From Mesostigma viride (taxonomy: Eukaryota > Streptophyta > Mesostigmatophyceae > Mesostigmatales > Mesostigmataceae): 64,000 nucleotides of DNA. A program made the position numbers and the translations under genes. This document shows, piece after piece, positions 1-64,000 of this stretch. The notes under the pieces were generated by a model. That model was not told the origin of the DNA. It ran no database searches and saw only the letters and a list, made by a program, of their open reading frames with translations. The number at the start of each line of letters is the position of its first letter. Positions within the stretch are counted from its first letter, which is position 1. The stretch covers positions 614,978 to 678,977 of the forward strand of contig RPFO01001162.1 in assembly GCA_009746045.1 (NCBI GenBank). Direction: 5' to 3'.

Positions 1-77
1 AAAGCCATATGCCCCTTCTCAGGGCTATGTGCTACATCTACTCCCAACGGAGTGATGTTGATAATTAATTAATTAAT
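1..77 (+). mobile_element. LINE 3' tail (5' part outside window)
   Basis: The first bases match the LINE tail at 24160-24244 almost base for base. The shared features are a GCCCCTTCTCAGGGC hairpin, the short hairpin ACTCCCAACGGAGT and a final run of TTAA repeats. It is therefore the 3' end of a plus-strand LINE whose body, if any, lies left of the window. The target duplication cannot be tested. Confidence 0.6.
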
Positions 78-156
78 GTGATAAAAATCCAGTTATGATG
101 GGGGACCATAAATATGATAAAAAAAAAAATTCCAACCACTTGGGGGTGTACTACCC

Positions 157-500
157 CACTAGGAACTCGGTTCTGATAAAATTACCTAATTTCATCAGAA
201 TTTATCACAGTGTAGATATTTTTATCAGAAAATTCTGACAAAATAGATAAAATTCTGATGGTAGATGATAAAATTCTGACAAAATTTGTAGAGAAAATCT
301 GATATTCTGATAAAAAAACACAAAGTGTAGATAATCTCTGATAAAATCTGATAAAATTCTGAAAAAATAGATAAAAAAATATCTAGTCTGATAAAATCTG
401 ATAGAATCGGATAAAAATACAGAGTCTGATAAAATCTGATAGAATTGGATGAAAAATACAGATTCTGATAAAATGAGTATGATAAAACGGCGCAGAAATC
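157..500. repeat. Left subterminal repeat array of CACTA-1
   Basis: Dozens of degenerate copies of TCTGATAAAAT and related units (GATAAAATCTGATA) follow the left TIR. The same motif in inverse orientation (ATTTTATCAGA) fills the right end. Arrays of short subterminal repeats are where CACTA transposases bind in characterised elements; that role here is inferred. Confidence 0.7.
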
Positions 501-794
501 TGATAAAAGCCAGCCAGGTCCACTCAAGCACCATGCATGGGCCCATGGCGTGCAAGACGCGCGCCTGGCCATGAAGATGATACAATGCAATATAGATTGC
601 CTGCATGCAAGGCAAAAATACATCATCCGGCAAAGCACAAAATGACACACACAAAAATTCGTAAGTGAGATGAATACCAGACGCTTGACATGCCAATGCC
701 TTTGCATGACTTAGATTAGTTGTCTGTAAGGAAGCGGGGCGAGACCGCAGCAGTCGCGTGGCTATCTACGAGTGCCGGCTTGTGTGAGGACCGA

Positions 795-912
<118 letters not shown>

Positions 913-3394
913 GCTGAGGAAGAACTTGGCCTAATATTCTCGCCTTAAGTGTCCCTATGTGCCTCACAAGTTGTAGGGAACTGCTAACCCCAAGGAATCC
1001 CTAGGTGAGAGCGCAGCGTTGCAAATTTACTTAAACAAGTGGGAATCACAAAGTTTCTCTAACTTGTGAAGAGGTCTTGCAATCTAGTTTCTTCCGATCT
1101 CTATATGGTTAATACGGCACTCTAAAAGTAATGCCACATCAGTGCCAAGAAAAAGTAATGACAATCAACAAAAAATATGCCCCGTACTTACTGGTAGGAA
1201 TAAAGTCAAATGAGGCTGAACGCTCTACTTCTTTAGTTGACACCAAAAGGAGTGGAGGACTCGTTTAGGGTGAGTGTGTTGGGAGGGAATGACAAAAAGC
1301 TGTGATTATCAGGGAAAAGGATAAATTTGCAATGCTGCTACCCATGCAAGGAAGGAAGAGAAAATGTAGCAATGCCATGCATGTCAACCAAGGCTACTGG
1401 ATCGCAACACATTAGCGACAGCAAAGGAGTTGTTACAAATGCCACATATTTGTAGCTGAAAGCAGGAGCAGCGGGCTCGAAAAATACCAACATTGCACGG
1501 AAGCACAAGGAAAATATTCCAATGGTGGCTGCCACGCACAGCACGTTTACAACTTCAGGGATGGACACTACAGGATGATGACCGTTGCTCACCATCAAGA
1601 ATTGGCCGCGCTGGACAGCCGACCAAGAGCTCGTCGCTGCCACATGAGACGGGGCCGCTTCAAAGTCCAACGGAACAGGCATCACAAGTACACGCGCAAG
1701 ACTGACATCAAAATGGCAACAAAGATGCACACATACGAATGTATGGAGGAGGGCCGTAAGCTTAAATAAGGAAAGTTTGTTAAAACAAGGAAAGTGACGC
1801 AAGAGCAGACGGTGTCATACATGATCATATTGATGCCCTTCACGAACATTGAACCATATTTGGTTCGCATGGTACACTTGGACCATCTATATATGAAACT
1901 GCTGCAGCACTTCATGAAAGCATGGCTAACTTGGCATAGAACTGAGCGGCCCATGGCAGCCTAGGCCCTAGGGGGATGCATGAAAATGCCACTTCGTGCG
2001 TACGGCATGTTAAAGTCGATGCAAAGCTGTCAGTATTTCAGACCAAGAATTACTTGCTCACCTCAAATGGTGAAGAGTTGGCAGCTTCTGGATGTCCGAT
2101 TTGGGCTGTGCCTACCACTGAGCGAACAGATCGATTAAACCTTATTTCTAGACCATGCCTGTGTTTGTCCCCCGATGGCTACTTCTGGCCCTGTCTGAGC
2201 TAGCTACTAATTTCACAAAAAAATGGCGACCTAATTGCTACATAAATCTCGACGGTCATCAGTGAGTCTATGCTCCTATTCCTATCAATACGTCGTTCCT
2301 ACAATATCGACATTGCTGGAAAAGTCGCATAATCCCGCCTTGGCAGCGAGCCGATCGCAGCTCCGTTCCAGCCTTCCCGGCCACCATCTGTGCGTATGGC
2401 AGAGCTGAGAGCAGTGTGCAAGGTCAAGGTCTTTCACTTTTCGTCGTTGAACTTCAACGGTAACACCCGCGCAACCACAGGGAGCATGGCTCGCAAAATT
2501 TGAGAAGTCGCAAACTCGCAATTTTCTGCTGAGCTCTGTCGGGCAACCGGCGTGTGCAGAGATGAGAGAACGGTACGGTCGTCGCCGTCGCCTATTATAA
2601 TTGTCCACACATTCGCGGCCGTCTGTCAGTCATCAGTGATCAGTCAGTCAGTTTATGCCCATGCGAGGCCGTCTACTAAAGATCAGTTCCTACAGCGCTG
2701 AACAATGCAATTCTTACCACACACGTTTGCGAGAAACTTGTCTACTACAACTTGATATCGCCACATACTGCCCACTTCCTGTCGTCATTCAGGTGAATTT
2801 TTGCCGGTCATCCGATAGGAGACGACGCCTTTCTACACGAGTAGTAACCAATGGATCATAAAATTCCATGACTCTCTAGTATCGCTTGGCTGGGACCGCT
2901 TGCTGCTGGCGTGGCCTCGTACCTCCTCGCCGTACCGTTCAGACTGCGGTCGACGGCGGCCCACAGCTTGGGAGTTGGGAATGGAATCAATTGGACACCA
3001 ATCTTTCGCTACAAGGTCCAGTACCCGTGCCCCAAATTCAAATTTTGCGCCGAAACCTGCCGATGGCAACGGAAGGTAAAACGTGAAGGTACGAAGGTTT
3101 TGTGCGCAGGCAAATCCATGTTGACATTCAGTAGTGCTGGGGTTAGGGCCGGGCAGTGAGGGCACTTACACGCTAGCTCGAGCAATGGGGCAACCGAGTT
3201 CTATGAGTGCCACCACTCAGTGTGCGATAGCAGACGCTGCAGGTCCGCGAGATGAGGTGATTTCTGTAGACTGTAGCAAACGCGGCGTATCAGTATGGAT
3301 GTAGGTGCACTGTCGATGTATGCTGAGCTTGTACACGGAGGTAGCAATGGAGGGAGAAACGTATGCAGTCCTGAATCAAGCAGTTCCTTACGCT

Positions 3395-4795
3395 GGAACA
3401 CATGTGCATCTGTGTTGCCATTGTGGTGTCAATTTTGCGCGTGTACTTGTGATGCCTGATACCGTTGGACTTGCACGCGGCCCCATCGCATGTGGCAGCG
3501 ACAAGCTCTTGGTCGCCTGTCCAGCGCGGCGAATTCTTGATGGTGAGCAACAGTGGTCATTCTTTATGTAGTGCTCATTCCTCCAATTATCAACGTGCTG
3601 TGCGTGTCAGCCACCATTGGCCTTGTTCTTCCAGCTTCCGTGCATGATTTTTTTGTAGCCCGCTGGTGATGCTCTCAGCTACAAATAGTTGGCTTTATTC
3701 GTACCAATTCCTTCGCTGTCGGTAGAACCTTCTTTGCAATCCAGTAGCCTTGGTTAACATTCGTGGCATTGCTGGATTATATCTCGCTTCCTTGCAGGGG
3801 TAGCATCTTTGCATATTTATCCTTTTTGCTCAGATCACAGCTTTTTGTCATGCCCTCCCTCCCACACCCCACCCTGAACGACTCCTGCTAGTGTCAACTG
3901 CAGACGTAGAGCCTTCAGCCTCGTTAGATTTCATCCTACCTGTAACGGGGCATATTGTTGGTTGATTGGCCTTGCTTTTTCTTGGCACTAATCAGGCGTT
4001 TCTTTCTTATTGCCGTATTAACCATGTAGAGATTGCAATGAAGTAGATTGTGAGGCCTCTTGGCATGTTAGGGAAACTTTGCAACTCCAGGATTCCTGGG
4101 TGTGCAGTTCCCTACAACTTGTGAGGCATGTAGATACAATTTAGGTGAACATCACTGGCCAATTCTTTTCTCGAGCACCCCTGTCTCTCTCTTGGCCATG
4201 TATCTCACCTTCTTTGTCCTAAAACTAGGCCGGTACTCATAGATAGCCACGCAACTGCTGCGATCTCGCCCGCATCCTTACATACAAGTGAACTGAAGTC
4301 ATGCAAAGTTGTTGGCACGTCCAGCGCGTAGCGTTCATCTCACTAACAAATTTTTGTGTGTACCGATGCGTGCTTTGCTGGATGATGTATTTTTGTCTTA
4401 CATGCAGGCAATATACCTAACACAGTCGGGCCGGGCACATCCGTCAGTCCAACACGGCGATAGGCCACATGCGGATGCAGATTTTGTAGGCTCTGAGCCT
4501 TGGTCACATTGCCGTAGCACTCGACAGTATCCTGTGATTGTTTCTAGAGAGTCATCCAGTTATTTCAGCAATGGTGGCTGGGACAGCCCTAGTGATGGTT
4601 TCAGTGATGATGAGGATGATGACTTTGATGACGAGGACTGTTGAGCCCCGTTGTACTTCTCGGTCAACAGATTTTATATTGCATTTGTGAGATGATTGTG
4701 GGTGTCTATTTTGCACACCACCCACAGCCATGCTTGAGTGCACCGTTCCTTGTGTGTGTATCAATACAGTTTGTGTTCGTATTCGATCAGTTGTG
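3395..4795 (+). repeat. CACTA internal block, plus copy
   Basis: This block is nearly identical to 27033-28440 in CACTA-2 and about 85% similar by eye to the reverse complement of 720-1740 in the same element. It shows the two CACTA elements share an interior although their termini differ. No conserved reading frame runs through all three copies, so most of it is unlikely to be coding; the best candidate frame is 4309-4644. Confidence 0.75.
4309..4644 (+). CDS. Possible small CACTA-encoded ORF with acidic C-terminus
   Basis: An open frame of 111 residues ends in a strongly acidic tail (GFSDDEDDDFDDEDC). I do not recognise the family. The homologous stretch in CACTA-2 (27942-28290) keeps the start and most of the sequence but has a 4-base insertion near 28137 that shifts the frame before the acidic tail. 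It may be the last exon of a transposon gene or chance. The frame is interesting only because the acidic segment looks protein-like. Confidence 0.2.
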   Translation: MLARPARSVHLTNKFLCVPMRALLDDVFLSYMQAIYLTQSGRAHPSVQHGDRPHADADFVGSEPWSHCRSTRQYPVIVSRESSSYFSNGGWDSPSDGFSDDEDDDFDDEDC

Positions 4796-4796
4796 C

Positions 4797-5113
4797 CATT
4801 TTATCAGATTTTACCTAGGCGCCATTTTATCAGATTTTTCATAGGCACCATTTTATCAGATTTTACCTAGGCGCCATTTTATCAGATTTTACCTAGGTGC
4901 CATTTTATCAGATTTTACCTAGGTGCCATTTTATCAAGTTGACCTAGACTTGATAAAATGTACATCCTAGATAAAATCTGATAAAATTATAGGAAAATAT
5001 CAGACGTTTTATCATAATTTCATCAGAATTTATCAGAATTTTATAGGAATTTACCTATTTTTATCAGAATTTTATAGGATTTTATCAGCAATATCAGAAC
5101 TGAGTTCCTAGTG
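4797..5113. repeat. Right subterminal repeat array of CACTA-1
   Basis: About five tandem copies of a 29-30-base unit (CCATTTTATCAGATTTTACC then TAGG) are followed by degenerate TTTATCAGAATTTTATAGGA units, up to the right TIR at 5092-5113. They are inverse to the left array. Confidence 0.7.
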
Positions 5114-5195
5114 CCCCCACCATGTGACCGTTATGTGCTAAAAATAGAAAAAGACGCTATTTTTGGCCGATTTTCCCTAGGACAATGGGCAAACC

Positions 5196-5381
5196 ACCTG
5201 TGGCCGGCAAGCCACCTCCCCCCAAGCGGAGGCGGCGTTTTGATGAGTAGTGTAGTTAGGTTTTTCTAGATAGCTTAGAGTTAGTATAGTTCGATCACGC
5301 GGCTTCCTCCACCCCATCCATCATGGAATATGTGCTACATGACCTCCCCACGGCGGCATGTTATAATTTAATTTTAATTTT
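5196..5381 (+). mobile_element. 5'-truncated LINE (last ORF2 codons plus 3' UTR)
   Basis: This 186-bp insertion is flanked by a perfect 12-bp duplication AATGGGCAAACC (5184-5195 and 5382-5393). It opens with a frame ending GKPPPPKRRRRFDE and a stop, resembling in position and composition the ORF2 C-terminus of the full-length LINE at 53429. It then carries a 3' UTR (CCCATCCATCATGG), a CTCCCCACGG hairpin remnant and an AATTTTAATTTTAA tail. Its 3' UTR matches the LINE remnant split by the hAT element (54391-54600 joined to 12919-12976, minus). Confidence 0.75.
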
Positions 5382-5393
5382 AATGGGCAAACC

Positions 5394-5888
5394 CATTGTG
5401 GCCAAATCATATATTCCCATCTAATTGCAACCCTTGCCATTAATTCCAGCTAGTTTGCAGGTACGTCAGAATAAGCATGTTTAGACACATTGAAATAGTT
5501 TACCCCAAAACACGTTTTTTTTGGTGCCTAAAAAAATATATCAAATCATAGACACATGCAATGGGGTCAAATCATATAATCAAAATTGGCCCAGGGTTGC
5601 AATCACACAGCCCCAAAGTTTCAGCTCATTCTGACCACGTTTACTCACACTGACATTGAAATATGGTCATGTGCAAAAAAAAAATGATCGCTTTTTGTGG
5701 TTTGGAGCTCAAACACCACCACAAAGACACCCTTGCCCACCACAAACTGGGCCAAAACAAGTGCAATTAATGAAATTAATGTATCACGAAGCTTGCCACC
5801 AAATTACAGGTCATTCTGACCTAGTTTGCCCATATTACATCTTGTTATAGCTGCCAGCCTGCATGCTTGGTGCACCATTACATGAGGC
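5394..5888. other. Noncoding stretch, no gene seen
   Basis: AT-rich sequence with loosely repeated phrases (CAAATCATATA, TTTCAGCTCATTCTGACC-like and GTTTGC-like motifs recur two or three times at about 180-base spacing). This may be a decayed tandem repeat. No convincing ORF, RNA or element end was seen. Confidence 0.5.
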
Positions 5889-5901
5889 AATACCATGAGC
5901 A

Positions 5902-7893
5902 GGATGCAATACCATGCGCAGGCTGAGATGGCGAAAATGGCTGACGGCGGTATGGCTGACGGCGGAGCTCAGATCTTTTGCGTCTGAGCCCCAAATTCGG
6001 TCAGACCACTTGCATTCGATGCGCCTTTCTAAGACGCACTTGCCAGTATAAACGGTTACGGCTGCCACGCCGGTATAGACAAAGTTACGCACGTGACCAG
6101 CTATGACGACTACCAAAGCAAAACGAGGGCTGGAAAAGGAGCTGGCACAGCTTCCCAGCGCCCAGCCCAACCCTCTCGCCCTCGCCATTGTTCAGCCGAC
6201 AGGCTTACCCGCCAAACCCTCGCCAAGCGCCTCGCCTGAGCCCAAGAAACCCTGCCACGATCGAAAATGGAGCGAGTTCCTCCCCGGCGACCGACGATTC
6301 GCCTTCACCCGGTGGCAAGCATTGTCGCCGCAGGCATGCATCGAGGTTCTCCAGTTCCTCGAACAGGAGCGGAAGCTCTTCGTACCCAAGGAGGGGGCGG
6401 CTATCGACTACAATTGAGACATGTCCTGGCTCTATGCTTTGGACGAAGTAGAACAACGCCTGATTATCCTGACCAGCCAATTCCAGATCCGCCTGGGCGA
6501 CATCAACGCTCCGCACCCCAGCCCCCGCACAGCCGGCAGCCCCATCGGCTTCCTCCCTCGGCAAGGATGATATCCGCGCAGTGCTGGAGGAGCACGTGAC
6601 CTGGCCGCTGGCCGAGCAGCTGACATCGCTGAACACCACGCTCAACAAAGTCGAGGCCCGGGTCTCCAACGTGGAAACCAAGGTCGTCCAAAAGCTACAA
6701 CCCCAGTTCACGGCGCTACACACCACGGCGCAGGCTTCGGAAACCCATGCTGCACTTGTCTCTCGCCTTAACCAGGTGGAGGGCAAGTGTGGCGTGCTCC
6801 TGAAGAAGCTCAGTTGAGGCCATCACCGCCCACACCGAGGCCCTGGCCACACAGGTCCCCAAGATAGCGGCGCAGACGGCCACCATTGCATCCCAGCCAC
6901 CCCGGCAGGATGCTGGCGACCTCCCGCCGCTCTCCTACGCGGACCTGCTGCGGTCAGCGACCGCCTCCACCACCGACGCCATCGCCACAAAGCTCCAGGA
7001 GCTGGAGGACCACCGCCAGGCCCAGCAACGGGAGGTCACCGACCGCGCTCGCCGCGAGTGCCGAGTGGTGCTACGTCGCTTCCCCCAGAAGCCAGGTGAG
7101 ACGTCAACCTCTCTTGCTGACGAGCTCAAGAACCAGCTTCTTACCCTCATGGGCCTGGCAGGTGAGGTAGAACTGCGTGGGTGCCACCGCCTTCCCCACT
7201 CACGGGACAAGGCGGCTCCCCCACCAGTCCTACTCACCTTCCCCTCCCCTGAGGATAAGCAGCGGTTCCTCTCTCGTCGCAAGCGGTTGCACGACCTCAC
7301 CTGGACGCTGGATGACGACCTCACCCCCGCTCAGCAACAGCAGCGACGCGACCTGTGGCCGGAATACCTCCGCCATAAGCAGGACCCCCAGAAGCCCAAG
7401 GTGTACTGGAGGGGCGGGGACCTGATGATCAACCACAAGATGTGGACGCCCCCAGCGGGCTAGAATAGCAATAGCCGTAGCTTGTAACCATTGGCGTCAC
7501 TGCCGCTAAGGCAGCCATGCCTAGATGTCGCCTAGCTGTGCCAACACACCTAGTCACGTGCCGCCAACGCACGGTACACAACCAGCCATAGCCTTAGCCT
7601 AGTCCTAGTACAGCCATGCTACGCCCTGGCTATGTTCAGACTACTTGCCCACGTACGCTCCTTGCTATGCATGATATGCTCACATGGGTCTTATTGCACC
7701 CACAGTTTGCCGGATCGTTAGCCTGTCCTTTTTAGCTAGCCGCGCCCGATTGCAGCTGTGGCATGCCTTTGGCATGAAGGAGACCGGGGGTCTCTGCCCT
7801 TTCTCCTGTAGTGCACACACAGGGATTAAAAGCACTCCGGTGCTCCGTGACTCCCCAACCAACGGGAGCACGAGTTTAATTAATTAATTAATT
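5902..7893 (+). mobile_element. Complete ORF1-only LINE (half-LINE)
   Basis: The insertion is bounded by a perfect 13-bp duplication AATACCATGAGCA (5889-5901 and 7894-7906), so both ends are present. It has a 5' UTR of about 200 bp, an ORF1 (6103-7463), a 430-bp 3' UTR, the hairpin ACTCCCCAACCAACGGGAG and a TTAA-repeat tail. No endonuclease or reverse-transcriptase sequence occurs. The architecture parallels mammalian HAL1 elements, which carry only L1 ORF1 and depend on an L1 for mobility. The 3' hairpin and tail match the full-length LINE at 48398-53615, the likely helper family. Confidence 0.8.
6103..7463 (+). pseudogene. LINE ORF1 (L1-like RNA-binding protein), frameshifted
   Basis: L1-type ORF1 proteins are trimeric RNA chaperones that package LINE RNA. 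The reading starts at ATG 6103 and holds a conserved block (SEFLPGDRRF, then VLQFLEQERKLFVPKE) also found in the LINE at 48528. It meets a stop at 6415-6417, continues to about 6575, shifts frame into a heptad-rich segment (6581-6817, EEHVTWPLAEQLTSLNTTLN), then shifts again into an RRM-plus-C-terminal region (about 6818-7463, RRECRVVLRRFPQK to the end at PPAG). Domain order coiled coil, RRM, CTD matches L1 ORF1p. Two shifts and one stop make this copy inactive. The family assignment rests on order and general similarity, not a search. Confidence 0.7.
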
Positions 7894-7906
7894 AATACCA
7901 TGAGCA

Positions 7907-9053
7907 CATTCCTAAGCTTGCCCCCTGCAAATGGGACAGAACCACGAAAAACAAATGCTAGATGCTTGAAGAAAACAACCACAAACTCTTTAACCATTAT
8001 GAGCAGGTATGACCGCTTGCGGGAATCACTCATAGCCAACACCATGTCATGACGCTTATGGATAAAAGGTGCATCCTTCATAGCCATATAACGACCTGAT
8101 CCCTTTCATCTAGGAAGTACAAGCCATGTTTAATGGAGGCTAAACATGTGGGGATGTGATAAGTAACTCGCATATTCTCACCTTCCATACAACAACCTTG
8201 TTTTCCAGCAGGCTGAAGAGCCATGACAGGCGTTTATGAGCTCGCCAGCTCCTTGCAACGGTGATGCCGCTCCCAGGCAGCTAGGGTCCTTGACTACGCA
8301 ATATAGAATGTCTACCGTGTGAAAACCTCCATAGGCAGGAAGCGTAGCAAAGCCAGATAACTGCCCGATCAATTCTGGGTAGCTTTAGGAAGCATGGCAT
8401 ACGCAGCGTAAGGAAAACCATTGAAAGCTGCGGAAAATCTGATAGGACAACTGCAACAAGTGGAGAACAAAATAGCAATTAGAAGAACCCAGAAACGGCG
8501 CCAAAACGTTTCATGCCAGGTTCACTAAGAGCGCAAACAGACTGGGCGGTGACATGCGGCAAATCAACGTACCACGGCCGGCATTATTTCCTACCCAGGC
8601 GCGCAAGAAAAGCCAGCCAGCCATGGATGGATTAACCGCGGATCGCGCAGGCCTGAACGAAATCATTTTAGAAATGACAGGAAATGGCCGCAGATCGAAG
8701 ACGCTAAGGTTATTTTCATGGTGTCCGTTACTAAACGGCTCTTGCTGCATCAAAATGACCCACGAATATCGAGTTCTACCGTCGCAGGCACGCATGCTAG
8801 ATTATTCATCGCGGCCAAATTGTTGGATGAGACCCCCGTGCAAATCTGTACCAACAAAGGCAGCAAATTTGCAAATAGTGCAGATCTGGCTATGAAACAT
8901 CATAATAGAACATCACTTTTAACCATCGGCTTAATTTTTCGGCCTGTCGCCCGCCGGATTAGCCATATTTTAACGGAACGCACGTCGCCATGGCCACCTC
9001 CGCACGGTGCGCGCACTATGCACCACAATTTCACGGTCCGTCGGTACCGTCCC
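7907..9053. other. No gene recognised
   Basis: About 1.1 kb without a credible coding region, RNA gene or element boundary. Short ORFs on both strands overlap one another and have no recognisable motifs. Confidence 0.5.
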
Positions 9054-9077
9054 GACTTTTTTGGCGCCAAAAAAGTC
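9054..9077. repeat. 24-bp perfect palindrome
   Basis: The sequence is GACTTTTTTGGCGCC followed by its mirror, giving 24 bases identical to their reverse complement with no spacer. The GGCGCC centre resembles the TTTGGCGCC phrases at 10420 and 10455. No surrounding TSD was found and the function is unknown. Confidence 0.85.
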
Positions 9078-9373
9078 CCGGGTGTCATGTCCCCTTAATG
9101 GTGCTGGTGATATATGCCGGATTCTCCCGATTTCTGGCCTGCGCTGGTTGTCTCCTTAATTAATTAATTAATTAGACTCGTGCTCCCGTTGGGGAGTCAT
9201 GGAGCATTAACCCCGATGGATGGATGGATGGGTGCAAACAGTCCTACCGGTCTCAGTAATCTCAAGGAGACAACCAGCTCAGTAATCTATCTACATCGGC
9301 TACATACTACATCTATCTAACAGCATGCTAACAACAACAACTATCTAGGCAGCCGCACGCTGCCCTAGGGGGG

Positions 9374-10350
9374 CTATCTGGCGTGCCTCCCACGGGATTG
9401 CACACGTGGGCGCTTCCCCACAGGGGGGGGCTCGTTGTCCTCTATGACCTGGGCCCACTTGGCCTTGTCCATCATCTTCTTCCAAATCACGGAGAGGCCT
9501 AGGCCCCCCATTGTCCTCTACTAGCTGTTCTTTGAAGGCGCGGGCCTTGCGGCGTCTAACATCACTGGGCCCAGCCCACGTCAGGAGGTGCCGGCCAGGC
9601 TGGGCTGGTCGCAGTCCTGCGGGGGGGCCACGTGAGGTGTCTACCTGGTTGGTGCGAGCTAGCTAGGTGCCCTACTAGCTGCAGGCGTCGTTGCTTAATG
9701 GTGCTGGTGATATAGGGCATGCCCTGGTACAGGTCCTCATTGCGGACGTGAGCAGCATATCCTACTCTGAAAATGGAACGTAGCATGCTGGTGACCGCGC
9801 CGTCCAGCTTGCGGGCCAGGTCGGCGGTGAGGGTCCACGTCTCGGCTCCATACGTGAGAACAGGAAGGACGAGGACCTTGAACAGGTCCTGTTTCTCGAT
9901 CTTGCCCAGGGGCTTGCGCCACGGGGCCCTGTACTGGCGTAAAGCGTGCCAGGCGAGGGAGATGCGATGGTCCACATCGACCTCGCAGCTGGGGAGCAGG
10001 CTGCCTAGCAGCTTAACGCGGTCCCTATACTGGACTCGAGAGCCGTCTAGGAGATAGAGGGGCGGCGGTGAGTTGGTGAGCCCAACCGCCAGGGCCTCGG
10101 TCTTCTTGCTGACCTCGAGCCCCACTGCACGGGCCTCGAGGGCCAGGCAGTCAAGCCATGTCTGCACGTGCCCAGTGTCCTCGAAGAGGGTGGTGTCGTC
10201 TGCGTAGATTCGATGTCTGCCAGCCGAATCTCCGTGTCCGAACCGCCATGCCAGACTGATTTGTTAGCAACCTGCACCCCTGGTTGCCTGCCCACGATGC
10301 GGGCAAATCGCTTGCGCGCCTGAATCATTACGTATTCGACAACAATAATG
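9374..10350 (-). pseudogene. LINE ORF2 C-terminal fragment
   Basis: Frames on the minus strand encode the end of the reverse transcriptase and the C-terminal region of ORF2, including TYGAETWTLTADLARKL and MLRSIFRVGYAAHVRNEDLY, ending at the stop at 9374-9376. Frameshifts occur near 9520-9560, 9660 and 10200-10260 relative to the full-length copy. The YADD core region (about 10200) is disrupted by a small insertion. It cannot encode a working enzyme. Confidence 0.85.
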
Positions 10351-12113
10351 TCCAAAAACCAAATGTCCTCATTTGAGGACATAGTCCTCGTTTGAGACGG
10401 GGGGGTCAGGGGCGCGGTTTTGGCGCCAAATTTGGTCCTAGGGTCACTTGGTGGGTTTTGGCGCGAAACTGGGATAGGTACTGAGCGCGCCAAGCCCCTG
10501 GGGTCGACAGGGGTCGACCGTACCTGGAAAATATGAGGCGACGAAAAGTACCTTCAATAGCAAGAACATCGCAATGCAATCGAGTGTTTTGTCGAGTGGC
10601 GGCTATGGGGTCGTGCCAGTTCCGAGGCTTGCCTGAATGTTATAGGGCCGCCCTATATGATTATTTTGCCCCGGACGAAGACAGCATTTTAGATCGTCAT
10701 CTAGTGATTTCGAAGATGCTATTCTTCACGTGCAGGTGCTTTGTATATGTCGAAAATTTTGTTCATGAACGAATTTTGGCATTGTTGAAGAAAATCTGAG
10801 AGCTACGTAGATCGCATGATAGGTCAGTTCGCAGTTCGGTTTTACAATTTCTTTTTCCGCCCAGGCGCTGCGGATATCGCGAGTATGGGTTATGGTACGC
10901 TTCTGGGCTTATGGGCGACATGGGGAGAAGAGGGACTTGGGCAGTTGCATGCGTCAAAGAGTCTCTATTTTTTCGTCGTGATGTCGCAGTCGCGCCTGGC
11001 GAAAACCAGGGCGAGCGCGAGCCATATTTTTCTTTTGCCGCAAGGCTTGGTGCTTCCCACGCGTCACCGTCCTTTAATATATATTTCTTGAGCTGGCCCG
11101 CGCAGCTGGCGGCCTGGGCGCACGTAAAGAACAAGGATCCGACTGTCATTCTCAACCGCATCCTTCTAAGTAAGCGTGTTAAGCGGATTGTTACCTATAA
11201 CTCCCGCAGACATGATAATGCCGGTTGCTTTCAATGCCCAACTTCGTGGTTTTGATTACGTTTATGTCCGGGGGATAACGGAAGTTTGCTGGGCGCCGGT
11301 ACTTTCTTTTCCCGTTGCGTCACTGAAAAGGTAAACGGCCTTGCGTTATCAAAACAGCAGCAAGTAGAAGTCGCTGTGATTAATTGCGATGTGGTAGTTT
11401 GATTCAACACATATACTGCCTTGTTGCTGAGAAGTTTTTCAAGGCTTGCTGGTATGTTGCCCATATGTTTCTAATGCTTCAACTCATGTCCAAGTGATCA
11501 AGACTGGCTTGGAAACTTGAGCTTGTCATGTTTACATTGTGCTTGTGTTACAACTTGTGCCTCTTTGCAGTATATGTTTCATATATAACGTAAGGGTTCA
11601 TGATGGTTTAGCACCGTGGTGGCAGCCGAGCCTCTACTAACGATCATGGACCTAACCTTGGCAAGTATTTGCATCATACTTCACTCTTTGGACTGAGCTA
11701 GCTTTACACCTGCTGTTTGGCCTGCACCATGGTCCCTGGCTGCCAGTTCATTTTGTGCCCCCCCGCTGGCAGGCTGCAGGGTCTAGGACTGCGAGGGTGT
11801 AACATAGACATGTTGTGGGCACCCTGGGTGCATTTTCAGGACCAGCCATGACCTGGCCATGCCTTCTTTCTTGGCATATTGTTGACTTGAGTGCTATTTG
11901 GTCACTCGCGTAGCGACCCCCCTGCATTCATAAATCGTAAACCATTATACAATGAGCATATTTCATGGATGTTAAGCATTGCTACTCTTGAACATATCAT
12001 AAATGAACATGGTTCCATGCCGTACCCATGGATATGTTGAAATATGTGAGTTATTACAAATGGTATCCATGCTTAAAAATGTCCTCATATGAGGACATTT
12101 TCTTGGTGATTAG
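10351..12113. mobile_element. MULE-like DNA element (non-autonomous)
   Basis: The element interrupts LINE ORF2 with a 9-bp duplication ACAATAATG (10342-10350 and 12114-12122), the TSD length typical of Mutator-like elements. Ends are imperfectly inverted: CCAAAAACCAAATGTCCTCA at the left against CACCAAGAAAATGTCCTCAT on the opposite strand at the right. Each end includes a palindrome of the form ATGTCCTCAT/ATGAGGACAT. The 1.76-kb interior shows no transposase. Small ORFs (10533-10799 plus, 10816-11091 plus) are not recognised. Near the left end are TTTTGGCGCC and TTTTGGCGCGAAA, the latter matching the E2F site consensus by eye. Confidence 0.6.
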
Positions 12114-12138
12114 ACAATAATGAACATGTTGTCTCCTT

Positions 12139-12918
12139 GATATATGGCATGCCCTGATACAGGTCCTCGTTGCGGACATGAGCAGCATATCAGGCCTACT
12201 CTGAAAATGGAATTAACGCAGCATGTTGGTGACCGTGCCGTCCAGCTTGCGGGCCAGGTCGGCGGTGAGGGTCCACGTCTCGGCTCCATACGTGAGAACA
12301 GGAAGGACGAGGACATTGAACAGGTCCTGTTTCTCGATCTTGCCCAGGGGCTTGCGCCACGGGGCCCGGTACTGGCGTAAAGCGTGCCAGGCGAGGGAGA
12401 TGCGATGGTCCACATCAACCTCGCAACTGGGGAGCAGGCTGCCCAGCACCTTGACGCGGTCTCGATACAGGACTCGAGAGCCGTCGAGGAGATAGAGGGG
12501 TGGCGGTGAGTGGGTGAGCCCAACCGCCACGGCCTCTGTCTTCTTGCTGACCTCAAGCCCCACTGCACGGGCCTCGATAGCCAGGCAGTCAAGCCATGTC
12601 TGCACGTGCCCAGTGTCCTCGAAGAGGGTGGTGTCGTCTGCGTAGATGATGTCTGCCAGCCGAATCTCCGTGTCCATGCCAGAGCCCAGAATTTGTTAGC
12701 AACCTGCACCCCTGGTTGCCTACCCACGATGCGGGCAAAGAGCTTGCGCGCGTGAATCATTACGTATTCGACCACAATAATGAACAGGTAGGGTGATAGC
12801 ACGCAGCCCTGCCACACACCCTTCTGGGGGATCCGGAACAGCTCGAGGATGTCCCAAAGCGCAGGCCAGAAAACCGAATCGAAGGCTTTGATGAAGTTTG
12901 GATGGATGGAGGGGGGCC
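12139..12918 (-). pseudogene. LINE ORF2 reverse-transcriptase fragment
   Basis: This minus-strand block matches 52255-53095 of the full-length LINE. It runs from the FIKAFDSV region of the RT palm through the YADD box (IIYADDTTLFED) to the DLYQGMPYI region. It is truncated at both ends: the 5' junction follows CCATCCATCC at about 12918, and its 3' continuation lies at 9096-9146 beyond a later LINE insertion, ending without a tail. Several frameshifts are present. Confidence 0.8.
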
Positions 12919-13459
12919 AAAGCCGCGAAACCGAACTAATCTAACTCTAATCTAATCTAATCTAGAAAACCCTACCTATTCTACCAGTGATGATTCATAC
13001 GCCGTATTATACGCCGTATTTAGCGTATTATGCGCGATACGCAAGCGGCGCGTACGAAAATGGGGTACTTTCATACGCAACGCGTATTTTTGCGCATTTT
13101 TGCGTATTTTCGCGTATTTTTGGCATATTTTTGGCTTACGAGGTGGGTGCATTTGCTTGCCTAGACTGCGGCGCGCCGACCTGTAGTAGGAACAAATAAT
13201 TGCGTGATGAGCTAGCTAGTGTATAGTGCACTAAAGCTAAAAGCGCGTTCATTGTGACTTGTGAAGGCGGGAAGGTGAAGGCGGGAAGGCTGAAGATTCA
13301 TCATCAAGAGGGTGATAAGCAACAGTATATTTGGAAATAAACGTACACCTATTTATCTGGATCAAGAAGGTGATAAGGTGTGCCAGCAACGTCGTGGTCG
13401 TCTGGCACCTAGATCGTAGCATATCGACATCCAGCCAGGCATGGCTGACACGTGAGTCA

Positions 13460-13636
13460 ATGGAACACGATGATGATGTGCGGCCCGATGAAGAAGAGGC
13501 CACATCCGAAACTGTCTGGACATACATTAGCAAAGAGCGCATCCTCAAGAATCGGCAGCACACAAATAACTACTACATGGATGATGGAGTACTCCGTTAC
13601 AGGCTGCTGGTCGAGCAGGCGGAGAAGGAAAGCAAT
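13460..13636 (+). pseudogene. ORF inside hAT, 5' part, cut by gypsy A
   Basis: The frame from ATG 13460 starts MEHDDDVRPDEEEATSETV and stays open to the gypsy A junction, where it ends in EKESN. Counting the 5-bp target duplication once, the frame continues without a shift at 53679 (TRKRKATSDAKKQADV). The gypsy insertion therefore split an ORF. The protein is acidic then basic, with no family I recognise. The same frame is also open upstream to 13331. Confidence 0.5.
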
Positions 13637-14182
13637 TGTTACGCCTCGGGTATCTACCACTACCTCTACCTCTACCTGGCCTGATGCTACCTAAACTACT
13701 AGTCAAGCCACCTCTAGTTAAACCCCTAGCGAAAGACGAACGAGACGATCCAGATCTCAATGCATTGACGTAAGTGTTACTATAATACGCCATAAGCCAT
13801 TTACACAACCCGTTTACTCCAGGAATAGAGGAAGGAAACACAACTACACTGCCGTGACCCAAGCCTATATGTGTTAATTCATTTAACACACGCCGAGTGC
13901 ACACACGAGGGGTAGAACGTGCATAAATGGTCACCAACGGTCCAACACGCTCGGGCCGACATGGCCCTCGCCTACAGATGCACGCTGGTCCACTACATTC
14001 TACCAAAGGATCAGGACCACTAGTAAAGTACGCGGCGCGGCGCCCAAAGGCACCCAATGTACCACAGTACTGTTACGAGGACAATAGTGTCCCGGTAGGA
14101 GCTACACGTAAACCTAGGGACAACCGAGGCAAAAGACCTAATTTACGTCCGTAACTACAACGAATTGTTACGCGACGTAACA
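13637..14182 (-). repeat. Gypsy A 3' LTR
   Basis: 546 bp, starting TGTTACGCC and ending GACGTAACA on the plus strand. It lacks the 24-25-base duplication (around CTGATGCACGCTGGTCCA) found in the B and C LTRs, and looks roughly 80-85% similar to them over its first 150 bases. Confidence 0.92.
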
Positions 14183-14199
14183 CCTCCCCCCCCACAAAG
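14183..14199 (-). other. Polypurine tract of gypsy A
   Basis: On the minus strand a run of about ten G followed by AGG immediately precedes the 3' LTR. This is the expected place and composition for the plus-strand primer. The same tract precedes the 3' LTRs of B (21975) and C (40443). Confidence 0.75.
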
Positions 14200-14549
14200 G
14201 TAGGGAGCCCTCTCCCTACGCACAGGGAGGAAACAAGGGGTAGGAAACCTAATGCACCCAGCACACACCAACACAATCGGCAGGCCATCCAAGATACAAG
14301 CACCAATAGTTCACACGGTCTCCACCACCACGCCGGGAGGTGTAGGGTTAGCCAGCACCAAGCCTGGTGGTAGGTTCCCCTAACTGCCTGGAACAAAGTC
14401 CTTGCCGGGGGGAACGGCACTGGGCAGGACACACAGAGTAAACAAATCAGTACCAAGGACCAAGAACGACCAGTCAACTGGCCAGAACGTGAGGGCGACT
14501 CTATATACCGGAGGGACAACACCCTCAGGTCGGGCCTAAGGCCCTCTAT
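14200..14549 (-). other. Gypsy A 3' untranslated region
   Basis: About 350 bases between the ORF3 stop and the polypurine tract. It is conserved in B (21990-22344) and C (40460-40813) but without a conserved reading frame. It probably holds 3' cis signals. Confidence 0.6.
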
Positions 14550-16876
14550 CTAATGGCCATCCGTCTGGTAAGTACCACGGGAGGCCAGCAGGACATCCAG
14601 GTACGCCTGGTAGTGAGACACATCCTCAGCATTGTCGTGCCTATCTACAGTGAGGAAAACATCGGCCCACACGCCGTCAGGAAAAAGACCCAGGAAGGCC
14701 CAGTAATACCTATGCTGCGTAAGAACGACCTGGCCCCGGGCCCAGTCCAGGAAACCACAGGCAAAGAGGCGTAGGAAAGGCTCTACCGCGATCAGGCAGA
14801 GAGCCCGCAGGAGCAGGCGATGGTACCGGATCCGAGGGCGCATACCCGTCGGGAAAAACAGATCTACCAGGGGCTCCACGTTGGACGGCCACAACCGGAT
14901 ATGCCGAATCTCACGGGAGCGCCACCGACGGGCACACTGTCGCGACCCGAACGTCTCGAGGTAGTCGCTAGCCCGGGGAGGAGGATGACCCCGAGAGTCC
15001 AAACCCTGGCCCGGGATGGGCGCTGGACGACGGGCATCCCACTCTAGGATGGGCTGAAGGACCGTGCTGTACGTGGCACCCGGCACCGCAGGAAACTCTA
15101 CCGTAAGGGCATCTGAGGCCATAATGCCCAGAGGCGGAGGGTAAGCCCACTGGAACCCGCCGTAGGTGTCCAAGTCATTGTGGCGCCTAGCCCAGCGATA
15201 CAGGACGCGCCGAACCAGGATCTCACCCTGGAACACCGGATCAGCTAAAATAACCATATCGAAAGGAGGCCGATCAGTCTCAACTGGTAGGCCACGGTCC
15301 CGCGGCGCCCGACACACCTGGAGAACCCGTAGGACATGGGCGAAATGGCAAGCTCGGCGGAGGCGCGCGGCAGGTCACACTGGCGGCAGGCGAGCGCAGA
15401 CATACCGTACCCAAAGACAGGCGTGTCGCGCGACTCCGGAGTCGCATGCACCACAGAAGGGGCCCGATCCCGATCGCCCTCTGACAACTCCCGAAGGGAA
15501 TCGGCAGCGCGGGTGGCGCGAGGGTCAGAGCCACTGGACCGAACAACCGCAGCCAAAGACCGCGGGGCCGAAGGGACAGGGGCCGACGAAGGGGTAGGAA
15601 CCGGCACAGACGCAGACGGCGCCGGTACAACAGGGGGCCGCGTCGGACCCGATGCCGCAGGGGGTCGCGACGGACCCGCCTCCGCAGCTGGCGCGCCGGT
15701 CTCTGGGGGCGGAGCACCACCAGGCCACATGTTGAAAATAGGGCCCGTGGGGACAGGCAATCCGGCATACGACTGGTTACCGTCTAAGCTCCAGTCAGGC
15801 ACCGGGATCCTCTGCGGAGGACCGCCCTCCCAAAGCCTGGGAAGACCGCCCGGGTCGCTGAAGAAACCCCGCGAGGGCGGCGCTGACGTGGTGGGCGGCT
15901 CGGACGCGGCGGCGACGGGCGCGGCCGCTGGGACGGCGGACTCGCGCCGAGGCGCAGGTACGTCAGTAGCAGGCGCAGAGGTAGCCGAAGGCGTAGGAGC
16001 CGCAGCAACAGAGGGAACCGCAGCCGCCGAGGGCTCGCGCGGCACAGACGGACCCGTAGACGTCGAGGCGACCGAAGGGGAAGGGGGCACAGCTGCGGCA
16101 GACACCCCACCTGGCGTGGCTGGAGCGTGCGCCTGGGCCGCCATGAAGGCCCCGAAGGCCGCCGTCAGGGACTGGATCTGCGCCTGCATCGCAGAAACTG
16201 TCGCCGAAAGAGGATCAGGCTCACGACCAGAGCCCAAAGGGGTAGGCTCCACCGATGCGCACAGGACCGACCTCGGTGAAGACGGGACAGGGGAAGGCGC
16301 CGACACTGAAGAGGAGGACGCCGCAGGGGAGGCCGAATACTCAGGAGAATACTGTGCCTCTACCGGCGCGTCCGTAGGAGTAGGGTCGCCCAATCCTACG
16401 CCCGCTGTCTGGTCTGCTATCTCCATGAACTCTACGGCCCGTAGAAGGTCGCAGGGGTTCTCATCTATTTCCGCATCACCCTCGGCCGGAAGCCAGGGGA
16501 ACACATCCCGTAGGCAGGAGCGGCCCACAGGGGTAGAAAGGTAGGAAAACACCCTGGGGCACTGGAGAACCGCAGCTATCTGTCCCAATGCTGGACAGCT
16601 GGAGCCACATCCTAGCAAACAGTGCCCGGCATCGTCGAACCCGTGCAAAACAAGCTGGTGCGGTTCAGCAGGGGAGGGACCGTACCACGTGACCCCGAAG
16701 AGAGCAGCCCTGACTAAACCCGCATGTTGGGCCCAGTGGAGGGCTGGCTGCACGATGCCACCCGGAAAACTGGACCGTGACACCCAGCGGCCCGGAAGGG
16801 CCTCGAAGTACAGCTCAGGGTCCGGTAGGGGCAGGGACGGCAGCGGGCTCTCAGCCGGAGGGGTAGGCTCTGACAT
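14550..16876 (-). pseudogene. Gypsy A ORF3, extra ORF after pol (unknown function)
   Basis: A large ORF lies between the chromodomain stop and the 3' LTR, where retroviruses place env. ATG is at 16876 (MSEPTPPAE), 77 bases after the pol stop. The N-terminal part is Cys-containing (HCLLGCGSSCPALGQ). It is followed by a long Ala/Pro/Ser/Gly-rich linker with a short helix-like stretch (MQAQIQSLTAAFGAFMAAQ), then a compact C-terminal region of about 260 residues (ACRQCDLPRASAE; then YLETFGSRQCARRWRSREIR), ending at 14550. One base is missing near 15320, shifting the frame; otherwise the frame gives about 775 residues. No signal peptide or clear membrane anchor is visible, so an envelope role is not supported. 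No family recognised. Copies exist in B and C. Confidence 0.75.
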
Positions 16877-16952
16877 GACGGCTGCGGAGGGGAGGGGACA
16901 ACCAACCACCCGTCGACAGCAGACATAACATAAGAGAGGAGAAGGTCTACAA

Positions 16953-18650
16953 CTAGAGCTTGTGCAGGGTTTTATATTCCTGCAGCAGGCGACTACACCC
17001 ATCTAGCTCAGTAAGCTCACTCTCCGTATACCAGACCTTATCTACTTCACTACGAGCATACATCCACTTCACTTTGTACTGACGCTGGGTACCGCGGCCC
17101 TTTTTGATATCTCTATGGGCCACGATGCTTTCTACTTCGTCTTCTACTTCCCCAGTGTCAGGGTTATGCTCTAAAGGGGCAGGCGCTAGCTCTCTACCAG
17201 CGAACGTACTAGGGTGGTACAGTTTCAGCTGGCTTCTATGGAAGGTGTTTGAATGTGTCTGCCAAGAGGTAGGGATATCGACTTTATATAAGAAATTTCC
17301 TACTCTAGACAACACATGGAAGGGTCCTAAGAAGGCGGGCCTAAGTTTGACCTTAAGTTCTGCTTCAAACTTATGAGCAAAACGGCCAACACGGGGGCCT
17401 TCTACTAATACTAGATCTCCTATTTCTATCTCAGGTGCTCTTCTATCTAAGGAGGCACGCAACCTAGCAAGGTACTTAGACTGAGCTTTTTGGTACCCTG
17501 AGATCGCGTGGTCATGAGCAGTTTTCATTCTATCTAGTAAGGACTGTACACCTTCTACAGTATCTCGGGACACATCATCCTTGTCCCGTAGAGGACTAGC
17601 TAAGAGAGAGGTAGGGTAAGAGGCTGTCTACCAGTATCTAGAAGAAGGGCGTATATCCATGCGCAGCTTGGGGACAATTGTTGAGGGAGAACTCTACCAA
17701 ACATAAATAATCCTCCCAATCACTTCCCGAGCCATTAACATAGTGCCTAAGCGCTTCTTCCACTACCCTATTAAGACGCTCTACTAAATGAGAGGAGGAG
17801 GAGTGGTAGGCAGTACCGTAGGTAACCTTGGTACCGATGGCAGCGAAAAACTGCTGCCAAAAATCTGAGGTAAATAACTTATCCTTATCACTAATAAACT
17901 GCCTACTCAAACCATGATATCTGTATACATTATTGAGGTATAGGCGTGCGCAATCACGTGCTGTGAGTTCTAAAGGACACGGCACGAGATGGCACATACG
18001 AGTAAAACGATCTATGAACACAAGGATCTGGGCATTGCCCCTATCATTCTTTCTAAAAGGTCCTACAAAATCCATCATGATAGAATCCCACGGCATGATG
18101 GGGTCAGGCAAGGTCCTAGGTTCTGCTATCTGTCCTACGTTATTGGGTTTCATCTCCTGGCAAGATTGACAAGTTCTAACATACTCATCTACATCCTTAT
18201 AAAGGGAAGGCCAGTAATAAGAGCGGGCTACTAGGTCCCGTACCCGTTTACCACCCTGATGAGCAGCTAAGTCATGCAACTCAAAGAGCAAGGAGGAGCG
18301 ACAGATAGGAGGGACATACAGGCGCCATTGAGGGGGAGAATCTGCTATCTGCACATATAAAAACCCACCTACAAATTTACAAGGGTGCTTGCCTAATTGT
18401 TGGGGATGTGCAGCAATGGCAGCTAATGCTTCCGGCTCAGTGGCCGTAAATCTACTAATAAGACGTTCAAGATCAGAGGTAGGCATCGCTACAGAGGTAT
18501 CCAGAACAGGTTTAAAGAGATCTCCTACCGCCTTGCCAAAGAGAAGGGGAGGTCCTAGAGGGACTATGTTTTCATAAGACTTTCCTGACCTAGTCGCTAT
18601 ATGGCTAAGCGGTATAGAAATTTTATTTTTCCCCTCCCCCCCACCGAGGC
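16953..18650 (-). pseudogene. Gypsy A integrase-chromodomain, frameshifted
   Basis: The frame contains the HHCC zinc-binding region (HDLAAHQG and CQSCQ), the DDE core (MMDFVGPF, QFISDKDKLFTSDFW, HLVERLNRVVEE) and a C-terminal chromodomain (VESIVAHRDIKKG, YKVKWMYARSEVDKVWY). Small deletions at 17600-17637 break the frame between the core and the C-terminal half. A 9-base duplication adds three residues (LTE) near the end relative to B. The upstream joint to RT-RH is at the G7 run 18636-18642. Chromodomains direct chromovirus integration to marked chromatin in characterised elements. Confidence 0.88.
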
Positions 18651-21108
18651 CACGGGAAGGGCCTCACACGGGAGAGAGAGTCCTACGTGAGAAAGGAGAT
18701 CAGGCATGCGAACAGCTGTATGAAAGAGGTAGGCATAGGATTCATCATCAGGTAGTTCACCATAAGGGGTTACACCCATAGTAGTAGGAACTAGAGTAGT
18801 ATTGAGAACATCAAGGTCCTCGAAAAAGGAGTAATCTGCACGACGAGAGAGTGCATCTGGTACTATGTTATCTACACCCTTAACATACTGAAGTTTAAAA
18901 GGGGAAAACTGTGCTAAAAATTCCATCCAGCGCGCTTGCCGAGGGGTAAGGTTGGGTTGGGAGAGAAGATGGGTAAGGGGACGGTGATCCGTTTGGATAA
19001 CTAACCTATAAGGATCTAGCTCACAGGGTTCATTCAGGCAGACATCAAATTGAGCACCTTTAAGAAAGTGCTGCCACGCGTGGCAACAATACACCACCGC
19101 TAAGAGTTCCTGCTGGTGTACGGGATAGTTACGCTCCGCAGGGAGCATTGTCCTAGAGATATACTCAATTGGCTGTAAGCCCTGACCCTGATCCTGGAGA
19201 AGGACCCCTATAGCTACCTTACTAGCATCTGTAGCTACAACAAAGGGTTTAGTAGTATCCGGTAGGATGAGTACAGGAGGGGAAAGGAGTAGGGATTTTA
19301 GACACTGAAAAGCCGACTGACATTCACTACTCCAAACAAAGGGGATATCCTTCTTTAATAAATGATTAATAGGGGCTGCTATAGTTGCGAAACGCGGGAT
19401 AAAACGCCTATAGTAAGAAGCAATTCCTAGAAAACTACGTACACCTTTAACGTCGGTAGGGTAGGCCATTCCTGAATTGACTTAGTTTTATCCGGGTCGG
19501 TAGCGACCCCGGCATCTGACAGAACGTGCCCTAAAAATGGGACACTCCTACCCGAACGAACTTTAGCACGGCGCGCCCACAAAGAATTTTCAGCCATTAT
19601 TTCTAATACTTTCTTTAAATCACGTAGGTGCGTTTCAAAATCAGGAGAGTAAATAAGAATATCATCTAAGTAAGCTTGAGCACAAGAACGGTCATGCTCA
19701 GATAAAGAAACAGAGGAGAAGGAAGGATCCTTTAAATCAGAGGACACCTGAGGAAGGTGAGAATTTCCCATAACAGGTCTAAGCACTTCATTCATTAACA
19801 TTTGAAAAGAGGCAGGCGAGTTACAGAGTCCCATAGCCGCTACTCTAAACTGGTAATGACCAAAAGGGGTAGCAAAGGCGGTTTTATGGCAATCCTCAGG
19901 AGCTATCCGCAACTGCCAAAAACCATCCGCACAATCCAGTACTGTGAAACAAGTGGAACCTTTAACCTTATTAAATATATCATCAATACGAGGTAGAGGG
20001 TATTTAGACTTCACAGTAATATCATTCAACTTCCTATAATCAGTAACTAGGCGAAACTTGCCATTTGGCTTAGGAACTAACAGGACACCAGCTGAGTAGG
20101 GAGAGTTACTAGGCTCTATCAATCCTGCTTCTAATAGTGACACTAAAATCTGTTTTAGTTCCTTTAACTCGGTAGGGCCCATTCTATACATCGGAGAGTG
20201 CGTAGGAACTGCACCGTCCTTGATAACTACACGGTGTAAAACAGAACGAGGAGGAGGATAAGAAGGAGTCTTTTCTTCAAAAACTTTTGAGGAATCTATC
20301 ACAGCCATGTATCTTACTATTTCATTTTCAGTAAATCCCACTCCTATTGTATCCACTGTGTTTATATCTATATCCACACTATTATTAGTGATAGGTATCT
20401 CCTGTACTTCTAACTGAAGGAACATACATAATAAATATCCATATTCCTTTAATTCAGAACGCAACTCATCATTGGACATTAATACTTCAGGTATAGGTCT
20501 TACAGGAGGATCAACAGGTGTAGGAGGAGTAATATCTACCAAGGATAAATTTTCCAATCTATAATGACGTTCCGGTACCCAGTAAGAGCTATCTGGAAAC
20601 CAAATGACCATGGTATCATAATTAATAGTAATCTTATTATCCTGGTGCCAATCTAATCCTAGTAATACATCAGCGGTAGTGATAGGGCCTATAGTGGCCG
20701 TCAGGTTGACAGTACGTCCTTGTATGACCAGGGGAAGGGACACCGTACCCGGGGAATGACTGGTGCGACCATCAGCATAATGAACAGTGACAGGTTTGGT
20801 GTGAGGGGTAGGGACTAGTCCTAAACGCCTAACTAGGGCCTCGCTCACAAAGGAGCTAGCCGCACCGCTATCTACCAACACAGAGACATTCAAAAGTTCA
20901 TCAGCATGCAAGAAAGGGTCTACAACAGTGTGGGGAACGGTTAAACCACCATTCAAGAACATAAGAGGACGCACACGTAGTGGTAGGGAAGATTCAGCTC
21001 CTACAGAGGTTATAAAAACAGGCAGGCAAAAATTTTTATCTGGGGTACTATCTAAGGACCTGTCCAGGTTACCCCCGGCTGACAGGCCTACTGTTCCCCC
21101 TCCCCCCC
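18597..21108 (-). pseudogene. Gypsy A protease-RT-RNase H, frameshifted
   Basis: The order is aspartic protease (LVDSGAASSFVSEALVRR), reverse transcriptase (LVPKPNGKFRLVTDYRKLN; YLDDILIYSPDF) and Ty3 RNase H (FVVATDASKVAIG, VIQTDHRPLTHLL, VPDALSRRA). One base is missing near 19458 relative to gypsy B (AGGGTAGG against AGGAGTAGG), splitting the frame before the RT thumb/RNase H. One Gly codon is lost near 19205. The frame is open back to the gag overlap at 21102-21109, so the start is by frameshift from gag and not by an ATG. Confidence 0.9.
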
Positions 21109-21400
21109 CAAATCCATAGGAACTGACCCCGAAGAAGACCCTGGCGAAAAAGCCACTGCTGGAGGGTCACGAGGGAGCGAAGAGGGTGCGGGAGCCTGAT
21201 TATCATAGGGGAACCCTGGGGGTCCTGCCTGCACAGCATTCAGCCTACTAGGGGTAGCTGAGGGAATGCGTCCTGAAGTAGGACGAATAGGAGCACGCTG
21301 AGGGGTACGAGGAGGGCGTGCGTCGGGATGAGGGGGAGCACCCGAAAGGAACTTGGGGCACTCACGTTTAAGATGACCTACTTCCTTACAATGATAGCAT
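21088..21400 (-). pseudogene. Gypsy A gag, C-terminal segment
   Basis: It holds the rest of the CCHC zinc knuckle (C-Y-H-C-K-E-V-G-H-L-K-R-E-C, spacing CX2CX4HX4C) and the Pro-rich tail ending MDLGGEGEQ and a stop at 21088-21090. Gypsy B inserted exactly at the first Cys codons (TSD AGCAT). The rest of gag is at 39039-39859 and 46240-46836. A run of eight G at 21102-21109 lies just before the stop. Confidence 0.88.
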
Positions 21401-21974
21401 TGTTACGCCGCGGATATCTACCTCCACCTCTACCTCTAATGGGCCTGATACTACCTAAACTGGTCAGGCCTCCTCTACTTAACCCTCTGGCGAAAGACGA
21501 ACGTGACGGAGCTGATCTCAATGCATTAACGTAAGTGTTACTATAATACGCCATACAACCATTTATCCAAAACCCGTTTACTCCAGGAATAGAGGAAGGA
21601 AACACAACTACACTGCCGTGACCCAAGCCTAAATGTGTCAATTCATTTAACACACGCCGAGTGCACACACAAGGGGTAGAACACGCATAAATGGTCACCA
21701 ACGGTCCAACACGCTTGGGCCGACATGGCCCTCGCCTACAGATGCACGCTGGTCCACTACATCTACTGATGCACGCTGGTCCACTACATTCTACCACAGG
21801 ATCAGGACCACTGGTAAAGTACGCGGCGTGGCGCCCAACGGCACCCAATGTACCACAGTACTGTTACGAGGACAATAATGTCCCGGTAGGAGCCTAAACG
21901 TAAACCTAGGGACAACCGAGGCAAAAGACCTAATTTACGTCCGTAACTACAACGAATTGTTACGCGACGTAACA
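21401..21974 (-). repeat. Gypsy B 3' LTR
   Basis: 574 bp, TGTTACG to CGTAACA, followed by the G-rich polypurine tract (minus strand) at 21975-21990. It contains a tandem duplication of about 25 bases around 21745-21790 shared with C but absent from A. Confidence 0.94.
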
Positions 21975-22344
21975 CCTCCCCCCCACAAAGGTAGGGAGCC
22001 CTCTCCCTACGCACAGGGAGGAAAACAAGGGGTAGGAAACCTAATGCACCCAGCACACACTAACACAGTCAGCAGGCCATCCAAGATACAAGGCACCAAT
22101 AGTTCACACGGTCTCCACCACCACGCCTGGAGGTGTAGGGTTAGCCAGCACCAAGCCTGGTGGTAGGTTCCCCTAACTGCCTGGAACAAAGTCCTTGCCG
22201 GGGGGGGAACGGCACTGGGCAGGACACACAGAGTAAACCAATCAGCACCAAGGACCAAGAACGACCAGTCAACTGGCCAGAACATGAGGGCGACTCTACA
22301 TACCGGAGGGACAACACCCTCAGGTCGGGCCTAAGGCCCTCTAT

Positions 22345-22382
22345 CTAATGGCCATCCGTCTGGTAGGTACCACGGGAGGCCA
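22345..22382 (-). pseudogene. Gypsy B ORF3, last codons
   Basis: The final residues of ORF3 (GTYQTDGH and stop at 22345-22347), separated from the rest (29226-31478) by the CACTA-like insertion. Confidence 0.8.
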
Positions 22383-22394
22383 CACCGGGAAGGG

Positions 22395-22930
22395 GGGTGT
22401 GACATTTTGTGATATTTTGTGACATATCACGTGACATTTTGTGATGTGGATGTGACAAAATGTGACACTTTGTGATTTTTTGTGACAAAACTGTGATATT
22501 CTGTGACATTTCGTGACAAATCATGTGATAAAACCAGCATATTCTGTGATTATCTTTGTGACAAAAACAAGGAAATTATCACAAAATATCAATGTCACGA
22601 CTTGACAAAACGCACTGACAAAATCCGTGACATTATCACTGATATATCACGAAAAAAGGGTGACAAATCCGTGACATTATCACGAAAAAAAGGGTGACAA
22701 ATCCGTGACATTATCACGAAAAAAGGGTGACAAATCCGTGACATTATCACTGATATATCAGGAAAAAAAGGGTGACGAAATCCGTGACATTGTCACTGAT
22801 ATATCAGGAAAAAAAGGGTGCCAAAGCCGTGACAATGTCACTGATAAATCTAGGGAGAAAACAGTGACATAAAACCACGGGCGATCATGACATATCACAC
22901 AGATATATCGTGACATATCACACAGATATA
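22395..22930. repeat. Left subterminal repeat array of CACTA-2
   Basis: Many variants of GTGACATTTTGTGATA and of GTGACAAATCCGTGACATTA with ATCACGAAAAAAGG follow the left TIR, the latter in about five tandem units of 30-45 bases (22620-22850). The inverse motif (TATCACAAAATGTCAC) fills 28920-29210. Confidence 0.75.
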
Positions 22931-23474
22931 TCAGAACACATTCCAAAGCAAAACGGATGAAAAGCACAGCTCGCGATTTCTTTATTACAAATATAAAGAT
23001 AAATGTAACAGATCTTCATTCTTCATTCTTGATTCTTCATTCTTCAACAGTGATTATCGATCAGTGATAATTTGCAAACGCCGGCTTGGCGCTTGTCGTT
23101 GCGTGACAGAAATCTCAGAATGTTCCTGGAATGCATTAAAAAACGCACATGCGCAAGAAACATGAACGGATGGTTGGTGTCAGTTGTCTCATCTGCCACC
23201 GCACCCTAGAAAACCAATTCATGAACAAGAAAGCGCTCGATATAGATCAAGAAAACAAAAACAAACCTGCACAGCCGTGGCGCCTAGATGACGATGTTAA
23301 GTGGACGACGACGAGGTGGCCGGCACCTTGTCTCCCTGTGAGCAGAAAAAAAAAGGCAAGTTTGAACACTCAAGATTTGTCATAGCCTTTCACAGCCTCG
23401 ATCAATAGAAATGTTGCACATCAAAATCAATGTGTTGCCTAGAACATCCTTGAATGGGTTTCAAGAACAGCAAG

Positions 23475-23790
23475 GCGGCCTCCCCCGCCCGCAAACTCAT
23501 AATCCCAGTGTTTACAACCCCCTCATGAGGGGGTTGTAAAATTGCAATCAGTCATAAAAAAAAAAAAAAAATGCCAGTTTCACACACTGCCCACTCATAA
23601 ATAATCCCAGTTTCTGACAGCCCCCGCTCAGCCCACTCATGAACAACCCAGTTTAGACCCCCCCCACTCATACACTATCCCAGTTTCCCACAGCCCCCAC
23701 TCAGCCCACTCTGACAAAACCACCCCAGTTTAGACACCCCCTCTCATGAATAAGCCCAGTTTCCCACAGTCACCTGGGAGACCGCGCAAC
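23475..23790. repeat. Degenerate tandem repeat
   Basis: Roughly five units of about 60 bases share ATAATCCCAGTTT, CACAGCCCCC and CAGCCCACTC phrases, each interrupted by small indels. Noncoding. Confidence 0.55.
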
Positions 23791-23859
23791 CTGGGGTCAG
23801 TCAGGTCAGTCACAGCCGGTGCGGCGCTAGATTACAATACCGGTCCGATGTAGTGTAGT

Positions 23860-23888
23860 GGGGTGGGTGGGTGGGTGGGTGGGTGGGG
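23860..23888. repeat. (GGGT)n run
   Basis: Seven GGGT units followed by more G runs (to 23901) could form a G-quadruplex on the plus strand. It lies inside CACTA-2. Confidence 0.85.
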
Positions 23889-24065
23889 GAAGGGGGGGGG
23901 GTTCCCCCTCCTTTGGCGGGTGTCAAGGGGGACATTGGTAGGGGTTGATGATTTAGTAGTTGTGGAACGCAGTTGTAAATGTGGGTAGCTCGTGCGTAGG
24001 TCACAGGTTCGTGTGAGGGGTGGGGATGCTTGGGTTGCCGTGGTGGCTTGCCTATGGTACGTAGG

Positions 24066-24244
24066 TGCCTGAATACAGTGGTGGGCAGGTGCACTTCGTG
24101 CACCCAGAGCAGGTGGCAGTTTACATTCCCCCACCTGCAAGAAGTAGCCAAGAGTGTATTAAAGGCCATATGCCCCTTCTCAGGGCTATGTGCTACATAT
24201 ACTCCCAACGGAGTTATGTTCCTAATAAATTAATTAATTAATTA
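24066..24244 (+). mobile_element. 5'-truncated LINE tail
   Basis: A 179-bp insertion flanked by a perfect 12-bp duplication ATGGTACGTAGG (24054-24065 and 24245-24256). It ends with the hairpin ACTCCCAACGGAGT and TTAA repeats, matching positions 1-77. This is the innermost layer of the nest in this region. Confidence 0.85.
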
Positions 24245-24256
24245 ATGGTACGTAGG

Positions 24257-25700
24257 CGGGCTTGGCGATGGTCTATGCAGCAGGGTCAGTTATGGTTGAG
24301 TGGACAAGGGGTTGGTTGCCCCGGAGGCCGGGGTGGGCGGGGTTGGTTATGGTTCACGTGGATGGTGGGGTGGAGTCATCGTATATTAGGGCAGCGGGGG
24401 GTGGGGTCACTGGGCGGGGTGCAGTGGTGTAGAGGAACCTCGTTGTGGGGCGGTAGGGTGGTTTAGTGGATGGTTTGCGATGTTGGTGTGGAATGTGGTG
24501 GAGGTAACACGGAAGGGTGGTAGTCACATAGGTTGGCTAGGGGGACTCAAGGTGGATGGTCGGGTGGGTCAGCGTATGGTTTGGGGAGGAGGGCAGTGTA
24601 TGGTTTGGGGAGGAGGGCGGTGTTACGGTGTTGTGGGGGACCTCAGGGTGGGGGCGAGAGTGGTCCGTAGTCAGGGGGGGATGGATAGCGGCATGTGGAT
24701 GTCCGTAATGTATCTTTGTGGGTGGGGTGGGTATGGAACAGGCAGGGGAGTGGGGCGAGTGGGGATTAGCAGGGTGGAGGGTGCTGGCATTGTGGCGGGA
24801 TGGTTGGAGGCACATGGACACGCATAATGGCAAGAGTAACTGCATGCATAGCAACATGGGACCAGCTGTTCCGAGAACATCTGCAACCCTCACCATGCAA
24901 CAGCCAACAGCAACCGGCAACTGCCAACAGTGACCACGTTCGCAAGATGTGACGCCAAGGCCATTGGAGATCTTGATGTAATTTCGGGGGGTTCCTAGTC
25001 CTGCCGTGTACTTAACTTAATACAGGGCCGCACACTTCGTGTGGTGCAGTGGTGCAGCAAGGGCTCATGGCCGGTATGGTGGTAGCCGGTAGGTGAAGAC
25101 CTTGCTGCGAATCGAGGGCGTGATATTGCATGGGAAAATGATGCCGAGAGTCTCAGGGCGTCTCGCGTGGTGACAGCTGCAGCGTGTGGGCCGAGGAGCT
25201 CGAGATGCAGGTCTCGTCGGTACATGTGGGCCACTGGAGAGGGCGCCAATGTGATGGAGGCCTTTCCATCGTGCCAGTTGGACATCACTCAACAGCCAAA
25301 GGGGCGGCTGCATTGGCGGTGGGGCTAGAATTCTGGTAACTGCACAGAATTGACCCAAGAAAGCTCGAATCGCGGGCATGGGCAGGCAAGGTAAAAGAGG
25401 GAAACATTGCGCCAGCGGTTGAGGAAAGAAGGCCTGTTTACAGTGCTGGGCCTCAGAAGGAGTCGAGGCGTCGGCTCAGTTGGCAGGGCGACGATAAGTC
25501 TGCCAAAGCTGCGCATGGGTGGCGCAATGAGAGCTCATTAGGAAGGTCTCGCGCAGGAGGTTTCGATAGGCTAAAATTTTTCTCAGTCCTCGAAGATTAG
25601 GCGGGTGAAAATCGTAAATCCGCCATAGCCGCCATTTAAAAAATTTTCCCGCTTTCCATGGGATATACTGCCTAGCCTTACAGTAGCCAAATGGATTTGC
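24257..25700. other. CACTA-2 interior, no gene recognised
   Basis: A G-rich plus strand up to about 24810 (many GGGTGGGG-like phrases), then mixed sequence. Opposing short ORFs overlap and lack motifs. Nothing supports a gene. Confidence 0.5.
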
Positions 25701-27032
25701 GTGCGCCTCAGTCCATGCACCTAGTCGTTCGCCATCGGTTTCGGCGCAATATTTGAATTTTGCGCAAGGATCCTGACGGGTTGATTCCAGACTTGCGCTT
25801 GTTGCGAAAGATTACCTATTGATTTATTGTCCATTCATTCCAGACTCCCAAGCTAGGGGCCGCCGTCGACTGTAGTCTGAACGGTACGGCTAACAGTTAC
25901 GATGCCAGGCCAGCAGCAAGCGGTCAAAACCAAGCGATACTAGAGAGTCATGTCAGTCGTCTTTTTACTGGTTTCGTCAGTCAGTTATTCCTCATGTATG
26001 TCAAACTACTTCTACATGGAGAGATATTAAGTAGCAGCGAAATCGGAAGGGGACGTGGGCAGGGGGGGGGGCGGGAAGTACGACTGATGCAATATACCGT
26101 ACGTTAGTTATCGTCACAAAGCGAGTGACTGACGATAGTAAAGGGCCTCTAATGACGACAGTGATGACGATAGTATTTGGCACTGATGAGTGATGACAGG
26201 AAGAGCGATGACCCCAAGTTACCAGACTTTGCGACGTTGATGAGACTTATTAGCGAATTGCGAGCCCTCATTCCAGTGGTTGCGCGGGTGTTACCGTTGA
26301 AGTTGAAGTTAAGACGACGCGAAAAAAAAAATTACTTGACTTGAACATCTATCCACGCTGCACAGGTGGGAAAGGTGGAAGGGAGCTGCGATCGGCTCGC
26401 AGCCAAGGCGGGATTATGTGCCTTTTGATTTCCAGCAATGTCGCTTCTGTATGAACGCACGTGGTGGTTGGAATAGGAGCATAGGCTCACTGATGACCGT
26501 CGTGATTTATGTAGCCATTAGGGCGTCGTCTTAAATGAATTCAGGAGCGAGCTCGGACAAGGCTACAAGCAGCCATCGGGGGAGAAACATAGGCATGGTC
26601 TGGAATAAAGCTTTAATCGATCTGTTCGCTCAGTGGTAGGCACAGCACATTCGGACATCCAGAAGCTGCCCACTCTTTACCAGTTGAGGTGAGCAAGGAA
26701 TTCCTCGCCTGAAATTCTAATAAGTTTGCATCGACTTTAACATGCATGCCGTACGCACGTGGCATTCTCACGTATCGCCCTAGGGCCAAGGCTGCTATGG
26801 GCCGCTCGGTTTCATGCCAAGTTAGCCGTGCTTGCCATGAATGCTGCAGCAGTTTCACTATCTCATTCGTACAAGGTCAATAGACTATGCAAACGACATC
26901 CGATTTAGTTTTCATGAAGGGCATAACCTTGTTCAGATTGAGAGTTGCATGACATGGGCTGCTCTTGCGCCACTTTCCTTGTCTTAACCTACTGATTCTC
27001 TGTTTATGCTTTCGGTCGTTATACATTCGTAT

Positions 27033-28440
27033 GTGTGCATCTGTGTTGCCATTGTGGTGTCAATTTTGCGCGTGTACTTGTGATGCCTGATACCGTTGGA
27101 CTTGCACGCGGCCCCATCGCATGTGGCAGCGACAAGCTCTTGGTCGCCTGTCCAGTGCGGCGAATTCTTGATGGTGAGCAACGGTGATCATTCTTTATGT
27201 AGTGCTCATTCCTCAAATTATCAACGTGCTGTGCGTGTCAGCCACAATTGGCCTTGTTCTTCCAGCTTCCGTGCATGATTTTTTTGTAGCCCGCTGGTGA
27301 TGCTCTGAGCTACAAATAGTTTGCATTATTTGTACCAATGCCTTCGCTGTCGGTAGAATCTTCTTTGCAATCCAGTAGCCTTGGTTGACATTCGTGGCAT
27401 TGCTGGACTATATCTCGCTTCCTTGCATGGGTAGCATCTTTGCATATTTATCCTTTTTGCTCAGATCACAGCTTTTTGTCATTCCCTCCCCCCCGCTCCC
27501 CACCCTGAACGACTCCTGCTAGCGTCAACTGCAGACGTAGAGCCTTCAGCCTCGTTAGAGTTCATCCTACCTGTAACGGGGCATATTGTTGGTTGATTGG
27601 CCTTGCATTTTCTTGGCACTATTCAGGCGTTTCTTTCTTATTGCCGTATTAACCATACAGAGATTGCAATGAAGTAGATTGTGAGGCCTCTTGGCATGTT
27701 AGGGAACCTTTGCGACTCCAGGATTTCTGGGTGTGCAGTTCCCTACAACTTGTGAGGCATGTAGATACAATTTAGGTGAACATCTATGGCCAATTTTTTT
27801 TCTCGAGCACCCCTGTCTCTCTCTTGGCCCAGTATCTCACCTTTCTTTGTCCTAAATTTAGGCCGGTACTCATAGATAGCCACGCAACTGCTGCGATCTC
27901 CCCCGCATCCTTACATACAAGTGAACTGAAGTCATGCAAAGTTGTTGGCACGTCCAGCGCGTAGCGTTCATCTCACTAACAAATTTTTGTGTGTACCGAT
28001 GCGTGCTTTGCCGGATGATGTATTTTTGTCTTGCATGCAGGCAATATACCTAACACAGTCGGGCCGGGCACATCCGTCAGTCCAACACGGCGAGAGGCCA
28101 CATGCGGATGCAGATTTTGTAGGCTCTGAGCCTTCAATGGTCACATTGCCGTAGCACTCGACAGTGTCCTGTGATTGTTTCTAGAGAGTCATCCAGTTAC
28201 TTCAGCAATGGTGGCTGGGACAGCCCTCGTGATGGTTTCGGTGATGATGAGGATGATGACTTTGATGACGAGGACTGTTGAGCCCCGTTGTACTTCTCGG
28301 TCAACAGATTTTATATTGCATTTGTGAGATGATTGTGGGTGTCCATTTTGCACACCACCCACAGCCATGCTTGAGTGCACCGTTCCTTGTGTGTGTATCA
28401 ATACAGTTTGTGTTCGCATTTGATCAGTTGTGCCATTTCA
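27033..28440 (+). repeat. CACTA internal block, copy in CACTA-2
   Basis: Nearly identical to 3395-4795 of CACTA-1. The flanking part 25740-26880 matches the reverse complement of about 1900-3070. In CACTA-2 the two parts lie in one collinear order, so CACTA-1 is the rearranged copy or carries two partial copies head to head. Confidence 0.75.
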
Positions 28441-28899
28441 TCGGGTTGTTGCATGCCATCTGAATATGTTCACTCCCCGTTGCCATTTTATCATACTAGT
28501 GTTGTGAGCTCAGAGCAATGGATGCATGATGCAGTGTTGTGATTCAGTGTAGATATTGACGATTTTACCTTTGATCAGCATGATGGATGCTTGGCCAGCG
28601 ATGGGTCGGAGGTTGACACTTGATGACCGTGATGATCATTGCCCTGAATGTTCAATATTGGTGTCTTAACATCCCAGTCGATATTTTTGCAATAAACCAT
28701 GTCTCCCACGGCTCATGACATTGTGGTGCATTTTATCATGCACCTGAGAGTGTTTCCAGCTTGTTTTGTCAGTTCCTTTCAGTACGCTTGCCCCGTACCG
28801 CTGCACGTGTTGTCTCTCCTGGCATTGCCACCTTGTCGTGTCCCACCTTGGCCTTTTCCTTCTCCGTCTCTGCTGCGCCACGCACTTCCTTGCTGCGGA

Positions 28900-29225
28900 T
28901 GTGCATTATGCGTGCTTTGTGATATATCACTTCCCCTGAGTGGTTGTGATTTATCACCTTGTCACATTTTGTTTTTCTGTGGGTTTGTGACATTTTGTGA
29001 CACTTTGACATTTTGTGATAGTGACGTTATCACAAAATATGCTGGTTTTATCACGTTTGTCACGTTTTATCACAATCATGACATGTCTCGATCACAATTT
29101 GTCACAGTTTTATCACATTTTGTCACATTTTGTCACGTTTTATCATTTTTTTATCACAAAATGTCACAAAAGTGACATTTTGTGATAAAAAAATATCACA
29201 AAATGTCACAGACCCCTTCCCGGTG
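28900..29225. repeat. Right subterminal repeat array of CACTA-2
   Basis: Repeated TTTGTGACA and TTTATCAC motifs run up to the right terminal inverted repeat, inverse to the left array. Confidence 0.75.
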
Positions 29226-31478
29226 CAGCAGGACATCCAGGTAAGCCTGGTAGTGAGACACATCCTCAGCATTGTCGTGCCTATCTACAGTGAGGAAAAC
29301 ATCGGCCCACACGCCGTCAGGGAAAAGTCCTAGGAAGGCCCAGTAGTACCTATGCTGTGTAAGAACGACCTGGCCCCGGGCCCAGTCCAGGAAACCGCAG
29401 GCAAAGAGGCGTAGGAAAGGCTCTACCGCGATCAGGCAGAGAGCCCGAAGGAGCAGGCGATGATACCGGATCCGAGGGCGCATACCCGTCGGGAAAAACA
29501 GATCTACCAGGGGCTCAACGTTGGACGGCCACAACCGGATGTGCCGAATCTCGCGGGAGCGCCACCGGCGGGCACACTGTCGCGACCCGAACGTCTCAAG
29601 GTAGTCGCTAGCCCGGGGAGGAGGATGACCCCGAGAGTCCAAACCCTGGCCCGGGATGGGCGCTGGACGACGGGCATCCCACTCTAGGATGGGCTGAAGG
29701 ACGGTGCTGTACGTGGCACCCGGCACCGCAGGAAAATCTACCGTAAGAGCATCTGAGGCCATAATGCCCAGAGGCGGAGGGTAAGCCCACTGGAACCCGC
29801 CGTAGGTGTCCAAGTCATTGTGGCGCCGCGCCCAGCGGTACAGGACGCGCCGAACCAGGATCTCACCCTGGAACACCGGATCAGCCAAAATAACCATGTC
29901 GAAAGGAGGCCGATCAGTCTCAACTGGTAGGTTACGGTCCCGCGGCGCCCGACACACCTGGGAGAACCCGTAGGACATGGGCGAAATGGCCAGCTCGGCG
30001 GAGGCGCGCGGCAGGTCACACTGGCGGCAAGCGAGCGCAGACATACCATACCCGAAGACAGGCGTGTCGCGCGACTCCGGAGTCGCATGCACCACAGAAG
30101 GGGCCCGATCCCGATCGCCCTCTGACAACTCCCGAAGGGAATCGGCAGCGCGGGTGGCGCGCGGGTCAGAGCCACTGGACCGAACAACCGCAGCCAAAGA
30201 CCGCGGGGCCGAAGGGGCAGGGGCCGACGAAGGGGTAGGAACCGGCACAGGCGCAGAAGGTGCCGGTACAACAGGGGGCCGCGTCGGACCCGAGGCCGCA
30301 GGGGGTCGCGACGGACCCGCCTCCGCAACTGGCGCGCCGGTCTCTGGGGGTGGAGCACCACCAGGCCACATGTTGAAAATAGGACCCGTGGGGACAGGCA
30401 ATCCGGCATACGACTGGTTACCGTCCAAGCTCCAGTCAGGCACCGGGATCCTCTGCGGAGGACCGCCCTCCCAAAGCCTGGGAAGACCGCCCGGGTCGCT
30501 GAAGAAACCCCGCGAGGGCGGCGCTGACGTGGTGGGCGGCTCGGACGCGGCGGCGGCGGGCGCTGCCACTGGGACGGCGGACTCGCGCCGAGGCGCAGGT
30601 ACGTCAGTAGCAGGCGCAGCGGTAGCCGAAGGCGTAGGAGCTGCAGCACCAGAGGGAACCGTAGAGACGAGAGGCGACCGAAGGGGAAGGGGGCACAGCT
30701 GCAACAGACACCCCACCTGGCGTGGCTGGAGCGTGCGCCTGGGCCGCCATGAAGGCCCCGAAGGCCGCCGTCAGGGACTGGATCTGCGCCTGCATCGCAG
30801 AAACTGTCGCCGCAAGAGGATCAGGCTCACGACCAGAGCCCGAAGGGGTAGGCTCCACCGATGCGCACAGGACCGACCTCGGTGAAGACGGGACAGGGGA
30901 AGGCGCCGACACTGAAGAGGAGGACGCCGCAGGGGAGGCCGAATACTCAGGGGAATACTGCGCCTCTACCGGCGCGTCCGTAGGGGTAGGGTCGCCAAAT
31001 CCTACACCCGCGTTCTGGTCTGCTATCTCCATGAACTCTACGGCCCGTAACAGGTCGCAGGGGTTCTCATCCAGCTCCGCATCACCCTCGGCAGGAAGCC
31101 AGGGGAACACATCCCGTAGGCAGGAGCGGCCCACAGGGGTAGAAAGGTAGGAAAACACCCTGGGGCACTGGAGAATCGCAGCTATCTGTCCCAGGGCTGG
31201 ACAGCTGGAGCCACATTCTAGCAAACAGTGGCCGGCATCGTCAAATCCGTGCAAAACAAGCTGATGCGGTTCAGCAGGGGAAGGACCGTACCACGTGACC
31301 CCGAAGAGAGCCGCCCTGACTAGGCCCGCATGCTGGGCCTGGAGGGCCGGATGCACGACGCCACCGGGAAACTAGACCGTGACACCCAACGGCCCGGAAG
31401 GGCCTCGAAGTACAGCTCAGGGTCCGGTAGGGGCAGGGACGGCAGCGGGCTCTCAGCCGGAGGGGTAGGCTCTGACAT
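29226..31478 (-). pseudogene. Gypsy B ORF3 (unknown), frameshifted and interrupted
   Basis: Homologous over its whole length to the gypsy A ORF3. Starts MSEPTPPAE at 31478, 77 bases after the IN-chromodomain stop, the same spacing as in A and C. The frame breaks near 31365 and near 30660 (in the Ala/Pro-rich linker), and CACTA-2 removes the last codons. The C-terminal region (about 29228-30080) is open. Several A/B differences I checked in this part are synonymous (for example CGT/CGC and ACG/ACA codons), which suggests past selection on the protein. Confidence 0.75.
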
Positions 31479-31554
31479 GACGGCTGCGGAGGGGAGGGGA
31501 CAACCAACCACCCGTCGACAGCAGACATAACATAAGAGAGGAGAAGGCCTACAA

Positions 31555-33236
31555 CTAGAGCTTGTGCAGGGTTTTATATTCCTGCAGCAGGCGACTACAC
31601 CCATCTAGCTCACTCTCCGTATACCAAACCTTATCTACTTCACTACGAGCATACATCCACTTCACTTTATACTGACGCTGGGTACCGCGGCCCTTTTTGA
31701 TATCTCTATGGGCCACGATGCTTTCTACTTCGTCTTCTACTTCCCCAGTGTCAGGGTTATGCTCTAAAGGGGCAGGCGCTAACTCCCTGCCAGCGAACGT
31801 ACTAGGATGGTACAGTTTAAGCTGGCTCCTATGGAAGGTGTTTGAATGCGTTTGCCAAGAGGTAGGGATATCGACTTTATATAAGAAATTTCCTACCCTA
31901 GACAACACATGGAAGGGTCCTAAGAAGGCGGGCCTAAGTTTGACCTTCAGTTCTGCTTCAAACTTATGAGCAAAACGGCCAACACGGGGGCCTTCTACTA
32001 ATACTAGATCTCCTATTTCTATCTCAGGTGCTCGTCTATCTAAGGAGGCACGCAACCTAGCAAGGTACTTAGCCTGAGCTTTTTGGTACCCTGAGATCGC
32101 GTGGTCATGAGCAGTTTTCATTCTATCTAGTAAGGACTGTACACCTTCTACAGTATCTCGGGACACATCATCCTTGTCCCGTAGAGGACTAGCTAAGAGA
32201 GAGGTAGGGGTAAGGGGCTGTCTACCAGTATCTAAGAAGAAGGGCGTATATCCATGCGCAGCTTGGGGACAATTGTTGAGGGAGAACTCTACCAAACATA
32301 AATAATCCTCCCAATCACTACCCGAGCCATTAACATAGTGCCTAAGCGCTTCTTCTACTACTCTATTAAGACGCTCTACTAAATGAGAGGAGGAGGAGTG
32401 GTAGGCAGTACCGTAGGTAACCTTGGTACCGATGGCAGCGAAAAACTGCTGCCAAAAATCTGAGGTAAATAATTTATCCTTATCACTAATAAACTGCCTA
32501 CTCAATCCATGATATCTATATACATTATTGAGGTATAGGCGTGCGCAATCACGTGCGGTGAGTTCTAAAGGACACGGCACAAGATGGCACATACGAGTAA
32601 AACGATCTATGAACACAAGGATTTGGGCATTGCCCCTATCATTCTTTCTAAAAGGTCCTACAAAATCCATCATGATAGAATCCCAAGGCATGATGGGGTC
32701 AGGCAAGGTCCTAGGTTCTGCTATCTGTCCTACATTATTGGGTTTCATTTCCTGGCAAGATTGACAAGTTCTAACATACTCATCTACATCCTTATAAAGG
32801 GAAGGCCAGTAATAAGAGCGGGCTACTAGGTCCCGTACCCGTTTACCACCCTGATGAGCAGCTAAGTCATGCAACTCAAAGAGCAAGGAGGAGCGACAGA
32901 TAGGAGGGACATACAGGCGCCATTGAGGGGGAGAATCTGCTATCTGCACATATAAAAACCCACCTACAAATTTACAAGGGTGCTTGCCTAATTGTTGGGG
33001 ATGTGCAGCAATGGCAGCTAATGCTTCCGGCTCAGTGGCCGTAAATCTACTAATAAGGCGTTCAAGATCAGAGGTAGGCATCGCTACAGAAGTATCCAGA
33101 ACAGGTTTAAAGAGATCTCCTACCGCCTTGCCAAAGAGAAGGGGAGGTCCTAGAGGGACTACGTTTTCATAAGACTTTCCTGACCTAGTCGCTATATGGC
33201 TAAGCGGTATAGAAATTTTATTTTTCCCCTCCCCCC
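31555..33236 (-). CDS. Gypsy B integrase with chromodomain
   Basis: An open frame from the G7 run (33231-33237) to the stop at 31555. It carries HHCC zinc binding (HDLAAHQG, CQSCQ) and a DDE catalytic core with D in MMDFVGPF, D in FISDKDKLFTSDFW and E in HLVERLNRVVEE. An SH3-like C-terminal region (IGDLVLVEGPRVGRF) precedes a chromodomain (VESIVAHRDIKKG, YKVKWMYARSEVDKVWY). The first ATG in frame is 33081, but the frame is open upstream to the G run and lies at -1 relative to RT-RH. Expression by frameshift as a Pol fusion is therefore more likely than independent initiation. Integrase joins element cDNA to the chromosome in the nucleus. This is the most intact copy in the window. Confidence 0.88.
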
Positions 33237-35706
33237 CACCGAGGCCACGGGAAGGGCCTCACACGGGAGAGAGAGTCCTACGTGAGAAAGGAGATCAGGC
33301 ATGCGAACAGCTGTATGAAAGAGGTAGGCATAGGATTCATCATCAGGTAGTTCACCATAAGGGGTTACACCCATAGTAGTAGGAACTAGAGTAGTATTGA
33401 GAACATCAAGGTCCTCGAAGAAGGAATAGTCTGCACGACGAGAGAGTGCATCTGGTACTATGTTATCTACACCCTTGACATACTGAAGTTTAAAAGGGGA
33501 AAACTGTGCTAAAAATTCCATCCAGCGCGCTTGCCGAGGGGTAAGGTTGGGTTGGGAGAGAAGATGGGTAAGGGGACGATGATCCGTTTGGATAACTAAC
33601 CTATAAGGATCTAGCTCACAGGGTTCATTCAGGCAGACATCAAATTGAGCACCTTTAAGGAAGTGCTGCCACGCGTGGCAACAATACACCACAGCTAAGA
33701 GTTCCTGCTGGTGTACGGGATAGTTACGCTCCGCAGGGAGCATTGTCCTAGAGATATACTCAATTGGCTGTAAGCCCTGACCCTGATCCTGGAGAAGGAC
33801 ACCACCTATAGCTACTTTACTAGCATCTGTAGCCACAACAAAGGGTTTAGTAGTATCCGGTAGGATGAGTACAGGAGGGGAAAGGAGTAGGGATTTTAGG
33901 CACTGAAAAGCCGACTGACATTCACTACTCCAAACAAAGGGGATATCCTTCTTTAATAAATGATTAATAGGGGCTGCTATAGTTGCGAAACGCGGGATAA
34001 AACGCCTATAGTAAGAAGCAATTCCTAGGAAACTACGTACACCTTTAACGTCGGTAGGAGTAGGCCATTCCTGAATTGACTTAGTTTTATCCGGGTCGGT
34101 AGCGACCCCGGCATCTGACAGAACGTGCCCTAAAAATGGGACACTCCTACCCGAACGCACTTTAGCACGGCGCGCCCACAAAGAATTTTCAGCCATTATT
34201 TCTAATACTTTCTTTAAATCACGTAGGTGCGTTTCAAAATCAGGAGAGTAAATAAGAATATCATCTAAGTAAGCTTGAGCACAAGAACGGTCATGCTCAG
34301 ATAAAGAAACAGAGGAGAAGGAAGGATCCTTTAGATCAGAGGACACCTGAGGAAGATGAGAATTTCCCATAACAGGTCTAAGCACTTCATTCATTAACAT
34401 TTGAAAAGAGGCAGGCGAGTTACAGAGTCCCATAGCCGCTACTCTAAACTGGTAATGACCAAAAGGGGTAGCAAAGGCGGTTTTATGGCAATCCTCAGGA
34501 GCTATCCGCAACTGCCAAAAACCATCCGCACAATCCAGTACTGTGAAACAAGTGGAACCTTTAACCTTATTAAATATATCATCAATACGAGGTAGAGGGT
34601 ATTTAGACTTCACAGTAATATCATTCAACTTCCTATAATCAGTAACTAGGCGAAACTTGCCATTTGGCTTAGGAACTAACAGGACACCAGCTGAGTAGGG
34701 GGAGTTACTAGGCTCTATCAATCCTGCTTCTAATAATGACACTAAAATCTGTTTTAGTTCCTTTAACTCGGTAGGGCCCATTCTATACATCGGAGAGTGC
34801 GTAGGAACTGCACCGTCCTTGATAACTACACGGTGTAAAACAGAACGAGGAGGAGGATAAGAAGGAGTCTTTTCTTCAAAAACCTTTGAGGAATCTATCA
34901 CAGCCATGTATCTTACTATTTCATTTTCAGTAAATCCCACTCCTATTGTATCCACTGTGTTTATATCTATATCCACACTATTATTAGTGATAGGTATCTC
35001 CTGTACTTCTAACTGAAGGAACATACATAATAAATATCCATATTCCTTTAGTTCAGAACGCAACTCATCATTGGACATTAATACTTCAGGTATAGGTCTT
35101 ACAGGAGGATCAACAGGTGTAGGAGGAGTAATATCTACCAAGGATAAATTTTCCAATCTATAATGACGTTCAGGTACCCAGTAAGAGCTATCTGGAAACC
35201 AAATGACCATGGTATCATAATTAATAGTAATCTTATTATCCTGGTGCCAATCTAATCCTAGTAATACATCAGCGGTAGTGATAGGGCCTATAGTGGCCGT
35301 CAGGTTGACAGTACGTCCTTGTATAACCATGGGAAGGGACACCGTACCCGGGGAATGACTGGTGCGACCATCAGCATAATGAACAGTAACGGGTTTGGTG
35401 TGAGGGGTAGGGACTAGTCCTAAACGCCTAACTAGGGCCTCGCTCACAAAGGAGCTAGCCGCACCGCTATCTACCAACACAGAGACATTCAAGAGTTCAT
35501 CAGCATGCAAGAAGGGTCTACAACAGTGTGAGGGACGGTTAAACCACCATTCAAGAACATAAGAGGACGCACACGTAGTGGTAGGGAAGATTCAGCTCCT
35601 ACAGAGGTTATAAAAACAGGCAGGCAAAAATTTTTATCTGGGGTACTATCTAAGGACCTGTCCAGGTTACCCCCGGCTGACAGGCCTACTGTTCCCCCTC
35701 CCCCCC
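33192..35706 (-). pseudogene. Gypsy B protease-RT-RNase H (one shift near 35513)
   Basis: The order is protease (LVDSGAASSFVS), RT fingers/palm (LVPKPNGKFRLVTDYRKLN, FTVLDCADGFWQLRI, YLDDILIYSPDF) and Ty3 RNase H (FVVATDASKVAIGGVLLQDQ, VIQTDHRPL, VPDALSRRA). 772 codons are open from 35510 to 33192. Upstream, one A of AAAGGG is missing near 35513 relative to gypsy A, breaking the link to the gag overlap. The RT and RNase H active-site residues are intact. The frame ends just past the G7 run at 33231-33237. Confidence 0.88.
33231..33237 (-). promoter_or_regulatory. Candidate -1 frameshift site between RNase H and integrase
   Basis: The minus strand reads GTG GGG GGG AGG in the RNase H frame, containing the heptamer G-GGG-GGG. 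The integrase frame is -1 and is open across the run. The same seven G are present in gypsy A (18636-18642). X-XXY-YYZ heptamers of this form allow tandem slippage. No downstream pseudoknot was modelled. Confidence 0.5.
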
Positions 35707-37412
35707 CAAATCCATAGGAACTAACCCCGAAGAAGACCCTGGCGAAAAAGCCACTGCTGGAGGGTCACGAGGGAGCGAAGAGGGTGCGGGAGCCTGATTA
35801 TCATAGGGGAACCCTGGGGATCCTGTCTGCACAGCATTCAGCCTACTAGGGGTAGCTGAAGGAATGCGTCCTGAAGTAGGACGAATAGGAGCACGCTGAG
35901 GGGTACGAGGAGGGCGAGCGTCGGGATGAGGGGGAGCACCCGAAAGGAACTTGGGGCACTCACGTTTAAGATGACCTACTTCCTTACAATGATAGCATGT
36001 GATATGAGAGACATCAAGGGCTGAAAGGTCAGTAACACAGATATCTAATTCTTCTACATAGGAGTTCTCCTCCTCAGGGGTAAGGATAATATTATTAATA
36101 CGGGAACGGGTAGGAAGAGAAGGGGTGGTGAAGAAATCTGCTACACGCAAGAGATGCTGGCGCACATGCTTGAGGGGCAGATCAGTAAAACGGTAGGCAG
36201 AGAACTGGCGCTTGACTTCACGTAATAAGGGTCTACTGAGGCCTTGGAGGAAGCGAGCACGTACTTCTGCACCCGACAAATCCCTAATTCGTACCATCTG
36301 AGCATCAAACTCTTTCATATACTCCTTAAATGATTTAGTACCCTGCTGCAAGGTACCAAAGGCTAATCTATCCTGCCAATCTGAATCAGGAGGGACTAAA
36401 TGGTTCTCTAAACGCTTAAACAATTCTGCTACAGAGTTAGGGTAGGCATGAGAGGCCAAAGACTCACACTGAATGAGGTTAGCAAGCTCAGGAGTAATAC
36501 AGGTTGTGAGATAGTGAGGAACTAATACAGCATCAGAAAGACGCCATCTATTATGATTCTGCCACGACTCGTGTTCTGGGTAAGCAACATAATAAAGGTG
36601 AAAAACTGTTGAGGGGTAGACTTGACATCCAGCTTGGGAAGGTTAGCAAAGAGGGGAAGAGCAGGGGGCTTAGGGGGATTAGAAGAGTCAGTTTTTCCCA
36701 TAGGGCCACTATCTTCCACTGCTACATAAGCGGGATAGAAGGAAGGAAGAGGAAAAGTCTTGGGTAGGGGTCTAGAAGGGGCCACCGTTTCAGGCTGGTG
36801 CCCATAAGAGAAGGGGACAGTATATTGCTCACGAAGAGAGGAATAGGCAAAATGATCATAATTTCTGTCATCTAAGGGCATGGTGCTGAAATCACTATTA
36901 ACTTCTAAATCAGCCACACGGGTAGGGACCTGGGCTGCCTCATAGGCCGTCTCAGGGTAGGACCAGGAAGCAGGTGGGTAAAAGGGAACTGCACTAGGGC
37001 GCCCAGAAGGACCGACAGGGGCAGAGGCACGACCCGTGTTAAGAGCAGGCATGGAAGGCACAGGGTGGGAAGGAGGCCTAAAAACATTGTTAGTTAGTGA
37101 GGACCTGCTGGAGGGTTGAGCCAAGGTTGCAGGAGGGGCAGGGGCCTGGTTCAGGGTAAGGGAAGGGTCATCACTAAATCTGACTTGCATACGTTGACGT
37201 TGTTCATAGGTAGGAGGGGTAAGTGAGGGACGACGGCGACCATCAGCAAGAGGAGAAGGAGGTGAGGCACGAAGGTTACCTTGAGGAGTGAGATGGTGCA
37301 CCGTTTCAAGTGAGTCCCGTCGGTTACCACGATTGTTGTTATTATTATTATTATTATTCATAGTAGGAGTATTGGTAGGTATAGGCGACATGTTACCACC
37401 CACTGGATCCAT
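35686..37412 (-). pseudogene. Gypsy B gag, one frameshift
   Basis: Starts MDPVGGNMSPIPTNTPTM at 37412 with an Asn-rich run, then a Pro/Ser-rich region, a capsid-like domain (SWQNHNRWRL region, then FKRLENHLVPPDSDWQDRLA and FKEYMKEFDAQMV), a CCHC knuckle (C-Y-H-C-K-E-V-G-H-L-K-R-E-C) and a tail ending at 35686. One base is missing near 36582, shifting the frame before SWQNHN. Gypsy A has a different lesion (two extra bases) a few codons away, so the consensus is one frame of about 575 residues. Gag forms the cytoplasmic particle and binds RNA. Confidence 0.85.
35700..35707 (-). promoter_or_regulatory. Candidate -1 frameshift site between gag and protease
   Basis: The minus strand reads TTG GGG GGG GAG in the gag frame, giving a G-GGG-GGG heptamer 12 bases before the gag stop. 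The protease frame is -1 and open across it. The identical eight-G run occurs in gypsy A (21102-21109). Confidence 0.55.
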
Positions 37413-37535
37413 TTTTGTTTAAGTAAATGATCAAAAATCTAACTGAAAGCAACAAGGATAAAGGACAAGGCCTAATAAAGGCAAGGAAAGAAAAGAAAAA
37501 GCTTTTAATGGCTTAAAAGAAGGAAACAATTTAAA
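37413..37535 (-). other. Spacer between ORF0 and gag in gypsy B
   Basis: About 120 purine-rich bases (minus strand pyrimidine-rich) with no ORF, conserved in gypsy A (46837-46961). It separates two ORFs in different frames, so gag needs reinitiation, an internal entry site or a separate transcript. Confidence 0.5.
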
Positions 37536-37928
37536 TCAATCCTTTTTAACAACAGTAATGGATAGGGAACCGAATTCTAAGGTGAGAGGAGTATCTAAGC
37601 TAGATGAGGATGCAGCCCTCTTAGGGGGAGACGAAGGAGGGGTAGCAAAATCTAGAGCTTCTACAGGAGGGCGACCATGAGGAGTAGAACGTACGTGTAG
37701 GCCTAGATCTGATACGCTATGGTCTATAAGGAATTGTTGAGCTTCCTCGAAGGTAACAAATTTCTTATACCTAATTACATTATATGTACGATTTTGCACT
37801 ATCTTCCTAGCATCTGACCAAGAGAGGAAAATGGCTGACCATTGAGGGGTAATAACTACGTAATACTTAGCTAAACTATTATCACTAGATGAATGGGAAG
37901 GCGCAGTAAAAACACGACGTTGACTCAT
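37536..37928 (-). CDS. Gypsy B ORF0: RNase H1 N-domain/viroplasmin-like protein
   Basis: An intact 130-residue ORF upstream of gag. Residues about 20-65 (LAKYYVVITPQWSAIFLSW, then RYKKFVTFEEAQQFL) match the pattern of the RNase H1 hybrid-binding domain and the caulimovirus viroplasmin domain: KYYVV at the start, a xIxxSWxxA middle, and a YKKF-x-FEEAxxFL end. In known proteins this fold binds RNA/DNA hybrids or double-stranded RNA. The rest is a Pro/Ser-rich tail (PPSSPPKRAASSSSLD). Gypsy A has a full homologue, intact but clearly diverged, so the ORF is maintained. Its presence as a separate product in a chromovirus is unusual. The assignment is by eye, without a profile search. Confidence 0.7.
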   Translation of the reverse strand: MSQRRVFTAPSHSSSDNSLAKYYVVITPQWSAIFLSWSDARKIVQNRTYNVIRYKKFVTFEEAQQFLIDHSVSDLGLHVRSTPHGRPPVEALDFATPPSSPPKRAASSSSLDTPLTLEFGSLSITVVKKD

Positions 37929-38444
37929 GATAACTCACCTGGCGTGTCTTGTGATGTCAAGCTAGACGAGGTAGGGGTAGGCGACTTAGCTGGACGATCT
38001 GGATCACCGAAAGAAGAAGGAGGGCGGAAGTTTCCAGCTCTCGTCCTAAGTCAGCGGCCGGATATCCAGCGCTCGTCCTAACACAGCGCCCCGTAACTCT
38101 GCGGGTGCGGCCGTCTAATAAAGCAGCAGCACAAGGAAAAAGGTGTAGGTACTGCGACGCTAATCGTCTCCGAACAGTAATACTCCCCTATCTAAGACAG
38201 GAAACAACCGTAAGCAGGAAAACAAGGCGAAGGACAGGCTAACTACGAAAGGATTTATCCGCTGTGAGCAGGTCTAGCTTCTAGGTAGAGCGTGTCCCGA
38301 AACGGGCAGCACTACTCTCCTAGCTTGAAGGCGACCCGCCCATTACCTATCAAGGAAGTGTCGACTTCTTGTTCCTGGACGCGGAAGGGGTCTTGAAAAG
38401 GTGTATGTGGCAAGGGATAGTCGTCTCGTTCACTACCTACTGAA
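37929..38444 (-). other. Gypsy B leader
   Basis: About 520 bases between the primer-binding site and ORF0, with no long ORF. It probably contains packaging and dimerisation signals. Confidence 0.5.
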
Positions 38445-38459
38445 GTTCCTCCGGAACCA
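38445..38459 (-). other. Candidate primer-binding site of gypsy B
   Basis: The minus strand reads TGGTTCCGGAGGAAC starting one base after the 5' LTR. The TGG start would pair with a tRNA CCA end. Gypsy A has TGGACTCGGAGGAAT at the same place (47891-47905). The tRNA was not identified. Confidence 0.5.
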
Positions 38460-38460
38460 T

Positions 38461-39033
38461 TGTTACGCCGCGGATATCTACCTCCACCTCTACCTCTAAT
38501 GGGCCTGATACTACCTAAACTGGTCAGGCCTCCTCTACTTAACCCTCTGGCGAAAGACGAACGTGACGGAGCTGATCTCAATGCATTAACGTAAGTGTTA
38601 CTATAATACGCCATACAACCATTTATCAAAACCCGTTTACTCCAGGAATAGAGGAAGGAAACACAACTACACTGCCGTGACCCAAGCCTAAATGTGTCAA
38701 TTCATTTAACACACGCCGAGTGCACACACAAGGGGTAGAACACGCATAAATGGTCACCAACGGTCCAACACGCTCGGGCCGACATGGCCCTCGCCTACAG
38801 ATGCACGCTGGTCCACTACATCTACTGATGCACGCTGGTCCACTACATTCTACCACAGGATCAGGACCACTGGTAAAGTACGCGGCGTGGCGCCCAACGG
38901 CACCCAATGTACCACAGTACTGTTACGAGGACAATAATGTCCCGGTAGGAGCCTAAACGTAAACCTAGGGACAACCGAGGCAAAAGACCTAATTTACGTC
39001 CGTAACTACAACGAATTGTTACGCGACGTAACA
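38461..39033 (-). repeat. Gypsy B 5' LTR
   Basis: 573 bp, TGTTACG to CGTAACA, differing from its partner by one base and one indel. Directly followed by TSD AGCAT. Confidence 0.94.
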
Positions 39034-39038
39034 AGCAT

Positions 39039-39859
39039 GTGATATGAGAGACATCAAGAGCTGATAGATCAGCAACGCAGATATCTAATTCTTCTACATA
39101 GGAGTTCTCCTCCTCAGGGGTAAGGATAATATTATTAATACGGGAACGGGTAGGGAGAGAAGGAGTGGTGAAGAAATCTGCTACTCGCAAGAGATGCTGG
39201 CGCACATGCTTGAGGGGCAGATCTGTAAAACGGTAGGCAGAGAACTGGGGCTTGACTTCACGTAATAAAGGTCTACTGAGGCCTTGGAGGAAGCGAGCAC
39301 GTACTTCTGCACCCGACAAATCCCTAGTTCGTACCATCTGAGCATCAAACTCTTTCATATACTCCTTAAATGATTTAGTACCCTGCTGCAAGGTACCAAA
39401 GGCTAATCTATCCTGCCAATCTGAATCAGGAGGAACTAAATGGTTCTCTAAACGCTTGAACAATTCTGCTACAGAGTTAGGGTAGGCATGAGAGGCCAAA
39501 GACTCACACTGAATGAGGTTAGCAAGCTCAGGAGTAATGCAGGTTGTGAGATAGTGAGGAACTAATACAGCATCAGAGAGACGCCATCTATATTATGATT
39601 CTGCCACGACTCTGTGTTCTGGGTAAGCAACATAATAAAGGTGAAAAACTGTTGAGGGGTAGACTTGACATCCAGCTTGGGAAGGTTAGCAAAGAGGGGA
39701 AGAGCAGGGGGCTTAGGGGGATTAGAAGAGTCAGTTTTTCCCATCGGGCCACTATCTTCCACTGCTACATAAGCGGGATAGAAGGAAGGAAGAGGAAAAG
39801 TCTTGGGTAGGGGTCTAGAAGGGGCCACCGTTTCAGGCTGGTGCCCATAAGAGAAGGGG
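39039..39859 (-). pseudogene. Gypsy A gag, middle segment
   Basis: Holds the capsid-like domain (LENHLVPPDSDWQDRLA, FKEYMKEFDAQMV) up to the knuckle. A two-base insertion near 39590 shifts the frame. It joins 46240 on one side and 21395 on the other once gypsy B and C are removed. Confidence 0.85.
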
Positions 39860-39864
39860 ACAGT

Positions 39865-40442
39865 TGTTACGCCGCGGATATCTACCTCCACCTCTACCTC
39901 TAATGGGCCTGATACTACCTAAACTGGTCAGGCCTCCTCTACTTAACCCTCTGGCGAAAGAAGAACGTGACGGAGCTGATCTCAATGCATTAACGTAAGT
40001 GTTACTATAATACGCCATACAACCATTTATCCAAAACCCGTTTACTCCAGGAATAGAGGAAGGAAACACAACTACACTGCCGTGACCCAAGCCTAAATGT
40101 GTCAATTCATTTAACACACGCCGAGTACACACACAAGGGGTAGAACGCGCATAATAAATGGTCACCAACGGTCCAACACGCTCGGGCCGACATGGCCCTC
40201 GCCTACAGATGCACGCTGGTCCACTACATCTACTGATGCACGCTGGTCCACTACATTCTACCACAGGATAAGGACCACTGGTAAAGTACGCGGCGCGGCG
40301 CCCAACGGCACCCAATGTACCACAGTACTGTTACGAGGACAATAATGTCCCGGTAGGAGCCTAAACGTAAACCTAGGGACAACCGAGGCAAAAGGACCTA
40401 ATTTACGTCCGTAACTACAACGAATTGTTACGCGACGTAACA
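39865..40442 (-). repeat. Gypsy C 3' LTR
   Basis: 578 bp, TGTTACG to CGTAACA, with the short tandem duplication shared with B. A polypurine tract (minus strand) follows at 40443. Confidence 0.93.
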
Positions 40443-40813
40443 CCTCCCCCCCCACAAAGGTAGGGAGCCCTCTCCCTACGCACAGGGAGGAAAACAAGGG
40501 GTAGGAAACCTAATGCACCCAGCACACACTAACACAGTCAGCAGGCCATCCAAGATACAAGGCACCAATAGTTCACACGGTCTCCACCACCACGCCTGGA
40601 GGTGTAGGGTTAGCCAGCACCAAGCCTGGTGGTAGGTTCCCCTAACTGCCTGGAACAAAGTCCTTGCCGGGGGGGGAACGGCACTGGGCAGGACACACAG
40701 AGTAAACCAATCAGCACCAAGGACCAAGAACGACCAGTCAACTGGCCAGAACATGAGGGCGACTCTACATACCGGAGGGACAACACCCTCAGGACGGGCC
40801 TAAGGCCCTCTAT

Positions 40814-43106
40814 CTAATGGCCATCCGTCTGGTAGGTACCACGGGAGGCCAGCAGGACATCCAGGTAAGCCTGGTAGTGAGACACATCCTCAGCATTGTC
40901 GTGCCTATCTACAGTGAGGAAAACATCGGCCCACACGCCGTCAGGGAAAAGTCCTAGGAAGGCCCAGTAGTACCTATGCTGTGTAAGAACGACCTGGCCC
41001 CGGGCCCAGTCCAGGAAACCGCAGGCAAAGAGGCGTAGGAAAGGCTCTACCGCGATCAGGCAGAGAGCCCGAAGGAGCAGGCGATGATACCGGATCCGAG
41101 GGCGCATACCCGTCGGGAAAAACAGATCTACCAGGGGCTCAACGTTGGACGGCCACAACCGGATGTGCCGAATCTCGCGGGAGCGCCACCGGCGGGCACA
41201 CTGTCGCGACCCGAACGTCTCAAGGTAGTCGCTAGCCCGGGGAGGAGGATGACCCCGAGAGTCCAAACCCTGGCCCGGGATGGGCGCTGGACGACGGGCA
41301 TCCCACTCTAGGATGGGCTGGAGGACGGTGCTGTACGTGGCACCCGGCACCGCAGGAAAATCTACCGTAAGAGCATCTGAGGCCATAATGCCCAGAGGCG
41401 GAGGGTAAGCCCACTGGAACCCGCCGTAGGTGTCCAAGTCATTGTGGCGCCGCGCCCAGCGGTACAGGACGCGCCGAACCAGGATCTCACCCTGGAACAC
41501 CGGATCAGCCAAAATCACCATGTCGAAAGGAGGCCGATCAGTATCAACTGGTAGGTTACGGTCCCGCGGCGCCCGACACACCTGGGAGAACCCGTAGGAC
41601 ATGGGCGAAATGGCCAGCTCGGCGGAGGCGCGCGGCAGGTCACACTGGCGGCAAGCGAGCGCAGACATACCATACCCGAAGACAGGCGTGTCGCGCGACT
41701 CCGGAGTCGCATGCACCACAGAAGGGGCCCGATCCCGATCGCCCTCTGACAACTCCCGAAGGGAATCGGCAGCGCGGGTGGCGCGCGGGTCAGAGCCACT
41801 GGACCGAACAACCGCAGCCAAAGACCGCGGGGCCGAAGGGGTAGGGGCCGGCGAAGGGGTAGGAACCGGCACAGGCGCAGAAGGTGCCGGTACAACAGGG
41901 GGCCGCGTCGGACCCGAGGCCGCAGGGGGTCGCGACGGACCCGCCTCCGCAACTGGCGCGCCGGTCTCTGGGGGTGGAGCACCACCAGGCCACATGTTGA
42001 AAATAGGTCCCGTGGGGACAGGCAATCCGGCATACGACTGGTTACCGTCCAAGCTCCAGTCAGGCACCGGGATCCTCTGCGGAGGACCGCCCTCCCAAAG
42101 CCTGGGAAGACCGCCCTGGTCGCTGAAGAAACCCCGCGAGGGCGGCGCTGACGTGGTGGGCGGCTCGGACGCGGCGGCGGCGGGCGCTGTCACTGGGACG
42201 GCGGACTCGCGCCGAGGCGCAGGTACGTCAGTAGCAGGCGCAGCGGTAGCCGAAGGCGTAGGAGCTGCGTTACCAGAGGGAACCGTAGTAGACGCAGAGG
42301 CGACCGAAGGGCCGAAGGGGGCACAGCTGCAACGGACACCCCACCTGGCGTGGCTGGAGCGTGCGCCTGGGCCGCCATGAAGGCCCCGAAGGCCGCCGTC
42401 AGGGACTGGATCTGCGCCTGCATCGCAGAAACTGTCGCTGCAAGAGGATCAGGCTCACGACCTGAGCCCGAAGGGGTAGGCTCCACCGATGCGCACAGGA
42501 CCGACCTCGGTGAAGACGGGACCGGGGAAGGCGCCGACACTGAAGAGGAGGACGCCGCAGGGGAGGCCGAATACTCAGGGGAATACTGCGCCTCTACCGG
42601 CGCGTCCGTAGGGGTAGGGTCGCCAAATCCTACACCCGCGTTCTGGTCTGCTATCTCCATAAACTCTACGGCCCGTAACAGGTCGCAGGGGTTCTCATCC
42701 AGCTCCGCATCACCCTCGGCAGGAAGCCAGGGGAACACATCCCGTAGGCAAGAGCGGCCCACAGGGGTAGAAAGGTAGGAAAACACCCTGGGGCACTGGA
42801 GAATCGCAGCTATCTGTCCCAGGGCTGGACAGCTGGAGCCACATTCTAGCAAACAGTGGCCGGCATCGTCAAATCCGTGCAAAACAAGCTGATGCGGTTC
42901 AGCAGGGGAAGGACCGTACCACGTGACCCCGAAGAGAGCCGCCCTGACTAGGCCCGCATGCTGGGCCTGGAGGGCCGGATGCACGATGCCATCCGGGAAA
43001 CTAGACCGTGACACCCAACGGCCCGGAGGGCCTCGAAGTACAGCTCAGGGTCCGGTAGGGGCAGGGACGGCGGCGGGCTCTCAGCCGGAGGGGTAGGCTC
43101 CGACAT
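40814..43106 (-). pseudogene. Gypsy C ORF3 (unknown), frameshifted
   Basis: Homologous end to end with the ORF3 of A and B. MSEPTPPAE at 43106, stop at 40814. One base is missing near 43027 (CGGAGGGCC against CGGAAGGGCC), and there are indels in the Ala-rich linker around 42240-42330. The lesions differ from those in A and B, so the ancestral ORF was open. Confidence 0.75.
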
Positions 43107-43182
43107 GACGGCTGCGGAGGGGAGGGGACAACCAACCACCCGTCGACAGCAGACACAACATAAGAGAGGAGAAAGCCTACAA

Positions 43183-44663
43183 CTAGAGCTTGTGCAGGGT
43201 TTTATATTCCTGTAGCAGGCGACTACACCCATCTAGCTCACTCTCCGTATACCAAACCTTATCTACTTCACTACGAGCATACATCCACTTCACTTTATAC
43301 TGACGCTGGGTACCGCGGCCCTTTTTGATATCTCTATGGGCCACGATGCTTTCTACTTCGTCTTCTACTTCCCCAGTGTCAGGGTTATGCTCTAAAGGGG
43401 CAGGCGCTAACTCCCTGCCAGCGAACGTACTAGGATGGTACAGTTTAAGCTGGCTCCTATGGAAGGTGTTTGAATGCGTTTGCCAAGAGGTAGGGATATC
43501 GACTTTATATAAGAAATTTCCTACCCTAGACAACACATGGAAGGGTCCTAAGAAGGCGGGCCTAAGTTTGACCTTCAGTTCTGCTTCAAACTTATGAGCA
43601 AAACGGCCAACACGGGGGCCTTCTACTAATACTAGATCTCCTATTTCTATCTCAGGTGCTCGTCTATCTAAGGAGGCACGCAACCTAGCAAGGTACTTAG
43701 CCTGAGCTTTTTGGTACCCTGAGATCGCGTGGTCATGAGCAGTTTTCATTCTATCTAGTAAGGACTGTACACCTTCTACAGTATCTCGGGACACATCATC
43801 CTTGTCCCGTAGAGGACTAGCTAAGAGAGAGGTAGGGGTAAGGGGCTGTCTACCAGTATCTAAGAAGAAGGGCGTATATCCATGCGCAGCTTGGGGACAA
43901 TTGTTGAGGGAGAACTCTACCAAACATAAATAATCCTCCCAATCACTACCCGAGCCATTAACATAGTGCCTAAGCGCTTCTTCTACTACTCTATTAAGAC
44001 GCTCTACTAAATGAGAGGAGGAGGAGTGGTAGGCAGTACCGTAGGTAACCTTGGTACCGATGGCAGCGAAAAACTGCTGCCAAAAATCTGAGGTAAATAA
44101 TTTATCCTTATCACTAATAAACTGCCTACTCAATCCATGATATCTATATACATTATTGAGGTATAGGCGTGCGCAATCACGTGCGGTGAGTTCTAAAGGA
44201 CACGGCACAAGATGGCACATACGAGTAAAACGATCTATGAACACAAGGATTTGGGCATTGCCCCTATCATTCTTTCTAAAAGGTCCTACAAAATCCATCA
44301 TGATAGAATCCCAAGGCATGATGGGGTCAGGCAAGGTCCTAGGTTCTGCTATCTGTCCTACATTATTGGGTTTCATTTCCTGGCAAGATTGACAAGTTCT
44401 AACATACTCATCTACATCCTTATAAAGGGAAGGCCAGTAATAAGAGCGGGCTACTAGGTCCCGTACCCGTTTACCACCCTGATGAGCAGCTAAGTCATGC
44501 AACTCAAAGAGCAAGGAGGAGCGACAGATAGGAGGGACATACAGGCGCCATTGAGGGGGAGAATCTGCTATCTGCACATATAAAAACCCACCTACAAATT
44601 TACAAGGGTGCTTGCCTAATTGTTGGGGATGTGCAGCAATGGCAGCTAATGCTCCGGCTCAGT
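43183..44663 (-). pseudogene. Gypsy C integrase-chromodomain, 5'-deleted
   Basis: 464 codons are open from 44577, encoding the zinc region, DDE core and chromodomain almost identically to gypsy B. The N-terminal codons carry a one-base loss near 44652 and are then fused to LTR sequence at 44664. With no upstream gag or RT it cannot be expressed as Pol. Confidence 0.88.
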
Positions 44664-45132
44664 GGCCTGATACTACCTAAACTGGTCAGGCCTCCTCTAC
44701 TTAACCCTCTGGCGAAAGACGAACGTGACGGAGCTGATCTCAATGCATTAACGTAAGTGTTACTATAATACGCCATACAACCATTTATCCAAAACCCGTT
44801 TACTCCAGGAATAGAGGAAGGAAACACAACTACACTGCCGTGACCCAAGCCTAAATGTGTCAATTCATTTAACACACGCCGAGTACACACACAAGGGGTA
44901 GAACGCGCATAAATGGTCACCAACGGTCCAACACGCTCGGGCCGACATGGCCCTCGCCTACAGATGCACGCTGGTCCACTACATCTACTGATGCACGCTG
45001 GTCCACTACATTCTACCACAGGATAAGGACCACTGGTAAAGTACGCGGCGCGGCGCCCAACGGCACCCAATGTACCACAGTACTGTTACGAGGACAATAA
45101 TGTCCCGGTAGGAGCCTAAACGTAAACCTAGG
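44664..45132 (-). repeat. Gypsy C 5' LTR, truncated part
   Basis: LTR sequence missing its first 45 plus-strand bases, ending at the TSD CTAGG (45128-45132) of the palindromic composite. It resumes at 46165-46234. Confidence 0.92.
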
Positions 45133-45344
45133 AGTTATTATAAATAGTGACGGAACCTTTTTGCCACTTGGCAATTAGGTCCGTCACTATTTATCCGGCG
45201 AAAACCACTCGCCGGCATCTATTCCGCGTTAAGTTCACGTGAACGTGGCGCGGAATTGATGCCGGCGAGTGGTTTTCGCCGGATAAATAGTGACGGACCT
45301 AATTGCCAAGTGGCAAAAAGGTTCCGTCACTATTTATAATAACT
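45133..45344. repeat. Palindromic unit P1
   Basis: A near-perfect 212-bp palindrome around the centre GTTCACGTGAAC. Each arm is itself a hairpin (AATAGTGACGGA pairing with TCCGTCACTATT around TTGCCACTTGGCAA), so one strand can form a three-branched structure. The only asymmetry is beside the centre (GCGTTAA against GTGGCGC). P2 (45543-45754) is the same orientation, P3 (45953-46164) the opposite. Confidence 0.92.
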
Positions 45345-45754
45345 AAAACGTCGTAGTGTGGGGGCCGATATCTATCGTACCGCTGATGCCTACTGCAGTA
45401 CCGAATCTCGCCTTAACGATATTCCAACCGGGCATATTTTCCCTTCTGGCACTTTCGTTTGGCCTTCTGGTATCAATTCCTTCCGGTATTCGGAAATACC
45501 CGTGTCACCACAGGGATTCGAACCCCCGACTTACGAGGTCTTAGTTATTATAAATAGTGACGGAACCTTTTTGCCACTTGGCAATTAGGTCCGTCACTAT
45601 TTATCCGGCGAAAACCACTCGCCGGCATCTATTCCGCGTTAAGTTCACGTGAACGTGGCGCGGAATTGATGCCGGCGAGTGGTTTTCGCCGGATAAATAG
45701 TGACGGACCTAATTGCCAAGTGGCAAAAAGGTTCCGTCACTATTTATAATAACT

Positions 45755-45952
45755 AAGACCTCGTAAGTCGGGGGTTCGAATCCCTGTGGTGACACGGGTA
45801 TTTCCGAATACCGGAAGGAATTGATACCAGAAGGCCAAACGAAAGTGCCAGAAGGGAAAATATGCCCGGTTGGAATATCGTTAAGGCGAGATTCGGTACT
45901 GCAGTAGGCATCAGCGGTACGATAGATATCGGCCCCCACACTACGACGTTTT
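45755..45952 (+). other. Passenger unit T with tRNA 3'-half-like sequence
   Basis: T begins with AAGACCTCGTAAGTC, which could be an anticodon stem-loop (GAC-CTCGTAA-GTC, anticodon CGT). It is followed by a T-arm-like segment with the B-box GGTTCGAATCC. The D-arm half is absent and the variable loop nearly so; P2 abuts exactly at the anticodon arm. The remaining 150 bases are unrecognised. T1 (45345-45542) is its exact inverse. The 62-76-residue ORFs here are mirror shadows of the tRNA-like sequence. Confidence 0.6.
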
Positions 45953-46239
45953 AGTTATTATAAATAGTGACGGAACCTTTTTGCCACTTGGCAATTAGGT
46001 CCGTCACTATTTATCCGGCGAAAACCACTCGCCGGCATCAATTCCGCGCCACGTTCACGTGAACTTAACGCGGAATAGATGCCGGCGAGTGGTTTTCGCC
46101 GGATAAATAGTGACGGACCTAATTGCCAAGTGGCAAAAAGGTTCCGTCACTATTTATAATAACTCTAGGGACAACCGAGGCAAAAGGACCTAATTTACGT
46201 CCGTAACTACAACGAATTGTTACGCGACGTAACAACAGT

Positions 46240-46836
46240 ATATTGCTCACGAAGAGAGGAGTAGGCAAAATGATCATAATTTCTATCATCTAGAGGCATG
46301 GTGCTGAAATCACTATTAACTTCTAAATCAGCCACACGGGTGGGGACCTGGGCTGCCTCATAGGCCGTCTCAGGGTAGGACCAGGAAGCAGGTGGGTAAA
46401 AGGGAACTGCACTAGGGCGTCCAGAAGGGCCGACAGGGGCAGATGCACGACCCGTGTTAAAAGCAGGCATGGAAGGCACAGGGTGGGAAGGAGGCCTAGC
46501 AACATTGTTAGTTAGTGAGGACCTGCTGGGGGGTTGAGCCAAGATTGCAGGAGGGGCAGAGGCCTGGTTCAGGGTAAGGGAAGGGTCATCACTGAATCTG
46601 ACATGCATACGTTGTTCATAGGTAGGAGGAGTAAGTGAGGGACGACGGCGACCACCAGTAGCAGGAGAAGGAGGTGAGGTACGAAGATTACCTTGAGGGG
46701 TGAGATGGTGCACCGTTTCAAGTGAGTCCCGTCGGTTACCACGATTGTTGTTATGGTTGTTAGTATTATTATTATTATTACTCATAGTAGGAGTGTTGGT
46801 AGGTATAGGCGACATGTTACCACCCACTGGATCCAT
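46240..46836 (-). pseudogene. Gypsy A gag, N-terminal segment
   Basis: Starts MDPVGGNMSPIPTNTPTMSN at 46836 with an Asn-rich run, then Pro/Ser-rich sequence to YSSLREQYTV, where gypsy C inserted. Noticeably more diverged from gypsy B (about nine in ten residues shared by eye) than the pol region is. Confidence 0.87.
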
Positions 46837-46961
46837 TTTTAATTAAGTAAATGATTAGGAATCTAATCTGAAAGCAACAAGGATAAAGGACAAGGCCTAA
46901 TTTAAGACAAGGAAAGAAAAGAAAAAGCTTTTAGTGTCCTAAAAGAAGGAAACAATTTAAA

Positions 46962-47366
46962 TCAATCCTTTTTAGCAACAGTAATGGATAGGGAACCGAA
47001 CTCTAAGGTGAGAGGCGTGTCTAAGCTAGATGAGGATGCAGCCCGTTTAGGGGGAGACGAAGGAGGAGATGGAGGTGGTGTAACAAAAACAAGACTATCT
47101 AATGCAGGACGAGCATGAGGAGAAGGACGAGAATGGAGACCCAAGTCTGATTCACTATGCTTTAAGAGGTAGGTCTGAGCTTCTTCAAAGGACATAAACT
47201 TCTTATATTTGGAGACGTTATAAGCACGTGACTGAACGAACTTCCTAGCATCGGCCCACGATAAGAAAATAGATGCCCATTGAGGGGTAACAACAACGTA
47301 ATACTTCGCTAAACTATTATTACTAGTCGAATGAGAAGGAGCAGGCAAAGGACGTCGCTGGCTCAT
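46962..47366 (-). CDS. Gypsy A ORF0: RNase H1 N-domain/viroplasmin-like protein
   Basis: An intact 134-residue ORF homologous to the gypsy B ORF0. The conserved block is LAKYYVVVTPQWASIFLSW to KYKKFMSFEEAQTYL, the hybrid-binding-domain pattern. The C-terminal residues (SSSLDTPLTLEFGSLSITV) are also shared. Identity to the B copy is roughly three quarters by eye, far below that of pol, yet no frameshift or stop is present although every other A gene is broken. This argues for selection until recently, or for a short neutral target. It sits alone upstream of gag with its own ATG, first in the transcript. Confidence 0.7.
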   Translation of the reverse strand: MSQRRPLPAPSHSTSNNSLAKYYVVVTPQWASIFLSWADARKFVQSRAYNVSKYKKFMSFEEAQTYLLKHSESDLGLHSRPSPHARPALDSLVFVTPPPSPPSSPPKRAASSSSLDTPLTLEFGSLSITVAKKD

Positions 47367-47906
47367 GTTAACGCACCTGGTAGGTCTTGAGTAGTCAAAT
47401 AAGGAGAACGAGGGGTAGGCGACTTATCTCGGGTGTCTGAAACCGAACCAGATTGACGACGCACGCAGGGACGAGGTTGCCAGCGCCAGGTGGTCGTAAG
47501 TATCCGGTTTCAAGAATTCTGCGTCTGGCGATGGGTCGTCTAAATACAACGCAGGCAAGAATGCAGAAAAGTGTAATCTACGAGACGCTAGTCGTCTCTC
47601 TAACGTAGAACCAAAACCATCACCTATCTACGACAGTAGGCCACATGTCTGAAGAAAACAAAATTAACGAGGAAAAGGAAAAGGAACTAGCTACGTGAGG
47701 AGTTCATCCGCTTTGAGCAGGTCTAACTTCTAGGCAGGGCGTGTCCCGAATCGGGCAGCACTACCCCCCCAGCTTGCAGGCGACCCGCCCATTACCTGTC
47801 AAGTAGGTGTCGTCTTCATTTTCCCGGACGCGGAAGGGTTGATTCAATGACGTATGTTGCAGGGGATCGTCGTCTGGTTCTCTACCTAAAATTCCTCCGA
47901 GTCCAT
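47367..47906 (-). other. Gypsy A leader and primer-binding site
   Basis: About 540 bases without a long ORF. The candidate primer-binding site TGGACTCGGAGGAAT (minus strand) is at 47891-47905, one base from the LTR. It differs from that of gypsy B at a few positions. Confidence 0.5.
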
Positions 47907-48397
47907 TGTTACGCCTCGGGTATCTACCACTACCTCTACCTCTACCTGGCCTGATGCTACCTAAACTAGTCAAGCCACCTCTAGTTAAACCCCTAGCGAA
48001 AGACGAACGAGACGATCCAGATCTCAATGCATTGACGTAAGTGTTACTATAATACGCCATAAGCCATTTACACAACCCGTTTACTCCAGGAATAGAGGAA
48101 GGAAACACAACTACACTGCCGTGACCCAAGCCTATATGTGTTAATTCATTTAACACACGCCGAGTGCACACACGAGGGGTAGAACGTGCATAAATGGTCA
48201 CCAACGGTCCAACACGCTCGGGCCGACCTGGCCCTCGCCTACCGATGCACGCTGCATGGTCCACTACATTCTACCAAAGGATGAGGACCACTAATAAAGT
48301 ACGCGGCGCGGCGCCCAAAGGCACCCAATGTACCACAGTACTGTTACGAGGACAATAATGTCCCGGTAGGAACTACACGTAAACCTAGGGACAACCG
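47907..48397 (-). repeat. Gypsy A 5' LTR, first part
   Basis: Matches the 3' LTR at 13637 with about ten differences. Interrupted at TAGGGACAACCG by the full-length LINE. The LTR resumes at 53616-53673, where a 10-base stretch before the terminal TAACA is deleted. Confidence 0.92.
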
Positions 48398-48527
48398 GGT
48401 AAATTGCAGTAGATGCGTCTTTCAAGGACGAACACGATGATATAATTTTCAGCAGCCATCGCCCAAGATTTAGCGCAATATCATAAAACGCAGCACAGGC
48501 AGGGTTCGTAATTTTCCGGAACCGGCT

Positions 48528-50267
48528 ATGGCAGAAACTCCGTCAACTGCCTCCCCTTCTCTCTCCGAGAGGGAGGCTTCAGCGCCCAACACGATTACGC
48601 AACTAATTGCAGATGCGGAAACCATTGCGACGCAGCCCCGGCAAACGCGGCCGCCATTACCGCCTCCTCCAAGCGGGTTTGCTTCTCCCCAGCCGACGAG
48701 ATGGAGAGCCAGATCCCCCGCCATCGTCTTCCAAAGACACCCCCATTGACGACGCCATCGACGACGACGACGACGACGCTAACGACGCTGAGTTCGACCC
48801 AGCATCCTTCATGCCTGGCAGGTTGTCGACGAGCTCCGGTTCTTTTCGCTTACCGCCGAGCAGGCGCAGGCTATCCTGCACCACCTGAAGGCCAACGGCA
48901 AGGAGATATATTTTCCTTACGTCTGGCGGGACCATTCCAGGACGACATCGCCGAATTGGACGAGCCACAGCTTCGACTTTCTGTTTTCTTGAGCCATGCG
49001 CAGGCCCCTTGCCTCCGGGCACTCTTTGCCGCTTTCAGGACGCCGACGCGGCACCGCCAACACCCCCGATGCTTCCCCGGAAGCAGCAGACCTGCACAAG
49101 CTCAATAAGAAAGTCGCAGACATGGCTGCCCAACTCGGCACCTTGTCCACCGCTATCCGTCAAGACACTGCCGAGCTCCGCTCCAGCATTGCCGAGGTCA
49201 AGGCCGCCCTGACCAGCCCGCCCCAACCAGCCGCCCCCGCACCGGCCACCAGCTACGCTAACATGGTCAAACAGACGGACATTGCCAACCTGATGGAGGA
49301 TGCCGCACGCAGGGGGGCTGCAGCCCACAAGACTGCTATCGAGGAGGACCTGCGCTCACGCAGTATAGTGGTCCGGTATTTCCAGGTCGCACAGCAGCCT
49401 GAAACGGACCTGATGCTAGCGCAACGCCTGTACCACAGCCTCATCGTGGGCAGGCTGCAACTGGGCAACGAACGCATCCGCATTGAGTCGGCAGCCTGGA
49501 TGGCGGGCCAGCCTGGCCCCATCCGGGTGACCTTTGCGAATGTGGCCAGCAAGGTGAAGGTACTCCAGGCCCGCAAGCTCCTAGGCGGGAAGAACGCGCC
49601 GAGCCTCGACGACCTCCTCTCACCGGCCCAGCTAGTCATCAAGAATGGTCTGCTGGGCAGCGACGTGGCGATCAAGGCCAGCAGGAGCCAGAAGGTCTAC
49701 GTCCGCCTCGTCCACGACACCCCCGTGCTATTCATCAACGGCCAGCGCACGGAGGCGCAGGCTCCTAACAAGCGGCACAAGTCGGGCCGTACCAGGCCCG
49801 CCCCAGCTGCGTCATCATCGTCTACGCACGTCCCGGGTATGGATGCGCCCGGTAAGGGCACACCCTCGCGGCCTCGCGGTACAATAGGCTTTGGGCACAG
49901 CCTTTATAAACAAGCCCCTTTCCATCCTCATGTCGCACCGTGCGAGCATGATCAGGATGCAAGGTCGCCAGGCACGCCACGGTCAACCTTCCCGCCAATT
50001 TACCAGCCTACACGCCTCCTAGCCCGCCTTGAGCGGGATGAGGCCCAGTCGACACGCCGGCGACCCCAGCCAGGACGGAGACGACGCATATCCGTCCTGA
50101 AAGAAAGCCTCCATGCGTTGACAAGCATTAACCCCAATCGCCACCCTCCCCCTCCCCCCCCCCCCCCCCCCACCCCCACCTCCAGCACTACCCTTCTCCA
50201 CCCCCACCCCCACCCCCACCCCCCCGCTAATAGGGCAACGGCCCATTCTTGGTATTGCAAGTTTTAA
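48528..50267 (+). pseudogene. LINE ORF1 (RNA-binding), frameshifted in N-terminal part
   Basis: Starts MAETPSTASPSLSEREASA at 48528. Two shifts between about 48690 and 48990 break the N-terminal third, which holds the block DELRFFSLTAEQAQAILHHL, alike to ORF1 at 6103. From about 48996 the frame is open to 50267: a heptad-rich helix (LHKLNKKVADMAAQLGTL, SSIAEVKAAL), an RRM-like region (SRSIVVRYFQVAQQPETDL to RVTFANVASKVKVLQARKLL) and a C-terminal region (QKVYVRLVHDTPVLFINGQR). The His/Pro-rich C-terminus is translation of the low-complexity tract. Role by analogy with L1: RNA packaging and chaperone. Confidence 0.8.
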
Positions 50268-53200
50268 CGTGCGCACCCTCCCTGCAGATCCTTCTACGAG
50301 CGGCGGCACCCCAGCACGCCAACGCGTCGACGAGCTGATCGCCCTGTGCGCCGACAACAAGATCGCTGTTCTTGGAGTCCAGGAGCACCGACGCACCGTT
50401 GACCCTCAGCACGCGGTCAACGGTCTGCTGGTCGACGACCTGCGGCAGGCTGGCGGTTCCACTATGGTGGCGGCGACGCGCCGGGCCAAGGTGGTGTGGG
50501 CCTCTTGTGCTCGCCGGCAGCATCAGAGCAGCTCCAGTCCATCGTGCTGCGGTCCCCGCGTGTGCTAGTGGCCACTTTTTCGGCCACTGAGGGCCATTCA
50601 CACCACACGCTAACCGTTATCGTGGGATATGCACCACATGCGGGTCGAGCTCAGGCGGAACGTGAGGCCTTCTTCGACGCCCTCAAGGAGGAGGAGGCCA
50701 ACATCCCAGCTCGGCACTTCCTGGTTATGCTGCTCGACGCCAACGCCACGCTGCCAGTTGGCACTGGGGGCGCTCAGTATTCCCCAACCAACACGACAGC
50801 CAACGGTAACACGCCTTTATTTGCGAATCTGCTGGCAGAATCTGCGCTGGTTGCATGCAATGCTTCTTTCGCACGCCCCGCTGAGCAGCTGGCCACCTTT
50901 TTTGGGCCGTCGGATCGGGTGGTGTGCCTTGATTATGTCTGCGTACGTCGGGCTCAGCGCCCCTCAGTTGTCGATGCTCGCGTCCTGCAAGATTCTGTCA
51001 GCACGGTGGAATCTGATCATCGTCTCGTGCTCGCTCGCATCAGATTGCGGTTTCCTGGGGTGAAACCGTCGCGACAGCTGGCACCTCAGCCAGATCTGAA
51101 AGTGCTCCGGATTGTGCTGAAGGATGCCGACAAGATGTCAGCAGCAGAGCAGGCCGCTATGTCGCACAGGGATGATTTCCTGGCCGTATTCGACGCCGGG
51201 GGCAGCCGACAGCAGTTACACGCCATTCCGCCGCCGGGGGATATTTCAGTGATCCTCCGTGGTGTCGCCGCCAAGTATCGCCTGGCTGCCCGCACCCTCC
51301 CCACCTTGCCTCCGCGTCGGCAGCTTGCTGTCCACCGTCACGCACCGACAGTGGTCGCCGCCAGGCAGATGCTCCGCCGCAACAGAGATCCGATCGCCAA
51401 ACCTGGGCTGCAAGCAGCTCTGAGGGCCGCCTACGAGCAGGCTGAGAAGGCAGATGCTCAGCAGATGGTCAAGGACCTGCGCAGCTGCCAGCAGAAGCAC
51501 GACGGCAAGGGGGCCTGGTTCTGGTACAAGCGCCTCGGGCACCCGGACGGCCTCGGCCGGCCCCACCGCCACGACGTCCCCGGCGCCCCAGCCAAGCGGC
51601 TTCGTACCTGGGCCACGGCCACGGCCGAGGTCGTGGGGACAGCTGCGCCGCCCCCACCCCTGCTCCCAGCCGCCGCCGCCCGCCCGGCCGCCCTGGCCGG
51701 CCCCGCAGGGCCCCCGGCCCCGCCTAGGTCAGCGGCGGACTACCTAGTCCCCCCGCTGGTCGGCCCACTTGGCGACCCGTCTGACATGCCTCCTTTCACC
51801 TCTCGCGAGGTCACGGAGGCGGTCCAGCGCCTGCGTTATGACGCAGCCACCGGCTCTGACGAGATTCCGGCCGCAGTTGTAAAACTTGCAGCCGAATTCG
51901 AGGACACAGGTGTTATGCTGCTCTTCCGGGACATCTGCAACCGCCTTCTGCTGTCGTCGCAACCACCTCCAGCGGCCTGGCAACACAGTTTTCGCACGAT
52001 GCTGTACAAGAACAAGGGGTCGCCTGCCGACCCCGGCAACTACAGAGGGGTGTGCATTCAAAGTGCCCCCCTCAAGCTTCTTATGCGGCTCATCCTGAAC
52101 CGCCTGCGCACGGCCCTGGACGGTCACCTCAGCGAGACTCAGCACGGCTTCCGTTCAGGTCGCAACACAGTACAGGCGCTCTTCGCTACTCGCCGACTGG
52201 TGGAGGAACTGCAACGCCTTCAGCCTGGTGAGTCCCCTTTGCACCTTGTGCTGGTGGACTTCATCAAAGCCTTCGATTCGGTTTTCTGGCCTGCGCTTTG
52301 GGACATCCTCGAGTTGTTCCGGATCCCCCGCCCCCTGATTGCTGTCATCCGCAACCTGTATGAAGGGTCCACCACTTCGGTGCGCACTTCTTACGGGACC
52401 ACGCCCCCATGCCCTTTACAGAAGGGTGTGTGGCAGGGCTGCGTGCTGTCGCCCTACCTGTTCATTATTGTTGTCGAATACGTAATGATTCAGGCGCGCA
52501 AGCGATTTGCCCGCATCGTGGGCAGGGAACCAGGAGTGCAGGTTGCTAACAAATTCTGGCATGGCGGTGCGGACACGGAGATTCGGCTAGCAGACATCAT
52601 TTACGCAGACGACACCACCCTCTTCGAGGACACTGAGCACGTGCAGACATGGCTTGACTGCCTGGCTCTCGAGGCCCGTGCAGTGGGGCTTGAGGTCAGC
52701 AAGAAGACAGAGGCCCTGGCGGTTGGGCTCACCAACCCAGCGCCGCCCCTCTATCTCCTAGACGGCTCTCGAGTCCTGTATCGGGACCGCGTTAAGCTGC
52801 TGGGCAGCCTGCTCCCTAGCTGCGAGGTTGATGTGGACCACCGCATCTCCCTCGCCTGGCACGCTTTACGCCAGTACCGGGCCCTGTGGCGCAAGCCCCT
52901 GGGCAAGATCGAGAAACAGGACCTGTTCAAGGTCCTCGTCCTTCCTGTTCTCACGTATGGCGCCGAGACGTGGACCCTCACCGCCGACCTGGCCCGCAAG
53001 CTGGACGGCGCGGTCACCAGCATGCTGCGTTCCATTTTCAGAGTAGGATATGCTGCTCATGTCCGCAATGAGGACCTGTACCAGGGCATGCCCTATATCA
53101 CCAGCACAATTAAGCAACGCCGCCTGCAGCTAGTAGGGCACCTAGCTCGCACCAACCAGGTAGACACCTCACGTGGCCCCCCCGCAGGACTGCGACCAGC

Positions 53201-53429
53201 CCAGCCTGGCCGGCACCTCCTGACGTGGGCTGGGCCCAGTGATGTTAGACGCCGCAAGGCCCGCACCTTCAAAGAACAGCTAGTAGAGGACATGGGGGGC
53301 CTAGGCCTCTCCGTGATTTGGAAGAAGATGATGGACAAGGCCAAGTGGGCCCAGGTCATAGAGGACAACGAGCCCCCCCCAGTGGGGAAGCGCCCGCGTG
53401 TGCAATCCCGCGGGAGGCACGCCAGATAG
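50222..53429 (+). pseudogene. LINE ORF2: endonuclease-reverse transcriptase, one frameshift
   Basis: The endonuclease begins LGIASFNVRTLPADPST (about 50250) and contains LGVQEHRR. It shifts frame near 50490 and then continues unbroken for 977 codons. Endonuclease motifs LLDANATLP and TVESDHRLVLARIRL are followed by the RT with KNKGSPADPGNYRGV, DFIKAFDSVFW, QKGVWQGCVLSPYLF and IIYADDTTLFED. The C-terminal region has TYGAETWTLTADL and IKQRRLQLVGHLAR, ending at 53429. All RT catalytic Asp residues are present. ORF2 nicks target DNA and primes reverse transcription there. A single one-base lesion separates it from an open frame of about 1,060 codons. Confidence 0.88.
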
Positions 53430-53615
53430 CTCCCCCTAGGGCAGCGTGCGGCTGCCTAGATAGATGTTGTAGTTAGAATGTCGTTAGATAGATGTAGTAT
53501 GTAGCCAATGTAGATAGATTAGACCGGTAGGAATGTGTGCACCCATCCATCCATCCATCGGGGTTAATGCTCCGTGACTCCCCAACGGGAGCACGAGTCT
53601 AATTAATTAATTAAT

Positions 53616-53673
53616 TAGGGACAACCGAGGCAAAAGACCTAATTTACGTCCGTAACTACAACGAATTGTAACA
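53616..53673 (-). repeat. Gypsy A 5' LTR, end part
   Basis: Remaining 58 bases of the LTR after the LINE, with an internal 10-base deletion just before TAACA. TSD GCAAT follows at 53674-53678, matching 13632-13636. Confidence 0.9.
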
Positions 53674-53678
53674 GCAAT

Positions 53679-54077
53679 ACCAGGAAGAGGAAGGCGACTA
53701 GTGACGCCAAGAAGCAGGCTGATGTGCGGGCGGCACTTAAAGACAGGCTTGCAGACGTTGTAGAAACCGACGCCTCTAACTGGGTGTCCCTTCATGCCAG
53801 CAACACCTCGGGGCGCGCTGCTGGGGCGGCTGGGCCAAGCGGATCATCAAAGGGCCAATCCACCGACGGTAATTTGCCCTCACCTTATGGGCTCAGCAAA
53901 GAGCAGCTGGACGAGGAGCTGTGCGAGGCGCGCATTCATTTGCGCCTTTCAATGCCATCGACGCCCTTCAATGTCATCGACACCTCGGGGCAATGTATAG
54001 TGCATGCATATCTTGAGTTCTACAAATTTATTATCCTTTCCAGTGAGTTGTGCATTGATACTGGTATTGATACTTAG
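53679..54077 (+). pseudogene. ORF inside hAT, 3' part
   Basis: In frame with 13460-13636 once gypsy A and one TSD copy are removed. Basic (TRKRKATSDAKKQADV), then a Gly/Ser-rich linker (GAAGPSGSSKGQSTDG) and SPYGLSKEQLDEELCEARIH. The frame ends at 54077. A GTGAGT at about 54040 could be a splice donor, so the true end is uncertain. Family unknown. Confidence 0.5.
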
Positions 54078-54390
54078 TTGCATGTTGTCTCGATTTTGAA
54101 GAGAAACTATCAAGTTAGACCGTTAGAAACTAAGCTTGTATTTAGGTAGTGGTGGCAATGCCAAAGGTCATGCTATATATGTCATGTATAGGCAAAAGGT
54201 ATGGAAAAACACCAGCAGACTATGCTTGGTTGCTCAGAATGTTGAAAACCCCTCAAAATCATGCCAAAAAAGGGGTTTTCAACGGTTAGCGTACGATCAG
54301 CGTATAATACATTATACACCGCGTATTATGCATTATACACCTGGGGCCGCGTACGACGCGTATCGCGTATGAATCATCACTGTATTCTAC

Positions 54391-54650
54391 TCAGCAAAGC
54401 GCCCCTTCCACTGACCACTTGGGGGGAGGGGGCTTGCCCAATGCAGGGGCAGGCGTAGCCTGGACACTGGTCTTCCACCTCTTCTTGTCCTACATAGCAG
54501 TCCAAGCAAGAGAGAGGGAGTGAATGCGATGTTCAAACTGAGCTGGGACCACTAGGTCAGCCAGCAACTGCTGTGGGTAGGTCATGACATCAAGGAGACA
54601 ACCAGCGCAGGCCAGAAATCGGGAGAATCCGGACCATGGTAGCTCGAGCC
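54391..54650 (-). pseudogene. LINE ORF2 C-terminal remnant (second family)
   Basis: Minus-strand frame MTYPQQLLADLVVPAQFEH, an internal stop, then DKKRWKTSVQATP and GKPPPPKWSVEG. The order QLxxDL, a short helix, DKxxW and Pro/Lys-rich end parallels the ORF2 C-terminus of the full-length LINE (KEQLVEDMGG, MMDKAKWAQV, EPPPVGKRPR) and the end of the insert at 5196. Its 3' UTR continues across the hAT insertion into 12919-12976. At 54594-54634 it includes the 41-base tag also found near 9118-9157. Confidence 0.6.
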
Positions 54651-54753
54651 GGCCGTTACCGTTATCTTGTCCGCGTTTTCGAGTCGTTCAGGATGATGAA
54701 TATGAATGGAGATGGAAATGTGTAGCCTTGTGCATTGAAATTATGGCTGGCTT

Positions 54754-54835
54754 ACGTGTAGATACGTGTAGATACGTGTAGATACGTGTAGATACGTGTA
54801 GATACGTGTAGATACGTGTAGGTATGTGTAGATAC
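54754..54835 (+). repeat. Tandem repeat, 10-bp unit GTGTAGATAC
   Basis: About eight units of GTGTAGATAC with one variant (GTGTAGGTAT), immediately left of the LINE ORF1 fragment. On the minus strand it yields a spurious repeat-coded peptide. Confidence 0.9.
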
Positions 54836-54870
54836 AATTCCATGGGACCGTCCCCTTAAGCAGCACACCA

Positions 54871-55400
54871 CCTCCACCACCTCCGCCGTTGCAGCACAGC
54901 TCCAGCAGTAGAAGCTCGACCTCCGTGAGGAGGCCGAGCTCGCCAAGCGCAGCCTTAACGTCATACTCAAGAACTTCGACATGGAGGAAGGTGAGAATTC
55001 CGAGAAGCTTGCACGTGCGTTTGAAAGCAAAATCCTTGATCGCATGGGCCTTCTTGGTGAGATTAAGCTGGTCGCCCGCCGCCTTCCCCGCGCGCGGGGT
55101 AAGGCAGGGGAGCCCCCGCTTCTGCTCATCTTTAAGAGCCCAGCGGACAAGATTTCGTTTCTCAGTCAGACGCCGCAAGGGGCGCCTCGAGAACACTCCC
55201 TTCACCGTGGACGACGACTTGACCCTGGCGCAGCAACAACGGCGACGGGAGCGATGGCCGACCTACCTCCAGCTCCCGGGCAGACCAAGGCGGGACAGCC
55301 AGTGTACTGGAAGGGGGCGGCCATCTACGTCGGCCACAAGCCCTGGCACGCGACCCCAGCGACCACCGCGGCCCCAGCGACTCTAGACGCCCCAGCTTAG
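54871..55400 (+). pseudogene. LINE ORF1 C-terminal fragment
   Basis: Encodes the ORF1 RRM-like region (LNVILKNFDMEEGENSEKL, LLLIFKSPADKISFLSQ) and C-terminal part (NTPFTVDDDLTLAQQQRRRE, then PVYWKGAAIYVGHKPW), matching the order of 7065-7463. One in-frame stop at about 54909 and shifts near 55170 and 55280. No reverse transcriptase follows, so this may be another ORF1-only element, but no tail or TSD was found. Confidence 0.65.
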
Positions 55401-55599
55401 GGGAATACAGTAGTAGTTGTGTAGAATAGTTAGACAGTGGCCTTGTACATGCACGCCTACCGACTACATGCACTATACCAGCTGACGCATGAACATTAAT
55501 TAGTCATGTACATGTGTGCTCATGACGCGCCACACACCCGATGATGCCTAGCTTTATTATTCAGTTATGCTGTGACTACGCAGAGAGCCACGAGCCACG

Positions 55600-55902
55600 A
55601 GGTAGCCATGGCTGACGGCGGAGCTCATAGCTTTCACGTTTGAGCACCGAATTCAGCTGTGAATATCACAATCGCTTCCTCTTTCTAAGACGCACATGCT
55701 GATATAATTTTCCGAAGCTATTAAGCAATATATGACGAGCAAACGCTCCTCGACGCAACGCAGCCTGGCGGCTGCGCTAAACAATGAAAATACGTCTGCA
55801 GCTCCGGCTGCAGCTTCGCCCACTGGCCGAGAAGGCAGCGACGCCACTAGCCAAGCTCTAGTGGTCGCCCAGCCTCCCGGGCTCACCTCGCCCGCAGTGT
55901 AG
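55600..55902 (+). pseudogene. LINE 5' end: 5' UTR and start of ORF1
   Basis: The 5' UTR phrases CATGGCTGACGGCGGAGCTC, TTTCTAAGACGCAC and GATATAATTTTC also occur, in order, at 5928-6050 and partly at 48415-48455. ATG at 55732 starts MTSKRSSTQRSLAAALNNEN, like the ORF1 start at 6103, and runs to a stop at 55902. Sequence after that is unrelated, so it is a 3'-truncated or rearranged copy. Confidence 0.6.
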
Positions 55903-56777
55903 AGCGACTAGATGAGCTAGACGGTGGGGCCGGCCGGGAAACACCGACTGCAGCTTGCTCGATCAGGGCGTGTGACCGTGTGTTTCATCAGTCGAGCCTA
56001 ACTGGCCGGGAGTGTCTACAGTACAGTACATACTGTAGCGGGATCACCACTTTCACCAGACCGCCAGGAGAGCGCACTCCTTTTCCTAAAAGGCTAAAAC
56101 CAGGCACCGGACTGGCGGGAAGAGTGCACTCCTGAAACTTTTCCTCGCCGCTCCAGGGCCGCCCTAAAATTTCGACCGGAGTGCACTTTGTCGCCAAAAT
56201 TCTGCCGCCGGACACATTTTCCCCCGGTTTGGGTGCTCGCTCCACGCCCCGAGGCGCCGCGCCGGACCAGTGACGGAGTGTGCTGTTTTGGCTGGATGTC
56301 CCCCCTCCCTTTTAATTAGGGGCGGAGCCCTACGGGATACCCTTGTTAACTTCACGGTTATATGGAAATAAACAACACCCATTTCCCCGGAAAAAATGGA
56401 TGTCTTTCATGTTGGTGCCGACGTCAGACGTGCCGTCACTGCCGTGTGCACAAGCACAACTGTCACGCATTGTTCGCCACAGTCCACAAATCAGTAATCA
56501 CAGAAAAATGCACAGTTTACAGGTTGCAGAATGCGCCTGGAATTTGCACATCTGTCCTGACGCGCACGCCGTATCTCAGAATGCTCGCCACCGTCTCAAG
56601 CCGCAAGTGCTGGTCTACGCGTAATAGCGCACCATTCCGCGCGCGGAACCCATGGCCGCACCGTTTTAACAAGCCGTTTAAAAACCAACATTGCTGTCCG
56701 CACGCAACTAGTCAGTTCGGCAACGGCCGTTCCCCTCCTTTCTCGCCATTCCTGCCGTTTGCGTGTCGTTTTCGCAA
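55903..56777. other. Intergenic region upstream of the transporter gene
   Basis: No credible ORF or element. The part 56300-56777 should include the promoter and 5' UTR of the transporter. No clear TATA box or known motif was identified. Confidence 0.4.
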
Positions 56778-63725
<6,948 letters not shown>

Positions 63726-64000
63726 GTGAGTAGGGAATGGTCGTCAAATTGATCAATGTACTGAGTGGGAAGGTAAGAAGGGACCGTTACATTGAGCCAA
63801 TGCCGTTACATAGAGCCAAGGGGAAGATGAGAGGGATTAAGTGGAATTGACAAGGCTGTTTGGGAAGGTGAGAAGGAATCGTTACATTGAGCAAGTCGAT
63901 TGGGGAAAAGGTCAAGAGCGATTGTGGAGTTGAGCAAATGATACCACCCTTCCATGAAAAGCAAGAATGCCACGCCCACACTTTGCTAAAAAAATGTGTA
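63726..64000 (+). other. Start of intron 7, runs to the window edge
   Basis: Donor GTGAGT directly follows exon 7 (KLSKPFGK). The sequence includes four diverged copies of a phrase like GGGAAGGTGAGAAGG with TTACATTGAGC at about 55-base spacing, which repeat the exon-intron border itself. No further exon is visible before the edge. Confidence 0.65.

Follow-up and report, generated by a model that had tools for sequence, protein, structure and literature searches.

A composite element built from palindromes lies at positions 45133-46164 of the stretch of Mesostigma viride DNA that we analyzed (64,000 nucleotides, hereafter the window). Three palindromes (P) alternate in it with two inverted copies of an internal unit (T), and it belongs to a dispersed family that moves as a whole, duplicating exactly 5 bp of target, with the inverted dimer as its usual mobile unit. 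Within a copy the two arms co-vary, and in three elements arms of different families were joined through a central palindrome before insertion. On balance we lean towards a family of non-autonomous DNA transposons that moves as the inverted dimer and whose arms would be copied by fold-back at the central hairpin.

Results

Anatomy of the composite element

The unit is 1032 bp long and reads P1-T1-P2-T2-P3, with P of 212 bp and T of 198 bp, exactly as the initial annotation had drawn it. P1 (45133-45344) is a near-perfect palindrome whose outer end, AGTTATTATAAATAGTGACGG, is the end of the element; it is followed by T1 (45345-45542, reverse strand, box-B-like end towards P2), the central palindrome P2 (45543-45754), T2 (45755-45952, forward strand, AAGACC...GTTTT) and P3 (45953-46164). 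CTAGG stands on both flanks, at 45128-45132 and, identically, at 46165-46169. T1 and T2 are exact reverse complements, P1 and P2 are equal in sequence, and P3 matches P1 exactly once reverse-complemented. The near-identity of the repeats and palindromes that had been judged by eye is therefore real, but the palindromes are not perfect: every P departs from symmetry at the same eight core positions. The self-complementarity of the whole unit, whose palindrome arms measure 517 nt when one flanking base is counted in each, is broken at eight positions only, forming four mismatched pairs, each within the P2 core (45630, 45639, 45640, 45642, 45655, 45657, 45658, and 45667). Allowing up to three mismatches, a 19-base P end occurs six times in the window, whereas dinucleotide shuffling of the window (100 replicates) gave a mean of 0.01.

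The internal unit is not featureless. Its ends (45345-45364 and 45523-45542 in T1) are imperfect inverted repeats in which 14 of the first 20 bases match, and among 20,000 Markov shuffles a fraction of 5e-5 did as well; a single P-T-P thus has inverted repeats consisting of P plus about 20 bp. Folding with DNA parameters gives two hairpin arms for half of a P, besides the full-length hairpin of P, and the hairpins nested in each half have a 15-bp stem (P 8-22/48-62) and a 7-bp stem (P 63-69/77-83).

Target site and local history

The element sits in the right-hand LTR (44664-45132 plus 46170-46234) of a Ty3/gypsy chromovirus copy on the reverse strand (approximately 39866-46234), in which Pfam recognizes reverse transcriptase, integrase, and chromodomain. 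The same LTR is found uninterrupted, with a single CTAGG, at 14114-14118, 21906-21910, 38965-38969, and 40373-40377, and a fifth, more diverged copy, also without insert, reads through at 48385-48389. Since these insert-free copies carry the unfilled site, CTAGG is a true target-site duplication. The left LTR of the host chromovirus is itself free of the insert, and in 537 aligned columns its only differences from the right LTR are one substitution and a 3-bp gap. The palindromic element must therefore have arrived after its host retrotransposon, and recently.

The surrounding region (window 13600-48400) consists of nested copies of one chromovirus, with an LTR of about 577 bp (TGTTACG...CGTAACA) and several long internal repeats that are 94-99% identical. 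By eye, its insertions are bounded by 5-bp duplications, AGCAT for the copy at about 21401-39033 and ACAGT for the host copy at about 39866-46234. The best matches to the chromovirus polymerase are 63-76% identical, and no relative of it was found among the viral contigs searched. Searches with this polymerase, with the LINE of the window, and with a citrate-transporter fragment yielded no close relative from a named source. The letters GTTA are common to the end of the palindromic element (AGTTA) and to the chromovirus LTR end (TGTTA), a weak lead towards shared use of an integrase. The flanks of one dispersed copy (L032, G000:C113:2166647-2168883; gatgacctac ... cctacttcctta) match chromovirus internal sequence near window 35970, so that the chromovirus may have been struck at another position too.

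Two further features lie to the right. A 977-aa open frame at 50496-53429 encodes a non-LTR reverse transcriptase (RVT_1), with five relatives at E <= 0.001 among 7990 candidates scored, the best being 34% identical. A 70-bp mini-element at 61635-61704 has related ends (AGTTTTGCTAAATAGTG...ACTATTTAGCACAACT) and, by eye, ATATC on either side; it is apparently a further small element with this type of end, bounded by a 5-bp duplication of its own.

A dispersed and mobile family

We searched the assembly from which the window comes (440 Mb, 2243 contigs). The exact 21-base P end matches 792 times genome-wide, and its reversed control not at all. From 290 first-look candidates 40 were scored, and 34 of them, the window included, are full-length units of 1014-1049 bp. 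The analysis below rests on 57 places: the window, 39 copies from the search with the dimer, 16 places from a list of P ends in contig order, and one found by a subsequent pattern search. Around the isolated P ends (L061-L063), stretches of 9 kb were examined for P and T. Because 40 of the 57 were found by searching with the dimer itself, the sample favors dimers. The contig-ordered list takes the first 100 of the 792 matches; it comprises 23 places, which were not picked by their likeness to the dimer.

Mobility is evident from the insertion sites. Identical 5-bp flanks enclose the element in 52 of the 52 places that have both of its ends, at 43 distinct sites; the other five places are cut by a contig end (L054), truncated (L055 and L059), or degraded (L061 and L063). 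All 34 full-length copies have the ends AGTTATT...AATAACT. The expectation of a mobile unit with 5-bp duplications is thereby borne out by dispersed P-T-P-T'-P copies, and the worry that the structure might be an artifact or a one-off event falls away with 792 P ends and target duplications at 43 sites. A rearrangement confined to a single locus is ruled out by the dispersed copies in the whole-genome search.

Two places call for separate comment. At the site with duplication TCCAT, counted once among the 43, L023-L025 and L035-L037 hold unlike elements (about 2-3% apart) at the same position, in flanking repeats whose likeness from one set to the other is only 86-90%; possibly one target site was used repeatedly. 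In L061 (2128-4068) about 1.4 kb of other DNA interrupts an old P, and the two pieces of P overlap slightly at the break (P 46-53), as an insertion of foreign DNA would leave with a duplication of about 8 bp.

The inverted dimer as the usual unit

Ignoring pieces of T under 90 bp, the T content of the 57 places is T- T+ in 44, T1+ only in three, T1- only in two, T- T- T+ in two, and T- T+ T+ in one; two have no T, and three are joined between families. All 44 same-family places with two T's, duplicated loci included, have the order T- P T+, and so do all 12 full two-T copies among the 23 places of the contig-ordered list, as far as the matches listed go. Inversion had been pictured as a single doubling event; with one orientation in 44 of 44 places, the inverted dimer is instead the ordinary state of the family.

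Other forms do occur. P stands alone in L062, with its own duplication CCCCC; L051, 475 bp long with duplication ACCAG, has a single T; and 5-bp duplications also bound each of the elements with three T's, L048 and L049 (T- T- T+) and L043 (T- T+ T+). Several copies, e.g., L042, L044-L046, and L047, have deletions within one P and still show the duplications. Shortened P variants of about 69 bp are present in L043, L047, L049, and L051 and look like internal deletions between repeated 15-mers of P. The solo-P, single-T, and triple-T forms suggest that ordinary recombination between P's probably acts too.

Related families and heterodimers

Two diverged families with the same plan were revealed by L056 and L053. 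Their T's start with AARACCT, carry the box-B-like GGTTCGAATCC, and end in GGTTTT. Since the ends of T, this motif, and the terminal TTTT recur in both families, T belongs to the element and is not, as had been supposed, a passenger mobilized by hairpin elements. Perfect palindromes of 206 bp are found in the P of family 3 in L053 and the P of family 2 in L064. Compared with their own reverse complements, the family 2 P of L056 (185 bp) shows 21 mismatches and the family 3 P of L064 (207 bp) shows 121 in an ungapped count.

Three elements are heterodimers. L056 combines a family 1 arm with a family 2 arm (duplication GTCTT), and by eye the switch between families lies at the center of family 1's P. 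GTCTT is also the last five bases of T ahead of the central P; the GTCTT of the right flank does not continue as T. L064 combines families 3 and 2 (CCCAT). L053 combines families 3 and 1 (CCGGG), with family 3 joined to the center of family 1's P, most of its own P lost, and the T's running in the same direction. Each of the three has its own matching 5-bp duplication, and the arms were consequently joined before insertion.

Co-variation of the two arms

We compared the left arm with the reversed right arm in the 34 full-length copies; counting one copy per duplicated locus, plus L035, these amount to 28 insertions. The T haplotype, defined by seven shared variable sites, is the same on both arms in 22 of the 28 and unlike in the other six. 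When the pairing of arms was shuffled, same-haplotype pairs averaged 5.7, with a maximum of 13 in 20,000 shuffles. Correspondingly, T differs by a mean of 1.3 within a copy versus 3.0 between copies. Diverged copies are often symmetric outside the P2 core: L023-L025, at 10 substitutions from the window copy, and L040, at 14 substitutions and two gaps, all have eight self-mismatches and no self-gap. L041 differs from the window copy by 32 substitutions and one gap and has only 10 self-mismatches and two self-gaps. The eight core positions are identical between P1 and reversed P3 in 24 of the 28 insertions, the exceptions being L020, L038, and L039 (single sites or a gap) and L028, in which one core is flipped.

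The relation between arms is not absolute. In the tree, 12 of the 28 arm pairs are exclusive sisters, in line with co-variation. The partner is the nearest arm, ties included, in only 11 of 28 cases. Outside the P2 core, 27 insertions yield 117 variant rows, of which 16 are only symmetric, 73 only one-armed, and 28 both; within P the rows depend on one another, since both members of a palindrome pair enter the count and a single 4-bp insertion is spread over several rows. Variants present in more than one insertion number 31, of which none is symmetric throughout, 28 are mixed, and three are one-armed throughout; among the 86 private variants 16 are symmetric and 70 are not. Together, the haplotypes, variant rows, and tree indicate that most copies are like-armed and about a fifth are clear mixtures, with post-insertion mutation adding noise. 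Unlike arms can persist: in the duplicated loci L021/L022, with flanks 99-100% alike, the elements are identical and keep the same unlike arms, and the duplicated copies L035-L037 likewise keep their arm differences.

Pol III-like motifs

In naming motifs we relied on what we take to be the A-box and B-box consensus sequences. The box-B-like GGTTCGAATCC is located at 45514-45524 in T1 (reverse strand) and 45773-45783 in T2 (forward strand). The A-box-like TTGCCAAGTGG of the central P, one mismatch from the presumed consensus, lies at 45574-45584 for the left arm (reverse strand) and at 45713-45723 (forward strand), where it starts 60 bp ahead of the box-B-like motif. The outer ends of the T's are TTTT, Pol III terminator-like, at 45345-45348 (reverse strand) and 45949-45952 (forward strand). 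Over the 68 arms of the 34 full-length copies, duplicated loci included, the box-B-like motif is exact in 63, the A-box-like motif in 60, and GTTTT directly adjoins a P in all. From these motifs it is possible, as a weaker part of our reading, that each T may be a Pol III unit transcribed away from the central P.

We also considered known small RNA genes. No tRNA was found in the window by ARAGORN (bacterial code), and a tRNA or tmRNA gene was rejected, as none was found and no tRNA model matches; Rfam models match just a 13-15 nt T-arm-like piece, at chance E-values. A microRNA precursor was likewise rejected: Rfam matches to MIR6426 and others fall far below the curated scores and reflect the long hairpin only.

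Discussion

A fold-back model and its alternatives

In the fold-back model that we prefer, each arm would run from an outer P through T to the middle of the central P. The AGTTA ends would be recognized by a transposase or integrase whose gene lies elsewhere, and which would insert a linear double-stranded form. A duplication fixed at 5 bp suggests that an integrase or DDE enzyme acted on linear double-stranded ends, and our guess is that the enzyme may be retroviral-integrase-like or another DDE enzyme making 5-bp staggers. The hairpin step we infer: before insertion the central P would fold into a hairpin, and the arm would be copied back on itself from there, the second arm being a fresh copy of the first. 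By analogy, such fold-back copying at a hairpin would be expected to yield an inverted dimer whose arms are alike and meet in one central palindrome. Heterodimers would derive from occasional strand switching, or from two arms joined at the palindrome center, and the solo-P, single-T, and triple-T forms would come from recombination between P copies. That fold-back replication could generate the structure had been suggested from the outset; arm co-variation favors the suggestion and falls short of proving it. Against simple fold-back stands L053, whose T's run in the same direction, an arrangement that it does not give.

A broader version is conceivable, although we think the balance lies against it. 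The element would then represent a hairpin-replicating superfamily of eukaryotic mobile elements, with copies born as fold-back inverted dimers and inserted by an integrase-type enzyme with a 5-bp stagger, and with the possibility of arm exchange between families where the hairpin turns. Such a system would parallel the rolling-hairpin replication of parvoviruses, but in the chromosome and without a coat, and Pol III might transcribe outward from the hairpin.

Arm co-variation can also arise by arm-to-arm gene conversion inside the inserted palindrome, and conversion after insertion is the main rival to fold-back. The double-stranded dimer would then move by MITE-like cut-and-paste, its arms would be kept alike later by conversion, and recombination between P's would produce the length variants. 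This needs no special replication and suits the existence of solo-P, one-T, and three-T forms, the copies that are mosaic within an arm, and the occurrence of 28 of the 31 shared variants in both symmetric and one-armed state. We nevertheless regard it as the less likely of the two, given that the duplicated loci L021/L022 and L035-L037 retain unlike arms and that the three cross-family heterodimers, with their matching 5-bp duplications, were joined before insertion.

The dimer might alternatively descend from unequal crossing over: T would be inverted by recombination between P's, a crossover of inverted and non-inverted alleles would give P-T-P-T'-P, and later copies would be descendants of that product. 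Such an event would keep one pair of target duplications, a palindromic P recombines in both orientations, and the triple-T arrays of L048, L049, and L043 show that further arrangements occur. It could account for a first dimer but not for the subsequent 44 of 44 fixed orientation plus arm co-variation; as a continuing process it should leave T orientation mixed, and the sampled excess of T- P T+ speaks against this, so that we hold it to be improbable. Equally improbable, if not more so, is composite transposition, whereby any two outward AGTTA ends would mobilize the DNA between them and breaks in central palindromes would fuse neighbors into heterodimers. The family 3/family 1 join in L053, with its own P mostly lost and its T's in the same direction, is of the kind that such a process would leave; L056 and L064, on the other hand, keep T- P T+ with box-B ends towards the center, which random composites would not. 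As the initial annotation cautioned, perfect palindromes are a known artifact of assembly and sequencing, which here would be a fold-back read or a graph walk through a palindrome. We give this explanation practically no credence: a fold-back would mirror the flanks too, and instead 5-bp duplications are seen at 43 different sites; independent copies differ in sequence; assembly contigs reach 14.3 Mb; and the assembly separates a 3.8-kb repeat at 99.2% identity inside the window.

Comparison with known systems

MITEs and other non-autonomous transposons with terminal inverted repeats (TIRs) are short, have no recognized gene, end in inverted repeats, make a target duplication of constant length, and are present in many copies. 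The element shares their constant 5-bp duplication (52/52) and fixed terminal inverted repeats and departs from their simple TIR-internal-TIR unit, its usual unit being P-T-P-T'-P. Its repeats are themselves palindromes, the inverted dimer has a third, central palindrome, and the arms co-vary. As it has the MITE features tested save the unit plan, we place it with the non-autonomous DNA transposons. TRIMs, which are small LTR retrotransposons, are built as repeat-internal-repeat, duplicate 5 bp of target, and also occur as solo repeats and in tandem arrays. Here, however, the ends are AG...CT rather than TG...CA, the T's are inverted, and P is palindromic; by eye, no primer-binding site was recognized in the element. 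The variable-length target duplications of tRNA-derived SINEs contrast with 5 bp in 52 of 52 places.

Polintons/Mavericks and polinton-like viruses have AG at their ends and 5-6 bp duplications; the element has no Polinton gene and is too short for one. According to the portion of the source cited, these viruses and transposons have a retroviral-type integrase, and Ginger/Tdd elements have Gypsy-integrase-like enzymes and long TIRs, with termini that follow TGTNR in Ginger and 5-bp duplications in TDD-4 and TDD-5 (PMC2836005). Compared with that description, our element shares the 5-bp duplication of TDD-4/TDD-5 and has AGTTA ends instead of TGTNR. With Foldback-like elements and Galileo, as covered by the parts of the two sources cited, it shares very long inverted repeats that make up much of the element and a variable repeat structure, and those parts make no mention of a central palindrome common to two inverted internal units in Galileo (PMC4168063, PMC2955051). 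Galileo target duplications are given there as 7-8 bp (PMC4168063), unlike the 5 bp seen here.

No element with the P-T-P-T'-P plan was found in the literature searched, in keeping with the first impression that no described family has it. Sequence searches, in collections from which records of the same or very near genomes may be absent, gave no match to four DNA patterns among viral contigs, to two patterns among genome contigs in a check for prokaryotic origin, among phages (distant mode), or among plasmids (near mode).

The closest parallel in working may be adeno-associated virus (AAV). We know of no constant 5-bp target duplications in AAV, and the element is much smaller and lacks a Rep or capsid gene. 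As far as the cited part of the AAV account describes it, the viral end is multi-palindromic, with two small arm palindromes within a larger one, and next to its 125 bases stands a D sequence, one at each end; an inverted (duplex) dimer with the terminal repeat at its symmetry axis arises when the hairpin is not nicked (PMC1131931). Set beside that part of the account, our element likewise has a palindromic end and an inverted dimer with one shared central palindrome, and the inverted repeats of P-T-P, P plus about 20 bp, recall the 125 bases plus D. On this analogy, the resemblance appears to be a likeness of working, not of descent.

Significance

The hairpin idea can be tested from sequence alone, because every copy contains an internal control, namely two arms expected to be identical at birth. 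Heterodimers and mirrored cores provide natural markers for strand switching at hairpin tips. If the idea is true, hairpin-copying transposons would link DNA transposons with parvovirus-like replication, and if the hairpin step were shown, the element family would deserve a class of its own. At minimum, this is a structurally unusual and apparently young transposon family, which shows that long palindromes are carried and kept in a eukaryotic genome.
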